The notes below the pieces were generated by a model. That model saw only the letters and a list, made by a program, of their open reading frames with translations. It was not told the DNA's origin and did no database searches. Shown in pieces: positions 1-64,000 of a DNA stretch of 64,000 bases. A program made the position numbers and the translations under genes. The DNA comes from Alloalcanivorax gelatiniphagus (GTDB lineage Bacteria > Pseudomonadota > Gammaproteobacteria > Pseudomonadales > Alcanivoracaceae), in contig NZ_VCQT01000040.1 of NCBI RefSeq assembly GCF_005938655.1, positions 1 to 64,000 of the forward strand, given 5' to 3'. Numbering within the stretch: the stretch's first letter is position 1; the number at the start of each line of letters is the position of its first letter.

Positions 1-956
1 CCCCGCCCCTGCCCCGGGCGGCCCCCCGCTGCCTGCCCAAACCCGAGGGCGCCCCGCGCTTCGGGGGCCTGGCCCATGCCCGGGGCCGGGCGCTCGGGGC
101 CGACGACCAACCCCGGCGGGCGGAACTCCCCGGCGAGCACGGTCAGCAGCCGGAGGATCAGGCCCAACTGGCCCTGGAAGCCCGCCGTGACCAGTTCCTG
201 GTGGACGGCCACTACCTGACCGGCACCCTGCACTACCAGGGCGAGTGGTACTGGAGCGTGGAACGGCTCGACCATCTGGCCCGCCGACTGGAAGGGCTCG
301 GCCTGGGCGGCGGGCCCTGGCCGCTGGACTACGGCGCCGCCAAGCGGGCCCGCCTGGACCGCCCGGCGGCGGCGCCGGAAACCCGGCTGGCGTTCTACTT
401 CTCGTTCCGCAGCCCCTATTCCTATCTGGCCCTGGAGCGGGCCTTCGCCCTGGCGGACCACTATGGCGTGGCGCTGGAGATGCGTCCGGTGCTGCCCATG
501 GTGATGCGCGGCCTGACGGTGCCCCGTGCCAAGCGGCTCTATATCGTCACCGATGCGGCCCGCGAGGCCCGTCTGCACGGCGTGCCGTTCGGCACCATCT
601 GCGACCCGGTGGGGGTGGGCGTGGAACGCTGCATGGCGCTGTGGCCGTTCGCGGAAAAAGAGGGCCGCCTGCGCGAATGGCTGCTCACCGCCGCCCGTGG
701 CATCTGGAGCCAGGGCGTGGACGTGGCCGGGGACGCCGGCCTGTCACGGCTGGCCCGGGAGGCCGGCCTGGACTGGAACCGGGCGCGCCGCTGGCTGGGC
801 GACGACCAATGGCGCCAACGGGCCGATGCCAACCGCCAGGCGATGATGGACGCCGGCAGTTGGGGGGTGCCCGCCTTTCAGGTGGGCGACACCCTGTTCT
901 GGGGCCAGGACCGCCTCGCCCTGGTGGAAAACGCCCTGAGCGCCCCGTTAAGCTAA
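1..956 (+). CDS. DsbA-family / HCCA-isomerase-like thioredoxin-fold protein (5' end outside window)
   Basis: The reading frame is open from the window edge, so this is the C-terminal part of a longer protein; an internal GTG at 201 is a possible but unlikely start. From about base 385 the protein reads FYFSFRSPYSYLALERAF, the opening strand and helix of the DsbA/2-hydroxychromene-2-carboxylate isomerase fold, with serines where DsbA has CxxC. Near the end SWGVPAFQVGDTLFWGQ carries the cis-proline loop and the FxG-DRL ending of this family. The DNA ahead of this domain codes for a linker, which suggests a two-domain protein with a second thioredoxin fold upstream. Without CxxC it is more likely a GSH-dependent isomerase or transferase-like enzyme than an oxidase. 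The exact substrate cannot be read from sequence. Confidence 0.8.
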   Translation, partial: PPLPRAAPRCLPKPEGAPRFGGLAHARGRALGADDQPRRAELPGEHGQQPEDQAQLALEARRDQFLVDGHYLTGTLHYQGEWYWSVERLDHLARRLEGLGLGGGPWPLDYGAAKRARLDRPAAAPETRLAFYFSFRSPYSYLALERAFALADHYGVALEMRPVLPMVMRGLTVPRAKRLYIVTDAAREARLHGVPFGTICDPVGVGVERCMALWPFAEKEGRLREWLLTAARGIWSQGVDVAGDAGLSRLAREAGLDWNRARRWLGDDQWRQRADANRQAMMDAGSWGVPAFQVGDTLFWGQDRLALVENALSAPLS

Positions 957-1048
957 GGTTAAGCTGGCGCCAACAGACTGTCCGTGAACGGCCGGGGCAA
1001 CCCCGTTACCAAACGGCCATTGATCATTGGCGCTGTCTGAATCACCTT

Positions 1049-1093
1049 GGGAGCCCCGTGGCGCGAACCGGATGTTGGCGGCGCGGGGCTCCC
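1049..1093. promoter_or_regulatory. long hairpin in the leader of the MAPEG gene
   Basis: GGGAGCCCCG (1049-1058) pairs perfectly with CGGGGCTCCC (1084-1093) around a 25-base loop that is itself rich in GGCGCG. No T-run follows, so it is not a standard terminator. It ends about 25 bases before the ATG of the MAPEG gene and just upstream of its AACGAGGA ribosome site. It could be an mRNA-stabilising or regulatory leader structure; its role is unknown. Confidence 0.4.
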
Positions 1094-1118
1094 TGATAAC
1101 GATAACGAGGACACCGCC

Positions 1119-1505
1119 ATGACCCTGGCTTTCTGGTGCGTTTTGATCGCCATCTTGTTGCCCTACGCCTTCACCGGCTTCGCCAAGTTTCAAGGCGGAT
1201 TCGGTTTACGGGAAAACCACAACCCGCGGGATTTTCTGAACACCCTGGACGGTGCCCGCAAGCGCGCCCACTGGGCCCAGCAAAACAGCTTCGAGGTGAC
1301 CCCCGCGTTCGCGGCGGCGGTGATCATCGCGCAGCTGGCGCAGACCGCGCCGCAGAACACCATCGACGGTATCGCCGTGGCGTTCGTGCTGAGCCGGGTG
1401 CTCTATGGCGTGTGTTACATCGCCGACTGGGCCAGCGCGCGCTCGCTGGTGTGGTTTTTTGGCATGGGCTGCATCATTGCCCTCTTCGTGGGGACAGCAG
1501 GTTGA
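1119..1505 (+). CDS. MAPEG family integral membrane protein
   Basis: A 128-residue protein with four hydrophobic stretches (about 1-20, 60-75, 83-100 and 108-126). Residues 49-64 carry the MAPEG-type core (RAHWAQQNSFEVTPAF) and RVLYGVCYIAD at 93-103 fits the conserved Arg/Tyr helix. MAPEG proteins are small inner-membrane proteins related to microsomal glutathione S-transferases; bacterial members mostly lack a proven substrate. The ATG at 1119 is preferred over an upstream in-frame ATG at 1047 because it follows AACGAGGA and starts directly in the first membrane helix. The next gene begins 3 bases after the stop, so the two are probably co-transcribed. Confidence 0.85.
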   Translation: MTLAFWCVLIAILLPYAFTGFAKFQGGFGLRENHNPRDFLNTLDGARKRAHWAQQNSFEVTPAFAAAVIIAQLAQTAPQNTIDGIAVAFVLSRVLYGVCYIADWASARSLVWFFGMGCIIALFVGTAG

Positions 1506-1508
1506 ACA

Positions 1509-2213
1509 ATGGCGGAAGACTCGACCAACACCTTTCTGGAAAAGGCCTGGAGTGATAAGGGGCCGAAACTGATCAGCGGTTTTTCCCGGCCGGTCTATCA
1601 CAATCTGATGGGCCTGCTGCGGGGCCGCCGCTACGACAAGCGGGCCTACGGCGGCATGATCCGTCACACCGAGGCGGCCATGCTCACCCAATGGGCCGGC
1701 CAGGTGCCCGAGGGCGGCGTGGTGGTGGAGATCGGTTGCTACGGCGGCCTCTCCACCAGCTACCTGCTGCGCGGCCTGAAAAAGCGCAACGGCCGGGTCT
1801 ACGCCATCGACCCGTTCAACTCCGACCTGGACAAGCAGGCGCAGCTCACCGACAACCTGGTGCCGCTGGACAACAAACCGACCCGGGCCCTGGTGGCCGA
1901 GCGCCTGCGCCGCAACGGTTTCGAGGGCCGCTTCGAGCTGATCGAAGGGTACTCCCAGGAAGCCGCCGCCCAGTGGGACCCGGCGGTGAAGATCGATTTT
2001 CTCTGGATCGACGGCAACCATGAGCAGGCTTGGCGGGACTTCAAGGACTTCCAGCCCCACCTCAATCCCGGCGCCCGGGTGGCGGTGCACGACGCCCACC
2101 CCCGCTATGGCTACCAGGCGGTGGTCCAGGACGTGAAGCGGATTTTCAGTGAAGGCGCCTGGGCGGACCTGGAACACGTCAAGAGCATCATCACCGGCCG
2201 CAAGGTCGGCTGA
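1509..2213 (+). CDS. class I SAM-dependent methyltransferase (Methyltransf_24 type)
   Basis: A 234-residue protein with the Rossmann SAM-binding motif VVEIGCYGGLST at about 72-83, the acidic ribose-binding Asp in YAIDPF (98-103), and IDFLWIDGNHE at 162-172 followed by HDAHPRYGYQAVVQDV. The last two elements are typical of the TylF/cephalosporin-hydroxylase-like and Methyltransf_24 small-molecule methyltransferases. Aspartates in IDG and HDA may bind a metal. It lies between a MAPEG gene (3-base gap) and a ferredoxin reductase (7-base gap), suggesting one transcript. The methyl acceptor is unknown. Confidence 0.85.
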   Translation: MAEDSTNTFLEKAWSDKGPKLISGFSRPVYHNLMGLLRGRRYDKRAYGGMIRHTEAAMLTQWAGQVPEGGVVVEIGCYGGLSTSYLLRGLKKRNGRVYAIDPFNSDLDKQAQLTDNLVPLDNKPTRALVAERLRRNGFEGRFELIEGYSQEAAAQWDPAVKIDFLWIDGNHEQAWRDFKDFQPHLNPGARVAVHDAHPRYGYQAVVQDVKRIFSEGAWADLEHVKSIITGRKVG

Positions 2214-2220
2214 CCCCGCC

Positions 2221-3225
2221 GTGGCCCACAGCGTTCGCATCAACGGTCGCCATGACTTGATTTGCCCGCCCGGTATCCCCATCCTGACCGCCGCCCGGGA
2301 GGCGGGGTTCGGTTTCCCCCATGCCTGCCGCAACGGCGTTTGCGAACGTTGCCAGGGCCGTTTGACCGCCGGCGCCGTGCGCCAGCGGCGCGGCACCTCT
2401 CCGGACACTCTCATCCACGCCGGCGATGCCCGAGCCGACCGGGTGCTATACTGCGTGGCCATCCCGATCAGCGATTGCGAGATCGAAGTGCCAGAGATTA
2501 CCGCGCCGGGCGAACTGCCCGTGCAACGATTGCAGTGCCAGATTGTTCGGCGAGAGCCGCTTAGCCATGACGTCACCCGGGTCGCCCTGCGCCTGCCCGC
2601 CGGCAAGTCCGTGCGCTGGTTCGCCGGCCAGTATCTGATCCTGGAGCTGGAACACGGCGCCTATCCGTTCTCCATCGCCAACGCCCCCGGCGGCCGGGAA
2701 CTGGAACTGCACGTGCGCCACGGCAATGACAACAGCGCCGCCCACGCCATCATGGCGGACCTGGACGAGCAGGCCACGGTGGCGGTGACCCTGCCCGAGG
2801 GCAAACGCTTTATCGATGGCGCCCCGGACCGGCCGTTGTGGTTCATCTGCGGCTCCACCGGCTTCGCCCCGGTGAAGGCGATGATTGAACGGCTGATCCA
2901 GCTTGATTATCCGTTGCCGGTGCGGCTGTTCTGGGGCGCGCGCACCGAGCGCGACCTGTACCTGCCCGAGCTGCCCGCCCGCTGGCGGGAACAGCTGCCG
3001 GACTTCCACGCGGTCACCGCCCTGTCCGACATCAGCAAACCCGGCCACGCCGAGGGGCTGGTCCATGAAGCGGCCCTGGAAGCCCTGGCCGAGCCCCGCG
3101 AACCCCTGTTCTACGTGGGCGGCTCCCCGGCCATGGCCTGGGCGGTGTTCGACGCCCTGGTGGAAGAAGGGGTACCGGCGGAGAACATTCACTCCGACGT
3201 GTTCGATTACGCGCCCCGGGAATGA
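2221..3225 (+). CDS. 2Fe-2S ferredoxin / FAD / NAD(P)H oxidoreductase
   Basis: A 334-residue single-chain electron-transfer protein. The N-terminal plant-type ferredoxin domain has cluster cysteines at about 36, 41, 44 and 78 (CRNGVCERC and LYC). The FAD-binding barrel carries YPFSIAN at 148-154, and the NAD(P)-binding domain has CGSTGFAP at 210-217 and FYVGGSP near the C-terminus. This is the layout of CDP-6-deoxyglucoseen reductase-like and phenol/toluene monooxygenase reductase-like proteins found near ubiD in Pseudomonas. It would pass electrons from NAD(P)H to an unidentified oxygenase or dehydratase. GTG 2221 is chosen because the ferredoxin domain starts right there; an in-frame ATG at 2149 would overlap the methyltransferase by 65 bases. 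Confidence 0.85.
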   Translation: MAHSVRINGRHDLICPPGIPILTAAREAGFGFPHACRNGVCERCQGRLTAGAVRQRRGTSPDTLIHAGDARADRVLYCVAIPISDCEIEVPEITAPGELPVQRLQCQIVRREPLSHDVTRVALRLPAGKSVRWFAGQYLILELEHGAYPFSIANAPGGRELELHVRHGNDNSAAHAIMADLDEQATVAVTLPEGKRFIDGAPDRPLWFICGSTGFAPVKAMIERLIQLDYPLPVRLFWGARTERDLYLPELPARWREQLPDFHAVTALSDISKPGHAEGLVHEAALEALAEPREPLFYVGGSPAMAWAVFDALVEEGVPAENIHSDVFDYAPRE

Positions 3226-3228
3226 CTG

Positions 3229-3283
3229 ATCGCGGCTGAAGCCGCTCCTACCGTCGGTCGTAGGAGCGGCTTCAGCCGCGATC
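3229..3283. repeat. REP pair (inverted GCGGCTGAAGCCGC units)
   Basis: Two copies of the REP unit ATCGCGGCTGAAGCCGCTCCTAC face each other around a short spacer. The pair begins 4 bases after the stop codon of the ferredoxin reductase and lies ahead of pqiA. Such pairs fold into a strong cruciform and often act as 3' mRNA stabilisers or partial terminators. Confidence 0.85.
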
Positions 3284-3346
3284 ACCCTCCTGGCGCCGGG
3301 CGCCGCCCACCGGCACAATGAACCACCACCAGCCAAAGATCGCCCC

Positions 3347-4678
3347 ATGGACGACCCCCGCGCCCCGGACAGCGACCCCCATGCCACCTTGTTGCCCTGC
3401 CCGCAGTGCGATCTGGTGCTGTCCGTGGTCGATCCGGCGCCCGGGGAATGGGTGCGCTGCCCGCGCTGTCTGCATCCGCTGGCGCGACATGCGGTGCAGG
3501 ACCAGACCAGCCCGGCGCTGGCCGTCACCGCCCTGATCCTGCTGGCGGTTTCACTGTCCTTTCCCTATATCCGCTTCGAAAAGAACGGCATCGGCGAACA
3601 GATGGGCCTGCTGGACGCGGCCACCGAGCTGGCCGCCTTCCACCACCCGGCCCTGGCGGTGGTGGTGTTCGCCACCATCGTGGTGATGCCGGTCTGCTTT
3701 CTGCTGGCGCTGCTGTGGGTGCATGCCAGCCTGAGCCGCGTCGGCCGGCCCGGCGGCGCCGCCCTGCCCGGCACCGCCGCCCTGGTGCGCGCCCTGCCCC
3801 GCTGGCAGCCCTGGATGATGGCGGATGTGTTCGCCATCGCCGCCCTGGTCAGCCTGATCAAGATCGCTGGCATGGCGGAAGTGACGCTCAAACCCGGTTT
3901 CTGGGCCTTCACCGGCTTCGCCCTGGCGCTGCTGATCACCGTGCAGCGGCTGCACCCGCTGGCCCTGTGGGCGCGCCTGGCCGGCCCACCGGTGGCGCCG
4001 CCGGACGCCCGCCCCGGGCGCACCGCCCTGGCCCAGGGGCTGGTGGGCTGCGAGCAATGCGGCCATCTGCAACCGCTGGCCGGGCCGCACCGCTGCCAGC
4101 GCTGCGGCGCCCGCCTGCACCGGCGCAACCCGGCCAGCCTGCAGCGCACCTGGGCGCTGCTGATCGCCGCCACCCTGTGCTGCTTTCCCGCCCATCTTTA
4201 CCCGATCATGATCACCACCAGCCTGGGGCACACCCAGCCGGCCACCATCATTTCCGGGGTACTGCAATTTGTTCAGCATGGCGACTGGCCAATCGCCCTG
4301 ATCATCTTTACCGCCAGTGTTCTGGTACCCTTTGGCAAGATCATGGCCCTCGCCTGGCTGAGTCTGGCGGCGCGCGGCGACCGGCCGCTGGATATGACCG
4401 CACAGATGCGGCTCTATCGGATTACCGAATGGGTCGGCCGCTGGTCGATGATCGATGTGTTCGTGGTGGCCATCGTGGTGGCGCTGGTGCGGCTCGGCAA
4501 TCTGCTGTCGATCGCCCCGGGCCCCGGCGGTGGCGCCTTCGCCGCGGTGGTGGTACTGACCATGCTGGCCGCCTTCAGCTTTGACCCACGCCTGATCTGG
4601 GACCGGCAGAGCGCCGACCCGGGCCCGGCCACGCAACGGAACGACGATGAGCCAGACACCCTCCCGCGCCATTCATGA
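3347..4678 (+). CDS. pqiA: PqiA-family inner-membrane protein
   Basis: A 443-residue protein with two PqiA domains. Each starts with a zinc-ribbon-like four-cysteine motif (Cys18, 21, 38, 41 and Cys235, 238, 250, 253) and is followed by four hydrophobic helices. ILLAVSLSFPYIRF opens the first membrane part and IMITTSLGH and ASVLVPFGKIMALAWL lie in the second. PqiA is the inner-membrane partner of the MCE protein PqiB in the Pqi/Let systems, which are thought to move phospholipids between inner and outer membranes. The full two-domain length equals that of fused PqiA proteins. It overlaps pqiB by 32 bases and shares its transcript. E. coli homologues respond to paraquat through SoxS; no SoxS site was identified here. 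Confidence 0.93.
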   Translation: MDDPRAPDSDPHATLLPCPQCDLVLSVVDPAPGEWVRCPRCLHPLARHAVQDQTSPALAVTALILLAVSLSFPYIRFEKNGIGEQMGLLDAATELAAFHHPALAVVVFATIVVMPVCFLLALLWVHASLSRVGRPGGAALPGTAALVRALPRWQPWMMADVFAIAALVSLIKIAGMAEVTLKPGFWAFTGFALALLITVQRLHPLALWARLAGPPVAPPDARPGRTALAQGLVGCEQCGHLQPLAGPHRCQRCGARLHRRNPASLQRTWALLIAATLCCFPAHLYPIMITTSLGHTQPATIISGVLQFVQHGDWPIALIIFTASVLVPFGKIMALAWLSLAARGDRPLDMTAQMRLYRITEWVGRWSMIDVFVVAIVVALVRLGNLLSIAPGPGGGAFAAVVVLTMLAAFSFDPRLIWDRQSADPGPATQRNDDEPDTLPRHS

Positions 4679-6284
4679 GCGCCTGCCCCGCCTGTCCCCG
4701 GTGTGGCTGATTCCGCTGGCGGCCCTGCTGATCGGCCTGTGGCTGGCGTTCGACCACCTGTCCAGCCAGGGCCCGATGATCACCCTCAAGCTGGAGAACG
4801 CGGAAGGCATCGAGGCCAACAAGACGCCGATCAAAACCCGCAGCGTGCAGGTCGGCACGGTGGAGACCGTGACCCTCTCCGACGATCTGCGCCACACCAT
4901 CGTCACCGCCCGCATGCAGGACGGCGCCGACCGCATGCTCAACAAGGACACCCGCTTCTGGGTGGTCAAACCACGCATTGGCCGGGAAGGCATCAGCGGC
5001 CTGAGCACGGTATTGTCCGGCGCCTACATCGAGCTGCTGCCCGGCGACAGCGACAAGAAAAAGCGGGAATTCGTGGTCGAGGAGCAACCGCCGGTCACCG
5101 AGGCCGGCGCCCAGGGCCTGTACCTGACCCTGCACAGCGACCCGGGCAACAGCGTCACCACCGGCGACCCGGTGACCTTCCGCAACCTCACCGTGGGCCG
5201 GGTGGTGGACACCAAGTTCATCGCCAAGGACCGCAGCATCAGGCACCGCGTCTTTATCGAGAAACCCTACGATGTGCTGGTCACCGACACCACCCGGTTC
5301 TGGAGCGTGTCCGGCATCGGCTTCCAGCTCGACTCCCAGGGGTTCCGGGTCAATCTGCAATCCCTGGAAACCCTGCTCGGCGGCGGCATCGCCTTCGGCG
5401 TGCCCGACTCCACCATGCCCGCCGGCGAGCCGGCCTCGGAGAACGCTGAGTACACCCTGTACGCGGACCAGGAAGCGGCCCGCCGGGGTCTGTTCGATCA
5501 GTATCTGGAATACGTGCTGCTGGTGGAGGACACGGTGCGCGGGCTGAGCGCCGGCGCCCCGGTGGAATACCGTGGCGTGCGGGTGGGCACCGTGGAACAG
5601 GTGCCCTGGAAGTTCACCGGCGAGCAGCCGGATTCGCTGAACCGCTTCTCGATTCCGGTGCTGATCCGGGTCGAACCGCAGCGCATCACCGAGGGCAGCG
5701 AAGTGCTGCTGGACGATTGGCGCGAGCGGCTGGACAAGATGTTCAAGAACGGCCTGCGCGCCACCCTGAAGTCCGGCAACCTGCTCACCGGCGCCCTGTT
5801 CGTGGACCTGAATTTCCGTCAGGACGTGGCCGCCTACAAGCCCACCCGCTTCGAAGGCGTGGCGGTGTTCCCGACCACCGCCAACGGCCTGGCGCAGATC
5901 GAGAATCAGGTGGCCGGGCTGCTGGAAACGCTCAACAACCTGCCGCTGCAGAAGATCGCCGAGGGGCTGGACCGCAATCTGTCGGCGTCCCAGAAAACCC
6001 TGGAACAGGTCACCGCCACCGCCGACCGGCTGGAGGCCCTGCTTGGCGACCCGCAAACCGCCCAGCTGCCCACCCGCCTCAACGACACCCTGCGTTCCCT
6101 GGAAGGCGCCCTGGACAGCCTGGCCGGCGCCGACGGCCAGCAACTGTCCGCCACCCTGGAACGGCTGGAGCGGGTGCTGCGCGACGCCGAGCCGCTGCTG
6201 CGTACCCTGCGCGAAAAGCCCAACGCCCTGATCTTCTCCCGTGAACCGCCGGCGGACCCACTGCCCAGAGCGCGAGATGAATAG
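4647..6284 (+). CDS. pqiB: PqiB-family MCE protein (intermembrane lipid transport)
   Basis: A 545-residue protein anchored by one helix near residues 17-37 (VWLIPLAALLIGLWLAF) and otherwise periplasmic. It shows three successive MCE domains, visible from repeated cores such as IKTRSVQVGTVETV near 65, VTFRNLTVGRVV near 177 and VEYRGVRVGTVEQV near 307. A C-terminal helical, coiled-coil-prone region (about 410-520) follows. E. coli PqiB stacks MCE rings and a needle-like coiled coil that span the periplasm and carry lipids. Its ATG lies inside the pqiA end and pqiC follows, making the pqiABC operon. The last codons lie in a 21-bp tandem repeat (6263-6325) in which each unit carries an in-frame TAG. 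Confidence 0.93.
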   Translation: MSQTPSRAIHERLPRLSPVWLIPLAALLIGLWLAFDHLSSQGPMITLKLENAEGIEANKTPIKTRSVQVGTVETVTLSDDLRHTIVTARMQDGADRMLNKDTRFWVVKPRIGREGISGLSTVLSGAYIELLPGDSDKKKREFVVEEQPPVTEAGAQGLYLTLHSDPGNSVTTGDPVTFRNLTVGRVVDTKFIAKDRSIRHRVFIEKPYDVLVTDTTRFWSVSGIGFQLDSQGFRVNLQSLETLLGGGIAFGVPDSTMPAGEPASENAEYTLYADQEAARRGLFDQYLEYVLLVEDTVRGLSAGAPVEYRGVRVGTVEQVPWKFTGEQPDSLNRFSIPVLIRVEPQRITEGSEVLLDDWRERLDKMFKNGLRATLKSGNLLTGALFVDLNFRQDVAAYKPTRFEGVAVFPTTANGLAQIENQVAGLLETLNNLPLQKIAEGLDRNLSASQKTLEQVTATADRLEALLGDPQTAQLPTRLNDTLRSLEGALDSLAGADGQQLSATLERLERVLRDAEPLLRTLREKPNALIFSREPPADPLPRARDE

Positions 6285-6325
6285 CCCAGAGCGCGGGATG
6301 AATAGCCCAGAGCGCGGGATGAATA
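6263..6325 (+). repeat. three tandem 21-bp repeats spanning the pqiB stop codon
   Basis: The unit GCCCAGAGCGCGGGATGAATA occurs three times (6263-6283, 6284-6304, 6305-6325), the first copy with one base change. The period is seven codons. The first unit encodes the last residues of PqiB and the TAG stop spans the unit junction at 6282-6284. Each junction therefore repeats the same stop. Confidence 0.9.
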
Positions 6326-6336
6326 GCCTCTCCCTT

Positions 6337-6359
6337 ATCGCGGCTGAAGCCGCTCCTAC
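6337..6359. repeat. single REP unit
   Basis: ATCGCGGCTGAAGCCGCTCC and the following TAC form one REP unit between pqiB and pqiC. Its partner is missing, so only the unit's own small hairpin GCGGCTGAAGCCGC can form within the operon. Confidence 0.75.
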
Positions 6360-6398
6360 TGAACGATGCCCGAACCCGACAACCGCCCGGAGCCGACG

Positions 6399-6920
6399 AT
6401 GGCAACCAGATTCTCTCTCCTGCTACTGATGCTGCTGGCCGTGGCCGGCTGTGCCGGCACCCCCGCCACCGGCGAGCGCCAGTACCTGCTGCCCTCCGCC
6501 AGCCAGCCGGTGGCGGCGGCCAACCTGTTGGTGCGGGTGCGCCTGGCCGGCTACCTGGATCAGGGCGGGCTGGTGGTGGAAACCGGCGCCACCACCCTGA
6601 GCACCGCCCGCACCCATCGCTGGGCGGAACCGCTGGGCGACCAGTTGCAGCGGGCCCTGGCCCATGCCTTGCCGGCCAACACCGCCGGCACCCTGACGGT
6701 GCGGGTGACCCGCTTCCAGGGCACCGCCGACGGCGACGCCCGGGTCAGTGGCGACTGGCACTTCCAAGGGACCGACGGCGACCCGGTCGGCGGTGTCTTC
6801 GACAAGCGACAGGCGCTGGAACGGGATGGGTACGAGGAGTTGGTATTGCGGTTGAATGCCGCCTGGACGGCGGTGGCGGCGGAGATCGCGGCCGATTTGC
6901 GGGAGCGCGGGGGGCAATAA
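6399..6920 (+). CDS. pqiC: PqiC-family ABC-type transport auxiliary lipoprotein
   Basis: From ATG 6399 this is a 173-residue protein with a lipoprotein signal (LLLLMLLAVAGC, lipid-carrying Cys at about 18), then a DUF330-type domain with YLLPSAS at the start of the mature part. In E. coli PqiC is an outer-membrane lipoprotein that receives the PqiB needle. An upstream in-frame ATG at 6366 would put eleven polar residues ahead of the signal peptide and is less likely. The gene is separated from pqiB by the 21-bp repeats and a single REP unit, so its level relative to pqiAB may be set by RNA processing there. Confidence 0.88.
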   Translation: MATRFSLLLLMLLAVAGCAGTPATGERQYLLPSASQPVAAANLLVRVRLAGYLDQGGLVVETGATTLSTARTHRWAEPLGDQLQRALAHALPANTAGTLTVRVTRFQGTADGDARVSGDWHFQGTDGDPVGGVFDKRQALERDGYEELVLRLNAAWTAVAAEIAADLRERGGQ

Positions 6921-6924
6921 ACCC

Positions 6925-6979
6925 ATCGCGACTGAAGTCGCTTCTACAAAGTCCTTGTAGGAGCGACTTCAGTCGCGAT
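6925..6979. repeat. REP pair (GCGACTGAAGTCGC subtype)
   Basis: An inverted pair of ATCGCGACTGAAGTCGCTTC and its complement, separated by a short spacer, begins 4 bases after the pqiC stop and ends 10 bases before the convergent hemY stop. It is placed where two transcripts converge and could serve as a shared 3' structure. Confidence 0.85.
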
Positions 6980-6989
6980 TAACCCCGAC

Positions 6990-8228
6990 TCACGAAGACT
7001 GCGTAGCGTTCTCCGGCAGCGGCAAAGCCGGCAGGGCGCCGTCCAGTTCCGCCACCCGCCGTTCCAGCACCGTGGCCGCCTTGGTGCGGTCGCCCAGGGC
7101 CAGATAGAGCCGGGACAGTTCCGCCAGGGCGGTGGCGCTCTGGCTGGAGTTGGCAGCCGCTTCGAAGAAATTCTGGGCCTTGCCCCACAGCCGCGCTTTG
7201 AGCGCCACCCGGCCGGCGGTGATCAGCACCGCCGCGTTGCCCGGGCGTTCCAGCAGCCACTTTTCCAGCACCTGCAGCAATTCGTCCGGCGACAGGTCAT
7301 CGATGGCTTCCAGCACCGGCGGCAGCCGGTCGTCCCAGTCCCGCTGCAGTTGCTCGCGCACCAGTTGCAAGGCCCGGCGGCCGTCGCCCAGCTGCGCCAG
7401 GAAGCCGGCGTAGCGGGCCACCATGGCCGGGTCCTGCCGCAGCGCGGTGGGCACCTTCTTCCACAGCTCGCGCAGTTCCCGGGCCCGGCTCTCGGCATCG
7501 TTGAAGCCGGGCTTCTGGCCCAGGTGCTGCAAGCGCGCCAGCCAGGCCCGGCGCTCCCGCCGGGCCGCCGCCTGTTCGCCGAGGGCACGGCGCAGGCGCG
7601 GCATCAGCGCGCACAGCGCTTCCCAGTCCCGCTCCCGCTCCAGCACGTCGGCGTACAGGGCCTGCACCCGCTGGTTGCCCGGCGCCCGCTCCGCCAGCTC
7701 CTGGAGCTCCCGGCGGGCCTGGTCCGGCCGGCCCTGATCCAGGGAAAAGCGCGCCCGCATCAGGCCGGCCACCGCGTCGCCCCGGCGGCATGCGGCGGCT
7801 TCCCGCAGATAGCGCTCCAGGGCTTCCTCATCGCCGCGCTGGCGGGCGCACTCGGCGGCCAGCAGCCAGGCCACCAGCGGCCAGTCGCCGTCGCGCCCGG
7901 CGGACACCAGCAACCGTTCGGCTTTATCCAGCTCGCCGTCCATCAACAGGATGAAACCGCTTTTCAGACGCCGACGGGCCACCTTGAGGCGGAAACGGCG
8001 GGTGGCGCGCACCGGCTCGGCGGCGTTCCACAGCAGGTTCAAAAACAGGGTCAGCACCACCAGGGCCACGGCGGCCAGAATCGCCGCCAGCACCGCGAAG
8101 CCCAGGGTGCTTTCCAGGCGCCATTGGTCACGGATCACCAGCACATAGCCGGAGTCCGCGGCCATCCAGCGCCCCAGCAGGGTGGCGGCCACCAGGGCCG
8201 CCACGATCAGCAGCAGCGCTTTTTTCAT
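6990..8228 (-). CDS. hemY: HemY-like TPR inner-membrane protein
   Basis: A 412-residue protein with two N-terminal membrane helices (about 4-24 and 43-68, the latter AAILAAVALVVLTLFLNLLW) and a long helical region of tetratricopeptide-like repeats. HEDGE-like repeat helices such as GELDKAERLLVSAG near 118 and ALGDRTKAATVLERR near 385 are visible. This is the proteobacterial HemY (HemY_N plus TPR), not the protoporphyrinogen oxidase of the same name. It probably organises late heme biosynthesis or tetrapyrrole-related complexes at the membrane. Its ATG overlaps the hemX stop by 4 bases, giving the conserved hemC-D-X-Y order. Confidence 0.93.
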   Translation of the reverse strand: MKKALLLIVAALVAATLLGRWMAADSGYVLVIRDQWRLESTLGFAVLAAILAAVALVVLTLFLNLLWNAAEPVRATRRFRLKVARRRLKSGFILLMDGELDKAERLLVSAGRDGDWPLVAWLLAAECARQRGDEEALERYLREAAACRRGDAVAGLMRARFSLDQGRPDQARRELQELAERAPGNQRVQALYADVLERERDWEALCALMPRLRRALGEQAAARRERRAWLARLQHLGQKPGFNDAESRARELRELWKKVPTALRQDPAMVARYAGFLAQLGDGRRALQLVREQLQRDWDDRLPPVLEAIDDLSPDELLQVLEKWLLERPGNAAVLITAGRVALKARLWGKAQNFFEAAANSSQSATALAELSRLYLALGDRTKAATVLERRVAELDGALPALPLPENATQSS

Positions 8229-9208
8229 CGGCCGCCCTCCCCGCCGTCACGCTTGAGCACGTCGCGCTTGAGCTGGCGGATGGCATCCAGGCCGGCGCCG
8301 ATTTCCGGCAGCGCCTGGTTCACCTGTTGGCCGCCCAGTTCCTCCAGGGCGGCGCGCATCTGCTTGACCCGGCCCTGGTCGTCACGGAACCACTGGTCGA
8401 GGGTGGCGTTGGCGCTGTCCAGCGCCTGCTGGTAGGCCTGGGCCCGGCCCTGCATCAGCGCCAGCCGCGCCTGTTGCAGGCTGGCGTCCAGGGTCAGCCG
8501 CACGGTGGCCGCCTGGGTCTCGGTGAGCGGCACCGGCACCTCGCCGTCGTGGCGGCTCACCGTCACCGGCATTTGGTCGAGCAGCCGCGACCACCAGCTG
8601 CCCTGACCGGGCTCCGGCGATTGCCGGGGCGGCGCCTGGCGCTCCGGCAGCGCCAGGTCCGGCACCAGCGACTGCAGCGCGCCCAGGCGCAATACCATGG
8701 CCTGGATGTCCACCTGCAGGGCACCGTTGAGTTTTTCCATATCGTTGGCCAGGGCCTGCCGGGCCGGCAGCGCGTCCGGGTCGTCCAGCCGCGCCAGGGT
8801 GTCGTCGGCGGCCTTCAGCAGGCGGCGGGCGGCGGCGGCGTCACCGGTGAGCATCAGCCGCTGGCCGGCCAGGCTGGCCAGGGCCTCGGCCTCGTTGATC
8901 AGCCACAGGGTCTGGCCGCCCTGGCGCACATCGGCCAGCGCTTCCCGGTCCCGGGCCATGCGCGCTTCCAGTTGCTGTTGCTGCTGGCGCAGCTGATCCT
9001 CGGCCTGGCGCCGTTCCTGGTCCCGGCGCTCCAGTTCGCCGCGCAGGGTCTCGACCCGCTGCCCCAGCCCCTGGCGATCCTTCTCCAGCAGCTGCCATTG
9101 CTGCCAGCCCCACCAGCCGGCGGCCCCCAGGGCGGCCAGGATCACGATCAAAACAAGCAGCGGCCACAGGCTCAGGCCCTGCTGACGACGGACGGCGCGG
9201 TGCGTCAT
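8225..9208 (-). CDS. hemX: HemX membrane protein of the heme gene cluster
   Basis: A 327-residue protein with one N-terminal membrane helix (about 16-36) followed by a strong Gln/Arg/Glu-rich coiled coil (about 42-92) and a helical periplasmic domain. Homologues are often mislabelled uroporphyrinogen-III C-methyltransferase, but no SAM-binding motif is visible, so a structural or assembly role is more likely. ATG 9208 follows AGGGAGA with good spacing, so the longer in-frame extension to 9331 is not needed. It lies between hemD (126-base gap) and hemY (4-base overlap). Confidence 0.9.
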   Translation of the reverse strand: MTHRAVRRQQGLSLWPLLVLIVILAALGAAGWWGWQQWQLLEKDRQGLGQRVETLRGELERRDQERRQAEDQLRQQQQQLEARMARDREALADVRQGGQTLWLINEAEALASLAGQRLMLTGDAAAARRLLKAADDTLARLDDPDALPARQALANDMEKLNGALQVDIQAMVLRLGALQSLVPDLALPERQAPPRQSPEPGQGSWWSRLLDQMPVTVSRHDGEVPVPLTETQAATVRLTLDASLQQARLALMQGRAQAYQQALDSANATLDQWFRDDQGRVKQMRAALEELGGQQVNQALPEIGAGLDAIRQLKRDVLKRDGGEGGR

Positions 9209-9334
9209 GGAGTCTCCCTTTTTTTGGGCGTGCCGGTCGCCTGACAGGCGGACCGGGCGGCGCGGCGATTCGGTAAGGTGCGTTCCCTCGGTAATGGCCT
9301 CAAGATAATGACAGCCATCCGACGAGTCCAATAT

Positions 9335-10033
9335 CTAAGATGCCAGCGCCGCCAGCATGTCGGCATCATGGGCGCTGGCGGCGATGCGCAGGGGCCCCCC
9401 ATGGTCCTCCGCCACCGCCGCCGCCACCCGTTCGCCGGCGGCGATCACGGTGGCCCCGGCGGGCACCCGGTCGGCCAGCGCCCGCCAGCCTTCCACGCTG
9501 GTGATCATCACCGTATCCGCGCCCTCCGGCCAGTGCCGGTGCGGGTCCGGCAGGCGCCGGTAGAACGGCAGCACGTCCACCATGGCACCCCGCTCACGCA
9601 GGCGCGCGGCCAGCCAGTCCCGTCCGCCGTCGCCCCGGCAAATCAGAATCCGCCGGTCGGCCACCCGGGCCAGGCAGGGTAATGCCAGCACGGCCTCGGA
9701 GTTGAAGCCGCTGGTGGGGTATTCCGGCGTCAGGCCGGCGGCGCGGATCACCGCCGCCGTGGACTCCCCCACCGCCAGCCAGTGCAGCCCCACCGGCCAC
9801 TGCGGCCACAGGTCGGCGATCCGCTCCAGGGCCTGGTGGGCGGCGTTGGCGCTGACGAAAAACACCGCGTGGTAGAGATCCAGGTCCATCAGCCGGCGGC
9901 GATGATCGTCCGCCAGGGGCAGCGGCTCGATGCGCAGGGCCGGCACGCACAGCGGCTCATGGCCGGCTTCGCGGAGCCGCGCCGCCAGGGCCTCGCCCTG
10001 GCCCGCCGGCCGGGTGATCACCACGCGGCTCAT
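9335..10033 (-). CDS. hemD: uroporphyrinogen-III synthase
   Basis: A 232-residue cytosolic enzyme that closes hydroxymethylbilane to uroporphyrinogen III. It begins [18 protein letters not shown], typical of HemD. It keeps [11 protein letters not shown] near 59, [12 protein letters not shown] near 84, [10 protein letters not shown] near 105 and the inter-domain [17 protein letters not shown] near 127. The family is very divergent in sequence, so position after hemC supports the call. The ATG at 10033 overlaps the hemC stop by 4 bases (ATGA), indicating translational coupling; a longer frame upstream only overlaps hemC. Confidence 0.92.
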
Positions 10034-10965
10034 TGGCGGTCGTACAGTTCCCGGAGAATACGGTCGGCGCCCTGGGCCAGCAGCGACTCGGCGATGGCCA
10101 CGCCCAGTTCCTGGGCCTGCTCCCGGGGCGCCCGGTCCTCGGCGGTGAGTACGGTGCGGCCGTCCTCGCTGGCCACCAGGCCCCGCAGCCACAGGCGGCC
10201 GTCGTCCTCAAGCAGGGCAAAGCCGGCGATGGGCACCTGGCAGCCGCCTTCCAAGCGTCGGTTCATGGCGCGCTCGGCGCTGACCCGGTCCCAGGTCAGC
10301 GGGTCGCTGAGCGGCGCCAGCAGTTCGCGGGTGCGCTCCGCGTCGGCGCGGCACTCGATGCCCACCGCGCCCTGGCCCACGGCGGGCAGGGATTCTTCCG
10401 GCGGCATTTCATAGCGGATGCGCTGGTGCATCTCCAGGCGCTTGAGGCCGGCGGCGGCCAGGATGATGGCGTCGAACTCACCGGCGTCCAGTTTGCCCAG
10501 CCGGGTCTGCACGTTGCCGCGCAGGCTGGAGACCTTCAGGTCCGGCCGGTGGGCCAGCACCTGGGCCTGACGGCGCAGGCTGGAGGTGCCCAGGCGGGCG
10601 CCCTCGGGCAGGCCCATCAGGGAATCGTGGTGGTTGGATACGAAGGCGTCGCGGGGGTCCTCGCGCTCACAGATCACCGGCAGGGCCATGCCCGGCGGCA
10701 ACTCCATGGGCACGTCCTTCATCGAGTGCACGGCGATGTCGGCGCGGCCGTCCATCATCGCCTCTTCCAGTTCCTTGACGAACAGGCCCTTGCCACCGAT
10801 TTTGGCCAGCGGCGTGTCGAGGATCTTGTCGCCCTGGGTTTTGATCCGCACCAGCTCCACCCGCAATCCCTGATGCAGCGCTTCCAGGCGCCTCTGTACA
10901 TACTCGGCCTGCCACACGGCAAGCGGGCTGGAGCGGGTGGCGATGCGAACAATCTCGGCGGACAT
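10030..10965 (-). CDS. hemC: porphobilinogen deaminase (hydroxymethylbilane synthase)
   Basis: A 311-residue enzyme that polymerises four porphobilinogens into hydroxymethylbilane. The start [17 protein letters not shown] is diagnostic. Catalytic Asp lies in MKDVPMELP near 82-90, arginines of the active site in SSLRRQAQ and [14 protein letters not shown], and the dipyrromethane cofactor cysteine is Cys242 in [10 protein letters not shown]. Length equals the family norm. It is the first gene of hemCDXY on the minus strand. It begins 66 bases after algR, with a weak terminator-like hairpin in the gap. Confidence 0.97.
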
Positions 10966-10977
10966 GAAAACTCCCGG

Positions 10978-11008
10978 AAAAAAATTACAGGCCCGGGATT
11001 GTACCTGT
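10978..11008 (-). terminator. weak terminator-like hairpin between algR and hemC
   Basis: Read on the minus strand, ACAGG pairs with CCTGT over a 12-base loop and is followed by AATTTTTTT. It sits just after the algR stop and ends about 20 bases before the hemC ATG. The stem is only 5 bp, so it may be a partial terminator or attenuator rather than a full stop; TACAAT in the loop could also be a -10 element for hemC. Confidence 0.35.
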
Positions 11009-11031
11009 TAAGCGCCGCCGATTAACCGCTT

Positions 11032-11790
11032 TTACTTGCCGGTCAGGGCGCGGCGCAGGCCGGCCATGTGCCGGCGGCTCACCGGCAAGGCCCGGCGCAC
11101 CCCGCGCAGGTGCACCTCGAAATAGCCCTGGGCGCTGTTTTCCATGCTCTCGATAAAATGCAGCGACACCAGGGTGCTGCGATGAATGCGCACGAACAGG
11201 TCGCCGAATTCCTTCTCCAGGCTTTTCAGCGGCTCGTCGATCAGCACGTGGCCACCGTCGAAATGCACCGCCACGTATTTATGGTCCGCCTGGAAGTAGC
11301 GCACCTCCTCCACCGGCACCAGTTCCAGGCCCCGGTGGGTGCGGGCGCTCAGGTGGCGGCGGCGGCCGGTGTGGTTGATGGCGATGCGGTGGGTGACCTC
11401 GGCCACCTGCACGCGGTTGAGCCGGCGGGTGCGGTTGAGCGCCCGGCGCAGGTCGTCGCCGTTGACCGGCTTGAGCAGGTAGTCCACGGCGTGCACCCGG
11501 AACGCCTGCAGCGCGTGTTCTTCGTAGGCGGTGCAGAAAATCACCGCCGGCGGGTTGTCCATTTTCTGCAGATGGGCGGCGGCTTCCAGGCCGTCCATGT
11601 CCGGCATGCGGATGTCCATCAGCACCACGTCCGGCCGCGTGCGCCCGGCGAATTCCACCGCCTCCCGGCCACTGGCGGCCTCCCCGGTGACCTCCATATG
11701 AGCGCTTTCCACCAGGCGCCGCAGACGCAGGCGCGCCAGGGCCTCGTCGTCGCACACCAGCACCCGTGTCTTGGCCAGGTCGTCCTTCAT
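11032..11790 (-). CDS. algR: AlgR-type LytTR response regulator
   Basis: A 252-residue regulator. The receiver domain (about 8-125) has the acidic pocket Asp14/Asp15, phospho-acceptor Asp59 in LMDIRMPDMDG, Thr87 and Lys107 in DYLLKP. A LytTR DNA-binding domain (about 145-250) follows, with VEEVRYFQADHKYVAVHF and FVRIHRSTLVSL. In Pseudomonas AlgR controls alginate, type IV pili and other surface functions; here its targets cannot be read. It follows algZ by 21 bases in one transcript, and the algZ-algR-hemC order is that of Pseudomonas. Confidence 0.93.
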   Translation of the reverse strand: MKDDLAKTRVLVCDDEALARLRLRRLVESAHMEVTGEAASGREAVEFAGRTRPDVVLMDIRMPDMDGLEAAAHLQKMDNPPAVIFCTAYEEHALQAFRVHAVDYLLKPVNGDDLRRALNRTRRLNRVQVAEVTHRIAINHTGRRRHLSARTHRGLELVPVEEVRYFQADHKYVAVHFDGGHVLIDEPLKSLEKEFGDLFVRIHRSTLVSLHFIESMENSAQGYFEVHLRGVRRALPVSRRHMAGLRRALTGK

Positions 11791-11811
11791 TGTTCCCCCC
11801 TCCGTTACCCC

Positions 11812-12840
11812 CTATCCCTGCACCGGATAGAGGATACGCACCTCGTAGTATTGTTCTGATTCCCGTGCTTCCACCCGCACCGTGGGGCCAAGCAGCGCCT
11901 CCAGACGGTGGCGGATATTGTCCAGCGCCATGCGGTTACCCTGGTGATCGCCGGCCCGTTCCGGCATGGGATTGCGCACCCGCAGCACCGCCCGCCCCTG
12001 CTCCATGGCGGCGCCCAGCGTCACCACCCCGCCCTCGGCCCGTGGCTGGATACCATGATAGATGGCATTTTCCACCAGCGGCTGCAACGTCAAAAGCGGC
12101 AACCGCACGGTTTCGGGATCCAGTTCAACTTGCCACTCCATGCGCAGCCGGTCGCCCAGACGCAATTGCTCGATGCGCACATAGCGCTCGCACAGGGCCA
12201 GTTCCTCCGCCAGGCTGACCTGCTCCCCGGATTCCCGCAGGCTGGCCCGGAACAGCCGCGACAGGTCTTCCACCGCCTGCTCGGCGGCGGCGGCGTCGAT
12301 GCGCACCAGGGTGGCGATGATGTTCATGGAATTGAACAGAAAGTGGGGGCGGATACGGGACTGCAGCGCCTGGATGCGGGCGCGCAGTTCCGCCCGGTCC
12401 TTGTTGTGCAGCTGCTCCTGCACATAGAAATAGCGCATCATCAGGCCGCCGATGATGGCGGCGATCAGCACATTGGCGAGGATATCCCAATGCCAGAGCG
12501 GCTCGTTCATGCTGTCGGCGGCCCAGGCCAACAGCCACCGCGCCAGCAGGCTGAACACCAGGGTATCCAGCACCACCAGCCCCACCACCGCCAGCGCCGC
12601 CCGCGCCGCCGGCAGGCCGTTCAACCGGTCCCGCAGCCGGCACAACAACGCCGCCGAGGTCAGCCCGATCCACTGAATGAACAGCGACGTCAGCGCCAGC
12701 CGCTCCAGGCTGAACGGCTCGAAGTACCCGGCCACCAGGGTGATGACAATGGCCATCAGTTCGATCACCACCACCACCACCAGCACCGCGCGGGTGGTGC
12801 ACAGGTCGGGCAGGAAGACGTTGGGGCGGGGTTCGGTCAT
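11812..12840 (-). CDS. algZ: AlgZ/FimS-type sensor histidine kinase (LytS-like)
   Basis: A 342-residue inner-membrane kinase with four hydrophobic segments (about 18-38, 48-68, 80-108 and 120-140). The unorthodox His_kinase motif RIRPHFLFNSMNII puts the phosphorylated histidine at His166, and the ATPase domain carries LVENAIYHG (Asn258). The C-terminal G-box is weak, as in Pseudomonas FimS/AlgZ, where kinase activity is debated. It is the partner of the adjacent algR and is divergent from argH. Confidence 0.92.
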   Translation of the reverse strand: MTEPRPNVFLPDLCTTRAVLVVVVVIELMAIVITLVAGYFEPFSLERLALTSLFIQWIGLTSAALLCRLRDRLNGLPAARAALAVVGLVVLDTLVFSLLARWLLAWAADSMNEPLWHWDILANVLIAAIIGGLMMRYFYVQEQLHNKDRAELRARIQALQSRIRPHFLFNSMNIIATLVRIDAAAAEQAVEDLSRLFRASLRESGEQVSLAEELALCERYVRIEQLRLGDRLRMEWQVELDPETVRLPLLTLQPLVENAIYHGIQPRAEGGVVTLGAAMEQGRAVLRVRNPMPERAGDHQGNRMALDNIRHRLEALLGPTVRVEARESEQYYEVRILYPVQG

Positions 12841-12883
12841 AAGTTCTTCTTGTGTTTACGAGCCAGGTCCCGGCCTCGATGGC

Positions 12884-12970
12884 AGTTGAAAGTTGAAAGT
12901 TGAAACGCGGCGGCAGACCCGGCCGCCGGCATGGCCGTGCCCGCGCTTGTCACTTTCAACTTTTAACTTG
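12884..12970 (-). repeat. dispersed element copy 1 (TTTCAAC arms)
   Basis: Arms of repeated AGTTGAAAGTTGAAA (12884-12905) and CACTTTCAACTTTTAACTT (12951-12969) face each other. They enclose a G+C-rich core that on the minus strand reads GCGCGGGCACGGCC (12933-12946). The same arms and core recur at 14536-14603 and 21005-21160. This copy lies between algZ and argH, in the opposite orientation to the other two. Confidence 0.7.
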
Positions 12971-13005
12971 CTCCTGGGTTTGCCTACGATACCACCGCCC
13001 GGCGG

Positions 13006-13014
13006 TGCTATACT
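13006..13014 (+). promoter_or_regulatory. probable extended -10 promoter of argH
   Basis: TGCTATACT matches an extended -10 (TGn plus TATACT at 13009-13014), about 40 bases before the argH ATG. No convincing -35 is present, which an extended -10 tolerates. The 13-mer GCTATACTGCGCG that contains it is repeated upstream of lptM. Confidence 0.5.
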
Positions 13015-13053
13015 GCGCGCCCCGTCAATTCAGCGCCGGACGCGAGCAACGAC

Positions 13054-14445
13054 ATGAGTGACCAGCAGCAAAACAAACTCTGGGGCGGCCGCTTCAGTGA
13101 ATCCACCGATGCCTTCGTACAGGAATTCACCGCCAGCGTCGGTTTCGACCGGCGCATGTACCGGCAGGATATCCAGGGTTCCCAGGCCCACGCTACCATG
13201 CTCGCCGAGGCCGGGGTGCTCACCAACGACGAGCGCGACGCCATCATCCAGGGGCTGGACGAGATCCGCGCCGAGATCGAGGCCGGGGAATTCCAGTGGT
13301 CGGTGGCCCTGGAAGACGTGCACATGAACATCGAGGCACGGCTCACCGACAAGATCGGCATCACTGGCAAAAAGCTGCACACCGGCCGCTCCCGCAACGA
13401 CCAGGTGGCCACCGATATCCGCCTGTGGCTGCGTGACGAAATCGAACTGATCGACGGCGAAATGACCCGTCTGATGACCGGCCTGCTGGACCTGGCGGAG
13501 CGCGAGGCGGCCACCATCATGCCCGGTTTCACCCACCTGCAGACCGCCCAGCCGGTGACCTTCGGCCACCACCTGCTGGCCTGGTTCGAAATGCTCAAGC
13601 GCGACCGCGAGCGCCTGCGCGATTGCCGCAAGCGGGTTAACCGCATGCCCCTGGGCGCCGCCGCCCTGGCCGGCACCACCTACCCGATCATCCGCGAACG
13701 CACCTGCGAACTGCTGGGCTTCGACGGCGTCTGTGAGAACTCCCTGGACGCGGTCAGCGACCGGGACTTCGCCATCGAATTCTGCGCCCTCACCGCCCTG
13801 TGCGTGACCCACCTGTCGCGGATCAGCGAGGAACTGGTGCTGTGGACCAGCGCCCAGTTCAACTTTATCGACCTGCCGGACCGCTTCTGCACCGGCAGCT
13901 CGATCATGCCGCAGAAAAAGAACCCGGACGTGCCGGAGCTGGTGCGCGGTAAGACCGGCCGGGTCAACGGCCACCTGATCGCCCTGCTGACCCTGATGAA
14001 GAGCCAACCGCTGGCCTACAACAAGGACAACCAGGAAGACAAGGAACCGCTCTACGACGCGGTGGACACCCTGGCCGGCTGCCTGCGCGCCTTCGCCGAC
14101 ATGATCCCGGCCCTGGAACCGAACCGGGAAGTGATGCGCGAAGCGGCCCGCCGCGGCTTCGCCACCGCCACCGACCTGGCCGACTACCTGGTGCGCAAGG
14201 GCATCGCCTTCCGCGACTCCCATGAAATCGTCGGCAAGGCCGTGGCCCACGGCGTGGACCAGAAAAAGGACCTCAGCGACATGTCCCTGTCCGAGCTGCG
14301 CCAGTTCAGCGACCAGATCGACGAGGACGTGTTCGAGGTACTGACCCTGGAAGGCTCGGTGAGCGCCCGCAACCACATCGGCGGCACCGCCCCCGACCAG
14401 GTCCGCGCCGCCGTCGCCCGTGGCCGGGACGCGATCAGCGGCTGA
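13054..14445 (+). CDS. argH: argininosuccinate lyase
   Basis: A 463-residue enzyme that splits argininosuccinate into arginine and fumarate, the last step of arginine synthesis. The fumarase/aspartase superfamily signature [16 protein letters not shown] lies near 285-300, with the catalytic Ser in the flexible loop. [17 protein letters not shown] near 109 and [14 protein letters not shown] near 159 (catalytic His) are intact. The start [17 protein letters not shown] is typical after a short N-terminus. It is monocistronic, divergent from algZ and read from its own extended -10 promoter. Confidence 0.98.
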
Positions 14446-14454
14446 CGCTGCAAA

Positions 14455-14603
14455 AGCCTCAAGCTACAAGCTACAAGCTGAAAACCGCCTCGCCACGGCC
14501 AAGCTTGTAGCTTGCGGCCTGTGGCCGGCGGGCACGCGGGCACGGCCTCGCCGCCTTCGGGGGGCAGGCCCGCGTTTCAACTTTCAACTTTTAACTTTCA
14601 ACT
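14455..14603 (+). repeat. compound repeat: CAAGCTA hairpin plus dispersed element copy 2
   Basis: CAAGCTACAAGCTACAAGCTG (14459 onward, tandem 7-mers) is the complement of AAGCTTGTAGCTTG near 14501-14514, so this part folds back on itself. It is followed by the core GCGGGCACGGCC (14536-14547) and by TTTCAACTTTCAACTTTTAA and further TTTCAACT ending at 14603, shared with copies 1 and 3. It fills the 216-base gap between argH and the glycerate kinase gene. Confidence 0.7.
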
Positions 14604-14661
14604 GCCCGGGGATGCCAACTGTCCGCTTGCAGCTTCCCGTGCAAAACCCGAAGCTTCCCCC

Positions 14662-15951
14662 ATGACCTCCCCGACCCCTTCCCCGCGCCTGTTCCTCGAA
14701 TCCCTGTTCCACGCCGCCGTGGAAGCGGCGCTGCCGGAACAGTGCCTGCCGCCGCATCTGCCCGAGCCCGGGCCGGGGCGTACCGTGGTGCTTGGGGCGG
14801 GCAAGGCGGCGGCGCGCATGGCCACGGTGCTGGAACAGCATTGGTTGGAAAAGCACGGCGCGGAGGCGTTGGCGCGGCTGGAAGGTCTGGTGGTGACCCG
14901 CCACGGGCAGGCGCTACCGACCCGGCGCATCGAGGTGCTGGAAGCGGCCCACCCGGTGCCGGACGCCGCCGGGGAACAGGCCGCCCGGCGCCTGCTGGCC
15001 CTGGCCGAGGGCCTCACCGCCGACGACCGGGTGATCGCGCTGATCTCCGGCGGCGGCTCATCGCTGCTGCCGTTGCCGGCCCCGGGACTGAGTCTGGATG
15101 ACAAGCAAACCCTGGGTCGGGCGCTGCTGCGCAGCGGCGCCACCATCGGTGAGATCAATACCGTGCGCCGGCACCTGTCGGCGATCAAGGGCGGCCGGCT
15201 GGCCGCCGCCTGCGCGCCGGCGCCGGTCCGCACGCTGCTGCTGTCCGATGTGCCCGGGGACGCGCCCCACGACATCGCCTCCGGGCCCACCGTGGCCGAC
15301 CCCACCAGCGCCGCCGACGCCCTGGCGATACTGCGGCGCTATGCCATCGACGCCCCCGCCCGGGTCATCGCCCATCTGGAAAAACAAAGCGACGCCCCCG
15401 GCATTACCCTGCCCGACGGCAATGAAGTACGGCTGGTGGCCAGCGGCCAGACCGCCCTGGAGGCCGCCGCCGAGGTGGCCCGGGCCGCCGGTGTCACGCC
15501 GATGATTCTGGGCGACGGCCTGGAAGGGGAGGCCCGGGAACTGGGCCGGGTGCTGGCCGGCATCGCCGCCCAGGTGCGGCGCCACGGCCAGCCCCTGGCG
15601 CCGCCCTGCGTGCTGCTCAGCGGCGGCGAAACCACGGTGACGGTGCGCGGCGACGGGGTCGGCGGCCGCAATGTGGAGGGCCTGCTCGGCTTCGGTCTGG
15701 CCCTGGGGCCGCTGGACGGCGTGCACGCCCTGTTCGCCGATACCGATGGCGTGGACGGCGGCGCCGAGATCGCCGGCGCCCTGTGGACGCCGGACAGCCT
15801 GAGCCGCGCCGCCACCCTGGGCCTGGACGCCCGCGCCGCCCTGGACGGCAACGACGCCCATTCCTTTTTCCAGGCGCTGGACGACAGTCTGATCAGCGGC
15901 CCCACCGGCACCAACGTCAACGATTTCCGGGCGGTGCTGATTACCGGCTGA
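14662..15951 (+). CDS. MOFRL-family glycerate 2-kinase
   Basis: A 429-residue kinase phosphorylating D-glycerate (typically to 2-phosphoglycerate). The N-terminal DUF4147 domain contains VVLGAGKAAARMA near 44, the phosphate loop LISGGGSSLLPLPAPGLS near 130 and INTVRRHLSAIKGGRLA near 167. The MOFRL domain contains LLSGGETTVTVRGDGVGGRN near 320 and ALFADTDGVDGG near 355. The family is TtuD/GckA. The ATG at 14662 is used because the upstream extension lies in repeat DNA. It stands upstream of lptM-lysA and the glucosylglycerate genes, and glycerate released from that solute could be recycled by it; that link is inference. Confidence 0.92.
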   Translation: MTSPTPSPRLFLESLFHAAVEAALPEQCLPPHLPEPGPGRTVVLGAGKAAARMATVLEQHWLEKHGAEALARLEGLVVTRHGQALPTRRIEVLEAAHPVPDAAGEQAARRLLALAEGLTADDRVIALISGGGSSLLPLPAPGLSLDDKQTLGRALLRSGATIGEINTVRRHLSAIKGGRLAAACAPAPVRTLLLSDVPGDAPHDIASGPTVADPTSAADALAILRRYAIDAPARVIAHLEKQSDAPGITLPDGNEVRLVASGQTALEAAAEVARAAGVTPMILGDGLEGEARELGRVLAGIAAQVRRHGQPLAPPCVLLSGGETTVTVRGDGVGGRNVEGLLGFGLALGPLDGVHALFADTDGVDGGAEIAGALWTPDSLSRAATLGLDARAALDGNDAHSFFQALDDSLISGPTGTNVNDFRAVLITG

Positions 15952-15999
15952 TTGCCCGGCAATCGGTCACCGTGCGTCGTTTCGGGAGGGTGAAACCGC

Positions 16000-16005
16000 T
16001 ATACT
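16000..16005 (+). promoter_or_regulatory. probable -10 box of lptM-lysA
   Basis: TATACT lies within GCTATACTGCGCG (15998-16010), identical over 13 bases to the argH promoter region, about 32 bases before the lptM ATG. It lacks the TG extension and has no clear -35, so strength is uncertain. Confidence 0.45.
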
Positions 16006-16036
16006 GCGCGGACTTTTCACACCTGCGGAGTGATCC

Positions 16037-16216
16037 ATGCGTGTACTTTGCCTGCTGGCGATGTTGATGCTCGCCGGCTGCGGCCAGAAGGGGCCGTTGT
16101 ATATGGCGCCCCGGGAGCCGGCGCAGGCGGCGCCGCCCGCGCAGGCCACCCCCTTGCCGGCCGCGTCCGAACAGACCGACGAGGACGACAACGACAACCA
16201 GGATGAGTCGCAATGA
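16037..16216 (+). CDS. lptM: LptM (YifL/LppL) small lipoprotein
   Basis: A 59-residue gene just upstream of lysA. The signal peptide ends in the lipobox LAGC (lipidated Cys15), immediately followed by GQKGPLYM, the hallmark of LptM/YifL lipoproteins. The rest is Ala/Pro-rich and ends in an acidic tail (about 46-59). In E. coli LptM binds LptD and helps its disulfide maturation in the outer membrane, and YifL is encoded next to dapF. Here its TGA overlaps the lysA ATG by 4 bases, and AGTG/GGAG 5-12 bases ahead of the ATG serves as ribosome site. Confidence 0.9.
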   Translation: MRVLCLLAMLMLAGCGQKGPLYMAPREPAQAAPPAQATPLPAASEQTDEDDNDNQDESQ

Positions 16217-17460
16217 CCATGGATCCCTTCTGCTACCGCGACGGCACCCTGTACGCCGAGGAACAATCGGTCGCGCAACTGGCGGAGCGCTTCGGCACCC
16301 CGCTGTATGTGTATTCCCGGGGCGCTCTGGAAGCCCATTACAACGCCTTTGACGAGGCCTTCGGCGAGCACCCCCACCGGATCTGCTACGCGGTCAAGGC
16401 GAACAGTAATCTGGCCGTGCTGAACGTGCTGGCGCGCTGTGGCGCGGGCTTCGATATCGTCTCCGGCGGCGAGCTGGAGCGGGTGCTGCGCGCCGGCGGC
16501 GATCCGGACAAGATCGTGTTTTCCGGGGTCGGCAAGACCGCCGAGGAAATGGCCAGTGCCCTGAGAGCCGGCATCCATTGCTTCAACGTGGAATCCGCCG
16601 CCGAGCTGGAGCTGCTGAATCTGGTGGCCGGCGAGCTGGATTGCGTGGCGCCGATCTCGATCCGGGTGAACCCGGACGTGGACGCCCAGACCCACCCGTA
16701 CATCTCCACCGGGCTCAAGGAAAACAAGTTCGGCGTCGACATTCAGAAGGCGCCGGCCCTGTATCAGCGCGCCGCCGAGCTGCCGCACATCGCGGTGCGC
16801 GGCATCGACTGCCACATCGGCAGCCAGCTGACCCGGCTGGACCCGTTCGAGGACGCCCTGGAGCGGGTGCTGAAGCTGCTTGGCGAGCTGCAGAACCTGG
16901 GCATCGAGATCCACCATCTGGATCTGGGCGGCGGCCTGGGCGTGACCTACCGGGACGAAACACCGCCGCCGCCGGCGGACTACGTGGCCGCCCTGCTCAA
17001 GCACATACCCGGTGAACTGCCGGTGCACATCGAACCGGGCCGCTCCATCGCCGCCAACGCCGGCCTGTTCCTCACCCAGGTGCTGTTCCTCAAGCCCACC
17101 GAGCACCGCAACTTCGCCATCGTCGACGGGGCCATGAACGACCTGATCCGGCCCAGCCTGTACGCGGCCTGGCAGGACATCGTGCCGGTCACCCCCCATG
17201 AGGCGGACTGCCGCGACTGGGACATCGTCGGCCCGGTGTGCGAAACCGGCGACTTCCTGGGCAAGGACCGGGCCCTGGCCCTGGAGCCCGGCGACCTGCT
17301 GGCGGTGCGCTCCGCCGGCGCCTACGGCTTCGCCATGGCCAGCAACTACAACAGCCGCAACCGGCCCGCCGAGGTGATGGTGGACGGCGACCAGGCCTTC
17401 CTGGTGCGCGCCCGGGAGAGCCTGGAAGACCAACTGCGGTTGGAGAGCCTGCTCCCCTGA
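16213..17460 (+). CDS. lysA: diaminopimelate decarboxylase
   Basis: A 415-residue PLP enzyme of fold III converting meso-diaminopimelate to lysine. The PLP lysine is Lys62 in CYAVKANSN. The phosphate-binding glycines are in DLGGGLGV near 238-245, EPGRSI lies near 275 and the active-site cysteine is in GPVCETGDFLG near 341-351. It is translationally coupled to lptM (ATGA overlap). ATG 16219 is an alternative start two codons later. In Pseudomonas dapF follows lysA directly; here a glucosylglycerate pair and rlmJ separate them. Confidence 0.97.
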   Translation: MTMDPFCYRDGTLYAEEQSVAQLAERFGTPLYVYSRGALEAHYNAFDEAFGEHPHRICYAVKANSNLAVLNVLARCGAGFDIVSGGELERVLRAGGDPDKIVFSGVGKTAEEMASALRAGIHCFNVESAAELELLNLVAGELDCVAPISIRVNPDVDAQTHPYISTGLKENKFGVDIQKAPALYQRAAELPHIAVRGIDCHIGSQLTRLDPFEDALERVLKLLGELQNLGIEIHHLDLGGGLGVTYRDETPPPPADYVAALLKHIPGELPVHIEPGRSIAANAGLFLTQVLFLKPTEHRNFAIVDGAMNDLIRPSLYAAWQDIVPVTPHEADCRDWDIVGPVCETGDFLGKDRALALEPGDLLAVRSAGAYGFAMASNYNSRNRPAEVMVDGDQAFLVRARESLEDQLRLESLLP

Positions 17461-17480
17461 GCCGGGGAGCCGGCGGCGCC

Positions 17481-18323
17481 ATGGCGAAGGCTCCCCGCCT
17501 GCTGGTCTTCACCGACCTGGACGGCTCGCTGCTGGACCACCACGACTACGACTGGTCGCCGGCGGCGCCCTGGCTGCGCCGGCTGGCGAAGCGCGGCGAC
17601 GCGGTGATCCCGGTGACCAGCAAGACCCGCGCCGAACTGGCGGTGCTGCGCCGCCAGCTGGACCTGCAACACACCCCCTTCGTCACCGAAAACGGCGCCG
17701 TGATCGGCCTGCCCCCGGCCTGGCGCCTGCCCGACGATCCGCCCCCCGGCGACGACGGCCTGACCCTGTTCACCCCCGGCGAATCCGCCGACGCCCTGGC
17801 CCGGCGCCTGCACGCCCTGATCGCCGAACGGCTCGCGCCGGTGCGGCTGTTCTCCGAACTGAGCGACGCCGAGGCCGCCGCGCTCACCGGCCTGGCGCCG
17901 GCGGACGCGACCCTGGCCCGGCGCCGGGAGGGCAGCCAGCCACTGCTGTGGGACGGCGACGAGGACGGTTGGCAACGCTTTTGCAAGGTGCTTGAAGAGG
18001 ACGGCCTCACCGTCACCCGGGGAGGCCGCTTCCGCCATGTAATGGGCCGCGTGGACAAGGGCCGGGCGGTGCGCTGGCTGGCGCGCCGTGACCAGGACCT
18101 GCACCGCCCGCCGGCCCGCACCCTGGCCCTGGGCGACGGCCCCAACGATGTGCCGATGCTGGAGGCGGTAGAGCGGGCGGTACTGATCCACGGCGCCCAC
18201 CGGCTGCCGGTGACGGTGCGCCAACCCGCCCTGTACCGCACCCGCCAGGCCGGCCCCAGGGGCTGGGTGGAAGGTCTGGAGCACTGGCTTTCAGAGGACG
18301 GCAAGGAGAACGGCCATGAGTGA
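17481..18323 (+). CDS. HAD-IIB phosphatase, mannosyl/glucosyl-3-phosphoglycerate phosphatase type
   Basis: A 280-residue HAD hydrolase. Motif I is FTDLDGSLLD (Asp12 nucleophile, Asp14 acid/base). Motif II is in IPVTSKTRAEL, the catalytic Lys in RVDKGRAVRWL, and motif IV is LGDGPNDVPML. The IIB cap and FVTENGAVI agree with MpgP/YedP, which removes phosphate from mannosyl-3-phosphoglycerate. Because the next gene is a GT81-like glucosyl-3-phosphoglycerate synthase, overlapping by 8 bases, the natural substrate is more likely glucosyl-3-phosphoglycerate (GpgP role). The gene starts 20 bases after lysA. A longer upstream frame only overlaps lysA and was not used. Confidence 0.85.
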   Translation: MAKAPRLLVFTDLDGSLLDHHDYDWSPAAPWLRRLAKRGDAVIPVTSKTRAELAVLRRQLDLQHTPFVTENGAVIGLPPAWRLPDDPPPGDDGLTLFTPGESADALARRLHALIAERLAPVRLFSELSDAEAAALTGLAPADATLARRREGSQPLLWDGDEDGWQRFCKVLEEDGLTVTRGGRFRHVMGRVDKGRAVRWLARRDQDLHRPPARTLALGDGPNDVPMLEAVERAVLIHGAHRLPVTVRQPALYRTRQAGPRGWVEGLEHWLSEDGKENGHE

Positions 18324-19533
18324 TTTCTACCAGAACGGTCTGATCACCAACTTCCACAACCTGCACCAGCGCTCGGTGGAGGACCTGGAACGGGACCTGA
18401 CCCGCTTCGCCAAACGGCGCCCCATGGGGCTGATCCTGCCGTCCCTGTACTCGGAACTGGAAGGCCCGGCGCTGGGCCACATCGTCGATGAACTGGCGCG
18501 GGTGCCCTACCTGAGCGAGATCGTCATCGGCCTGGACCGGGCCGACCGGGACCAGTTTCTGTATGCCCGGGAGTTTTTTTCCCGGTTGCCGCAGAAGCAC
18601 CGCATCCTGTGGAACGACGGCCCGCGCCTGCAGGCCCTGGACCAGGAACTGCGCGGCGAGGACCTGGCCCCGGCCGAACCGGGCAAGGGCCGCAATGTGT
18701 GGTACTGCGCCGGCTATGTGCAAACCACCCGCACCGAGGCGGTGGCCCTGCACGACTGCGACATCGTCACCTACGACCGGGGGCTGCTGGCGCGGCTGAT
18801 CTACCCGGTGGCCAACCCCCAGTTCAACTACGAATTCTGCAAGGGTTACTACCCGCGCATCGCCGACGGCAAACTCAATGGCCGGGTGGCGCGTCTGATG
18901 GTCACCCCGCTGCTGCGCGCCCTGAAGAAGATCTACGGCAACCTGCCCTATCTGGAGTACCTGGACAGCTACCGCTACCCGCTGTCCGGGGAATTTTCCA
19001 TGCGCACCGACGTGCTGGAGAGCATCCGCATTCCCAGCGACTGGGGCCTGGAGATCGGCGTGCTCTCGGAGGTGCACCGCAACTACTCCACCAAGCGGCT
19101 GTGCCAGGTGGACATCGCCGACGCCTACGACCACAAGCACCAGCCCATGTCCGAGGAGGACCCGGCCGGCGGCCTTAACCGCATGAGCCTGGATATCGCC
19201 AAGGCCCTCTACCGCAAGCTCGCCACCCTGGGCGTGCAGATCAATGTGGAGGACTTCCGCACCATCAAGGCCACCTACTACCGCATCGCCCTGGACCTGA
19301 TCGAGGCTTATTACAACGATGCGCTGATGAACGGCCTGAAGCTGGACCGGCACAGCGAGGAACAGGCGGTGGAGTTGTTCGCCGACAATCTGATGGAAGC
19401 GGGCAAGGCGTTTCTGGAGCATCCCCGGGACAAGCCGTTTATTCCCAGCTGGAACCGGGTGCTGGCGGCCTTCCCGGATCTGCTGGAGCGGATGCACGAG
19501 GCGGTGGAATTGGATAACGCGGGGGAGGTTTGA
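18316..19533 (+). CDS. gpgS: glucosyl-3-phosphoglycerate synthase-like glycosyltransferase (GT81)
   Basis: A 405-residue GT-A glycosyltransferase. The nucleotide-sugar DxD-type motif is HDCDIVTYD near 151-159. FCKGYYPRIADG near 174, RVARLMVTPLLRAL near 192, YPLSGEFSMRTDVL near 217 and DWGLEIGVLSEV near 237 correspond to the KGFYRR, TPLL, PLAGEY and GxEIG blocks of GpgS. The enzyme would join glucose from an NDP donor to 3-phosphoglycerate; the overlapping phosphatase gene would then release glucosylglycerate. That compound is a known compatible solute of marine and halophilic bacteria, made under salt stress and nitrogen limitation. A mannosyl donor cannot be excluded from sequence alone. Confidence 0.82.
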   Translation: MSDFYQNGLITNFHNLHQRSVEDLERDLTRFAKRRPMGLILPSLYSELEGPALGHIVDELARVPYLSEIVIGLDRADRDQFLYAREFFSRLPQKHRILWNDGPRLQALDQELRGEDLAPAEPGKGRNVWYCAGYVQTTRTEAVALHDCDIVTYDRGLLARLIYPVANPQFNYEFCKGYYPRIADGKLNGRVARLMVTPLLRALKKIYGNLPYLEYLDSYRYPLSGEFSMRTDVLESIRIPSDWGLEIGVLSEVHRNYSTKRLCQVDIADAYDHKHQPMSEEDPAGGLNRMSLDIAKALYRKLATLGVQINVEDFRTIKATYYRIALDLIEAYYNDALMNGLKLDRHSEEQAVELFADNLMEAGKAFLEHPRDKPFIPSWNRVLAAFPDLLERMHEAVELDNAGEV

Positions 19534-19551
19534 GTCGGCGCGGTTTCTCCA

Positions 19552-20088
19552 GCGGGGCCGCGTCTCGGCCGAATAGGCCGGGGTGTTGTAGGAGCGACTT
19601 TAGTCGCGATAAACGGCGGTGCCAACCGCATCGCGGCTAAAGCCGCTCCTACAATCGCCGGCCTCGGCAACGGGCACCTTGTCGGCGCCCCGTTTGACAG
19701 GGGCCCGGACCGGAAGGGGGCCCACGCCGAGACGCCCCGAGGTAGCGTCACCCACGGCTCCGTCGAATAGGTCGGGGTGTTGTAGGAGCGACTGGGCGGC
19801 ATTCCGCTTTAGTCGCGATCAACGGCATCCGACTTCAGCCGCGATCAACGGCGGTGCCCAACCGCATCGCGGCTAAAGCCGCTCCTACAATCGCCGGTCT
19901 CGGCAACAGGCCCCTTGCCGGGCGTCCCGTTTGACAGGGGCCCGGACCGGAAGGGGGCCCACGCCGAGACGCTTCGAGGCAGCGTCACCCACGGCTCCGT
20001 CGAATAGGGCGGGGTGTTGTAGGAGCGACTGGGCGGCATTCCGCTTTAGTCGCGATCAACGGCATCCGACTTCAGTCGCGATCAACCC
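19552..20088. repeat. 237-bp tandem duplication made of REP units
   Basis: This fills the 563-base gap between gpgS and rlmJ. A unit containing GATCGCGGCTAAAGCCGC-type REPs, a CGTTTGACAG / GGGGCCCGGACCGG segment and AGCGTCACCCACGGCTCCGT repeats with a 237-base offset (for example CGTTTGACAG at 19691 and 19928, AGCGTCACCC at 19744 and 19981). A third partial copy ends at about 20088, and the first copy lacks an internal segment. No protein gene is supported; two minus-strand frames with nearly identical N-termini are products of the duplication. Confidence 0.85.
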
Positions 20089-20096
20089 CTACCCCA

Positions 20097-20927
20097 TCAC
20101 GAGGAAACAACCAACCGCTGGCCACCGCCGCCCTGGTCCAGGGTGCGGTGCAGGATGGGCAGGGCCGCTTGCAGTTGTTCGCCCAGGGTCCAGGGCGGGT
20201 TCAGCACCACCATGCCGGAGCCGGTCATGCCCCGGGCGCCGCCGTCGCGGAGCACGCACAGTTCGGCGCGCAGGTGCTTGGGGGCCAGGGCCATCAGGCG
20301 CTGGGCGAAGCGGTCCGCCCGGCGCCGTTCCAGCACCGGGTACCAGATCGCGAAGCAGCCGGTGTTGAAGCGCCGCAGCCCCTCCTCCACCGCCTCCAGG
20401 GTGGCGGCTTCATCGCCGCCCAGTTCGTAGGACGGGTCGATCAGCACCAGGCCCCGTTTGTGCGCCGGCGGCAATAACGCCTTGATGCCGGCCAGGGCAT
20501 CCTGCTTCGCCACCCGGATACGACGATCCGCTCCGAAACGGGCCTCCAGCAATTCGAAATCGGTGCTGTGCAGCTCGGTAATCTGCAGCCGGTCCTGGTC
20601 GCGCAGCAGGGCGGCGCTGATCGCCGGCGAGCCCGGGTAGTGGCTGAGTGCGCCGGGACGGCTGAAGCCGGCCACCACGTTCAGGTAGCGGTTGATCAAC
20701 GACGCCTCGAAACGCCGCTCCCACAACCGCCCGATGCCGTCCCGGTATTCCCCGGTCTTCTGCATATGCGCGTCGTCCACCGCGAACAGCCCGGCACCGC
20801 CATGGGTGTCGTGCACCAGGAACGGCTTGTCCTTGAGCCGCAGGTGATCGAGCACCGCCACCTGCACCAGATGCTTGAGAACATCGGCGAAATTGCCGGC
20901 GTGGTAGGAATGGCGATAGGAAAGCAT
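20097..20927 (-). CDS. rlmJ: 23S rRNA (adenine2030-N6)-methyltransferase RlmJ
   Basis: A 276-residue SAM methyltransferase. The N-terminus MLSYRHSYHAGNFADVLKH is diagnostic of RlmJ (YhiR), and the catalytic N6-adenine motif appears as LIDPSYE near 161. VHDTHGGAGLF near 38 is the SAM-binding loop with the family-specific insertion after it. RlmJ modifies A2030 of 23S rRNA and was earlier linked to DNA uptake as ComJ/YhiR. It is isolated on the minus strand between repeat-rich gaps. Confidence 0.95.
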   Translation of the reverse strand: MLSYRHSYHAGNFADVLKHLVQVAVLDHLRLKDKPFLVHDTHGGAGLFAVDDAHMQKTGEYRDGIGRLWERRFEASLINRYLNVVAGFSRPGALSHYPGSPAISAALLRDQDRLQITELHSTDFELLEARFGADRRIRVAKQDALAGIKALLPPAHKRGLVLIDPSYELGGDEAATLEAVEEGLRRFNTGCFAIWYPVLERRRADRFAQRLMALAPKHLRAELCVLRDGGARGMTGSGMVVLNPPWTLGEQLQAALPILHRTLDQGGGGQRLVVSS

Positions 20928-20963
20928 GGGCGCATCCGCAGCGTTGGGAACCGACCATTGTAG

Positions 20964-21160
20964 GTAGGAGCGGCTTCAGCCGCGACAGGCTTTTCAGAAG
21001 AGGCCGTTGAAAGTTAAAAGTTGAAAGGGCGGGGCGCCGCACGGCTTTCCCGCGGCCGGGTGGCCGGCCGGAGCGCGGGTTACCCTTGAGCGCGGGCACG
21101 GCCTTGCCGCCCCAACGTGCCTCGGGCGCGTTTCAACTTTTAACTTTCAACTTGTAACTC
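20964..21160 (+). repeat. REP unit and dispersed element copy 3 in the rlmJ-dapF gap
   Basis: The 308-base divergent gap holds a REP unit (20964-20985) and then the largest copy of the TTTCAAC element. The left arm is GTTGAAAGTTAAAAGTTGAA (21006-21025), the core is GAGCGCGGGCACGGCC (21088-21103) and the right arm is TTTCAACTTTTAACTTTCAA with CTTGTAAC (from 21131). The arms are inverted repeats of about 22 bases. The 70 bases before dapF must hold its promoter, but no clear -35/-10 pair was recognised. Confidence 0.7.
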
Positions 21161-21235
21161 ACCCTCCCCGCCCTGTTCCCCCGCCCAAGCGGGCCGTACA
21201 ATGGACCGTCTCAACAAATTGACCGCGGGTCTCTC

Positions 21236-22087
21236 ATGCGCCTCCGTTTCACCAAAATGCACGGCCTTGGCAACGACTTCATGGTCGTGGACGGGCTCAC
21301 CCAGCCGCTGCCGGAGGACGGTCCGCCGTTGCCGGAGGCGGAGCTGCGCCGGCTTGGCGACCGCCATTTCGGTGTCGGTTTCGACCAGATGCTGGTGGTG
21401 CAGCCGGCCCGGCACGAGGGCGTGGATTTCCGCTACCGGATCTTCAACAGCGACGGTTCCGAGGTCAGCCAGTGCGGCAACGGCGCCCGCTGTTTCGCCC
21501 GTTTCGTGCGCGACCAGGGCCACACCAGCAAGCATGAAATCCGGGTGGAAACCGCCGAGGGCCTGATGACCCTGCGGGTCACCGACGACGGCCTGGTCAC
21601 CGTGGACATGGGCGCGCCGCGCTGGGCGCCGGCGGCGGTGCCGTTCCAGGCCGAGGCGGAGGCCGACACCTATATTCTGGTGGCCGGCCAGAACGCCTAT
21701 GAGGTGTCCGCCGTGGGCCTGGGCAATCCCCATGTGGTGCTGCTGGTGGAAAACGTGGACACCGCCCCGGTGGAAACCCTGGGGCCGCTGCTGGAGCGCC
21801 ACGAGCGCTTCCCGGAGCGGGTCAACGCCGGCTTCATGCAGATCGTGCGCCGCGACGAGATCCGCCTGCGGGTGTTCGAGCGCGGCGCCGGCGAGACCCT
21901 GGCCTGCGGCTCCGGCGCCTGCGCGGCGGTGGTGTGCGGCCAGCGCCGGGGTCTGCTCGACGAGGCGGTCACCGTGCATCTGCCCGGCGGCACCCTGCAG
22001 GTCCGCCACGACGGCCACGGTGGCATCCTGATGACAGGCCCGGCCAGCCGTGTCTATGATGGCGAAATCGACGTGGAGCCCCTATGA
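21236..22087 (+). CDS. dapF: diaminopimelate epimerase
   Basis: A 283-residue PLP-independent racemase making meso-diaminopimelate from the LL isomer, feeding lysA and peptidoglycan synthesis. The two catalytic cysteines are Cys80 in SQCGNGARC and Cys224 in LACGSGAC, each at the start of a helix in the two mirror-image domains. The start [16 protein letters not shown] is diagnostic. It heads a coupled run dapF-DUF484-xerC: its TGA overlaps the next ATG by 4 bases. Confidence 0.97.
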
Positions 22088-22812
22088 CCGACGACACTCA
22101 GCCCGGCGCCACCCTGCCCGGCGCCGATCAGGTGGCCGCCTTTCTGCGCCGTCACCCGGAATTCTTTCAGGATCGCCCGGAGCTGCTGGAACTGATGCGC
22201 CTGCCGGACCCGAGGGGCCCGGCGGTGTCGTTGCTGGAGCGCCAGGCCTCGATCCTGCGCGACCGCAATCAGGAACTGCGCGAGCGGCTGAACGGGCTGA
22301 TCGACGTGGCCCGGGAAAACGACCAGCTTTTCGAGCACACCCGCCGCCTGACCCTGGCGCTGCTGGAGGCGCGCAACACCGACAAGCTGCTGCGCCAGCT
22401 GTTGCAGGGCCTGGAGCAGGAATTCCGCTGTGACACCGTGGCGCTGCTGCTGCACGACCGGGAGGCCAAGCTGCTCGGCGAGGTGCGCAAGCAGGTGCGC
22501 TTCGTCGACCCGGAAGACCTGCCCGCCGCCCTGGGCCCGCTGCTGCGCACCGGCAAGGCGGTGTGCGGCGTGCTGCGCCAGGAAGAACTGGCGGCGCTGT
22601 TCCAGGACCGGGCCGAGGCGGTGAAATCCGCCGCCGTGGTGCCGCTGGAGCACAACGGCCGGCTCGGCGTGCTGGCCATCGGCAGCGGCGACGCCATGCA
22701 CTTCCGCAGTTCCATGGGCACCCTGTTCATCAGCCATATTGGCCAGGTGCTCAGCCGCCGGCTGGTGGAGGTGAGCGGCCCGGCGGCCAACCGCCAGGCG
22801 CAGCGCGCCTGA
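22084..22812 (+). CDS. DUF484 family protein (GAF-like)
   Basis: A 242-residue protein with the typical DUF484 beginning: [19 protein letters not shown] near 16 and [21 protein letters not shown] near 44 (a coiled coil), then a GAF-like domain (about 85-225) with [17 protein letters not shown] near 186. Function is unknown; the gene is almost always between dapF and xerC in Pseudomonas-type genomes, as here, where it overlaps dapF and ends 7 bases before xerC. Confidence 0.92.
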
Positions 22813-22819
22813 GCCCCCC

Positions 22820-23734
22820 GTGACGGACCGGCAGGCCGCCATCGACGCCTTCGCCCGCCATCTGGCCAGCGAGCGGCGGCTGTCGCCGCACACCGTCAAA
22901 CACTACCGCCGCGATCTGCGCACCGCCGCCGAGGTACTGCGCCCGGACTGGCCGGCGGTGACCGCCCACGACGTGCGCGCCCTGGTGGCCACCCTGCACC
23001 GGCGTGGCCTGGGCGGGCGCAGCATCCAGCGGCTGCTGTCCTCGTTGCGCACCTTTTATGGCTTTTTGATCCGCGAGGGCCAGGCCAAGGACAACCCGGC
23101 CTTGGACGTGCGCGCGCCGAAAAGCGGCAAGCGCCTGCCCAAGGCCCTGGACGCGGACCAGACCCGCCACCTGCTCGACAATCCGGACGGCGACGGCCCC
23201 CTGGCCCGCCGCGACCAGGCCATGCTGGAGCTGCTCTACGGCTGCGGCCTGCGGCTGGCGGAGTTGCTCAGTCTGGACCTGGACAGCGTGTCCGCCGGCT
23301 CCGCGGAACTGGTGGTCACCGGCAAGGGCAACAAAACCCGGGTGCTGCCGGTGGGCAAACCGGCGCTGACGGCGTTGCGGGCCTGGCTCCAGGCGCGGCC
23401 CGGCCTGGTGCATGACCCGGACCAGCGCGCCTTGTTCGTCAGCCAGCGGGGCCGGCGCCTGTCGCCCTCGGCGGTGCAGCAGCGGCTGCGCCGGGCCGCC
23501 CAGACCCGGGGCCTGGACGACCATCTGCACCCGCACAAGCTGCGCCATTCGTTCGCCACCCATGTGCTGGAGTCCTCCGGTGACCTGCGCGCGGTGCAGG
23601 AGCTGCTGGGCCACGCCAACCTGGCCACCACCCAGGTCTACACCCATCTGGACTTCCAGCACCTGGCGAAGATCTACGACAACGCCCATCCCCGGGCCCA
23701 GCGGCGGCGCGGCGACGACGATCCTGCGGACTGA
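22820..23734 (+). CDS. xerC: tyrosine recombinase XerC
   Basis: A 304-residue site-specific recombinase that, with XerD, resolves chromosome dimers at dif. The N-terminal SAM-like DNA-binding domain spans about 5-90. The catalytic set is intact: Arg145 (GLRLAELL), Lys169 (GKGNK), His239 and Arg242 (HKLRHSFATH), His265 (LGHANLATT) and the nucleophile Tyr274 (VYTHLD). The GTG at 22820 lies 7 bases after the DUF484 stop, with the sequence GAGCC around the junction as a weak ribosome site. Its neighbours mark it as the housekeeping XerC, not a phage or integron integrase. Confidence 0.96.
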   Translation: MTDRQAAIDAFARHLASERRLSPHTVKHYRRDLRTAAEVLRPDWPAVTAHDVRALVATLHRRGLGGRSIQRLLSSLRTFYGFLIREGQAKDNPALDVRAPKSGKRLPKALDADQTRHLLDNPDGDGPLARRDQAMLELLYGCGLRLAELLSLDLDSVSAGSAELVVTGKGNKTRVLPVGKPALTALRAWLQARPGLVHDPDQRALFVSQRGRRLSPSAVQQRLRRAAQTRGLDDHLHPHKLRHSFATHVLESSGDLRAVQELLGHANLATTQVYTHLDFQHLAKIYDNAHPRAQRRRGDDDPAD

Positions 23735-23818
23735 AACCGCACCGCCCGAGACCACTGCCTCACGATTTCACAACACCACCGTTTATCGACGCCGCCGTGC
23801 CGCTTATCATCTCTCCCC

Positions 23819-24526
23819 ATGACCGGACTCAAACTGATCACCTTCGACCTGGACAACACCCTGTGGCCGGTGGACGAGGTGATACGCCAGGCGGAACGCG
23901 TCACCAGTGACTGGATCGCGGACCGGCACCCGGACGCCGCCCGGGCGCTCACCTCCGAGCGCATCCGCGCGGTGCGCGACCGGCTGGTGCGCGAACAGCC
24001 GGACTACCTCAACAGCCTGACCCGGCTGCGCCGGGACGCCATGGCCGAGACCTTCCTGGCCGCCGGCTTCGGCGAACAGGAAGCCCGCCATATCGCCGCC
24101 GACGCCTTCCAGGTGTTTCACGAGGCGCGCAACCGGGTGAGCTTCTTCCCCGGCGCCCTGGAAGTGCTGGAAACCCTGGCCGACACCTACACGCTGGGCG
24201 CCCTCAGCAACGGCAACTCGGACCTGAAACGCATCGGCATCGCCGACCTGTTCCAGTTTCATCATTCCGCGGAGAGCATCGGCCGGCGCAAGCCGGAGCC
24301 GGACATGTTCCGGGCGGCGCTGCAAAGCGCCGGGGTGGAAGCGGGCCAGGCGCTGCACGTGGGCGATCACCCGGTGGAGGACGTGGACGCCGCCCGGCGC
24401 CACGGTTTTCAGGCGGTGTGGGCCAACCTGATCGACCTGGACTGGCCCGGCGACCTGGACCGGCCGGACCATCACATTCATCATCTGCGGGAACTGCCCG
24501 ACCTGCTGCCGCTACTGGATAATTGA
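23819..24526 (+). CDS. yigB: YigB-like HAD phosphatase
   Basis: A 235-residue HAD hydrolase with motif I TFDLDNTLWP (Asp10, Asp12), Ser in LGALSNGNSD, Lys in RRKPEPDMF and motif IV GDHPVEDVDAA. E. coli YigB dephosphorylates 5-amino-6-(5-phosphoribitylamino)uracil in riboflavin synthesis and also acts on FMN and sugar phosphates. Gene order after xerC matches E. coli and Pseudomonas. Its stop codon overlaps the yqcC ATG (TGATG). Confidence 0.9.
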   Translation: MTGLKLITFDLDNTLWPVDEVIRQAERVTSDWIADRHPDAARALTSERIRAVRDRLVREQPDYLNSLTRLRRDAMAETFLAAGFGEQEARHIAADAFQVFHEARNRVSFFPGALEVLETLADTYTLGALSNGNSDLKRIGIADLFQFHHSAESIGRRKPEPDMFRAALQSAGVEAGQALHVGDHPVEDVDAARRHGFQAVWANLIDLDWPGDLDRPDHHIHHLRELPDLLPLLDN

Positions 24527-24846
24527 TGACCACCGATACCCGCCAGGCCCTCACCGGCCTGCTCAACGACATGCAGAGCGAGATGGAATCCCTGAACCTC
24601 TGGGAAACCCTGCCCCCGGAACCGGAGGCCTTTGAAAGCGCCACCCCGTTCTTCGCCGACACCATGAAATTCAGCCAATGGCTGCAATGGGTGTTCATCG
24701 CCCGCTTCCGGGCGATCCTGGCCGAGGATCATCCTCTGCCCGCCCAGTGCGACGTGGCGCCGCTGGCCGAGGAAACCCTGCGCGACCTGCCCGAGAATAC
24801 CGACCAGCTGGTGGCCCTGATCCGGGATTTCGACGGCCACTTCTGA
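24526..24846 (+). CDS. YqcC family protein (DUF446)
   Basis: A 106-residue acidic helical protein. LNLWETLPPEPEAFESATPF near 22-42 and MKFSQWLQWVFIARF near 47-61 are the conserved YqcC/DUF446 blocks. Function is unknown; in enterobacteria it neighbours truC. The ATG at 24526 shares one base with the yigB stop, so translation is probably coupled. An in-frame TTG one codon earlier is not needed. Confidence 0.88.
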   Translation: MTTDTRQALTGLLNDMQSEMESLNLWETLPPEPEAFESATPFFADTMKFSQWLQWVFIARFRAILAEDHPLPAQCDVAPLAEETLRDLPENTDQLVALIRDFDGHF

Positions 24847-24853
24847 ACGCTTT

Positions 24854-24912
24854 ATCGCGACTGAAGTCGCTCCTACAAGAGCGGGGCCGTAGGAGCGACT
24901 TCAGTCGCGATC
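24854..24912. repeat. REP pair between convergent yqcC and hmuS
   Basis: ATCGCGACTGAAGTCGCTCC and its complement face each other around a short GAGCGGGGCC spacer. The pair starts 7 bases after the yqcC stop and ends 4 bases before the hmuS stop, so it is the whole convergent intergenic region. Confidence 0.85.
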
Positions 24913-24916
24913 AACC

Positions 24917-25915
24917 CTAAGCCATCCGCCGCCCCGGCGCCCCGTCCGCGATCAAACTGTCCCCCAGCAGGCTCAGCCATGCATCCTCGTCGTCGGCGCC
25001 GGACAGGGTCCATAACCAACGGCCCTGGGCGTCCAGCGCTTCCAGGGCGGTGACCACCCGGCCGGGGGCGGGGCGGCGCAGGCGCCAGACGCTGGCCACC
25101 CGGCTCATGTCCAGGGACAGCAGGGTGCCGTTATGGGCCAGGTGGCACTGGCCTTTTTGCCAGCGCGGCGCCGACCAGGGCGCGGTCAGGCACAGGCTGA
25201 CGCCGCTGTTGCCGGTGCAAACCGTGTAGGCGCTTTGCCGGCGGCTGGCCAGGGCCAGCAGTGACGGTATCGTCTCCGCCCGCACCGGGCAGGCGAATTT
25301 GTCGCGCACCGCCTGATAGAGCACCTGGCGCCGGTCGCCGATGCCCGCCAGCAGGGCGCGGAAGCCATCGTCGTCGCCGTGGGACCATTGCCGCTCCAGC
25401 TCCGCCACCGAAGGCACCTCCGTGGGCGACGCGGGCAGGCGCGGCGGCGGCGCGCCCAGCTGGCGCTGGTCCGGGTGCAGCATGGCGCATACCAGCTCCT
25501 CGAACGCCAGGCCGCCGGTTTCCGGGGCCACCGCCATTTGCTGCACCGGTTCGCCGAAGCGGTCGAAGAACAGCAGGCTGCGCGGCGGCAGGTCCGCCAC
25601 CGGGCCCAGCACCGCCATCACCGAGCGCCACAGGGGCAGGTTGAGCTGATGGCGAAGCCGGCATTGCCGGCCCTGGTATTCCAGGCCCTCGTCCACGTCT
25701 TCCAGGGTCGGGTAGCGCATGGACTGGGACACCCGGCCGCCGTCGGCGAAGGTGGTGACCACCAGCACGCCCAGCCGGTAGAGCCCTTTGAGAATGGCCA
25801 GCGGCTCGTCCTGCAGCCGCAACACCTGGTCGCCCAGGGCGGCACGGCAATGATGAAAGGTGGTGGACGCCCGGGGGGCGGGCGCCAGCGTAGCCACCGT
25901 CGCGGTCAGGGTCAC
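24917..25915 (-). CDS. hmuS: HmuS/HemS-type heme-degrading or heme-trafficking protein
   Basis: A 332-residue cytosolic protein made of two similar halves, as in HemS/ChuS/PhuS. The first half has RSLLFFDRFGEPVQQMAV near 112, matching the HemS block LQFFDxxGxAVHKI. The second has SRVASVWRLRRPAPGRVVTA near 274 and LEALDAQGRWLWTL near 294, matching the HemS end (IASAWVVRKPTxDGxVTSLE). Sequence is more diverged than usual and the axial heme histidine was not identified. The GTG start at 25915 follows a strong AAGGAGG. It lies 111 bases after hemP under the same Fur-box promoter. No receptor or ABC genes follow. Confidence 0.78.
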   Translation of the reverse strand: MTLTATVATLAPAPRASTTFHHCRAALGDQVLRLQDEPLAILKGLYRLGVLVVTTFADGGRVSQSMRYPTLEDVDEGLEYQGRQCRLRHQLNLPLWRSVMAVLGPVADLPPRSLLFFDRFGEPVQQMAVAPETGGLAFEELVCAMLHPDQRQLGAPPPRLPASPTEVPSVAELERQWSHGDDDGFRALLAGIGDRRQVLYQAVRDKFACPVRAETIPSLLALASRRQSAYTVCTGNSGVSLCLTAPWSAPRWQKGQCHLAHNGTLLSLDMSRVASVWRLRRPAPGRVVTALEALDAQGRWLWTLSGADDEDAWLSLLGDSLIADGAPGRRMA

Positions 25916-26026
25916 AGTGAGCCTCCTTGCGAATCAGGGTGTGGGCAGCTGGCGGGGGGGGCACGGCGATGAGCCGGGCCCGGGCTGGCTTTCCACGGTC
26001 AGGGAGAACAGGGTGCCGCCCGGTCC

Positions 26027-26242
26027 TTACTTGGTGAGGATCAGGCGGTCGTTGGCGGTGCGGCGCAGCAGGTAGCGTTCGCCGCCGTGCTCGATCCAGA
26101 GCTTGCCGTCCTGGTTGAGCAGGGCGCGGCTGGCCACGCTGCTGTCCGCTTCGATGGCGATGCGGCGGGCCCGGTTGCCGGCGGGGGTCACCCGGCGGGG
26201 GCTGGAAACCTTGCGCGGAAGGGTCAGGGTGCCTTGGGACAT
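26027..26242 (-). CDS. hemP: HemP hemin uptake protein
   Basis: A 71-residue protein whose C-terminus KLWIEHGGERYLLRRTANDR followed by LILTK is the HemP/HmuP signature. The N-terminal part is basic and Ser/Arg-rich. HemP members accompany hemin uptake operons; in some alpha- and betaproteobacteria HmuP acts as an activator of the receptor gene. ATG 26242 is preferred; an upstream in-frame extension to 26383 would start upstream of the Fur-controlled promoter. Confidence 0.85.
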   Translation of the reverse strand: MSQGTLTLPRKVSSPRRVTPAGNRARRIAIEADSSVASRALLNQDGKLWIEHGGERYLLRRTANDRLILTK

Positions 26243-26319
26243 GACGTCTCTCCTTGAAGTGTCGGGCCCGGGTCCAGGGCCATGCGGTTGCGGGGGCGAA
26301 GCGCCTCCGTAAATGTATT

Positions 26320-26356
26320 TGAGAATCATTATCATTAGATGCCCCCACCCCGTCAA
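26320..26356 (-). promoter_or_regulatory. sigma-70 promoter with overlapping Fur box for hemP-hmuS
   Basis: Read on the minus strand: -35 TTGACG (26356-26351), exactly 17 bases, then -10 GATAAT (26333-26328). The segment TAATGATAATGATTCTC (26337-26321) matches the Fur consensus GATAATGATAATCATTATC at nearly every position and covers the -10, so Fur-Fe would block RNA polymerase. The promoter points at hemP about 90 bases away. Confidence 0.88.
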
Positions 26357-26449
26357 CGCCCGCGAACGTGACCGGGCAAACAATTTTTAACAGCCGCCGG
26401 CCCCGCCCGGCCCTGGAGGTCGTGCCGGGAACCGCCTAGACTCAAACCC

Positions 26450-26968
26450 ATGACTACTGCCATTGCTTCAAAAGCCATTGAAACGCCGCAGGAAAAACTG
26501 GCGGCCATCCTCGACAGCCACCAGCCCAAGAGTCTGCTGACCGTCAGCCTCAACCCGGTGCCGGTGGCCGACCACTGGTGCAAGGATCACGATTGCGAGC
26601 TGATCCATATCCAGGAACAGAATCCGTTCCAGGCGCTGGAACAGGTGCAACGGGTGGATATGGCGGTGATCGCCGACCAGCTGGAGTACATGAGCCAGCG
26701 GGACGGCGAGTCCCTGCTCGGGCTGCTGCGCAACCTGCACACGGACTCCCTGGTGGCGGTGTACCAGCCACGGCTGGCACCGGAGAAACTGCGCTGGCCG
26801 CAGCATGGCTTTCTCGCCCTGGGCTGCCGGGAAGAGGGCCATTTCGCCCAGGACGGCCGCGAGCTGGATATCTACAGTTACGACCTGGACGACTACAACT
26901 TCCGCCGCCACTGGAACAACCCGCGCTTCTGGGCCAACCCGGAGAACTGGGGCAAGTACTGGTGGTAA
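26450..26968 (+). CDS. conserved hypothetical protein (DUF6231-like)
   Basis: A 172-residue soluble protein. The middle has VQRVDMAVIADQLEYMSQRD and LGLLRNLHTDSLVAVYQP; the end has GRELDIYSYDLDDYNFRRHW and RFWANPENWGKYWW. A similar ending (YDL-Y ... YWANPE-W-K-RW) is found in Pseudomonas proteins of the DUF6231 group, which I recognise only from memory. The fold looks like a stripped-down SAM-methyltransferase-like alpha/beta protein lacking the glycine motif. Function unknown. It is divergent from hemP, and its own promoter must lie in the 26357-26449 gap. Confidence 0.75.
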   Translation: MTTAIASKAIETPQEKLAAILDSHQPKSLLTVSLNPVPVADHWCKDHDCELIHIQEQNPFQALEQVQRVDMAVIADQLEYMSQRDGESLLGLLRNLHTDSLVAVYQPRLAPEKLRWPQHGFLALGCREEGHFAQDGRELDIYSYDLDDYNFRRHWNNPRFWANPENWGKYWW

Positions 26969-27067
26969 GGGCACCGGCGGCGCGGTGATCGCCGCCGGGC
27001 TACCGGGCGCTGGTCAAGTTCCGACGGCTGACGTATGGTGTCGCCGGTTCGCGGAGGGTAGCCCGGC

Positions 27068-27751
27068 ATGATTCTGCAACGTCTCAAGGAAGCCTTATTC
27101 TTCTGGCGCCGCCATCTGGCGGCGCTGTTCCTGATCAGTGCCCCTTTCACCCTGTTCGGTGAAATCCTGCAGCAGCTGATCGGCCCGGTGCTGGTCACCG
27201 GCGACGACGGCACCCTGATCGGTTTCAACGCCATCAGCATGTTCGGGCTGATGCTGATCCGCCCGCTGGCGGAAGGCGCGCTGATCGTGCAGATGGCCAG
27301 CATCCAGCAAGGGCGCGCCCGGGGCCTGCTGGCCTGCACCCTGCCCGCCCTGGCCCGCTATCCGTTCCTGCTGGCCACCTATTTCATGCTCGCCCTGGCG
27401 GTGTCCCTGGGCTGGTTCCTGCTGATCTTCCCGGCCCTGTGGCTGTATGCCCGGCTGTGTTTCGCGCCCTTCCAACTGATGCTGCGCGGCGACGGCCCGA
27501 TCACCGCCCTGCAGAACGGTTTCCAGCGCTCCTCCGCCAGTCAGTGGCCATTGCTGGCCGCCTTGATGCTGTCGTTCATGCTGGTGATGGTGTTTTCCCT
27601 GGTGATCAACAGCGTGGTGATGAGCCTGCTGGGGGACAACGGCGGCACCCTGGTGCTTACCGGCCTGATCAGCGGCCTGCTGGCCACCCTGGTCAATGTG
27701 GTGGCGTTCCGGTTCTGGGTCTTGGCGGAGCCGGAGCCCGATCGCGGCTGA
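27068..27751 (+). CDS. YciC-like multi-pass inner-membrane protein
   Basis: A 227-residue protein with about six hydrophobic helices (near 15-35, 52-72, 92-130, 158-180 and 190-215). It resembles UPF0259/YciC proteins in length, helix layout and the FYFARRHLxAL-like beginning, but the match is weak. Function unknown. The terminal TGA (27749-27751) is part of a REP unit: the gene reads straight into GATCGCGGCTGAAGCC, which supplies its last residues (DRG) and stop. Confidence 0.7.
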   Translation: MILQRLKEALFFWRRHLAALFLISAPFTLFGEILQQLIGPVLVTGDDGTLIGFNAISMFGLMLIRPLAEGALIVQMASIQQGRARGLLACTLPALARYPFLLATYFMLALAVSLGWFLLIFPALWLYARLCFAPFQLMLRGDGPITALQNGFQRSSASQWPLLAALMLSFMLVMVFSLVINSVVMSLLGDNGGTLVLTGLISGLLATLVNVVAFRFWVLAEPEPDRG

Positions 27752-27851
27752 AGCCGCTCCTACAGATGCCATCCCCGTAGGAGCGGCTTCAGCCGCGATC
27801 CAAGGGAATCCGGGTCACCCCACGATTTTCAGCGGCTTCAGCCGCGATTCA
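27741..27851. repeat. REP pair plus a third partial REP unit
   Basis: ATCGCGGCTGAAGCCGCTCC (27741 onward) faces its complement ending at 27800. A third, shortened unit TTCAGCGGCTTCAGCCGCGA follows at 27829-27848. The first unit overlaps the 3' end of the YciC-like gene and the last is close to the convergent methyltransferase stop. Confidence 0.85.
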
Positions 27852-27864
27852 CGAAAGCGCCGGA

Positions 27865-29532
27865 TCACTCCACGATTCTCACCGTTGGCCCGGCTGCCCC
27901 CCAGGCGGCCAGCGGCCGGCGGTCCAGCAAGGCACGGTGCAACACCAGCACATCCGCGCCCGCGCTCAGTAACCCGTTCAGCATCGCCTCGTCCAGCTCC
28001 GCCCCGGCGTACAACAGCCACGTCTGCTCCCCATGGCGCACCCGGTGCGCCAGCGCCCCGTTCACGGTGACCGGTTGCAGGCGCGCATCCAGGGGCAGCC
28101 CCAAGGGTGCCAGCCAGCTCCAGGGGTCGGCGGCGTCCGGCGGTTCCCTGGTGTGCCGCCAGAAGCGGAAACCCTCGTCACTGCCCAGGGCGCCGGCGGC
28201 CCGGCGGAGCCGTTCGGCGGTGAGATCCACCAGGGTCGGCCAGCGCGGGTCGCCGGTGGGTTCCGGCAGTTGCACCAGCAGGCAGCGCCGGCGGCCACCA
28301 TCGGCCTGGTTCTGCGCCATCACCGCGTGGCCGGTGCTGCCGCTGCCGGCGAAGAAATCCAGCACCAGATCGTCCGGGCCGGTGGCCAGCCGCAGCAGGA
28401 ATCGCAGCAGCGCGGTGGGCTTGGGGTACTGGAACGGGCTTTCGCCGTCGAACAGCGCCTGCAGTTCCCGGGTGCCCGCGCTGGCGGTGCCGTAGGTGGC
28501 GCCGTCCAGCCAGGTGGCGGCCACCTCCCCGAACGCCCGCTTTTCATTGAGAAACACCTTGAGCTGGGGCCGCGCCCGGCCGCTGCGGCCGAACAGAATG
28601 CGGCCGTCATCGCGCAACGCCGCGAAGCGCGCCTCGCCGGTGCGCCAGCAACGCCCCGGCGGCGGCCAGAATTCCTCGCCGGTGGCCGGGTTACGGATCG
28701 CATAGGTCAGTTTCGGGCGCACATTGGGGGCATCGAACGGGTCCGCCTTCCAGGGGCCACGGGGGTCGTTGTCCGGGTTGCTGTAGCGGCCGCTGTCGAC
28801 GGGCTCCGGGAAGGCGGCGAAACCCGGCGCCTGGCGCCAGCGCGCTTCATTGTCGCGCTTGAGGCGGCGCGGCCCGTCCCGCCGCCGGCGGGCATAGCCC
28901 AGCACGTACTCGTGCTGCACGCACAGGTCGGTGTCGTTCTGCCGCGAGGTGCGTGACTGCCAGGGGAACATGGCGAAGAAATTCCGCGAGCCGAAAATCT
29001 CGTCGAGCATCATTCGCAGCCCGTGCACCTCGTGGTCGTCGATGCTGACGAACAGCACGCCATCCTCGCGCAGCAACTCCCGGGCCAGCAGCAGACGGGG
29101 GTACATCATGCTCAGCCAGCGGGCATGGTAGCGGCCTTCCGGGTCGGCGCCGTCGCCGGCCCGCAGCCGGTGCTCGGCGGCGCTGTCGCGGAAGTTGTCC
29201 GGGTACTGGAAGGCGCCGCCGGTGTTGTAGGGCGGGTCGATGTAGATCATCTTCACCCGGCCGCCATAGCCCGCCCGCAGGTGGCGCAGCACCGCCAGAT
29301 TGTCGCCCTCGATCAGCCCGTGCCGGGCGCCCTGAAAATCCAGTGACTTGTCCTCCCGCGGGGCGAGGCTTCCGGTTGCCGGTTCGCCAGCCTGATCCGC
29401 CGCCCGCGCCTTGCCCGGCCAGCTCAACCCATAGGCCTCCTGGCCCACCCGATCCGCGTCCGCGTCGCTGAACATCACCCTGTGATTCATGTCGTTTTCG
29501 ACTTCCATTTCCATTGCAAAAAATAAAACCAT
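27865..29532 (-). CDS. solitary type III-like (beta-class) DNA methyltransferase
   Basis: Up to 555 residues. Catalytic motif IV is YIDPPYNTGG (DPPY at 99-102). It is followed by LFVSIDDHEVHGLRMMLDEI, a central variable region of about 200 residues that would be the target-recognition domain, and SAM-binding motif I DFFAGSGSTGHAV near 391-403. Motif IV before motif I is the beta-class order used by type III Mod subunits (N6-adenine or N4-cytosine). No res gene or other nuclease is adjacent. The neighbours are housekeeping folA and a membrane protein, and two XRE regulators are divergent from it. The start is uncertain: the ATG at 29532 lacks a ribosome site, while the later ATG at residue 15 (MNHRVMF) follows GGAAG. 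Confidence 0.9.
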   Translation of the reverse strand: MVLFFAMEMEVENDMNHRVMFSDADADRVGQEAYGLSWPGKARAADQAGEPATGSLAPREDKSLDFQGARHGLIEGDNLAVLRHLRAGYGGRVKMIYIDPPYNTGGAFQYPDNFRDSAAEHRLRAGDGADPEGRYHARWLSMMYPRLLLARELLREDGVLFVSIDDHEVHGLRMMLDEIFGSRNFFAMFPWQSRTSRQNDTDLCVQHEYVLGYARRRRDGPRRLKRDNEARWRQAPGFAAFPEPVDSGRYSNPDNDPRGPWKADPFDAPNVRPKLTYAIRNPATGEEFWPPPGRCWRTGEARFAALRDDGRILFGRSGRARPQLKVFLNEKRAFGEVAATWLDGATYGTASAGTRELQALFDGESPFQYPKPTALLRFLLRLATGPDDLVLDFFAGSGSTGHAVMAQNQADGGRRRCLLVQLPEPTGDPRWPTLVDLTAERLRRAAGALGSDEGFRFWRHTREPPDAADPWSWLAPLGLPLDARLQPVTVNGALAHRVRHGEQTWLLYAGAELDEAMLNGLLSAGADVLVLHRALLDRRPLAAWGAAGPTVRIVE

Positions 29533-29544
29533 ATGGTTTGGTAC

Positions 29545-29570
29545 AATAGCAATGGCGGATTCTTGCTATT
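29545..29570. promoter_or_regulatory. inverted repeat in the methyltransferase/XRE divergent promoter
   Basis: AATAGCAA (29545-29552) and TTGCTATT (29563-29570) are perfect 8-bp arms separated by 10 bases, in an A+T-rich 135-base gap between the divergent genes. The spacing suits a dimeric XRE repressor or controller protein, and the site lies 13 bases upstream of the annotated methyltransferase start. Confidence 0.55.
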
Positions 29571-29667
29571 TTGCAGGAAGAAGATTAAAAAAACCCAGAG
29601 CGAAGACCGCGTTTCCGGCTTCGCCCTGACGACCAGCACCATGAACCACTAAGGGAAGGAAAAAACC

Positions 29668-30015
29668 ATGACGAAGGATCTGAATATCGGTGGCCTGCTG
29701 CGCGAACGCCGGGCCCGCCTTGGCCTGACCCTCAAACAGGTGGCCTCCCGGGCGCACACCGACCCGGGCAACCTGTCCCGCATCGAACGCAACGAGCAGC
29801 AGCTCAGCGTGCAGCGCATGCTGGCCCTGTGCGATGCCCTGGGCTGGCCCGCCGAGGATTTCGTGCGCAACCTGACCGCCCGTCGCGGCCGGCGCGTGAA
29901 CGAAGCCCCGGGGGGCTATTCCAGCGAAAGCCGGGGCGAGCGCTTCGCCCCCGGTGAGCGCCTGCGGCTGTCGTTCACCGCCCGGCTGACCCCGGACGAA
30001 GAGCCTTACGACTGA
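29668..30015 (+). CDS. XRE-family transcriptional regulator 1
   Basis: A 115-residue protein. The HTH_XRE domain spans about 8-63 (LRERRARLGLTLKQVASRA, then NLSRIERNEQQLSVQRMLAL). The tail is basic and then acidic, without a recognised domain. The ATG follows AAGGGAAGG. It is paralogous to the next gene: both share GNLSRIERN, SVQR and LC-AL. It is divergent from the DNA methyltransferase, as controller proteins are from their R-M genes, and may repress it. Confidence 0.88.
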   Translation: MTKDLNIGGLLRERRARLGLTLKQVASRAHTDPGNLSRIERNEQQLSVQRMLALCDALGWPAEDFVRNLTARRGRRVNEAPGGYSSESRGERFAPGERLRLSFTARLTPDEEPYD

Positions 30016-30078
30016 CGCCGGCCTTGCGCCTATTCAAGGCCGGATAAGCGTTATTTGCCCATAAGCTAAAAATATCTT

Positions 30079-30092
30079 TTGCACCGTTGCAA
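30079..30092. promoter_or_regulatory. inverted repeat upstream of XRE regulator 2
   Basis: TTGCA (30079-30083) and TGCAA (30088-30092) flank four bases. The site lies in the 115-base gap ahead of the second XRE gene, inside an A+T-rich patch. GCCCATAAG (30056-30064) is also repeated in inverted form as CTTATGGGC (30128-30136), enclosing this site and the start region. Confidence 0.4.
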
Positions 30093-30130
30093 GTAACACA
30101 TTGAGTGCTTCAGAGCAGCTACAGAAACTT

Positions 30131-30490
30131 ATGGGCATGGATATTGGTGGCATTCTCAAGCAGCGGCGGCAACGCCGCGAAGAAACCCTCGAAGAGGTGG
30201 CATACCGGGCCGGTACGGACGCGGGCAACCTGTCGCGCATCGAGCGCAACCGGCAGGACGTGTCCGTGCAACGGCTCGGGCGCCTGTGCGCGGCCCTGGA
30301 AATGTCGCTGACGGAGCTGTTCGAGGAACTGGAAGGGCACACCAAGACGCCCCATCTGCGCGATCCGGCGGCCGCTTTCGACAAGGAAACCCGCGAACTG
30401 ATCAGTATCGTTTCAGCGCTGACGCCGTCGCGCCGGCGGCTGCTGATGAAGATCGCCGAGGACGTGCGCGACAGCAAGGGGCTCTCCTAG
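30131..30490 (+). CDS. XRE-family transcriptional regulator 2
   Basis: A 119-residue protein from ATG 30131 (a TTG at 30101 would add ten residues; neither has a good ribosome site, and ATG 30137 is a third option). The HTH domain IGGILKQRRQRREETLEEVA ... GNLSRIERNRQDVSVQRLGRLC aligns along its length with XRE regulator 1. The C-terminus ITSIV-like TRELISIVSALTPSRRRLLMK is a helical region of the kind that mediates dimers. Two tandem paralogues divergent from one methyltransferase suggest a duplicated control gene. Confidence 0.85.
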   Translation: MGMDIGGILKQRRQRREETLEEVAYRAGTDAGNLSRIERNRQDVSVQRLGRLCAALEMSLTELFEELEGHTKTPHLRDPAAAFDKETRELISIVSALTPSRRRLLMKIAEDVRDSKGLS

Positions 30491-30526
30491 CCCGGGACTG
30501 TCGTAAGCGCTCCCGGCCGCCCCCGG

Positions 30527-31036
30527 TCAGGCGCGCTCGTACACCACGAACGAATAATCGTAGGGATTCGGTCCCTCGGCCTGGAAATCGTCCCGGCCGA
30601 TTTCCCGCCATTGCGCCGCGTCCACCGCCGGAAAGTAAGTATCCCCCGGCACCTCCGCGTGCACCTCGGTCAGGTAGAGCCGGTCCGCCCGGGGCAACGC
30701 CAGGGCGTAGATCTGCGCGCCACCGATCACCACCACTTCGTCCTGGCCATCGATCAGCGCCACGTGTTCCGCCAGTTCCAGGGCCTGGTCCAGGGTCGCC
30801 ACCACCTTGGCGCCCTCGGCGTGGTAATCCCCCTGGCGGGTGATCACGATATTGGTGCGCCCGGGCAGGGGCCGCTTCAGGGATTCCCAGGTGTTGCGCC
30901 CCATGATGATCGGTTTGCCCAGGGTCGCCTGCTTGAAATACTTCAGGTCGTTGGGCAGGTACCAGGGCAGCTTGTTGTCACGGCCGATCACGTCGTTGCT
31001 GGCCTTGGCGGCCATCATCGCCAGACGAATGCTCAT
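30527..31036 (-). CDS. folA: dihydrofolate reductase
   Basis: A 169-residue enzyme reducing dihydrofolate with NADPH, the trimethoprim target. The active-site acid is Asp30 in LPWYLPNDLKYFK. GKPIIMGRNTWESL near 41 and VVVIGGAQIYALALP near 104 bind NADPH. The length fits chromosomal FolA. It lies 23 bases after thyA, which supplies the dihydrofolate it recycles; the pair is read from the lgt side. Confidence 0.97.
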   Translation of the reverse strand: MSIRLAMMAAKASNDVIGRDNKLPWYLPNDLKYFKQATLGKPIIMGRNTWESLKRPLPGRTNIVITRQGDYHAEGAKVVATLDQALELAEHVALIDGQDEVVVIGGAQIYALALPRADRLYLTEVHAEVPGDTYFPAVDAAQWREIGRDDFQAEGPNPYDYSFVVYERA

Positions 31037-31059
31037 GGGGTCTCCTTGGCGGCCGGTGG

Positions 31060-31893
31060 TCAGATCGCCACCGGCGCCTTGATGTGCGGGTGCGGGTCGT
31101 AGCCTTCCAGGGTGAAATCGTCAAAGCGGAACGCGTACAGGTCCTTCACCGCCGGGTTCAGCTTCATCACCGGCAACGGCCGGGGCGGGCGGGCCAGCTG
31201 CTGGTCGGCCTGCTCCAGGTGGTTGCTGTACAGGTGGGCGTCGCCCAGGGTGTGCACGAAGTCGCCGGGCTGCAGGTCGCAGACCTGGGCCATCATCAGC
31301 GTCAGCAGGGCGTAGGAGGCGATGTTGAAGGGCACGCCCAGGAAGATGTCGCCGCTGCGCTGGTAGAGCTGGCAGCTCAGCTTGCCGTCGGCCACGTAGA
31401 ACTGGAACAGACAATGGCAGGGCGGCAGCGCCTGGCGGCCCATGGCGGCGTTCTCCCGGGGCGACAGGCGCGGGTCCGGCAGCACCGCCGGGTTCCAGGC
31501 GCTCACCACCAGCCGCCGGGAGTCCGGATTGCGGCGAATCTCCGCCAGCACCTCGTCGATCTGGTCGATCACCGCGCCGTCGGCGGTGGGCCAGCAGCGC
31601 CATTGCTCGCCGTACACCGGCCCCAGGTCGCCGTCCTCGGTGGCCCACTCGTCCCAGATGCTGACGCCGTTTTCCTTCAGGTAACGGATGTTGGTGTCGC
31701 CGGACAGAAACCACAGCAGTTCGTGGATGATCGACTTCAGGTGCACTTTCTTGGTGGTCACCAGCGGAAAGCCGTGGGCCAGGTTAAAGCGCATCTGATA
31801 ACCGAACAGGGAGCGGGTGCCGGTGCCGGTGCGGTCTTCCTTGCGGATGCCTTCGGTGCGCGCCAGGCGCAGCAGGTCCAGATATTGATTCAT
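31060..31893 (-). CDS. thyA: thymidylate synthase
   Basis: A 277-residue enzyme methylating dUMP with methylene-tetrahydrofolate. The nucleophile is Cys159 in [13 protein letters not shown]. The dUMP-binding [18 protein letters not shown] segment and [16 protein letters not shown] near the start are intact. ATG 31893 is used because family members start MxQYLDLL; the 11-residue extension overlaps lgt. It begins 4 bases after the lgt stop. Confidence 0.98.
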
Positions 31894-31897
31894 GGCG

Positions 31898-32701
31898 TTA
31901 CTTCCTCGCCGGGGCCGGCCGGTCATCGTACCGGTAGGCCCAGAACATCATGGCGGCGCCGAGAACGATCATGGGAATGCTGAGCAGCATGCCCATGGTC
32001 AGCCAGCCGCCGGTCAGGTAGCCGATGTGCGCGTCCGGCTCGCGGAAAAACTCCACGAAGGTGCGCGCCAGGCCATAACCCAGCCCGAACAGGCCGGTGA
32101 CCGCGCCGGCCGGACGCGGCCGGGCGGAATAGAACCACAGCACCAGGAACAGCACCACGCCTTCGAGCAGGAATTCGTAAAGCTGGGACGGGTGCCGGGG
32201 TACCCCCATGGGGTCGCCGGGAAAGATCATCGCCCAGGGCACGTTGGCCGGGTGGCCCCACAGTTCACCGTTGATGAAGTTGCCGAGCCGGCCGGCACCC
32301 AGGCCGATGGGCACCACCGGCACCGCGTAATCCGCCACCGAAAAATAGCGCTTGCCGAATTTGCGGGCCAGCAGCCAGAACGCCAGCAGCACGCCCAGGG
32401 CGCCACCGTGGAAGCTCATGCCGCCGGTCCAGATCTCGAACAGCCACAACGGGTCGTCGAGAAACTTGCCGAAGTTGTAGAACAGCACATAGCCGACCCG
32501 GCCGCCCAGGATCACCCCCAGGGCCACGTAGAACACCAGGTCGCTGACCTGGTCGCGGTTCCAGCCGCTACCCGGCCGGTCGGCCCGGTAGCGCAACAGC
32601 AGCCAGCCGCCCACGAAGCCGACCAGGTACATCAGGCCGTACCAGTGAATCTGCAAAGGCCCGATGGCGATGGCCACCGGGTCGATACGGGGAAAATCCA
32701 T
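31898..32701 (-). CDS. lgt: prolipoprotein diacylglyceryl transferase
   Basis: A 267-residue inner-membrane enzyme with about seven helices that adds diacylglycerol to the lipobox cysteine of prelipoproteins. [18 protein letters not shown] near 99 (catalytic His region) and [15 protein letters not shown] near 142, containing the key Arg and Asn/Glu residues, are diagnostic. The order lgt-thyA-folA matches Pseudomonas. The lipoproteins in this window (PqiC, LptM, the imelysin-like protein and the cytochrome) depend on it. Confidence 0.97.
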
Positions 32702-32742
32702 GCTTCTACTCCGTCAGCGCGGCCACCCGGTGGGCGGGCCGC

Positions 32743-33540
32743 TCACAGAATCAGTTCCAGACCGATGCCGATCAGGAAGATCGCAAAAATCCGCCGCAGC
32801 ACCGCCGACGGCACCCGGTGGCTCAGGCGTGCCCCCACCTTGGCCATGGGATAGCTGGTCACCACGATGGCCAGGGCGGCGGGCAGATACACATAACCCA
32901 GGGTCCAGGCCGGCAATTCCGGGCGCCCCCAGCCGGTGACCACGAACCCCAGGCTGCCGGCCAGGGCGATGGGCAGCCCGCAGGCGGCGGAAATCGCCAC
33001 CGCATTCTGCATCGGCAGGCGACACCAGGACAAAAACGGCACCGTCAGCGACCCGCCGCCGATGCCGAACAGGCTGGAGAAGGTGCCGATCACCCCGCCG
33101 GCGGCGGCCAGGCCGCCGCTGCCCGGCAGCCGCCGGGGCGCGTCCTCCACCGCCCGGCCGGGGCGCCGCAGCAGCATCTGCAGGGCGATGATGATAGCGA
33201 AGATACCGAACAGGCGGGTCAGCGCCAGGCCGGACAGCCGGTCGGCGATCACCGCGCCGAGCAGCGCGCCCACCACGATGCCCACCGTCAACCGCCCGGC
33301 CACCGGCCACAGCACGTAGCCGGCGCGATGGTGGGCGGCCACCGAGCTGGCGGAGGTGACGATGATGGTGGCCAGGGAAGTCCCCACCGCCATCTGCGCC
33401 ACCACCGCGTCGTCCACGCCCATGCCATGAAACAGGTAGATCAGCGGCGGCACGATCACCACGCCGCCGCCGAGCCCCAGGGTGCCGCCCATCAGGCCGG
33501 CGACCACCCCGATCAGGGCGCAAATCAGCACAAGCGTCAT
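32743..33540 (-). CDS. TSUP family (TauE/SafE) membrane transporter
   Basis: A 265-residue protein with eight predicted membrane helices. The two half-repeats each open with a GxxxGLMGGTLGLGGGVVIVP-like segment (GLGGG near 23; IGTFSSLFGIGGGSLTVP near 156). TSUP members export sulfite, sulfoacetate or related anions; the substrate is not deducible here. It precedes lgt by 41 bases on the same strand, as in Pseudomonas. Confidence 0.9.
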   Translation of the reverse strand: MTLVLICALIGVVAGLMGGTLGLGGGVVIVPPLIYLFHGMGVDDAVVAQMAVGTSLATIIVTSASSVAAHHRAGYVLWPVAGRLTVGIVVGALLGAVIADRLSGLALTRLFGIFAIIIALQMLLRRPGRAVEDAPRRLPGSGGLAAAGGVIGTFSSLFGIGGGSLTVPFLSWCRLPMQNAVAISAACGLPIALAGSLGFVVTGWGRPELPAWTLGYVYLPAALAIVVTSYPMAKVGARLSHRVPSAVLRRIFAIFLIGIGLELIL

Positions 33541-33614
33541 GGATGTCCCCTGCTGGAAATGGCGGTTATGCTAGCAGGCCGTTTTGATCCTGTCCTACCC
33601 GGCGAAGATTCCCT

Positions 33615-34370
33615 ATGTGCATCGTGCTGTTCCAGTGGCGCCCCGGCGCCGACACGCCCCTCACCGTGGCCGCCAACCGGGATGAATTCCATGCCCGCCC
33701 CACGGAGCCGGCGCGCTGGCGCGGCGACGTATTCTGTGGCCTGGACCGCCGCGCCGGCGGCACCTGGCTGGGCATCCACCGGGACGGGCGCTTCGCGGTG
33801 ATCACCAACTTCCGGGAACCGCTGGCCGAACGCGGCGACGGCGAGCTGTCCCGGGGCCTGCTGCCCAGCGCCTTCCTGGAAAGCCAGGATACGCCCGAGG
33901 CGTTCTGCCAGTCGTTGGCCGACCAGCAGCACCGCTACACCGGCTTCAACCTGCTGGTGGGCGACCGCGATGCGCTCTGGTACCTGAGCAACCGGGGCGC
34001 GCCGCCCCGGGCGGTGACGCCGGGCGTGCATGGGCTGTCCAACGGCCTGCTGGACGACCCCTGGCCCAAGGTGGAACGGGGCAAGGCACGGCTGACGGCG
34101 GCCATCGCCGAAGGCGCCGGCCTGGAGGCCCTGCTCCAGGTGGTCAACGACCGCCACCAGCCGCCGGAGTCGGCGCTGCCGGACACCGGCGTGGACCGGG
34201 CCCTGGAGCGTCTGGTGGCGCCGGTGTTCATTCAGTCGGAACAGTACGGCACCCGGGCCAGCTCGGCGGTAACACTGCACGCCCGCGGCGAACCGGAAAT
34301 GGCCGAGCAAAGCTGGCGCCCGGACGGCGAACCCGACGGCCCACCGCGCTACAGCGCCCAATCCAGGTAA
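33615..34370 (+). CDS. NRDE family protein (TANGO2-like)
   Basis: A 251-residue protein beginning MCIVLFQW with VAANRDEFHARPTEPARW (the NRDE motif near 19-22), followed by GGTWLGIHRDGRFAVITNFRE, the typical family order. Eukaryotic TANGO2 has been tied to heme trafficking and Golgi or mitochondrial metabolism; bacterial members lack an assigned reaction. An N-terminal Cys2 as possible nucleophile is present. It is divergent from the TSUP gene and convergent with ptsP. Confidence 0.88.
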   Translation: MCIVLFQWRPGADTPLTVAANRDEFHARPTEPARWRGDVFCGLDRRAGGTWLGIHRDGRFAVITNFREPLAERGDGELSRGLLPSAFLESQDTPEAFCQSLADQQHRYTGFNLLVGDRDALWYLSNRGAPPRAVTPGVHGLSNGLLDDPWPKVERGKARLTAAIAEGAGLEALLQVVNDRHQPPESALPDTGVDRALERLVAPVFIQSEQYGTRASSAVTLHARGEPEMAEQSWRPDGEPDGPPRYSAQSR

Positions 34371-34395
34371 CCGCGCGCAACCGGCGTTCGGCGTT

Positions 34396-34462
34396 ATCGC
34401 GGCTGAAGCCGCTCCTACACGGCGCTACGGAAGCCTCTTGTAGGAGCGGCTTTAGCCGCGAT
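34396..34462. repeat. REP pair abutting the ptsP stop codon
   Basis: ATCGCGGCTGAAGCCGCTCC and the complement of ATCGCGGCTAAAGCCGCTCC face each other. The pair fills the gap between the convergent NRDE and ptsP genes. Its last base is the first base of the ptsP stop trinucleotide (TCA on the plus strand, 34462-34464). Confidence 0.85.
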
Positions 34463-36729
34463 CAGGCGGGCTTGCGGTGGCGTACCAGGTCGCCCAGGCC
34501 CACCTTGGTGAGCTGCAGGTCCAGGTAGGAGGTGATCACCTCGCCGTTGTCCATGGCCAGCACCTCGTTGAGCAGCCGGCGCAGGAAGGTCATGTTGACC
34601 TGGCGCACCGCCGCTTTCACCCGTAGCAGGTTGGAGGCGTTCATGGACAGGGAATCGAAGCCCATCGCCATCAGGATCAGCGCGGTGCTGGGGTCGCCGG
34701 CCATTTCGCCGCACACCGACACCGGCTTGCCCTCTTGGTGGGCCTGCTCCACCACATGCAGCAGCGCGTGCAGCACCGCCGGGTGGCAGGAATTGTAGAG
34801 GTCCGAGACCTGCCGGTTGTTGCGGTCCACCGCCAGCATGTACTGGGTCAGGTCATTGGTGCCCACGGACAGGAATTCCACCCGCTGGGCCAGGGCGCGG
34901 GCCTGGTACACCGTGGCGGGCACCTCGATCATCACCCCCACCGGCGGCATCTCCACGTCCACGCCTTCCTCGCGCACTTCCAGCCAGGCCCGGTGGATCA
35001 GATGCTGGGCTTCCTCCGCCTCGATCACGGTGGTGATCATCGGCAGCATGATGCGCAGGTTGTTGAGGCCCTCGGCGGCCTTGAGCATGGCGCGCACCTG
35101 GACGATGAAAATTTCCGGGTGGTCCAGGGTCACGCGGATGCCGCGCCAGCCCAGGAAGGGGTTGTCTTCCTCGATGGGAAAATAGCTGAGCGGCTTGTCG
35201 CCGCCCACGTCCAGGGTGCGCATGGTCACCCAGTGCGGGGCGAAGGCGGACAGCTGCTCCCGGTAGATCAGCCGCTGTTCCTCCTCGGAGGGGAAGCGGT
35301 CGCGCACCATGAACGGGATTTCCGTGCGGTACAGGCCCACGCCCTCGGCGCCGCGCTCGATGGAGCGCACGATGTCGGTCATCAGGCCGGTGTTCACCTG
35401 CAGCGCGATGCGCTGACCGTCCTCGGTTTCGGCGGGCTCGTCGCGGAGTTTTTCCAGCCCCGCCAGCAGGTGTTTTTCCTCGGCGATGATGTCCTCGAAC
35501 TGGGACTTCAGCTCGGCGGAGGCGTTGGCGATCACCCGGCCCCGGAAGCCGTCGACGATCAGTTCCTTGCCGTCCAGTTTCTTGAGCGGCAGGTTCTGGG
35601 CGCCGACCACCGTGGGGATGCCCATGGCCCGGGCCACGATCGCCATGTGCGAGTTGCGCGAGCCCCGGGTGGTGACGATGCCGACGATGTTCTCCTCCGG
35701 CATCTCCATCAGCATGGGCGCGGAGATGTCCTCGCCCATCAGGATGCAGGCCTTGGGAAACTCGATGCGGCGCCGGTTACGGCTCTGCAATTGCCCCAGC
35801 ACCCGGCGCCCCAGGTCGCGCACATCGGCGGCCCGTTCGCGCAGGTAGGGGTCATCCATCATCTCGAAATTGTGCACGTGGGCGTCCACCACCATGCGCA
35901 GGGCGCCCTGGGCCCACTGACCGTCGCGGATGCGCGCCACCACCTCGGCGGGCAGGGCGTGGCGGTCGAGCATGCGCAGGTACACATCGAACAGGGCCTG
36001 CTCCTCCGGGCCCAGGCTTTTCTTGGCGCGCTCGGCCAGATCGCGGATTTCCTGGCGCACCCGCACCAGGGCCTCGTCGAGCAGGGCGATTTCACCGCTG
36101 ATGTCGGTGGCGTCCCGGTCCGGCACCGAGGACAGGTCGGTCTCCGGGAACAGCAGCACGCCGATGCCGATGGCGGCCCCGGTGGAGCCGGGCTGGCCGT
36201 CGTGGATGCTGGGCAGGTCCTGGGTGTCGAGCTGGTCGAACAGCACGCCGGAGGCGTGGGCGTGGGCGATCACCGCCGACAGCTGGGCGGAGATGGTGAC
36301 CAGGAAGGCTTCCTCGCTCTGGTCGAAGCGGCGGGCGTCGCGCTGCTGCACCACCAGCACGCCGAGCACCTCGCCGTGGTGCATCACCGGCACGCCCAGG
36401 AAGGCATGGAAGGGGTCCTCGCCGGTTTCCGCCAGATAGTGGAATTTGGGGTGGGCGAAGGCGTCCTCCAGGTTGATCGGTTCCTCGCGCTGCCCGACCT
36501 GGCCCACCAGCCCCTCGGAGGTGCCCAGGCTGACCCGGCCCACCGCCTCGCGCTTGAGGCCCTCGGAGGCCATCAGCATGTAGCGTTCTTCGTTGTTGTC
36601 CCGCAGATAGATGGAACACACCTCGGTGCCCATGGCATCGCGCACGCGCTGGGCCATCAGATCCAGAGCGGATCGGATATCCGGCGCGTTGTTCACTTCC
36701 TGCACGATGCGGCGCAGGGTATCGAGCAT
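34462..36729 (-). CDS. ptsP: PtsP, nitrogen-type PEP-protein phosphotransferase (EI-Ntr)
   Basis: A 755-residue enzyme I of the nitrogen phosphotransferase system. An N-terminal GAF domain (about 1-150) senses a small ligand, glutamine in studied homologues. The EI N-domain and swivelling domain follow with the phosphorylated histidine in GSRNSHMAIVARAMGIPTVVG, near residue 357 (ITTRG precedes). The PEP-binding barrel carries GVGLYRTEIPFM, LDVGGDKPLSYF and the C-terminal SVCGEMAGDP with the catalytic cysteine. It phosphorylates NPr and controls nitrogen, potassium and storage metabolism. It lies 38 bases after rppH in the Pseudomonas-like rppH-ptsP pair. Confidence 0.96.
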   Translation of the reverse strand: MLDTLRRIVQEVNNAPDIRSALDLMAQRVRDAMGTEVCSIYLRDNNEERYMLMASEGLKREAVGRVSLGTSEGLVGQVGQREEPINLEDAFAHPKFHYLAETGEDPFHAFLGVPVMHHGEVLGVLVVQQRDARRFDQSEEAFLVTISAQLSAVIAHAHASGVLFDQLDTQDLPSIHDGQPGSTGAAIGIGVLLFPETDLSSVPDRDATDISGEIALLDEALVRVRQEIRDLAERAKKSLGPEEQALFDVYLRMLDRHALPAEVVARIRDGQWAQGALRMVVDAHVHNFEMMDDPYLRERAADVRDLGRRVLGQLQSRNRRRIEFPKACILMGEDISAPMLMEMPEENIVGIVTTRGSRNSHMAIVARAMGIPTVVGAQNLPLKKLDGKELIVDGFRGRVIANASAELKSQFEDIIAEEKHLLAGLEKLRDEPAETEDGQRIALQVNTGLMTDIVRSIERGAEGVGLYRTEIPFMVRDRFPSEEEQRLIYREQLSAFAPHWVTMRTLDVGGDKPLSYFPIEEDNPFLGWRGIRVTLDHPEIFIVQVRAMLKAAEGLNNLRIMLPMITTVIEAEEAQHLIHRAWLEVREEGVDVEMPPVGVMIEVPATVYQARALAQRVEFLSVGTNDLTQYMLAVDRNNRQVSDLYNSCHPAVLHALLHVVEQAHQEGKPVSVCGEMAGDPSTALILMAMGFDSLSMNASNLLRVKAAVRQVNMTFLRRLLNEVLAMDNGEVITSYLDLQLTKVGLGDLVRHRKPA

Positions 36730-36767
36730 GTGTGTTCCTCTCTGGTCGGTGTGGCGTGGACGGCTCG

Positions 36768-37271
36768 CTAGCCGCGGCGCTTTTCGCCGCGCAGGGCCGG
36801 CGCCAGCTCACGCAGGGCGCGGGCATAGACGCCGCGCTTGAAGTGCACCACCTTGCGGATCGGGTACCAGTAGTTCACCCAGCGCCAGTCCTGAAACTCC
36901 GGCACCGGCGAACGGGCCAGATCAATGACCTCCTCCTCGGCGTTGAGGCGCAGCAGAAACCACTTCTGCCGCTGGCCGATGCACACCGGCCGGTTGCGCG
37001 GCGGGCGCAGGAAGCGGCGCGGCAGGCGATAGGTGAGCCAGCCGTCGGTGGTGGCCAGCACGCTGACGTGCTCGCCCAACAGGCCGGTCTCCTCTTCCAA
37101 CTCGCGGAACAGGGTGTCCTCGGGGCTCTCTCCCGGCATCATGCCGCCCTGGGGAAACTGCCAGGCGTCGCGGTTGCCCACCCGGCGGCCCCAGAAAACC
37201 CGCCCATCCGGGGCGGCGATCACAATGCCGACATTCAGCCGGTATCCTTTGTCGTCGATGATGCCTGTCAT
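36768..37271 (-). CDS. rppH: RNA pyrophosphohydrolase RppH
   Basis: A 167-residue Nudix hydrolase removing pyrophosphate from 5' triphosphate mRNA to start decay. The Nudix box G-X5-E-X7-REUXEE lies at about 42-64 ([20 protein letters not shown]). [11 protein letters not shown] near 9 and [16 protein letters not shown] near 131 are RppH hallmarks. ATG 37271 puts the start at the usual place; an upstream in-frame ATG at 37349 would add 26 atypical residues. It is co-directional with ptsP. Confidence 0.95.
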
Positions 37272-37467
37272 TGCCTTCAATCCCATGGCGCGGCACGGGG
37301 TTCGCGGGAAGGCGCGGAACCCAGCCGTACAGGCGCGCAATATTCCCATTAAACCTTGTCGGCCCTGCGGCGATCAATCGGCTGCCGTCACGGACGCGCT
37401 TTTGGTAAGCTGCCGCTGACTTTTCGCACCTTCCTCCAACGACAGCGGGCGCGCCCCGGGAGCATGC

Positions 37468-38148
37468 ATGACACTGGCCATTTTCGACCTGGACAATACC
37501 CTGATCGCCGGCGATTCCGACCATCAGTGGGGGGAATTCCTGGTCGGCCGCGGCGAGGTGGACGGGGCCGGCTACAAGGCGGCCAACGACCGCTTCTACC
37601 AGGACTACCTGGACGGGGATCTGGACATCTTCGCCTACCAGGAGTTCGTGCTGTCGGTGCTCAAGGACCGGCCCCTGGAACAACTGCACGCCCTGCGCCG
37701 GGACTTCATGGACCAGGTGATCGACGCCCTGTGGCTGCCGGCGGCGGAACAGCTGGTGGCCAAACACCGGCAACAGGGTGACACCCTGATGATCATCACC
37801 GCCACCAACGATTTCATCACCGCGCCCATCGCCGAGCGGCTGGGCGTGCCCCATCTGATCGCCACCACCGCCGAGCGCGACCCACGGGGCGGCTACACCG
37901 GCCGGGTGGCCGGCGTGCCCAGCTACCGGGAAGGCAAGGTGGAACGGCTCAACAGCTGGCTGGAACAGCACCAGGAGAGCCTCGCCGGCAGCTGGTTCTA
38001 CAGCGACTCCCACAATGATCTGCCGCTGCTGGGCAAGGTGGACCATCCGGTGGCGGTGGACCCGGACGAGACCCTGGAGCAGGCCGCCCGGGAACGGGGC
38101 TGGCCGGTGATTTCCCTGCGCCAAACCTCCGTGGGAGCCTCCTCATGA
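37468..38148 (+). CDS. HAD-IB (SerB-like) phosphatase
   Basis: A 226-residue HAD phosphatase with motif I IFDLDNTLIAGDSD (Asp7, Asp9), a small helical cap, motif II IITATNDF, a Lys in YREGKVERL and motif IV YSDSHNDLPLL. This is the SerB-like IB subgroup that neighbours rppH in Pseudomonas. Related enzymes dephosphorylate phosphoserine or histidinol phosphate; the substrate here is not clear. Its stop overlaps the next ATG by 4 bases. Confidence 0.88.
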   Translation: MTLAIFDLDNTLIAGDSDHQWGEFLVGRGEVDGAGYKAANDRFYQDYLDGDLDIFAYQEFVLSVLKDRPLEQLHALRRDFMDQVIDALWLPAAEQLVAKHRQQGDTLMIITATNDFITAPIAERLGVPHLIATTAERDPRGGYTGRVAGVPSYREGKVERLNSWLEQHQESLAGSWFYSDSHNDLPLLGKVDHPVAVDPDETLEQAARERGWPVISLRQTSVGASS

Positions 38149-39227
38149 GCGCCGCTCTCAGGCCCCGGTGGCCGGCCCTGCTGGCGCTGCTGCCCGCCCT
38201 GCTGCTGAGTGCCTGCGACGCCACCGACACGGCCACCCCGGCGGAGCCGGACGCCGGCTCGCCGCAACCGGGCCGGCCCACCGGCGCGGCCCCCGGCGGC
38301 GACGGCAACACCGACCTGCGCCCGCTTAATGACCAGGCCGGCGCCACCGCCCTGGGCAACCAGCGCCAGGCCTGGCGGGACGCCCTGGACGCCCTGCTCG
38401 ACGCCCCGGACCCGGACAGCCTGGCCGGCGCGCGCACCGCCTGGGCCGATCTGTACGCCGCCTTCAACGATCATTATCTGTCGCTGGCGGCGGTGGCCTG
38501 CCAGCGCGGCGTGCCGGAACGGCTGGAGCGCCTGGACGACTGGCCGTTCTATCCGGCCTACGTGGATGCCCTGCCGGCCTGGCCGGACTCCGGCATCGTC
38601 AACGATCCGGCCCTGGAACTGACCGCCGCCAACCTGCGCCGCCAGCAGGGCGCCACCGGCGAGGGTGAAGTGGCCCTGGGCTTCCAGCCGTTGCGGCTGC
38701 TGGTGGCCGGGGTGGCCGAGGCACCGCGCCGGGCGGCGGACTTCCGCGCTGGCCGCCAGGAGGCCGCGGTGCCGTCCAGCACGGTGGAACAGGACGCCGC
38801 CGTGCAGGTGGACGCACCGGCCCGCCGCCGCGCCTACCTGCGGCTGGCCGATGAACAATTGCAGGCGGATCTGGATGCCCTGGGCGACGACGCCGCCGGC
38901 GACCCGGACAGCCTGCGCTGCGCCCTGGGCACCCTGGACCGGCGGCTGACCCAGTTGGATCGGCAGCGCGGCGCCACCGATCCGCAAGCGGGCCTTTATC
39001 TGTCGCCGCGCAGCATCGAGCTGATCGACGCCAGCCAGCCGGAAGCGGCCCTCTCGCAACTGGCCGACGACGACAACGCTGCCCTGCGCGAGGCGCTGGA
39101 AGCGCGCTGGCCGGGCTTCACGGACGCCCTGGAGCAGGCCCGGGAAAGCGGCGACTGGACGCCCCTGCGCGGCTGGCTCCACCCCGCCAGCCATGGGGTC
39201 CAGCCCGCCGCCGCGGTGCGCGGCTAG
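38145..39227 (+). CDS. lipoprotein with an imelysin-like domain
   Basis: A 360-residue lipoprotein: signal LLALLPALLLSAC (lipidated Cys near 24), then a Thr/Pro/Gly-rich linker to about 65. A helical domain follows, with ARTAWADLYAAFNDHYLSL near 94, LDDWPFYPAYVDAL near 130, LPAWPDSGIVND and LGFQPLRLLVAGV near 185. This layout matches imelysin (M75) proteins, periplasmic or outer-membrane proteins tied to iron uptake. The usual GxHxxE iron-site motif reads GFQPLR here, so metal binding may be lost. It overlaps the HAD gene start-to-stop. Its TAG shares bases with the stop of the convergent hydroxylase gene (CTAG). Confidence 0.7.
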   Translation: MSAALRPRWPALLALLPALLLSACDATDTATPAEPDAGSPQPGRPTGAAPGGDGNTDLRPLNDQAGATALGNQRQAWRDALDALLDAPDPDSLAGARTAWADLYAAFNDHYLSLAAVACQRGVPERLERLDDWPFYPAYVDALPAWPDSGIVNDPALELTAANLRRQQGATGEGEVALGFQPLRLLVAGVAEAPRRAADFRAGRQEAAVPSSTVEQDAAVQVDAPARRRAYLRLADEQLQADLDALGDDAAGDPDSLRCALGTLDRRLTQLDRQRGATDPQAGLYLSPRSIELIDASQPEAALSQLADDDNAALREALEARWPGFTDALEQARESGDWTPLRGWLHPASHGVQPAAAVRG

Positions 39228-39805
39228 GCCGCCACCACCAGCGGCGCCTCGGCGCGCGCCGGCCGCCAGCGACGGGCCAGCCGGTTGACCGGCTTTTCCA
39301 GCCAGGCCGGCAGCGGCAACCCCAGCGGGTTGCTCTCGGTCACCGAATCCGCCCCCGGCACCCGGGTGCCCATCAGGTAATCAAACCAGGGCCGGGTCAC
39401 GCACCAGTTGGCGTTCTGGTCCCGGTTCATATGGTGATCGTAGTGCCAGGGCAGGTGCCGACGGGCCCAATCCGGATCCAGATGGGCGCGGCTGTGCTTG
39501 CGCCAGTATTGCCAGGCGCCGTAGTAAATGCCCACGGTAAAGAACGGCGCCACCGGCGCCGCCGGCGTGAACACCACGCACAGCCCCAGCAGGGCCACCT
39601 TCTCGTTGAACATTTCCTGGTCGCGCCACATGGATTCGCGGTAGCCGGCGTCGGCGAAGCCGTTCAGCCGCGCCCGCTTGTGATGGCGGATATGGGTGAA
39701 GAAAGGGCTGTTGCGATGGCGCGCCGGGTATTCGTGCAGCCAGGTCTTGTGGGCGTACCACTCAAAGGCGTTGACGGTGAGCAACGCCACGGGAAAGCCG
39801 AGCAT
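39224..39805 (-). CDS. fatty acid hydroxylase / sterol desaturase family protein
   Basis: A 193-residue membrane protein. Histidine boxes typical of the di-iron FA_hydroxylase superfamily are visible: EWYAHKTWLHEY near 14-25, HIRHHKR near 38-44 and HYDHHMNRDQNANW near 118-131. Hydrophobic helices lie at about 1-18 and 70-100. It would hydroxylate or desaturate a lipid or carotenoid-like substrate at the membrane. ATG 39805 follows a strong AGGAGA; the frame continues upstream but overlaps the AraC gene. It may be the target of that adjacent regulator. Confidence 0.82.
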   Translation of the reverse strand: MLGFPVALLTVNAFEWYAHKTWLHEYPARHRNSPFFTHIRHHKRARLNGFADAGYRESMWRDQEMFNEKVALLGLCVVFTPAAPVAPFFTVGIYYGAWQYWRKHSRAHLDPDWARRHLPWHYDHHMNRDQNANWCVTRPWFDYLMGTRVPGADSVTESNPLGLPLPAWLEKPVNRLARRWRPARAEAPLVVAA

Positions 39806-39857
39806 GACGGGTTCTCCTGAATGACTGTGTCCGTCACCCATGATGCCGGCGCCGGGC

Positions 39858-40907
39858 TCAGCCGCTTTGATCGCCACCGCGCGGATCGCCGTCACCGGGA
39901 TCAAGCGCCCGCTGCCCGTGCTTGCGGCGGCGGTAGGCGGTGGGGGTCTCGCCGGTCCAGCGCTTGAAGGCCCGGGAAAACGCCGCCGGCTCGGAGAAAC
40001 CGGTGAGATAGAGAATCCGGTCGATGGGCGCGTCGGTGCGCGCCAGCAGCCGCCGGGAGAGTCGTTCCCGGTAGCCGGCCAGCAGCGCCTTGAAACCGGT
40101 GCCGGCCTCCGCCAGTTGCCCGCGCAACGCCCGGGGCGAGCACCCGGCCCGGGCGGCCAGCGCCTCCAGGGACGCCTCACCGCGCTCCAGCAGGCCGCCC
40201 AGATGGCGCTCCAGATCGGCCAGCAATTCCCGCCGGCCCAGGGCCGCCATGCGTTCCGCCGCCAGCCGTTCGTGCACCACCAGCAATGCCGGCTCCGCCG
40301 CCGGCGACGGCCGCGCCAGCAGCGCCGCCGGAAACACGATGGCGCCCTGGTCCGCGCCCAGGGTCACGGCGCAGCCCAGCACCCGCCGGTAGGTCTCCGG
40401 TGGGGCACCCTCGGTGTGCGGGAAACGCACCTCGGTGGCCCGGAACTCGCCGTCGGTGACCCGCTCCAGAAAGCCCAGGGCGATGCAGGTGGCGCACTCC
40501 AGATAATGGCGCACCGGATGGTTCAGGCCGGTAAGAAGGGCCTGGTCGCCTTCCACCACCAGGCGCAGCGGCAGGGCGTCGGTGATCAGGCGCTGGTAGG
40601 CCAGCACCCGCTCCAGCCCCTCGCCCAGGGTGGGGCTGCTGAGCAGCAGGTATTCCAGCACCTGGCCGCGCCAGGGCGGCATGCGTTCGCCGATGTGCAG
40701 CCCGATGTGCGGGTCACCGCTGACCCGCACGGCGGCGTCCCAGAACTGCCGCTGGGGGCCGTTAACCCGGCGCGGACGCCGGTCCGGCACCTGGTCCGGC
40801 AGCCCCACGCTGGCGAAGATGGCGGCGCAGTCCAGCCCCGCGTCCGCCATGGCGCGGTAGGTCATCCACAAGAAAGTGCCATCGTCGCTGGCGGGAATCC
40901 GGGTCAT
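39858..40907 (-). CDS. AraC-family regulator (Arabinose_bd / OruR type)
   Basis: A 349-residue regulator. The N-terminal ligand domain (about 15-195) includes GLHIGERMPPWRGQVLEYLLL near 67 with SSPTLGEGLERVLAYQRLIT, the Arabinose_bd signature. The C-terminal double helix-turn-helix (about 240-330) has SLEALAARAGCSPRALRGQL and FKALLAGYRERLSRRLL, then ILYLTGFSEPAAFSRAFKRW. Family members control fatty acid, ornithine or lipid catabolism genes. It lies 52 bases upstream of the hydroxylase gene, on the same strand. Confidence 0.92.
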   Translation of the reverse strand: MTRIPASDDGTFLWMTYRAMADAGLDCAAIFASVGLPDQVPDRRPRRVNGPQRQFWDAAVRVSGDPHIGLHIGERMPPWRGQVLEYLLLSSPTLGEGLERVLAYQRLITDALPLRLVVEGDQALLTGLNHPVRHYLECATCIALGFLERVTDGEFRATEVRFPHTEGAPPETYRRVLGCAVTLGADQGAIVFPAALLARPSPAAEPALLVVHERLAAERMAALGRRELLADLERHLGGLLERGEASLEALAARAGCSPRALRGQLAEAGTGFKALLAGYRERLSRRLLARTDAPIDRILYLTGFSEPAAFSRAFKRWTGETPTAYRRRKHGQRALDPGDGDPRGGDQSG

Positions 40908-41007
40908 GGCCGGAGTATAGGCACCCCGGCGGCGCGGTGAAATGACCGGCCGGCGGCCCATGTCGCCGGTGGGCTGCTTATGAAAACCGTGGAGCCTGAT
41001 GATGTTT

Positions 41008-41084
41008 GCGGCTGAAGCCGCTGCTACCCACCCCGGCCAATCGTGCCCCGGCCAATCGTGGTAGGAGCGGCTTCAGCCGCGATA
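41008..41084. repeat. REP units in the AraC-TetR divergent gap
   Basis: The 429-base gap (40908-41336) holds two REP units: GCGGCTGAAGCCGCTGCTAC (41008-41027) and GTAGGAGCGGCTTCAGCCGC (41061-41080). CCCCGGCCAATCGTG occurs twice between them. Beyond about 41100 the base composition drops toward A+T, where the island starts, and only the TetR leader region remains. Confidence 0.8.
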
Positions 41085-41225
41085 AAAAAGGTTTATCGCG
41101 GTCGGATGCCCGCTGCTAACGCGCACGTCATTCGCGCCGCCAGCCCCAAGCGAAGTTGTCTGGAGGCCTTCCGAGAGCGCCGGAGCCAGGGAAAAAGCGG
41201 CATAACTATCGCTAAGGAACACGCT

Positions 41226-41235
41226 ATAGTACTAT
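41226..41235. promoter_or_regulatory. palindrome and possible promoter of the tetR gene
   Basis: ATAGTACTAT is a perfect 10-bp palindrome. It contains TATAGT as a possible -10, about 105 bases before the tetR GTG. A second ACTATC at 41204-41209 repeats part of it. A self-repression site is plausible for a TetR gene but is unproven. Confidence 0.4.
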
Positions 41236-41336
41236 CACGTGCCCATTTTTCTTGCCGTCTTTGCGGCCAGTGTCGCACCATTACAAAGGGTGCGCGGGCG
41301 GTCGCCAACCGCTTCTTTTCGTTCCAGGAGCCCTTA

Positions 41337-42029
41337 GTGAAGCCGACACGGAAATCGCCGGCCCGAAAAAAAACCCCAGTGAAGTCCGGAGCACCGGAGC
41401 GCCCCAAACGGGTGCGCAGAAATCCGGAAAGGCTGATTGCCGCCATCCTCAATGCGGCGATCGAGGAGTTCTCCAATCACGGTTTTTCCGGCGCTCGTAT
41501 TGACCGCATCAGCAAGCGGGCCAATACCGTTGACCGCATGCTCTACTACTATTTCGGCAACAAGGAACGGCTCTACGAAGCGGTACTGGAAGAGGTTTAC
41601 CGCAATCTCATCGAGGAACAACGTCAATTCGTCCCACCGGAAGGCGACCCGGTCAACGGCATGGACGAGCTGATCACCCATATGTGGGAACACTACATGA
41701 ACCATCCGGAATTCATCCGGCTGGTGATGTCCGAGAACCTGCTTTATGGGCGCTACATCCGGCAGTCCGAGCACATCAAACAGGTTTCATTCCCGCTGGT
41801 GCGGATTATCGATGAGATCCTGAAGAGCGGCAAAAAGAAGAATATATTCCGCCCCGACGCGGACACCAACTTCATCCTGATGACCATCATGTCGATGGGG
41901 TTTTTCTACGTGTCCAACCAATACACTTACACCTATTGGCTCTCCAAGGAACTGACGCCGAATCTGCGCAGCGATGCCTGGCTGGGTCATATGAAAACGG
42001 TGATTTTCGACCACCTGATGGTGCGCTGA
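41337..42029 (+). CDS. TetR-family regulator of the Rieske/ABC island
   Basis: A 230-residue repressor. The basic N-terminus (about 1-28, rich in Lys/Arg) is followed by the TetR DNA-binding domain (ERLIAAILNAAIEEFSNHGF, then ARIDRISKRANTVDRMLYYYF), about 30-78. The C-terminal ligand domain (HPEFIRLVMSENLLYGRYI near 122) resembles RutR-like regulators. GTG 41337 is chosen because AGGAG lies 7 bases ahead; upstream in-frame sequence is repeat DNA. It is convergent with the minus-strand operon, and its likely effector is the imported substrate. The stop codon overlaps the T-run of that operon's terminator. Confidence 0.9.
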   Translation: MKPTRKSPARKKTPVKSGAPERPKRVRRNPERLIAAILNAAIEEFSNHGFSGARIDRISKRANTVDRMLYYYFGNKERLYEAVLEEVYRNLIEEQRQFVPPEGDPVNGMDELITHMWEHYMNHPEFIRLVMSENLLYGRYIRQSEHIKQVSFPLVRIIDEILKSGKKKNIFRPDADTNFILMTIMSMGFFYVSNQYTYTYWLSKELTPNLRSDAWLGHMKTVIFDHLMVR

Positions 42030-42058
42030 AAAAAAAGGCGCGTCACAGTGGACGCGCC
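42029..42058 (-). terminator. rho-independent terminator of the Rieske operon
   Basis: On the minus strand a perfect 8-bp stem GGCGCGTC / GACGCGCC with a 6-base loop (42058-42037) is followed by eight T residues (42036-42029). It lies 46 bases after the binding-protein stop codon. Confidence 0.9.
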
Positions 42059-42104
42059 GGCCGGTCACCCGGTGGGAAGAAAAGGCGACCAAAAACCTTC
42101 ATCG

Positions 42105-43313
42105 TCAGTCGCCCGCCACCAACGCCTTGCGCTCCTCCAGCGGCGGACTGATGGCATCGCCGTTCAGATACTTCCAGGTCTTCATGTAGCCACGACCGTC
42201 CTTGAGATCGGAACGCCCCACGATCACACCCATGGAGGACTGGTTATCCACCGGGCTGAATCGCTCGACACCGAAAGGCGTGGAGAACTCCAGCCCCTTG
42301 AAGGCCTCGACCAGATCCTCGGCGTCCGTTGATCCCGCCTTCTCAATGCCCGCGGCCAGTGCCTTCACCGTGGCGTAGGCGACCACCGAATTCATGCGTG
42401 GGTAGTCATCATATTTGGCGCGGTACTTCTCTATGAAATCCTGATGCTCGGGCATATCCAGGCTGTAATAAGGATAGCCGGTAACGATCCAGTTCTTTGG
42501 CGCATCACCTTTCAAAGAGTCGGAATACTCGGGCTCGCCGGACATCAGGCTCACCACCTCCCGGTTTTCGAACAGGCCCCTATTGTGCCCCTCGCGCAGG
42601 AACCGGGTCAGATCGGCGCCGAACAGCACATTGAAGATGGCATCGGGCCTGGCGTCCTCAAGAGCCTGCACCATCAAGCCGGCGTCCACCTTACCGTAGG
42701 GGGGCGCCTGCTCGATCACGAACTCCACATCCGGCTGGCGCTTTTTCATCTCGCGTTTAAAGGTCTCCGCCGCCACCTGACCGTATTCGTAATTGGGATA
42801 AACCAGCGCCCAACGCTTCTTGTTCAGAGCCACCGCATCGTCGATCACCGCGGCCACCATGGCGTAGGTGCCGGCGCGCAACCGGTAGGTGTAGCGGTTG
42901 TGTTTACTCCAGATGATGGCATCGCTGAACGGGCCGGAGGCGAGGAAAAAGACCTTACGGTGACGGGCGAAATCGGACACCGCCAGACCCACATGGGAGA
43001 ACGTCACCCCCGCCAACATATCCACCTTTTCCAGCGTCACCAGTTCCTGGGCGGCGCGCACCGCTTCGCCGGCATTGGCGTTGGAGTCGCGGAATACCGT
43101 TTCCAGACGCTTGCCCAACACGCCGCCCTGGGCATTGATTTCCTCCTGCGCCAGCTCCCACCCTTTACGGTAAGGCACGGTCAGAGCGGGCAGGGCCTTA
43201 TAGGCATTGATTTCGCCGATGCGGATTACATCGTCATCGGCGCTGGATAGCACACTGACCAACAAGGTCGCGGCCGCCACGAAAAATGGGATTCTCCTGA
43301 TTTTCCTTCGCAT
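42105..43313 (-). CDS. branched-chain-type ABC transporter periplasmic binding protein
   Basis: A 402-residue protein with a Sec signal peptide (basic start, hydrophobic 9-22, cleavage near Ala25). The mature part is a type 1 periplasmic binding domain: RIGEINAYKALPALTVPYRKGWELAQEEIN, conserved EINAQGGVLGKRLE, VYPNYEYGQ near 166 and FNVLFGADL near 226. LivK-type proteins of this sort bring in aromatic acids, amides, urea or amino acids. ATG follows AGGAG with 8-base spacing. It is the last gene of the operon FNR-ferredoxin-Rieske-binding protein, and its permease and ATPases are in the divergent operon. Confidence 0.92.
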   Translation of the reverse strand: MRRKIRRIPFFVAAATLLVSVLSSADDDVIRIGEINAYKALPALTVPYRKGWELAQEEINAQGGVLGKRLETVFRDSNANAGEAVRAAQELVTLEKVDMLAGVTFSHVGLAVSDFARHRKVFFLASGPFSDAIIWSKHNRYTYRLRAGTYAMVAAVIDDAVALNKKRWALVYPNYEYGQVAAETFKREMKKRQPDVEFVIEQAPPYGKVDAGLMVQALEDARPDAIFNVLFGADLTRFLREGHNRGLFENREVVSLMSGEPEYSDSLKGDAPKNWIVTGYPYYSLDMPEHQDFIEKYRAKYDDYPRMNSVVAYATVKALAAGIEKAGSTDAEDLVEAFKGLEFSTPFGVERFSPVDNQSSMGVIVGRSDLKDGRGYMKTWKYLNGDAISPPLEERKALVAGD

Positions 43314-43341
43314 GCGTATGCTCCTGGGAATGGGTTGATGC

Positions 43342-44361
43342 TCATCGTTCTTGGGAGATCATCTCGCTTACCATCTTGCGCATCTTCATCGACGAAGCGT
43401 CGATCGCCAGCCTTACCGGGCGGACGTCCTTGAACTTTTCTTCGTTATTCTGGATGGCTTCCAACACCACCTTGTCCTCGTTAAAAGCAATTCTCAGGCC
43501 ATCCTTGAGACGCTGGTCCACGGCCTCGTCGGCGGGCATATTCTTCACCAGCAGCCAATGCTGGATGCAGGTACGGCTGTCCACCGGCGTAATGAAGTGG
43601 CAGGCAAACATCTGGATGCAGTCGGACCGGTCACCTTCCGGGGCTCCGGTGCCGGTGGGCGCGCTACCGAAGTCGATAATGGCGATGGACGGGCAGTAAT
43701 AGTGATAGTAGTGCCACCGATCCACATTGCCCTGATAGGGCTTGAGCCCCTCGAAGATGGGGATCAGCGGTGAGTCGATGATCCAGCGCCAGGTGACCAC
43801 CCGATCTTCCAGGCGCTCATGGTGAACCGGCACATCACCGTGCTGCTTGTTCGACAGCGTGCTCTGATGGACATAGGCGACGTGGGAGGGGTCGCAAAGG
43901 TTTTCCGCCAGATTCAGGTAATTGGCGTGAAGCACCAGGGCATCGCCCTCGAAGGAGCTGTAGTTTTCATCGTGGTACTCGGGCAGGTCGAACACCTTGC
44001 TCTGGTCGGCTTTATCCTCGTCACCCATCCAGATCCAGACCATGCCCATGTTCTCCACTACCGGATAGGCACGGACACGGACACTGTCAGGCACCCGATC
44101 CTGACCGGGTATGTGCACGCAACGGCCATCGCAACCGAAGCGCAGTCCGTGATAGCCACATTCGATGGTGTCGTCCACCAGGGTACCGATGGACAAAGGC
44201 GCCAACCGGTGAGGGCAGGCATCCTCCATGGCCACGACCTGCCCGCCACTGTCACGGAACACCACGATCTGTTCCTCGATAACCACATGGCGCGCCAGCT
44301 CGTGGCCGACGTTGCGCGACCATGTCAACGGGTACCAGGTATTACGAACGTATTCAGACAT
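43342..44361 (-). CDS. Rieske oxygenase, VanA / dicamba O-demethylase-like
   Basis: A 339-residue non-heme iron oxygenase. Rieske ligands are Cys49/His51 (ACPHRLAPLS) and Cys68/His71 (ECGYHGLRF). The mononuclear iron site is Asn154, bridging Asp157, His160, His165 (NLAENLCDPSHVAYVH) and Asp296 in FNEDKVVLEAIQ. From memory, dicamba O-demethylase has C49, H51, C68, H71, N154, D157, H160, H165 and D294, so spacing is almost identical. VanA-type enzymes are alpha-only trimers that demethylate or hydroxylate aromatic or N-methyl compounds. GGAGG lies 6 bases before the ATG. Electrons would come from the ferredoxin encoded 15 bases upstream. The substrate is unknown. Confidence 0.93.
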   Translation of the reverse strand: MSEYVRNTWYPLTWSRNVGHELARHVVIEEQIVVFRDSGGQVVAMEDACPHRLAPLSIGTLVDDTIECGYHGLRFGCDGRCVHIPGQDRVPDSVRVRAYPVVENMGMVWIWMGDEDKADQSKVFDLPEYHDENYSSFEGDALVLHANYLNLAENLCDPSHVAYVHQSTLSNKQHGDVPVHHERLEDRVVTWRWIIDSPLIPIFEGLKPYQGNVDRWHYYHYYCPSIAIIDFGSAPTGTGAPEGDRSDCIQMFACHFITPVDSRTCIQHWLLVKNMPADEAVDQRLKDGLRIAFNEDKVVLEAIQNNEEKFKDVRPVRLAIDASSMKMRKMVSEMISQER

Positions 44362-44376
44362 TGTTTCCTCCAGGCA

Positions 44377-44703
44377 TCAGGGCCATTCAGGCGCCAGCTC
44401 GACCTTGAGGCCGTCGCAGGCGTCGGTAATCGGAATCTGGCAGGCGAGCCGGGAATCCGGGCCGGGTTCAAACGCCAGATCAAGTGCGTCTTCCTCGTCC
44501 TCGCCCAGCTCCGACAAGGCACCCGCCGGCGCCTGCCGCACATAGACATGGCAGGTCGCGCAGACACAACTTCCGCCACACTCCGCCCTTACCGGCAGGC
44601 CGGCGTCGACCATCATCATCATCAGATTGCTGCGCGTGCCCGGCTCGACCACCAGTTCATGGGATTGGTTTTGCCGATCAATTACGGTTATTTGCATGTT
44701 CAT
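44377..44703 (-). CDS. putidaredoxin/adrenodoxin-type 2Fe-2S ferredoxin
   Basis: A 108-residue ferredoxin. The cluster pattern C-x5-C-x2-C ... C is met by Cys42, 48, 51 and 88 (ECGGSCVCATCHVYV and LACQIPI). Cys46 is an extra cysteine inside the loop where putidaredoxin has Ser or Ala. GALSELGEDEEDALDLAFE is the acidic helix used to dock oxygenases and reductases. It is coupled to the reductase gene by a 4-base overlap and precedes the Rieske gene by 15 bases, so it is the natural electron carrier between them. Confidence 0.93.
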   Translation of the reverse strand: MNMQITVIDRQNQSHELVVEPGTRSNLMMMMVDAGLPVRAECGGSCVCATCHVYVRQAPAGALSELGEDEEDALDLAFEPGPDSRLACQIPITDACDGLKVELAPEWP

Positions 44704-45749
44704 CTCGGGCCCAGATGCTCCTTCATTGCCGTTGTGCTGTGTTCAAAAACATGTCTGATATCCGGGTGCAGACGACGTTTGACGTCGTGGGCCATGAGCG
44801 CCGCTTCGTGAAAGCCGGAAAGGATCAAACGCAGTTTTCCCGGGTACCAGCACACATCACCGATGGCGTAGACGCCGTCCAGGCTGGTGGCGAAGCGTTC
44901 GGTATCGACGCGGATGTGGTCGCCATGCATGTCCAGGCCGAAGGACGTCAGCGGCCCGAGCCGGGCGGACAGGCCGAAGAAGGCCAGCACGTGATCACAC
45001 ACCACCTGATCACCGCCCTGCAGCCGCACGCCGCTGAGCTGCCCGCTGTCGTCGACCAGCTCGGCCACCGCGCCGGCGCGGAAATCCATGGCGCCGGTAT
45101 CGATCAAGGCGCGCACCTTATTCACCGTGTCCGGGGCGGCACGGAAGCGGTCCCGGCGGTGTACCAGAGTCAGGCGCTCAGCGATGTCGTGTAAGTTCAG
45201 AGCCCAGTCCAGCGCGGAGTCGCCGCCACCGACCACCACCAGGTGCTTTCCGCGCAAACGTTCTCTCTCTCGCACCGCATAAAGAAGCCCTTCGCCTTCG
45301 TGCATTTCCGCTCCCGCCGCTGGCAGCTTTCTCGGCGAGAAACACCCGGACCCCGCCGCGATCACCACGGCCCCGGCGATAAAGCACTGACCATCGTTGG
45401 TACGAACCCGCCAGCGCCCATCGTCCATGCGGTTCAAGGCTTCCACCATCAGGCCGAAATGAAAACGCGGCTCGAACGGCCGGGCCTGCAGCAGCAGATT
45501 GTCGATCAGCTGCTCGCCACTACAGTCCGGCAAGGCGGGGATATCGTAGATTGGCTTTTCCGGATAGAGCTCCGCGCATTGCCCGCCCGGCCGATCCAGT
45601 ACATCGACCACATCGCAGCGCATACCAAGCATGCCCAGCTCGAACGTGGCGAACAGGCCACAGGGGCCCGCGCCGACAATCAATACATCCGTCTCGATTT
45701 CCGAAACCTCGCCTGGCGGCCTGGAGGTTTGAGATTCTGTGTGCGACAT
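44700..45749 (-). CDS. thioredoxin-reductase-like ferredoxin-NAD(P)H reductase
   Basis: A 349-residue FAD enzyme. The FAD site is LIVGAGPCGLFATFE near 23-37, and the NAD(P) site is VVVGGGDSALDWAL near 166 followed by the phosphate-binding VHRRDRFRA. The C-terminal FAD motif is GVYAIGDVCWYPGK. There is no CxxC between the domains, which separates it from thioredoxin reductase and places it with the YumC-type ferredoxin-NADP reductases. The VHRRD arginines suggest NADPH. Start: ATG 45749 is preferred, with weak GGGA ahead; a GTG at 45767 would add six residues. It is the first gene of the operon. Confidence 0.9.
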   Translation of the reverse strand: MSHTESQTSRPPGEVSEIETDVLIVGAGPCGLFATFELGMLGMRCDVVDVLDRPGGQCAELYPEKPIYDIPALPDCSGEQLIDNLLLQARPFEPRFHFGLMVEALNRMDDGRWRVRTNDGQCFIAGAVVIAAGSGCFSPRKLPAAGAEMHEGEGLLYAVRERERLRGKHLVVVGGGDSALDWALNLHDIAERLTLVHRRDRFRAAPDTVNKVRALIDTGAMDFRAGAVAELVDDSGQLSGVRLQGGDQVVCDHVLAFFGLSARLGPLTSFGLDMHGDHIRVDTERFATSLDGVYAIGDVCWYPGKLRLILSGFHEAALMAHDVKRRLHPDIRHVFEHSTTAMKEHLGPR

Positions 45750-45776
45750 CACCACGTCCCGAATCACATTTATGGA

Positions 45777-45804
45777 GTGTTTTAACCATTAATGGAGTAA
45801 ACAC
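45777..45804. promoter_or_regulatory. 28-bp near-perfect palindrome, likely island operator
   Basis: GTGTTT-N3-CCATTAATGG-N3-AAACAC spans 28 bases with only the two N3 spacers unmatched. It lies 28 bases upstream of the reductase ATG, where it would overlap the start of the Rieske operon transcript. Size and symmetry suit a TetR dimer. ATGGAGT also recurs at 45772 and 45792, and TTGGAGT at 46014. Confidence 0.65.
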
Positions 45805-45984
45805 TACATTTTTCTATTCAGGAATGTAAAGTGCTTTTTTATGCTGATCAATCGCACCTTTTTCGAGCAAATCACTCGAATTCGCACCCATTTAGAGCAG
45901 GAAAAAGCTGAAAAAACTCACTATATAAAAGTTCTTTCATTTTTCGGTCTCGCGGCGCCTACCCATTTTTTGTTCTACCCACCC

Positions 45985-46014
45985 TTGACTTCACATCCCA
46001 AACCATTGCATTTA
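45985..46014 (+). promoter_or_regulatory. possible sigma-70 promoter of the permease operon in the 409-base divergent gap
   Basis: TTGACT (45985-45990) and a weak A+T-rich -10 region near CATTTA (46009-46014) are spaced about 18 bases and point to the fused permease gene. The whole gap (45750-46158) is far richer in A+T than its surroundings. It also holds TATATAAAA near 45923 and a 60-codon open frame (45841-46023) that lacks a ribosome site and is not called as a gene. The leader of about 145 bases before the permease ATG shows no clear riboswitch. Confidence 0.4.
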
Positions 46015-46158
46015 TTGGAGTGAATTCTTAATTAGTGTAGTCACTTCTTTAATCATGGCCCGAACGGCGACTTCGGTGGCACGCCACCTGCATAACAGCC
46101 TGGGCAATTGCGCGGCATACGCCATTCACAAGACAAAAAAGCCAGAAAGGACAAGCCT

Positions 46159-48117
46159 ATGTCCCTGTCCAGCCTCCTGATTCAGATGATCTCCGGGCTG
46201 TCGGAAGCCTCCACCCTGTTTTTGATTTCCGTGGGGCTTTCGCTGATCTTCGGCGTCACGCGGATCGTGAATTTCGCCCACGGCTCCTTCTATATGCTGG
46301 GCATCTATCTTTCCTACACCCTGGTCTCCCGGTTTGGAGACACGGCTTCCGGCTTCTGGTTGGCGACGTTGCTATCGGCATTGACCGTGGCGGTGATCGG
46401 CGCGCTCATCGAGATGACCGTGCTGCGTCGCATCTACCATGTGCCGGAGCTGTTTCAGCTACTCGCCACCTTCGCCCTGGTGCTGGTGATCTCCGACGCC
46501 ACCTTGTATCTATGGGGGCCGGAGGAACTGCTTGGGCCAAGGGCGCCCGGACTCAGTGGTTCCATATCCTTGCTCGGGCACCGCATTCCTCAATACGATC
46601 TGGTGCTTATGGCCATAGGCCCGCTGATACTGGTGGGGCTATACCTGATGCTTAATCTCACCCGCTGGGGAACCTTGATCCGCGCCGCCACTCAGGACCG
46701 GGAGATGGTCGGCGCCCTGGGCATCAATCAGCACTGGCTGTTCACCGGGGTGTTCGCCCTGGGCTGCTTCCTCGCCGGCCTCGGCGGTGCCCTGCAAGGT
46801 CCACGGGTGCCCGCCAACCTGTTGCTCGATATCGAAGCCATCGGCACCGCCTTCGTGATCGTGGTGATTGGTGGCATGGGGTCGATCACCGGCGCCTTCG
46901 TGGCCTCCCTGCTGATCGCTCAGATCAAAGCCCTGTGCTATGGCATCGGCACACTCACTTTCTTTGACGTCGTTATTCCTCTTAACCAGATGACCCTGGT
47001 CATCGAGTTCCTGGTGATGGCGATTGTGCTGGTGGTCCGACCCTGGGGCCTGCTCGGGCGCGCCCTGCCGCCGTCCCGACAGGCGCCCCAATCCGAGCCG
47101 ATGCTGACGCCGGCGAGCAAGGGGGTACGCTGGTTCGGCGCCCTGATCGCGCTGGTGCTGATGATGGTGCCGACTTTCTCCGAGAGCTTTCCGTATCTGA
47201 TTACGCTGTCGGTGGACATGCTGATCGCCGTGCTGTTCGCCGCCAGCCTGCACTTCATCATGGGCCCCGGTGGCTTGCACTCCTTCGGCCATGCGGCCTA
47301 CTTCGGCCTGGGCGCCTATGGTGCCGGTTTGCTGGTGCTGATGCTGGGCCTGCCCATGGAGCTGGCGATGATCCTCGGTCCGCTGGTGGCCGCCTTGGGC
47401 GCGCTGGTTTTCGGGTGGTTTTCGGTGCGCCTTTCCGGCGTTTACCTGGCCATGCTGACACTGGCATTCGCGCAAATCGTCTGGTCCGTTATTTATCAAT
47501 GGAACGGCTTCACCGGCGGCAGCAACGGCCTCATCGGCATCTGGCCTTCGGACTGGCTGGCCTCCCCCACCGCGTTCTACTACCTGACACTGGCCTCGGT
47601 GATCATCTCGGTACTTTTATTGCGGTTCGGCTTGTTCGCGCCGTTTGGCTTCGCCCTGCGCGCCGGCCGTGACTCGGCCCTGCGAGCGGAGGCCATTGGC
47701 ATCAATGTGAAACGCATTCAGTGGTACGCGTTCACCATCGCCGGCCTGTTCGGTGGCGTGGCGGGCACCCTGTTCGCGTTCTCCAAGGGCAGCATCTCTC
47801 CGGAAGTGATCAGCGTGTCGCGCTCGGTGGATGGTCTGGTGATGGTACTGCTGGGCGGCATCAACACCTTGTCCGGCCCCATCGCCGGCGCCTCGATTTT
47901 CACATTGCTGCACGACACGGTGATGCGAGAGACCACCTATTGGCGCGCGGTGCTGGGCCTCGCCGTGCTGACGCTGGTGATTCTGTTCCCCACCGGCATC
48001 GTCGGCTCGGCCCAGGCCATCGGCGAGCGGATCAAGAGCCACCTTCTGAACAGACAACGCGGCGGCCAACTCAACGGCGCCGGCAATGCACAACAATCCG
48101 GAGGCGACCCGCGATGA
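46159..48117 (+). CDS. fused LivH-LivM branched-chain-type ABC permease
   Basis: A 652-residue inner-membrane protein. The N-terminal half (about 1-290) is LivH-like: ISVGLSLIFGVTRIVNFAHG near 24 and the cytoplasmic loop AATQDREMVGALGIN near 170. The C-terminal half (about 325-640) is LivM-like: GPGGLHSFGHAAYFGLGAYG near 370 and ALRAGRDSALRAEAIGIN near 500, the EAA-type coupling loop. The halves are normally separate genes; here a hydrophilic linker (about 300-320, Pro/Ser-rich) joins them. It works with the two ATPases downstream and the binding protein of the divergent operon. ATG 46159 follows AGAAAGGAC. Confidence 0.93.
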   Translation: MSLSSLLIQMISGLSEASTLFLISVGLSLIFGVTRIVNFAHGSFYMLGIYLSYTLVSRFGDTASGFWLATLLSALTVAVIGALIEMTVLRRIYHVPELFQLLATFALVLVISDATLYLWGPEELLGPRAPGLSGSISLLGHRIPQYDLVLMAIGPLILVGLYLMLNLTRWGTLIRAATQDREMVGALGINQHWLFTGVFALGCFLAGLGGALQGPRVPANLLLDIEAIGTAFVIVVIGGMGSITGAFVASLLIAQIKALCYGIGTLTFFDVVIPLNQMTLVIEFLVMAIVLVVRPWGLLGRALPPSRQAPQSEPMLTPASKGVRWFGALIALVLMMVPTFSESFPYLITLSVDMLIAVLFAASLHFIMGPGGLHSFGHAAYFGLGAYGAGLLVLMLGLPMELAMILGPLVAALGALVFGWFSVRLSGVYLAMLTLAFAQIVWSVIYQWNGFTGGSNGLIGIWPSDWLASPTAFYYLTLASVIISVLLLRFGLFAPFGFALRAGRDSALRAEAIGINVKRIQWYAFTIAGLFGGVAGTLFAFSKGSISPEVISVSRSVDGLVMVLLGGINTLSGPIAGASIFTLLHDTVMRETTYWRAVLGLAVLTLVILFPTGIVGSAQAIGERIKSHLLNRQRGGQLNGAGNAQQSGGDPR

Positions 48118-48914
48118 GCCTGCTGACGGTAGAGAGTCTCAATAAATCCTTCGGTGGCGTGCGCGCGGTGGACGACGTCTCCTTCGAACTCCCCAAAGGC
48201 CACATGATGGCGTTGCTGGGTCCCAATGGGGCCGGCAAGTCGACCTGCTTCAATATGCTCAACGGTCAGCTTGTACCTTCTTCCGGCTCCATCCGCATGG
48301 AAGGTGAGGAGCTGATCGGCAAACGCCCTCGTGACATCTGGCGGCTGGGGGTTGGCCGGACCTTCCAGATTGCCGCCGTGTTTAATTCCATGTCGGTGGT
48401 GGAAAACGTACAGATGGCCCTGTTCTCGCACCAGCGGCGGTTGCTGCGTTTTTTCAAGCCACTGCATCGCTATGACCGTGAACCGGCGCTGGAACTGTTG
48501 CGGCTTGTTGGCATCGAGCAGTACGCCGACAAACCCTGCAGTACCCTCGCCTATGGCGATGTGAAGCGCGTGGAGCTGGCCATCGCCATGGCCCATGGCC
48601 CGCGCCTGCTGTTGATGGACGAGCCCTGCGCGGGGATGGCGCCCCACGAACGAAACGGGTTGATGGCACTGACCCGGCGCCTGGTGGACGAGCAGGGTAT
48701 TTCCGTGCTGTTCACCGAGCACAGCATGGACGTGGTGTTCTCATTCGCGGATTCGATGCTGGTGCTGGCCCGCGGCAAATTGATCGCCGCCGGTGACGGC
48801 AATCACATCCGCCATCACCCCAAAGTAAAGGAGGTCTATTTCGGTAGCGGTAAGACCTTCGAGGAGGACGCCCGCGAACCCAACACCGGCGCCCCGGTAT
48901 CCACGGAGCATTGA
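48114..48914 (+). CDS. LivG-type ABC ATPase
   Basis: A 266-residue ATPase. Walker A is GPNGAGKST at 36-44; FNMLNGQLVPSSGSIRM follows. The Q-loop is RTFQIAAVF; the signature is the LivG-style TLAYGDVKRVELAIAMA in place of LSGGQ, and Walker B is LLLMDEPCAGMAPHE. The switch histidine is in FTEHSMDVV. The C-terminal tail (about 250-266) is short and acidic. It overlaps the permease stop by 4 bases. Confidence 0.93.
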   Translation: MSLLTVESLNKSFGGVRAVDDVSFELPKGHMMALLGPNGAGKSTCFNMLNGQLVPSSGSIRMEGEELIGKRPRDIWRLGVGRTFQIAAVFNSMSVVENVQMALFSHQRRLLRFFKPLHRYDREPALELLRLVGIEQYADKPCSTLAYGDVKRVELAIAMAHGPRLLLMDEPCAGMAPHERNGLMALTRRLVDEQGISVLFTEHSMDVVFSFADSMLVLARGKLIAAGDGNHIRHHPKVKEVYFGSGKTFEEDAREPNTGAPVSTEH

Positions 48915-48916
48915 AC

Positions 48917-49636
48917 ATGAAACCCATACAGACTTTGCTTGAGGTGAATGACCTGAACGCCTTCTACGGGCGTGCGCAGATTCTTTTCGATGTCAGCCTG
49001 AAAGTCGGACGCGGCGAGGTGGTGGCGCTGATGGGCCGCAACGGCGCGGGCAAATCCACCACCATGAAGACCATCATGGGACTGGTGGAGCGACGGACCG
49101 GCACGGTGCGCTTCCGCAAGGAAGCGATCGAACGCCTGGCTCCCTTCCGCATATGCCAGCGGGGCCTGGGCTTCGTGCCGGAAGACCGGCGCATCTTCAC
49201 CGATCTCTCCGTGATGGAAAATCTGGAGGTCGGCCGGCTTTCCGAACGACTCGATGCCCCATACTGGGATGAGAACAAGCTTTTTAAGCTGTTCCCCAAT
49301 CTCGGCGAGATGCCCAATCGGCCGGGCGGTCAGATGAGCGGCGGCGAGCAGCAGATGCTGACCATCTCCCGCACACTGATGGGCAACCCCTATCTGGTAC
49401 TGCTCGATGAGCCTTCGGAAGGGGTGGCGCCCTTGATCGTCGAGCAGATGGCGGAAATGATCGTGGAGCTCAAGAAGCAAGGCCTGTCGGTACTGCTGTC
49501 TGAGCAGAACATCCATTTCGCCAAGCTGGTATCGGACCGCGCCTACATTCTCGAAAACGGGCAGGTACGTTATCAGGGGTCAATGAGAGACCTGGCCGCC
49601 GACGAAGTCACCCAGCAAAAATATCTGTCGGTATAA
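48917..49636 (+). CDS. LivF-type ABC ATPase
   Basis: A 239-residue ATPase with Walker A GRNGAGKST at 40-48, Q-loop in LGFVPEDRRIF, signature MSGGEQQMLTISR near 137 and Walker B LVLLDEPSEGVAP. The switch is in LSEQNIHFAKLV. ATG 48917 lies 9 bases after GGAG; a TTG at 48911 is an alternative. It completes the transporter with the LivG-type ATPase. The operon ends here, 47 bases before a hairpin used by the convergent CoA-transferase transcript. Confidence 0.93.
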   Translation: MKPIQTLLEVNDLNAFYGRAQILFDVSLKVGRGEVVALMGRNGAGKSTTMKTIMGLVERRTGTVRFRKEAIERLAPFRICQRGLGFVPEDRRIFTDLSVMENLEVGRLSERLDAPYWDENKLFKLFPNLGEMPNRPGGQMSGGEQQMLTISRTLMGNPYLVLLDEPSEGVAPLIVEQMAEMIVELKKQGLSVLLSEQNIHFAKLVSDRAYILENGQVRYQGSMRDLAADEVTQQKYLSV

Positions 49637-49682
49637 AACCCGGCTTGGCGGTTGGGATTGCCGTAGCGGCGGTTTCAGCCGC

Positions 49683-49716
49683 AAAAAAAAGGCCGCTCCG
49701 AGGGAACGGAGCGGCC
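49683..49716 (-). terminator. rho-independent terminator of the gcdH operon
   Basis: A perfect 10-bp stem GGCCGCTCCG / CGGAGCGGCC with a 6-base loop (49691-49716) is followed on the minus strand by eight T residues (49690-49683). It ends transcription from gcdH and the CoA-transferase gene. The hairpin alone, without a T-run, is met by the plus-strand permease transcript. Confidence 0.93.
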
Positions 49717-49780
49717 AGTCAAGGCAGATCTCTCTATCAGCGCAGCGCGACCCGAGATCCGGGGCCGCGCGGATTCTGCT

Positions 49781-51007
49781 TCAGGCGACCACGCCCTCGG
49801 CGAACAGGGTTTGCAAACCGGCTTCGTCGATGCCCAGCAAATCACCCAGTACCTCACGGGTGTGTTCACCGAGCAGCGGCGGCGGCCGGCGGTATTGCGC
49901 CGGAGTGGCGGACAACCGCAGCGGGCTGGCCACGGTGGGCACGGCCCCGGCGGAGGGGTGTTCCATCTCCCGGCGCAGGCCACGGGCCTGGGCCTGGGGG
50001 TCCTCGAACACCTGTTCCAGGGTGTTCACCGGCCCGCAGGGCACGCCCACCGCTTCCAGGTCGTCCAGCCATTCCCGGGTGGTTTTCATCACCGTGGTCT
50101 GGCGCAGCAGCGGCACCAGCACCTCGCGGTGCTCCACCCGCGAGCGGTTGGTGGCGAAGCGCGGGTCCTCGGCCCATTCCGGATGACCGGCCACCTCACA
50201 GAAGCGGGCGAACTGGTCGTCGTTGCCCACGGTCAGGATCAGGTCGCCGTCGGCGGTGGGAAAATCCTGGTACGGCACAATGTTCGGGTGCGCGTTGCCG
50301 GCCCGCTGCGGTGAGCGGCCGGTGGTCAGGAAGTTCATCGCCTGGTTGGCCAGACAAGCCACCTGCACGTCGAACAGAGCCATGTCCAGATGCTGACCTT
50401 CGCCGCTGCGGTCCCGGTGGGCCAGGGCCGCCAGCACCGCGATGGTGGCGTACAGGCCGGTGGTGATATCGGTGAGCGCCACGCCCACTTTCATCGGCCC
50501 GGCGCCCTCCTCGCCATCCGGGCGGCCGGTGAGGCTCATCAAACCGCCCAGCGCCTGGATCATGAAATCGTAGCCGGCGCGACGGGCGTAGGGGCCGTCC
50601 TGGCCGAAGCCGGTGATCGAGCAGTAAATCAGCTTCGGGTTCACCGCCTTCAGGCTGTCGTAATCCAGGCCGTAGCGTTTCAGGCCACCGACCTTGAAGT
50701 TCTCCAGCACCACGTCGCATTCCGCCGCCAGCTTGCGCACCAACGCCTGCCCTTCCGGGCGGGTGATGTCGATGGCCACGGATTCCTTGTTGCGGTTGGC
50801 GCTCAGGTAGTAAGCGGCCTGGTCGGTGTCCTGACCGTCACCGTCCTTCAGGTAGGGCGGGCCCCAGCCACGGGTATCGTCCCCGCGGCCCGGACGTTCC
50901 ACCTTGATCACCCGGGCGCCCAGGTCACCCAGGATCTGACCGGCCCAGGGGCCGGCCAGAACCCGGGAAAGATCCAGGACGCGCAGGTGGGACAGTGCGC
51001 CGGACAT
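49781..51007 (-). CDS. CaiB/BaiF CoA-transferase (probable succinyl-CoA:glutarate CoA-transferase)
   Basis: A 408-residue class III CoA-transferase. LDLSRVLAGPWAGQILGDLGA near 11 and IKVERPGRGDDTRGWGPP near 34 open the family fold. The catalytic aspartate is likely Asp180 in VGVALTDITTG, and ITGFGQDGPYARRAGYDFM near 131 is conserved. It would activate glutarate to glutaryl-CoA, the substrate of the gcdH product encoded just upstream (1-base overlap). The same pair with a divergent LysR gene is found in Pseudomonas aeruginosa next to gcdH. Confidence 0.88.
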   Translation of the reverse strand: MSGALSHLRVLDLSRVLAGPWAGQILGDLGARVIKVERPGRGDDTRGWGPPYLKDGDGQDTDQAAYYLSANRNKESVAIDITRPEGQALVRKLAAECDVVLENFKVGGLKRYGLDYDSLKAVNPKLIYCSITGFGQDGPYARRAGYDFMIQALGGLMSLTGRPDGEEGAGPMKVGVALTDITTGLYATIAVLAALAHRDRSGEGQHLDMALFDVQVACLANQAMNFLTTGRSPQRAGNAHPNIVPYQDFPTADGDLILTVGNDDQFARFCEVAGHPEWAEDPRFATNRSRVEHREVLVPLLRQTTVMKTTREWLDDLEAVGVPCGPVNTLEQVFEDPQAQARGLRREMEHPSAGAVPTVASPLRLSATPAQYRRPPPLLGEHTREVLGDLLGIDEAGLQTLFAEGVVA

Positions 51008-52191
51008 CAGTTAGCGAACGCTTGCAGACCGGTCTGGGCGCGGCCCAGGATCAGCGCGTGCACGTCGTGGGTGCCTTCGTAGGTGTTGACCACTTCCAGG
51101 TTCACCAGGTGACGGGCCACGCCGAATTCATCGGAGATGCCGTTGCCGCCCATCATGTCGCGGGCCAGACGGGCGATGTCCAGGGACTTGCCGCAGGAGT
51201 TGCGCTTCATGATGGAGGTGATTTCCACCGCCGCGGTGCCTTCGTCCTTCATGCGGCCCAGACGCAGGCAGCCTTGCAGGCCCAGGGTGATTTCGGTCTG
51301 CATGTCGGCCAGTTTCTTCTGGATCAGCTGGTTGGCGGCCAGCGGGCGGCCAAACTGCTTGCGGTCCAGGGTGTACTGGCGGGCGGTGTGCCAGCAGAAC
51401 TCGGCGGCGCCCAGGGCGCCCCAGGCGATGCCGTAGCGGGCGGAGTTCAGGCAGGTGAACGGGCCTTTCAGGCCGGTCACGTTGGGCAGCATGTTCTCTT
51501 CCGGCACGAACACGTTGTCCATCACGATTTCACCGGTGATGGAGGCGCGCAGGCCCACCTTGCCGTGGATCGCCGGCGCGGACAGACCTTCCCAGCCTTT
51601 CTCCAGGATAAAGCCACGGATCTTGCCGTCTTCGGTTTTGCCCCATACCACGAATACGTCGGCGATCGGGCTGTTGGTGATCCACATCTTGGCGCCGGTG
51701 AGGCTGTAGCCACCGTCCACTTTCTTGGCGCGGGTGGCCATGCTGCCCGGGTCGGAACCGTGGTCCGGCTCGGTCAGGCCGAAGCAGCCGATCCACTCGC
51801 CGCTGGCCAGCTTGGGCAGGTACTTCTGTTTCTGCTCTTCGCTGCCGAATTCGTTGATCGGCACCATTACCAGGGAGGACTGAACACTCATCATGGAGCG
51901 GTAGCCGGAGTCCACGCGCTCTACTTCGCGGGCGATCAGGCCGTAGCAAACGTAGTTCATGCCGGCGCCGCCATAGGCTTCCGGAATGGTGGCGCCGAGC
52001 AGGCCCAGCTCGCCCATTTCGCGGAAGATGGCCGGATCGGTCTTCTCGTGGCGGAAGGCTTCCAGCACACGGGGGGCCAGCTTGTCCTGGCAGTATTGGC
52101 GGGCGGCGTCCGCCACCATGCGTTCGTCTTCAGTGAGCTGCTGGTCCAGCAGCAGAGGGCTTTCCCAGTTGAACGAAGCCTGATTCGCCAT
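51007..52191 (-). CDS. gcdH: glutaryl-CoA dehydrogenase
   Basis: A 394-residue FAD acyl-CoA dehydrogenase that oxidises and decarboxylates glutaryl-CoA to crotonyl-CoA in lysine, hydroxylysine and tryptophan breakdown. [20 protein letters not shown] near 137 and [16 protein letters not shown] near 167 bind FAD and substrate. The catalytic Glu is in [18 protein letters not shown] near 370-388, the GCDH form of the motif. Start ATG 52191 (MANQASFNW) gives the normal length; a GTG 12 bases upstream is possible. Transcribed with the CoA-transferase gene and divergent from gcdR. Confidence 0.96.
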
Positions 52192-52351
52192 GGTTTTCAC
52201 CACCTATGCATTTGTTGATATAGAGACACCCCTGGCGGGGTGAACTCGTTGAGGGCGTCCATCCTATGGACCTGTTATCCCACCCGGCAAGCGATTATTA
52301 TTCATCCCATTGTGCGTTTTCATCACTTCATCGCCCTACCCCGGAGAATCC

Positions 52352-53260
52352 ATGCGCCGCAAGATCCCCAGCACCACCGCCCTGGTGGGTTTCGAGGCCG
52401 CCGCCCGCCATCAAAGCTTCACCAAGGCCGCCGAGGAGTTGTCGCTGACGCAGAGCGCGATCTGCCGGCAAATCGGCGGTCTGGAGGAATTTCTCGGCGT
52501 TAAGCTGTTTCGCCGGGGCCGCCAGGGGGTGCAGTTGACGCCCGCCGGCCAGCACTACAGCCGCCAGGTCAGCGCCCGTCTCAACGAACTGGAAAGGGAC
52601 ACCCTGGCGGCCATGGGCAAACACGGCACGAATAACATTTTGGAACTGGCGCTGGTGCCCACCTTCGGCACCCGCTGGCTGCTGCCACGGCTGTCGTCGT
52701 TCCGCGAGCAGCACCCGGACGTGACCGTGAACCTGACCAACCGCACCCGCCCGTTTCTGTTCGCCGACACCCGCTTCGACGCCGCCATCTACTTCGGCGA
52801 CGGCCAGTGGCCGGGCACCACCGCCACCCCGCTGATGCACGAGGAACCGGTGCCGGTGTGTCACCCGGATCTGGCCGGCGATGGCCCGCTGGATGGCGAG
52901 GCCATCGCCCGCCTGCCGCTGCTGCAACAGACCACCCGGCCTTATATGTGGCGGGCCTGGTTCGATTCCCTGGGGCTGAAGGTGGACCGGGACATGGCCG
53001 GGCCCCGCTATGAGCTGTTCACCATGCTGGCCGAGGCGGCCATCCAGAAGATCGGCGTGGCGCTGATTCCGCCCTTCCTGATTACCAAGGAGCTGGAAAG
53101 CGGCCAGCTGGTGATTCCGTTCCGGCACAGCTTCCGCAGCACCGACGCCTATCAATTCGTGGTGCCGGACAGCCAGCGCGGCAACGAGACGGTGGCGCGC
53201 TTCCAAGAGTGGCTGGTGGAAGAAGCCCGCCGCTTCCAGACCGCCGAAGCCGGCCAATAA
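52352..53260 (+). CDS. gcdR: LysR-family regulator of glutarate catabolism (GcdR-like)
   Basis: A 302-residue LysR regulator. The winged HTH spans about 5-65 (ALVGFEAAARHQSFTKAAEE, then LTQSAICRQIGGLEEFLGVK). The effector domain (about 90-295) is type 2 periplasmic-like. ATG 52352 follows CCGGAGAATCC; a GTG at 52310 would extend it by 14 residues. Divergent position beside gcdH matches the Pseudomonas gcdR arrangement, where glutarate is the inducer. The 160-base gap must hold the operator, and no T-N11-A site was assigned with confidence. Confidence 0.9.
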   Translation: MRRKIPSTTALVGFEAAARHQSFTKAAEELSLTQSAICRQIGGLEEFLGVKLFRRGRQGVQLTPAGQHYSRQVSARLNELERDTLAAMGKHGTNNILELALVPTFGTRWLLPRLSSFREQHPDVTVNLTNRTRPFLFADTRFDAAIYFGDGQWPGTTATPLMHEEPVPVCHPDLAGDGPLDGEAIARLPLLQQTTRPYMWRAWFDSLGLKVDRDMAGPRYELFTMLAEAAIQKIGVALIPPFLITKELESGQLVIPFRHSFRSTDAYQFVVPDSQRGNETVARFQEWLVEEARRFQTAEAGQ

Positions 53261-53345
53261 AAAAAGAAGGTTCATCGAGCCTTGGCGGGAAATCGAAGTA
53301 GCACGCCTGCGAAGCTGTGCCGCTCCGTTATTGTAGGAGCAACAT

Positions 53346-53585
53346 GTAGGAGCGACTTCAGTCGCGATAGCGGCGCCGCCGGGCTTGATCGCGACTGAAG
53401 TCGCTCCTACAAAGGGGGGCGGAAGGGCGTCGTGCCCTGCGCCGCTTAGCAGTGGTCTTCGGCGCCACGGGCTCTACGGAACCGCCACCTCGAAGCGGAG
53501 CCTGTGTGGGTGCCCGACATGTAGGAGCGACTTCAGTCGCGATAGCGGTGGCGCCGGGGCTGATCGCGACTGAAGTCGCTCCTAC
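53346..53585. repeat. two REP pairs inside a 175-bp tandem duplication
   Basis: The 479-base gap between gcdR and the convergent barrel gene holds two REP pairs of the GCGACTGAAGTCGC subtype (53346-53410 and 53521-53585). The surrounding sequence CATGTAGGAGCGACTTCAGT also recurs with a 175-base offset (53343 and 53518), so the unit was duplicated and has since diverged in the spacer. An extra partial unit TTGTAGGAGC is at 53331. No gene is seen. Confidence 0.85.
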
Positions 53586-53665
53586 AAAAGGGGCTGGGAA
53601 GGCATAGCGCCCTGAGCCGCGCCGCGACTGGATCGAAATTTCCCGCCAAAAGCGCCATGAAGCAT

Positions 53666-53697
53666 AAAAAAACCGGCGGGCCTGGGGCCGCGCCGGT
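53666..53697 (-). terminator. rho-independent terminator of the outer-membrane barrel gene
   Basis: On the minus strand ACCGGCG (53697-53691) pairs with CGCCGGT (53678-53672). The hairpin is followed by a run of T residues (53672-53666), about 45 bases after the stop codon of the barrel gene. Confidence 0.85.
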
Positions 53698-53739
53698 GGG
53701 GGAGGGATTCGAAAATCCGTGGGTTTGGAGCGTGGAAGC

Positions 53740-54336
53740 TTAGAAGTTGTAGCGACCGAACAGGCCAATGGTGTCGGTGTCGTCGGTGAAGCTGACCCGG
53801 GCGCCCACGTCCCAGGCCCGGTTCAGTTGCACCAGACCCTGGCCATAGAGGCCGAAGTTGTCGTCGTACAGATCTTCGTACAACACGCCACCGGAAAGCT
53901 GCAGGTTGTCGGTGGTCTGGTGGCGCAGGCCACCGCGCAGGGCAAAGCCCCACTCGTCGTCGTTGAAGTCGTTGTCGTCGCGGATCACGTCCGCGGTGCC
54001 CACCAGGTCCAGGCCGCGCTGCAGCGGGGTGTGGAACCCGGCGCCGACATAAAGGCGGTTACCGTCCACGTCATCGCTGCCCGGGCTGTCGTAGTCGCCG
54101 TCGTAGAAGCTCAGGCCACCACGCAGAAACAGGTGCTCGTCCAGCGCGAAGGAACCTTCGCCGGTGATCACATCCACATCCGGCCCATGATCGTAATCCC
54201 AGCGGTCATAACCGAACTGACCGTAGGTGTAGGAGAACCCATTGTCCCGTACCGGGGAAGTGCTCTGCGCCTGGGCGCCCAGGCTGGCCAGGGTGCCGGC
54301 GGCAATCGCGGAAGCAATCAGGGTCTTCTTCAACAT
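53740..54336 (-). CDS. small outer-membrane beta-barrel protein (YfaZ/OMP_b-brl-like)
   Basis: A 198-residue protein with a Sec signal peptide (TLIASAIAAGTLASLGAQAQ near 5-24, cleavage after AQA). The mature part consists of alternating aromatic/hydrophobic strands separated by Asp/Asn/Gly-rich turns: FSYTYGQFGYDRWDYDHG, LFLRGGLSFYDGDYD, WGFALRGGLRHQTTDN. It ends in the aromatic C-terminal signature GLFGRYNF used by BamA substrates. About eight to ten strands fit, so it is likely a small barrel, not a classic porin. The many Asp residues in loops suggest cation binding. ATG 54336 is chosen for AGGAC 8 bases ahead; ATG 54342 is two codons earlier. Confidence 0.8.
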   Translation of the reverse strand: MLKKTLIASAIAAGTLASLGAQAQSTSPVRDNGFSYTYGQFGYDRWDYDHGPDVDVITGEGSFALDEHLFLRGGLSFYDGDYDSPGSDDVDGNRLYVGAGFHTPLQRGLDLVGTADVIRDDNDFNDDEWGFALRGGLRHQTTDNLQLSGGVLYEDLYDDNFGLYGQGLVQLNRAWDVGARVSFTDDTDTIGLFGRYNF

Positions 54337-54484
54337 GTCCATGTCCTCGCTATAAGTTGGCGACTGTCGAAAGTCGGCACATAGTCCGTCAGGGCCCTGG
54401 CCGGCGCCAGTGGCCAGGTCTCGAAACCACGGCGCTTTTATAAAAGTTTTCAATGTCCACGCGGGTTTATGTGCGCCCCCACCG

Positions 54485-54516
54485 TTGACCTTGGGGTTAC
54501 CCCAAGGTTGGATACT
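54485..54516 (+). promoter_or_regulatory. MerR/CueR-type copper promoter of copA
   Basis: -35 TTGACC (54485-54490) and -10 GATACT (54511-54516) are separated by 20 bases, the long spacing used by MerR-family activators. The spacer holds a perfect dyad ACCTTGGGG-TTA-CCCCAAGGT (54488-54508), close to the CueR consensus ACCTTCC ... GGAAGGT. It lies 35 bases before the copA start. No cueR gene is in the window. Confidence 0.88.
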
Positions 54517-54550
54517 GGGCCTACTCAGGCTTCTTTCACGGGAGACCCTC

Positions 54551-57052
54551 ATGAACAGTCAGACCCTTGCCATTCGCGGCGCCTCCTGCCAGCACTGCGT
54601 CAAAACCATCGAGAACGCCCTGGGCGCGGTGGCCGGCGTGCGTGGCGTGCAGGTGGATCTGAACCAGCAGACGGTGACCGTGGACGGCGACGCCGACCGG
54701 GGTGCCCTGCGCGCCGCCCTGGACGACGCCGGCTATGCCGCCGAGGACGACGACGGGGAGGCGCCGCCACCCTCGGAGTCGCCCCCGGAACCCGCCGCCC
54801 GGGACCGGGACCTGTCCCTGTCGGTGACCGGCGCCCATTGCGCTTCCTGCGTGCGCACCATCGAGGACGCCCTGCACGGCGTGCCCGGGGTCGCCACGGC
54901 GAGCATGAACCTGGCCAACCACACCGCCCGGGTGAGCGGCAGCGCGGACCCGGATGCGCTGGTGCGCGCGGTGCAGAAGGTGGGCTATGACGCGGCGCCG
55001 GTGCGCGACCCGGCCCGCGCCGAGGACGACCGGGAAGCCCAGGAGCGCCAGCTGTACCGCAAGCTGGTGCGCCAGACCAGCGTGGCGCTGGCGGTGGGCC
55101 TGCCGATCATGCTGTGGGGCTGGTTCGGCGGCACCATGACCGTGGAAGCCGGCACCGCCAGCCAGTGGGGCTGGGGCGCGGTGGCGGTGATCACCTTTTT
55201 GATGCTGGCCTTCCCGGGCCGGCATTTCTTCGTCGGTGCCTGGAAGGCGTTCCGTCATCACAACGCCAATATGGACACCCTGATCGCGGTGGGCACCGGC
55301 GCCGCCTGGGGCTATTCCACCCTGGTGGTGATCGCTCCGGACCTGCTGCCGGAGATGGCCCGCCACGTTTATTTCGAAGCCAGCCCGATGATCATCGGCC
55401 TGGTGAACCTGGGCCTGGCCCTGGAGCTGCGCGCCCGGGGCAAGACCGGCGCCGCCGTGAAACGGCTGCTGAACCTGGGCGCCAAAACCGCCCGCCGCCT
55501 GGACGACGATGGCGAGCACGATGTGCCGGTGGAAGATATCCGCGTGGACGACCGACTGCGGGTGCGCCCCGGTGAAACCATCGCGGTGGACGGCGAGGTG
55601 CTGGAAGGCGACAGCGAGGTGGACGAATCCATGCTCACCGGCGAGCCCATGCCGGTGGTGAAAAGCGAAGGCGACACCGTGGCCGCCGGCACCCTCAACG
55701 GCAGCGGCACCCTGGTGTACCGCGCCACCCGGGTGGGCGCCGACACCGCCCTGGCGCGGATCATCGATCTGGTCAAGAAAGCCCAGGGCGCCAAGCCGCC
55801 CATCGGCCGGCTAGCCGACACCGTGGCCAGTGTGTTCGTGCCCACCATTCTGCTGATCGCCGTGGCCACCGCGCTGATCTGGTACAACGTCGGCCCGCAG
55901 CCGGTGGCCGCCTACATGGTGGTGGCCTCGGTGACCGTGCTGATCATCGCCTGCCCCTGCGCCCTGGGCCTGGCCACGCCCATGTCGGTGATGGTGGCGG
56001 TGGGCAAGGCGGCGGAGTCCGGCATCCTGATCCGCCAGGACGCCGCCCTGCAAACCGCCGCCGAGCTGGACACCGTGGTGCTCGACAAAACCGGCACCAT
56101 TACCGAGGGCCGGCCGTCCGTAACCCGGGTGATCGCCGCCCCGGACCAGGACGAAGAAACGGTGCTGCGCCTGGCGGCCAGCCTGGAAGCCGGCTCCGAG
56201 CACCCGCTGGCGCGGGCGATCCTGGACGCCGCCGAGGAGCGTGGTCTGAAGCCGCAACCGGTGAGCGACTTCCGCGCCCTCAACGGCAAGGGCGTCAGCG
56301 CCCGCCAGGACGGCGCCCTGCTGCGCCTGGGCAACCGCCGCTGGCTGGAACAGGAAGGCATTCAGCTGGGGCTGGAAGACCAGGCCCGGCAACTCAGTGA
56401 CCAGGCCGCCACGCCCCTGTTCCTGACCCGCGACCACACCGTGATCGGCGTGCTCGGCGTGGCCGACCGCATCAAGGCGGACGCCGCCGAGGCGATTCGC
56501 CGGCTGCGCGACCGGGATATCCGGGTGGTGATGATCACCGGCGATATCCAGGCCACCGCCGACGCCATCGCCCGCCAGGCCGGCGTGGACGAAGTGCTCG
56601 CCGAGGTGCTGCCGGAAGACAAGGCCCGCGAAGTGGAAAAACTGCAGAAGGAAGGCCGCAAGGTGGCCATGGTCGGTGACGGCATCAACGACGCCCCGGC
56701 CCTGGCCCAGGCGGACGTGGGCTTCGCCATCGGCACCGGCACCGACGTGGCCATCGAGTCCGCCGCCATCACGCTGATGAGCGGTTCCCTGCACGGCGTG
56801 GCCGACGCCATGGCGATTTCCCGGGCCACCCTGCGCAACATCAAACAGAACCTGTTCGGCGCCTTCGTCTACAACAGCCTGGGCGTGCCGGTGGCCGCCG
56901 GCCTGCTCTACCCGTTCACCGGCTGGCTGCTCAGCCCGGTGATCGCCGGCGCGGCCATGTCGCTGAGTTCGGTGACCGTGGTCAGCAACGCCAACCGGCT
57001 GCGTTTCTTCAAGCCCCGTGGCCATGGCAAGGGAAAGGGAGATCGCTCATGA
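54551..57052 (+). CDS. copA: copper-exporting P1B-type ATPase
   Basis: An 833-residue Cu(I) export ATPase. It has two N-terminal heavy-metal domains (Cys13/Cys16 in GASCQHC and Cys97/Cys100 in GAHCASC). Eight membrane helices follow, with the CPC motif Cys468-Pro-Cys470 ([13 protein letters not shown]), the phosphorylated Asp512 in DKTGT, HPLARAI in the nucleotide domain, and [18 protein letters not shown]. The late-membrane YN and [16 protein letters not shown] motifs are those of Cu(I)-type pumps. ATG 54551 follows GGGAGAC; the upstream frame only overlaps the promoter. Expected to be induced by copper through CueR. The next gene overlaps its end. Confidence 0.97.
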
Positions 57053-57414
57053 GCATCCTGATCAATGGCGCCGGCCTGGCGCTGATGGCCCTGATCGTCT
57101 GGTGGTTCTGGCTGTCTTCCAAGGGCCGCCCGGCGAAACGGGCGGAGCAAGACGGCACCATCGACATCGTGGTGGCCGACGGCGTCTACGAGCCCTCGGT
57201 GATCGAAACCAACACCGGCGACACCCTGACCCTGCGCTTCGACCGGCGCGACCCGAGCCCCTGCGCCGAACAGGTGATCTTCCACAAGCTGGACGTCAGC
57301 GAGACCCTGCCGGTGGGCGAGAAGACCACCGTCACCCTGACGCCGGCGACGCCGGGCACCTACCGCTTTACCTGCCAGATGCAGATGTATCAGGGCACCC
57401 TGATCGTTCACTAG
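57049..57414 (+). CDS. membrane-anchored cupredoxin-like protein
   Basis: A 121-residue protein: one N-terminal membrane helix (about 7-24, [14 protein letters not shown]) then a cupredoxin-fold domain. [20 protein letters not shown] near 47 is the family start, CAEQVIF near 74 is the loop region and [18 protein letters not shown] near 100 holds the C/M end. Cys74, Cys109 and Met111/Met113 are plausible copper ligands, though the usual histidines are missing. It probably hands or receives periplasmic copper next to CopA. It overlaps the copA stop by 4 bases. Confidence 0.85.
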
Positions 57415-57435
57415 AGAAGAAAAAAGGAGATTCCC

Positions 57436-57861
57436 ATGACCCGTTTGCTGATCGCCGCCGGCCTGTTTCTCACCAGCACCCTGGCCGCCGCCGGTACCCT
57501 TGAGGTGTACAAATCACCGAGCTGCGGCTGCTGCACCGCCTGGGCGGAGCACATGCGCGACAACGGCTTCGAGGTGGAGGTACACAACACCGAGAACCTG
57601 CAATCCATCAAGGAAAAAGCCGGCCTGAAGCCGGGCATGGGCTCCTGCCACACCGCCTTTATCGACGGCTACGCCATCGAAGGCCACGTACCCGCCGAGG
57701 ACGTGAAACGGCTGCTGGAACAACGCCCGGACGCCCACGGCCTCACCGTGCCGGGCATGCCGGTGGGCTCCCCGGGCATGGAAATGGGCGACCGCCGCGA
57801 CGCCTACAAGGTGCTGCTCTACGGTGAGGACGGCGTGCGGGTGTTCGCCACCCACCCCTGA
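57436..57861 (+). CDS. DUF411 copper-binding periplasmic protein
   Basis: A 141-residue protein with a Sec signal (LLIAAGLFLTSTLAAAG, about 3-20) and the DUF411 core. SPSCGCCTAW has Cys30, Cys32 and Cys33, SCHTAFIDGYAIEGHVP near 70 adds Cys71, His72 and His84, and PGMPVGSPGMEMG provides methionines. DUF411 proteins accompany copper-resistance genes and likely bind or store copper in the periplasm. It is 21 bases after the cupredoxin gene, ending the copA operon. Confidence 0.88.
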   Translation: MTRLLIAAGLFLTSTLAAAGTLEVYKSPSCGCCTAWAEHMRDNGFEVEVHNTENLQSIKEKAGLKPGMGSCHTAFIDGYAIEGHVPAEDVKRLLEQRPDAHGLTVPGMPVGSPGMEMGDRRDAYKVLLYGEDGVRVFATHP

Positions 57862-57960
57862 ACCACCCTGCCCCCAGCCGCCGGCGGCCAGACCGCCGGC
57901 CCCTTTCGGCTCTCCGGCACACTCCCGGCTCTCCGATACAATAGTGCCACTTAAGCGCTG

Positions 57961-57989
57961 TTGCATCTCATTCTTATTCTCACTAGCAT
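57961..57989 (+). promoter_or_regulatory. probable promoter with Fur-like site for the siderophore receptor
   Basis: TTGCAT (57961-57966), 17 bases, then TAGCAT (57984-57989). The spacer read on the other strand is GTGAGAATAAGAATGAG, which resembles a degenerate Fur box made of GATAAT-like hexamers. The leader to the receptor ATG is about 150 bases and contains GATCC / GGATC complementary segments near 57999-58015. Weaker match than the hemP Fur box. Confidence 0.5.
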
Positions 57990-58143
57990 CCAAGGCGATC
58001 CGACCCGTTGGGATCGGGGGAACAGGTTTCGCTGATCCAGGGCCCGCCATGTGGCCCCCCGCCAGAATCAAGCAAACCTGAATCACGCCGCCGGCAAGTC
58101 TGGTCGCGGCGTCTGGACCCGTTGAGAATTGGAAACTGATTTC

Positions 58144-60405
58144 ATGGCTTACATCACCCGCCGCAAACACCCCGTGGGGCGCCGCGCGCCCTGCCATGGC
58201 ATGGCCCTGGGCACCGCCGTGCTCACCGGCCTGATGGCCTCCTCCGCCGGCGCCTACACCCTCGACGAGGTTTCGGTGCAATCGCCCAATACCGGCGAGT
58301 ACAAGAGCGACCGGCTGGACACCCCGAAATTCACCCAGCCGGTATCGGAAACGCCACGCACCATTCAGGTGATCAACAAACAGCTGATGCACGACCAGCA
58401 GGCCACCACCCTTACCGAGGCGCTGCGCAACAGCCCCGGGGTGGGCACCTTCTATGCCGGCGAAAACGGCGCCAGCACCACCGGTGATTCGGTGTACATG
58501 CGCGGCTTCGACAGCTCCAGCTCGATCTTCGTGGACGGTGTCCGCGACCTGGGCGCGATCTCCCGGGACACCTTCAATACCGAACAGGTGGAAGTGATCA
58601 AGGGCCCCGCCGGCGCCGACTACGGCCGCACCGCGCCCACCGGCTCGATCAATCTGGCCTCCAAGCAGGCATTCCTGGGCGAGCTCAGCGCCGCCTCGCT
58701 CACCGGCGGCACCGACGGCCAGAAACGCCTGACCCTGGACCTGAACCGCCGGCTGACCGACAACCTGGCCGGCCGCCTCAACCTGATGGCCCAGGACAGC
58801 GACGTGGCCGGCCGCGATACCGTCAACAATTCCCGTTGGGGCATCGCCCCGTCGCTGACCCTGGACCTCAACGACCGGGGCCGGCTGACGTTCAATTTCC
58901 TGCACATCACCCAGAACAATATCCCCGACGGCGGCGTTTCCACCGTGGGGCTGCCCGGCTACACCACCCCGGACCCGGCGTTTCCGCAGATCAGCGCCGC
59001 TCCCAAGGTGGACAGCGAGAACTTCTATGGCGCCGAATCGGACCACGACGACGCCGACGTGGACATGGCCACGGTGCTCTATGAGTACGACCTGACCGAG
59101 CACACCCGGCTGCACAATACCCTGCGCTGGGGTCGCACCCACCAGGATTACCGGCTCACCGCGATCATGGCGGTGAACGCCAACGGCTCCACCGACCCGG
59201 CGGACTGGACGGTGCGGCGCCTGCCCAACCTGAAGGACCAGACCAACACCATCCTCACCAACCAGACCGGCCTGGTCACGGCGCTGGACACCGGCCCGGT
59301 GTCGCACACCCTGTCCTACGGCGTGGAAGTGACCCGCGAGGAAATCGAGACCTCCGGCCTGGCCCGGCCCACCGTGCCCGACGCCTCGCTCTATGATCCC
59401 AACGACAACTTCTATTACGGCGCCAGCAAGGACGGCAGTAGCGGTGAAGGCACCACCGACACGGTGGCCGGCTATCTGTTCGACACCCTGACCTTCGGCG
59501 AGCACTGGCAACTCAATGGCGGCGTGCGCCTGGACCGCTACAAGGCGGATTACAAAAGCACCACCGCCTGCACCGGCGGCGGCCGCGACCCGGCGGCCTG
59601 TTCCGGCCAGGCGGTGGGCACCGTGGTGCCCTCGGTGGACAGCGACAGCAGCGACACCCTGTTCAACTGGAAGGCCGGGGTGCTGCACAAAACCACGCCC
59701 TGGCTGAACCTGTACGCCGACTACGCGGTGTCCCATCAACCGCCGGGCGGTGAAAACCTGCAACTCAGCGGCAGCGACCGCAGCGCCGACAACAGCGACT
59801 ACGATCCCCAGAAAGCCCGCACCGCCGAGGTGGGCGCCAAGTGGAAGCTGGCCCACAACCAGCTGCTGGTCACCACCGCCCTGTACCGCACCGAGGTCAG
59901 TGACCTGGTGGAACAGGACCCCACCGATGGCAACTACTACCAGACCGGCGAGAAACGGGTGCAAGGGGTGGAAGTGTCGGTGGTCGGCAACATCACGCCG
60001 GACTGGAACCTGAGCGCCGGCTACACCACCATGAACGCCACCGTGGAGGAAGGCGCGGCCCAGTCCCAGGATGGCGGCAGCCGCCTGAGCTACACCCCCA
60101 AACACGCCTTCACCAGCTGGACCACCTACCACCTGCCGTTCGACCTGACCGTGGGCGCCGGCGCGCGCTACACCGGTGGACTCAAACGCGGCCGGGATGG
60201 CGCCGTGGGCACCCCGGACCATACCGAGGGTTACTGGGTGGCGGATGCCATGGCCCGCTATCCGTTGAACCGCAATGTGGACCTGCAGCTCAATGTGTAT
60301 AACCTCTTCGATGAGGAATACGTGGCCGCCATCAACAAGAGCGGTTACCGCTATACGCCGGGCACGCCGCGCACCGCGCTGCTGTCCGTGAACGTCCACT
60401 ATTGA
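58144..60405 (+). CDS. TonB-dependent siderophore receptor (Fiu/catecholate type)
   Basis: A 753-residue outer-membrane receptor. After a signal peptide (about 1-35) the plug domain has VSETPRTIQVINKQLMHDQQ near 61, the TonB-box-adjacent DEVSVQSPN, TLTEALRNSPGVGTFYAGE near 88 and EVIKGPAGADYGRTAPTGSI near 147. The C-terminal barrel ends TPRTALLSVNVHY with terminal Tyr. Fiu-like receptors take up catecholate siderophore breakdown products such as monomers of enterobactin. It is followed 12 bases later by piuC, the same pair as piuA-piuC in Pseudomonas and fiu-ybiX in E. coli. The TTG at 58129 is an alternative start. Confidence 0.92.
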   Translation: MAYITRRKHPVGRRAPCHGMALGTAVLTGLMASSAGAYTLDEVSVQSPNTGEYKSDRLDTPKFTQPVSETPRTIQVINKQLMHDQQATTLTEALRNSPGVGTFYAGENGASTTGDSVYMRGFDSSSSIFVDGVRDLGAISRDTFNTEQVEVIKGPAGADYGRTAPTGSINLASKQAFLGELSAASLTGGTDGQKRLTLDLNRRLTDNLAGRLNLMAQDSDVAGRDTVNNSRWGIAPSLTLDLNDRGRLTFNFLHITQNNIPDGGVSTVGLPGYTTPDPAFPQISAAPKVDSENFYGAESDHDDADVDMATVLYEYDLTEHTRLHNTLRWGRTHQDYRLTAIMAVNANGSTDPADWTVRRLPNLKDQTNTILTNQTGLVTALDTGPVSHTLSYGVEVTREEIETSGLARPTVPDASLYDPNDNFYYGASKDGSSGEGTTDTVAGYLFDTLTFGEHWQLNGGVRLDRYKADYKSTTACTGGGRDPAACSGQAVGTVVPSVDSDSSDTLFNWKAGVLHKTTPWLNLYADYAVSHQPPGGENLQLSGSDRSADNSDYDPQKARTAEVGAKWKLAHNQLLVTTALYRTEVSDLVEQDPTDGNYYQTGEKRVQGVEVSVVGNITPDWNLSAGYTTMNATVEEGAAQSQDGGSRLSYTPKHAFTSWTTYHLPFDLTVGAGARYTGGLKRGRDGAVGTPDHTEGYWVADAMARYPLNRNVDLQLNVYNLFDEEYVAAINKSGYRYTPGTPRTALLSVNVHY

Positions 60406-60417
60406 TCTGGTCCGACT

Positions 60418-61113
60418 ATGCTGCTGCATGTGCCCGAGGTGCTCGACGCCGGGGAAGTCCAAGCGATACGCCAGGCCCTGGAAACCAGCGACCAGTGGGT
60501 GGACGGGCGGGAAACCGTGGGCGCCCAGGGCGCCGCCGTGAAACACAACCAGCAGCTGGCGGAAGCCTCCCCGCTGCGGCGGCGGCTGGCGGACCAGGTG
60601 TTGGCGGCGCTGGCGCGCCACCCGCTGTTCTTCGCCGCCGCCCTGCCGGTGGAGATCCTGACGCCGCGCTTTAACCGCTATCAGGGCGGCGGCACCTACG
60701 GCATGCACGTGGACGGCGCGGTGATGCGGCTACCGGACCAGACCGGCTTTCCCGGCCGGCAGCTGCGCACCGACCTGTCCTGCACCCTGTTCCTGTGCGA
60801 GCCGGAGGAGTATGAAGGCGGCGAGCTGATCGTCGCCGACACCTACGGCGAACACGAGGTGAAACTGCCCGCCGGGGATCTGATCCTGTACCCGGCGTCC
60901 AGCCTGCACCAGGTGCAGCCGGTTACCCGGGGCGCCCGCCTGGCGTCGTTCTTCTGGATACAAAGCATGATCCGCGACGACGCCCGGCGCACCCTGCTGT
61001 TCGATATGGACACCGCCATCACCCGCCTCAAGGAAACCGACGGCGATGCGGCGGCGGTGCTGCAACTGACCGGCGTGTATCACAACCTGCTGCGCCAGTG
61101 GTCGGAAACCTGA
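60418..61113 (+). CDS. piuC: PiuC-type Fe(II)/2-oxoglutarate-dependent oxygenase
   Basis: A 231-residue PKHD-type hydroxylase (PiuC/YbiX). The iron triad is His97 and Asp99 ([10 protein letters not shown]) and His164 ([15 protein letters not shown]), with Arg174 for 2-oxoglutarate. [20 protein letters not shown] near 117 and [14 protein letters not shown] near 178 are conserved. Function in siderophore uptake is unproven; piuC genes always accompany a TonB receptor, and mutants of both alter siderophore-conjugate sensitivity. It starts 12 bases after the receptor stop. Confidence 0.93.
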
Positions 61114-61131
61114 AGGGTTTCCCGTATTACT

Positions 61132-61196
61132 GTAGGAGCGACTTTAGTCGCGATGAAGCTTGCACCGCGGTGATCGCGACTAAAGTCGCTCCTACA
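61132..61196. repeat. REP pair (GCGACTAAAGTCGC subtype)
   Basis: GTAGGAGCGACTTTAGTCGC (61133 onward) faces its complement ending at 61195. The pair starts about 20 bases after the piuC stop. Confidence 0.85.
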
Positions 61197-61279
61197 GCAA
61201 TCTCCAAGCTACGGAGTTGTTGGCGGCGATTCACGACGTTCCCGGAAGAGCCGCCACGTTAAAACGCGGCGAAAAAAGA

Positions 61280-61310
61280 AAAGGGCCTCCTCGGAGGCCC
61301 TTTCTTTTTG
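61280..61310. terminator. bidirectional terminator between piuC and the cytochrome gene
   Basis: AAAGGGCCTCC (61280-61290) and GGAGGCCCTTT (61293-61303) form an 11-bp stem with a 2-base loop. T-runs follow on both strands (TTTCTTTTT on plus, TTTTCTTTTTTC on minus), so it can stop piuC transcripts and, on the other strand, the cytochrome transcript that ends 29 bases away. Confidence 0.9.
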
Positions 61311-61331
61311 TCGGCGGGTTAACCGCGTCGG

Positions 61332-63143
61332 TCAGTCGGTGGTGCGGCTGAGCAGGTACTGCACCAGGGCATCCCGGCCGGCCTGATCGTCGCCACCGTC
61401 CAGGTTGCGCGGGAAGTAGAACGGGTGTGGCGAGTCCGTGCCACGGGCCGGGTTGAGCAGTGCCTCCAGGCCCGCCCCCGGGGTTTCACCCCCCACCGAA
61501 CCGTCGTGCAGGAAGTTCAGCTTGGTGTTCAGGCCCAGCAACAACGGCTTGGCCTCGCCACGCACTTCACCGCGCACGCTGGCATCCAGCACCACCACGG
61601 AATCGTCGTAGGACGGTGCCGGCCCGGCGTTGCTGTTCTGGATCGGCGTCAGGCCGGCGCCGGAGCGGTCGAGAATCACCGGCGGCATGCCGTAGGCCGG
61701 ATACAGGGTGGCGATGGGAATGATCACGTCCCTCACCGCCTGGTTCGGGTTGGCGGTATGGCAGCCGGAACAACCGGCGCCACCGTCGGCCCGGGCGGTG
61801 GTGAACAGGGTTTCCCCCTGGCTGACCTGTTGCGCATCCAGCCCCTCCGGCGCCGGCGGCGCCGCCAGCCGGTTGGTGTAGGCGGTCAGGTCCGCCAGCC
61901 GCGCGTCGCTGACCCGGCGGCCCACCGGCCCGGCGGGGCTGCCCGGCGCCAGATTGTCCCGGGCCACGTCCACATAGGGCAGCGCATCGGCCACAGCTAC
62001 GCCGTCGGGGATCACCCCGGTGTCGCGCAGCACCGCTTCATAACGGTCAGCGATCTCATCGCCCACCGGCCCGGCCAGCACGTTGAGGAAGGCGCGGCCG
62101 TCCGCCGTGAGCAGGCTGGTGGGGTCCAGCGCCACGGTGTAGACCAGATTGTTGAAGTCATTGAGTTCGGCGAAGGCACCGCTGTGCCCCCAGGGCGCCG
62201 CCAGATCGGTGCGGAAGAACGGCGGGATGTAGGTGGCGTTGCCGATGCCATCCGGGGTGGCGTCGAAGGAGGTGCTGCCGTAGTAGCGTTTCTCCTCCTG
62301 GCCGTCCATGAAGGTGCCGGTGAGATAGGTGCGCGCGGCGGCGGTGGCGTCGGCCACGGTGCCGCCGGAGGGAATACCGGCGAAGTCACCCTTGCCGATG
62401 GTGGCCCCTTGCAGGGCATCGAACTGCAACTGCAGCAGCGGCAGGTAGGCCAGCGGATTGTCGGCGGCGGCGAAGATCGCCCCCACGTCCAGACCACCGG
62501 CGATCACGCCGTCGGTTTCCGCGCCCACGGAACCCGGGCCCACGGTGCCCGCCGGCACCACGCTGCCATCGGTCTTGGCGTGGCAAAGCGCGCAGGTAAC
62601 GCCCACCTTGTCGCCGCCGGCGATATCCAGGGAGTCCATGTCGTCGTAGGCGGCGTCGCTGCCCAGGGGCTTGCGGTCGCCGTTTTCGTCGAAGGGCACC
62701 ACGCCGATCACCGCGCCTTCATTGATCAGCAGCAGCGTCACCGCCGGGTTGCCCAGGGCGGTGTCTTCCGGCGCGGTGCCGTTTTCCACCTGATCCAGCG
62801 CATCCAGCAGCGCCTGGGCGGTGCCGGCGCTGAGCGCCCCCACATTGACGTTGAGGCCCAGGCCCAGGGCCTGGAGCGGGGTGACCTGGGCGCCGGCGAT
62901 GCCCTGGGGCAGTTGCATGGCGTCGGTCCAGAAACGTTGGTTGCCGAAGGTTTCGTAGCGGAATACCTGACGGCCCTGTTCGGCGCTGGGACCGCGCACC
63001 ACCGGATCGTCATTGTCACTGCCGCCTCCGCAACCGCTCACCAGGGCGGCGGCCGCGAAGGCACTCATAATCAGGACACCACGCAACGGCGACCACAGGG
63101 GCGCGGCGCGAAGCAGGGCTGGCCGGAACGGCTGGCTGTTCAT
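61332..63143 (-). CDS. diheme cytochrome c lipoprotein (di-heme peroxidase-like, function unknown)
   Basis: A 603-residue protein. The signal peptide ends in the lipobox VSGC (Cys38), followed by a Gly-rich linker. Two CxxCH heme sites are present: CALCH near 184-188 and CSGCH near 458-462. RQVFRYETFGNQRFWTDAMQ near 58 opens a long N-terminal domain. PPFFRTDLAAPWGHSGAFAE near 310 and LGLNTKLNFLHDGSVGGETP near 555, with WGHSG and FLHDGSV patterns, resemble MauG/CcpA-type diheme peroxidases. ATG 63143 follows AGGAGAAC. Electron partner and substrate are not known. It is likely an outer-membrane or periplasmic lipoprotein, divergent from the LysE gene. Confidence 0.8.
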   Translation of the reverse strand: MNSQPFRPALLRAAPLWSPLRGVLIMSAFAAAALVSGCGGGSDNDDPVVRGPSAEQGRQVFRYETFGNQRFWTDAMQLPQGIAGAQVTPLQALGLGLNVNVGALSAGTAQALLDALDQVENGTAPEDTALGNPAVTLLLINEGAVIGVVPFDENGDRKPLGSDAAYDDMDSLDIAGGDKVGVTCALCHAKTDGSVVPAGTVGPGSVGAETDGVIAGGLDVGAIFAAADNPLAYLPLLQLQFDALQGATIGKGDFAGIPSGGTVADATAAARTYLTGTFMDGQEEKRYYGSTSFDATPDGIGNATYIPPFFRTDLAAPWGHSGAFAELNDFNNLVYTVALDPTSLLTADGRAFLNVLAGPVGDEIADRYEAVLRDTGVIPDGVAVADALPYVDVARDNLAPGSPAGPVGRRVSDARLADLTAYTNRLAAPPAPEGLDAQQVSQGETLFTTARADGGAGCSGCHTANPNQAVRDVIIPIATLYPAYGMPPVILDRSGAGLTPIQNSNAGPAPSYDDSVVVLDASVRGEVRGEAKPLLLGLNTKLNFLHDGSVGGETPGAGLEALLNPARGTDSPHPFYFPRNLDGGDDQAGRDALVQYLLSRTTD

Positions 63144-63413
63144 GGTTGTTCTCCTTGTCTCGGTCGGGAGGTCGTTCCACGGGGACCTTGCAGCGCACGC
63201 TGCGCGCCGCCCGGTGAGGGCCGGGTCAAGGGCGGTGTGAAAGTCGTCAAGCCCGCGTGAGCGGCGGCGTGAAGGGCCCTGGCGCCGGTCCGCGAACCCA
63301 AGCCGCTTCAACCGTTTAGGCGGAGAAATGTTTTTTGTGTTGTTGTGTAAGCGTTGACGCCAACCGCGTGCTGGCGTGCAATGCCGGCTTTACGGCGGGG
63401 GACCCGGGCGACG

Positions 63414-64000
63414 ATGCAGACACTGGCGATTCAGGATTGGCTGTTACTGGCGGGCGTGTGCGCGCTCGGGGCGATGACCCCGGGGGCCAGCCTGGCGATG
63501 GTGTTGCACCATACCCTGCACGGCTCGGCCCGGGCCGGGGTGCGCGCCGGTCTGGCCCACGCTCTGGGTATCGGCGTTTATGCCGCCGCCACCGTAGCCG
63601 GCCTGGCCGTGGTGCTGCATCGCTTCCCATCACTGGAAACCGGCATCCGGCTGGCGGGGTCGTTGTTTCTGCTATGGCTGGCGTGGAAAAGCTGGCGGGG
63701 GGCCGGCGCCACGCCGGCGGACCAGGAAAGCGGCGGCGGGCGGCCCGCCCGGGATGGCTTCCTGATCGCCTTCCTCAATCCCAAGGTGGCGCTGTTTTTC
63801 CTGGCGCTGTTCAGCCAGTTTATCGACGCCGGCATGAGCACCGTGGCCCGGGTGCAGGTGGCGGCCACGGCGGTGGTTATCGACGGCGCCTGGTATTCGC
63901 TGGTGGCGCTGACCCTGGCCCGGGGCCCGATCCTCGCCACCCTGCGCCGCCACCACGCCCGCGTGGAGCGGGCCACCGCGATCGTGCTGGCGCTGATCGC
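63414..64000 (+). CDS. LysE/RhtB family amino-acid exporter (3' end outside window)
   Basis: The first 195 codons are in the window. The protein starts MQTLAIQDWLLLAGVCALGA and continues MTPGASLAMVLHHTLHGSARAG, the LysE family opening (TPGP-like MTPGASLA motif near 21-28). It carries AGLAHALGIGVYAAATVAGL near 45 and GFLIAFLNPKVALFFLALFSQF near 113, the conserved NPKxxLFF loop. Six helices are expected, five of which are visible. Such proteins export amino acids or homoserine lactone-like compounds; the substrate is unknown. It is divergent from the cytochrome gene across a 270-base gap that contains no obvious operator. Confidence 0.85.
   Translation, partial: MQTLAIQDWLLLAGVCALGAMTPGASLAMVLHHTLHGSARAGVRAGLAHALGIGVYAAATVAGLAVVLHRFPSLETGIRLAGSLFLLWLAWKSWRGAGATPADQESGGGRPARDGFLIAFLNPKVALFFLALFSQFIDAGMSTVARVQVAATAVVIDGAWYSLVALTLARGPILATLRRHHARVERATAIVLALI

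Follow-up and report, generated by a model that had tools for sequence, protein, structure and literature searches.

We propose that the gene island at positions 41337 to 49636 of the window, the whole 64,000-nucleotide stretch of Alloalcanivorax gelatiniphagus DNA considered here, imports trigonelline (N-methylnicotinate) and N-demethylates it to nicotinate, which the host would then degrade. We give this reading a probability of roughly two in three. The components of the island, the clade of its Rieske oxygenase, the linkage of that clade to nicotinate genes and a common palindrome are established by computation; the substrate is predicted from them.

Plants and marine organisms contain large amounts of trigonelline, a methylated derivative of vitamin B3. 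Bacteria reportedly demethylate it to nicotinate, but we know of no enzyme that has been assigned to this step. A literature search, covering titles and the beginnings of abstracts and mostly without subscription journals, found no trigonelline N-demethylating Rieske enzyme among the papers listed. It is also more likely than not that the clade as a whole is a bacterial trigonelline N-demethylase with importer, regulator and interchangeable electron-transfer partners, placed in front of the nicotinate route of its host, the hosts being alpha-, beta- and gammaproteobacteria with many Roseobacters among them. If so, one gene family would connect a betaine to two nicotinate routes, Rieske N-demethylases would gain a new substrate, and trigonelline turnover in soil and sea would gain a genetic marker.

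Layout and control of the island

All the genes named by the sequence-only reading are found in their places by open reading frames and Pfam. One operon on the minus strand contains a thioredoxin-reductase-like ferredoxin-NADP reductase (44700 to 45767, possible ATG start at 45749; best PDB match 5ygq, E 1e-112), a [2Fe-2S] ferredoxin (44377 to 44703), the Rieske oxygenase (43342 to 44361) and a periplasmic binding protein of the Liv type (42105 to 43313; Peripla_BP_6). The ferredoxin had been called putidaredoxin-like, and its PDB matches (3lxf, 1e9m and putidaredoxin) place it in the ferredoxin VI/putidaredoxin type. The best PDB match of the binding protein is 3i45 (E 2e-127), whose ligand is probably nicotinate; literature searches yielded nothing on this point, and the ligand is kept out of the evidence. 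Divergent from this operon, on the plus strand, are the LivH and LivM permeases, fused into one protein in a single open reading frame (46159 to 48117, two BPD_transp_2 stretches), and the ATPases LivG (48114 to 48914) and LivF (48911 to 49636, with an ATG at 48917). By Pfam the importer set is thus complete, with a binding protein, two permease domains and two ATPases. The gene of the TetR-family regulator (41337 to 42029, plus strand, TetR_N and TetR_C_29 by Pfam, start codon uncertain) lies at the far end of the island, away from the control region and convergent with the binding-protein gene.

Between these two genes, 3' of the binding-protein gene, there is a terminator-like hairpin (42037 to 42058, minus strand, 8 pairs and a T8 tail), and a second one (49691 to 49716, minus strand, 10 pairs and a T8 tail) marks the border between livF and a gcd-like operon outside the island. 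Both are consensus matches only, and the region holds 9 such hairpins where shuffled sequence gives 6.8 (sd 2.5). An Rfam search of the window gave 0 matches.

The A+T-rich control region that had been described is confirmed by a GC content of 0.395 at 45800-45999, against 0.575-0.68 in 200-base segments that are all coding. It is marked by a candidate TetR operator, the palindrome ATGGAGT-N4-ACTCCAT, which is nearly private to this region in the own genome and also present in some relatives. The copy at 45792 to 45809 (plus strand, ATGGAGTAAACACTACAT) has 0 mismatches; candidate copies with 3 mismatches adjoin it at 45772 to 45789 (minus strand) and stand on the transporter side at 46015 to 46032 (plus strand). 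Relatives of the TetR protein, 46-58% identical, occur in 7 of the 79 loci sampled for the Rieske clade. In Pigmentiphaga sp. NML080357, relatives of TetR, the Rieske oxygenase, the binding protein and the Liv genes are found together with 6-hydroxynicotinate reductase (HnR), and the stretch between HnR and FNR has related palindromes at 19911 and 19932. We infer that TetR pairs with the palindrome, through which it probably controls both divergent promoters.

The oxygenase and its relatives

The oxygenase has the Rieske and VanA_C domains (76.2 and 155 bits in Pfam), the Rieske pattern C-X-H ... C-X2-H and the mononuclear iron site N-X2-D-X2-H-X4-H ... D. The ligands C49, H51, C68, H71, N154, D157, H160, H165 and D296 are as the sequence-only reading had given them and are invariant in 47 aligned rows; the alignment with the dicamba O-demethylase DdmC also bears out position 294 for the last ligand of the latter. 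The predicted structure (pLDDT 93.7) has the fold of DdmC (TM 0.91-0.92 for the two best chains), with the same domain make-up and ligand spacing.

Is the enzyme then dicamba-demethylase-like, as had been claimed? In fold it is, but the claim does not extend to close sequence kinship, since DdmC is 27-28% identical and stands outside the island clade, a clade which has a nicotinate context. The same holds for the oxygenase of guaiacol O-demethylase (7qwt, an aromatic ether substrate according to its title), the best PDB sequence match (E 1e-42), which has 25% identity in the structural alignment and is also outside the clade. The tree was made by a quick method with 71 rows, NdmA, TsaM, PobA and Stc2 being left out, and it has DdmC and a VanA-annotated row on long branches, so that their exact placement is unsure. 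O-demethylation of a methoxy-aromatic such as a methoxybenzoate, to which these two best structural matches would point, is in our view very improbable in light of the 25-28% identities, the tree position and the linkage of the clade to nicotinate genes.

Position 230 is an Asp in 35/35 clade rows, whereas the 12 non-clade rows have K (5), D (3), R (2), E (1) and S (1). Judged from the alignment, the conserved Asp would suit a cationic substrate. Opposite the island H255 is H251 of DdmC, and N230 of DdmC is opposite I229, next to D230; N230 and H251 are contacts of dicamba in DdmC. To our knowledge, no member of the island clade has a tested substrate.

Nicotinate genes and the proposed substrate

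The clade sample consists of 79 loci and 80 carriers, 36 of them covered by whole-genome search and 44 by the locus alone. HnR is near the Rieske gene in 46/79 loci and the large subunit of a molybdenum-type hydroxylase in 37/79, while at the set thresholds NicC is found in 6/79 and NicX in 4/79, for example in Halopseudomonas and Marinobacter. Examples of these neighbours match solved enzymes, namely NicC (5eow, E 2e-208), NicX (7cn3, E 5e-199) and enamidase (2vun, E 1e-106). The clade is therefore linked to two alternative nicotinate routes, through HnR or through NicC/NicX. The fetched stretch contains no nicotinate gene in 24/79 loci. In 52/79 loci the Rieske gene is followed within 500 bp by a binding-protein gene of this kind, which upholds the earlier view that transporter and oxygenase belong together.

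A marker of nicotinate catabolism, NicC (at least 59% identity) or HnR, is found for 76/80 carriers (34/36 by whole-genome search, and 42/44 by the locus alone, through HnR), against a background of 45/398 sampled genomes of the phylum, a sample in which three carriers, one of them the own genome, are counted. The four carriers with neither marker are L041 and L086 (whole-genome search) and L069 and L090 (locus only). Five close relatives (L025, L027, L028, L030 and L031) have no nicotinate gene at the locus and NicC or HnR elsewhere in the genome, the NicC match of L025 reading through one stop. Because a marker is also present in 19 of the 57 sampled genomes whose only Rieske homologue is a more distant one, genome make-up inflates the co-occurrence. 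Linkage can be compared in the 16 genomes with HnR and only such a distant homologue: the two genes are on different contigs in 10, and in the other 6 they share a contig with every pair more than 500 kb apart. In the clade member G633, the sole one of the three carriers in the phylum sample with a marker near the Rieske gene, HnR is 11 kb away.

Since the Rieske gene goes with either route, its product is expected to work upstream of nicotinate: nicotinate and 6-hydroxynicotinate are common to the two routes, and a shared extra enzyme is expected at or before them. In a rival reading the Rieske enzyme would itself be an alternative hydroxylase of nicotinate or 6-hydroxynicotinate, with the Liv system as nicotinate importer. 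The linkage itself is compatible with this, and the nicotinate cluster of Azorhizobium and Bradyrhizobiaceae strain SG-6C contains HnR, two conserved unknown proteins and an ABC transporter termed a putative nicotinate transporter (PMC3511419); the accessible part of its text description mentions no Rieske oxygenase, so that a Liv system could carry nicotinate. The step is already covered, however, by the molybdenum-type hydroxylase in the 37 loci that have it and, in the own genome, by the MoCo-binding, [2Fe-2S] and cytochrome c genes beside NicC, and we regard this alternative as improbable.

The own genome gives 0 HnR matches, while 22 of the 36 searched genomes do match. Its NicC, 69% identical to that of Marinobacter, is in a nic-like cluster on contig C11, adjoined by MoCo-binding, [2Fe-2S] and cytochrome c genes; NicX homologues are on contig C13. 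No nicotinate gene is adjacent to the island within the window, and the expectation that the product enters a pathway elsewhere agrees with the C11 cluster, which it can feed. Tct transporter genes belong to that cluster, and the Liv system would then be free to import a precursor. In some relatives a TIM-barrel-like protein goes with the oxygenase; a search with a positive control did not find it in the own genome.

A glutarate end-product through the neighbouring genes was considered because the HnR route passes via glutarate, as far as the accessible text of PMC3511419 describes it. The CoA-transferase at 49781-51007 (NF052585, 540 bits, cut-off 750) and the acyl-CoA dehydrogenase (NF045552, 223 bits, cut-off 470) both score under their cut-offs, and they are not counted as part of the island, given the lack of an HnR match in the own genome and the terminator-like hairpin between.

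The substrate had been left as perhaps a methoxy-aromatic or an N-methyl compound; the N-methyl option is likely and fits best, while the methoxy-aromatic one suffers from the nicotinate context and the low identity to DdmC. Gene context says more about the product, nicotinate, than about the substrate, and VanA-type oxygenases (VanA, DdmC and TsaM) attack O-methyl and C-methyl groups too. Another nicotinate precursor, such as N-methylnicotinamide, a methoxy- or methyl-substituted pyridine or another N-alkyl pyridinium, is nonetheless unlikely to be the substrate, as the conserved Asp and the binding-protein-dependent importer suggest a polar, cationic one. Many carriers are marine by name, which might suit homarine or another N-methylated compound that yields no nicotinate; with nicotinate enzymes as neighbours we see only the slimmest chance for it, and a literature search on homarine found nothing pertinent among the papers listed.

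In the preferred reading, trigonelline would enter through the binding-protein-dependent LivHMGF transporter. Electrons would pass from NAD(P)H through the thioredoxin-reductase-like reductase and the [2Fe-2S] ferredoxin to the Rieske cluster and the mononuclear iron, where the N-methyl carbon would be hydroxylated and lost as formaldehyde to give nicotinate. The nicotinate may then be degraded by the NicC route of contig C11 together with the NicX homologues of C13.

Comparison with known systems

The proposed substrate is also that of the TgnAB pathway of Acinetobacter baylyi, in which a flavin monooxygenase reportedly opens the trigonelline ring, without N-demethylation. Trigonelline is used by Rhizobium meliloti too: a region for its catabolism was reportedly mapped to pSym (Goldmann et al. 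1991, as cited in PMC12093977), and nicotinate is reportedly an intermediate. DdmC shares with the island oxygenase the use of a putidaredoxin-like ferredoxin (DdmB), but its reductase is of another type than the thioredoxin-reductase-like one found here. The Azorhizobium and SG-6C cluster, in the part of its description at hand, covers the first three steps of degradation and starts from nicotinate (PMC3511419). The methylxanthine N-demethylases NdmA and NdmB, as the accessible text of PMC12346622 presents them, are likewise Rieske enzymes acting on an N-methyl heterocycle, with TM 0.72-0.74 and 19-23% identity to the island oxygenase.

Layout and control region of the island

All the genes that the sequence-only reading named for the island are present in window 41337-49636, and the arrangement it described is confirmed. 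Transcription of the minus-strand operon runs from a thioredoxin-reductase-like ferredoxin-NADP reductase (5ygq is its best PDB match, E 1e-112) through a ferredoxin VI/putidaredoxin-type [2Fe-2S] ferredoxin and the Rieske oxygenase (Rieske and VanA_C domains in Pfam) to the binding protein (Pfam Peripla_BP_6). A fused LivH-LivM permease, LivG and LivF are on the plus strand; the TetR gene, at the island's opposite end, is transcribed towards the binding-protein gene. Terminator-like hairpins stand 3' of the binding-protein gene and between livF and the next operon (one each), such hairpins being no commoner in the region than in shuffles (9 vs 6.8, sd 2.5); the sole promoter-like match is located elsewhere. 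Beyond the island, a CoA-transferase III, an acyl-CoA dehydrogenase and a LysR gene (49781-53260) are reminiscent of a glutarate-utilisation operon, their NCBIfam scores falling short of the cut-offs. At 54410-57861 there are a copper-type P-type ATPase and what looks by eye like a small secreted, possibly copper-binding, protein.

GC falls to 0.395 in the control region between the two operons, which contains an inverted repeat. Among relatives carrying the same TetR, some share an 18-base palindrome, which reads ATGGAGTAAACACTCCAT for Pigmentiphaga litoralis and ATGGAGTGAATACTCCAT for Variovorax ginsengisoli; Pigmentiphaga sp. NML080357 has ATGTAGTATTCACTACAT, placed between the genes for 6-hydroxynicotinate reductase (HnR) and FNR. 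Because the pattern was derived from the very same sequences, shuffles overstate its significance, and the genome-wide count is a fairer measure: at up to 3 mismatches WTGGAGTRAAYACTMCAT has six matches in the island's own genome, four of them (three sites) in the island control region, and the reversed control pattern has none. The pairing of TetR and palindrome does not hold throughout the loci of relatives: L027, L028 and L031 have the TetR and only weaker palindromes, none at up to 2 mismatches; L033 has two palindromes at 1 mismatch, yet a TetR match of just 29%; L037 has one at 2 mismatches with no TetR at threshold; and both the palindrome and a TetR at threshold are absent from L026, L034 and L035.

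Fold and clade of the oxygenase

The iron ligands had been numbered correctly from the sequence, and they are invariant across 47 aligned rows. The closest structural match of the predicted oxygenase (pLDDT 93.7) is dicamba monooxygenase (two best chains, TM 0.91-0.92, 27-28% identity), followed by the guaiacol O-demethylase 7qwt (TM 0.87, 25% identity). The modelled fold is therefore DdmC-like (that of the dicamba O-demethylase oxygenase), but at 27-28% identity close kinship with DdmC is not borne out. A quick 71-row tree puts the oxygenase inside a 45-row clade (SH-aLRT 99) and DdmC and 7qwt outside it, the exact place of DdmC and of a VanA-annotated row being unsure because of long branches. 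Position 230, adjacent to a DdmC substrate contact, is Asp in 35/35 clade rows, and in 12 non-clade rows it is Lys or Arg (7), Asp (3), Glu (1) or Ser (1). An Asp at this position would suit a cation.

Association with nicotinate genes

One genome per species was scanned and the best 80 matches were taken, giving 79 loci, some of which end early at contig ends; 35 marker proteins were searched against them by tblastn with identity thresholds of our own setting. HnR is found in 46 of the 79, UPF0280 in 44, two AA_synth proteins in 40 and 42, the molybdenum hydroxylase large subunit in 37, and enamidase-like amidohydrolases in 10 and 7 (two queries, the first matching PDB 2vun at E 1e-106). In other loci the clade oxygenase lies near genes of the second nicotinate route, NicC/NicX (NicC at threshold in 6/79, NicX in 4/79). 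Halopseudomonas xiamenensis (L026) and Pseudomonas profundi (L037) have NicX, NicC, NicD, MarR and Tct genes with the reductase, ferredoxin and oxygenase; in Marinobacter sp. X15-166B (L035) NicX is directly upstream of the oxygenase, with relatives of NicC, NicD, NicE and NicF near, and its NicC and NicX match solved enzymes (E 2e-208 and 5e-199, respectively). Counting all markers, 55/79 loci have at least one nicotinate marker and 24 have none, including the close relatives L025, L027, L028, L030 and L031; the sister-clade Rieske plasmid loci L024, L104 and L105 also have none (3/3).

Since a relative of the window reductase occurs in 6/79 loci (Halopseudomonas, P. profundi and four alphaproteobacterial loci), the window-type ferredoxin in 12/79 and a different kind of ferredoxin-NADP reductase in 15/79, the oxygenase is constant while its likely electron-transfer partners vary. 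The window-type reductase is directly upstream of ferredoxin and oxygenase in 5 of its 6 loci and about 6 kb off in L036. The Marinobacter locus has two closely related oxygenase copies (at 10001 and 17105), the second followed by a ferredoxin (39% identity) and a gene resembling, by eye, a putidaredoxin-type reductase. In 11/79 loci (L026 11124-12188; L027 11077-12123; L035 11046-12122; others) the Rieske gene is followed, immediately or after one intervening gene, by a gene for a conserved protein of about 350 residues (IGCNGRG...). The Marinobacter protein has no Pfam match and no significant PDB sequence match, the Halopseudomonas model (pLDDT 85) is similar to xylose-isomerase-like TIM barrels (TM about 0.5, best E 1e-7), and a search of the island's own genome gave no match.

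Whole-genome searches covered the island's own genome and 35 locus genomes (NicC at 59% identity or more): 14 of the 36 have NicC, 22 HnR, 2 both and 34 either, L041 and L086 having neither. One stop interrupts the NicC match in L025's genome, and the genome of L101 gives a partial HnR match. In the other 44 loci, searched as loci only, HnR is present in 42 and absent from L069 and L090. Together, 76 of the 80 carriers of the clade Rieske gene among the best matches have NicC or HnR (34/36 by whole genome, 42/44 by locus). Of 398 sampled genomes of the phylum, with the island's own and two further carriers (G686 and G633) counted in, 15 have NicC at that cut-off, 31 HnR, 1 both and 45 either. 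A marker is also present in 19 of 57 sampled genomes whose nearest Rieske homologue is more distant (E 1e-85 to 1e-40), which counts against a simple reading of the co-occurrence. Linkage distinguishes the two groups in part. HnR and the clade Rieske gene are 11 kb apart in G633, and Rieske and NicC are on different contigs in G686 and the own genome; of 16 distant-homologue genomes that carry HnR, a distance can be given for the 6 in which it shares a contig with the homologue, and it exceeds 500 kb each time; in the other 10 the two are on separate contigs. These counts were tallied by eye.

A predicted route into nicotinate

HnR has no match in the own genome, in the same search that matched 22/36 genomes. 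Contig C11 carries a NicC with 69% identity to that of Marinobacter. Near it are genes of the same kinds as NicF, NicE and NicD (isochorismatase-type, arylmalonate-decarboxylase-type and alpha/beta hydrolase, respectively), together with MarR, TctA, TctC, MoCo-binding, [2Fe-2S] and cytochrome c genes; NicX homologues (53% and 47% identical) are on contig C13. Judged by these genes, a downstream nicotinate pathway is encoded elsewhere in the genome, as had been expected from the lack of an adjacent ring-cleavage gene. Inspection of the sequences suggests that a second cluster with a NicX homologue (C13, L115 7775-15145) also encodes an FAD monooxygenase, an alpha/beta hydrolase and a Liv transporter; this is perhaps another pyridine pathway.

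The known bacterial routes of nicotinate breakdown all begin by forming 6-hydroxynicotinate and diverge after it (PMC3511419). Because the oxygenase is attached to two such routes, its expected place is at nicotinate or 6-hydroxynicotinate or upstream of them. Nicotinate hydroxylation is already supplied by molybdenum-type enzymes in many of the loci and in the island's own genome. The stretch is best read as a predicted island for import and N-demethylation of trigonelline (N-methylnicotinate), in which the Rieske enzyme would release nicotinate. The outline of the sequence-only reading, one compound imported and oxidised and its product used elsewhere, is retained; its dicamba and methoxy-aromatic emphasis is not. 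Rieske N-demethylation is known for methylxanthines (PMC12346622) and for glycine betaine (PMC12093977), and the same reaction on trigonelline would give nicotinate.
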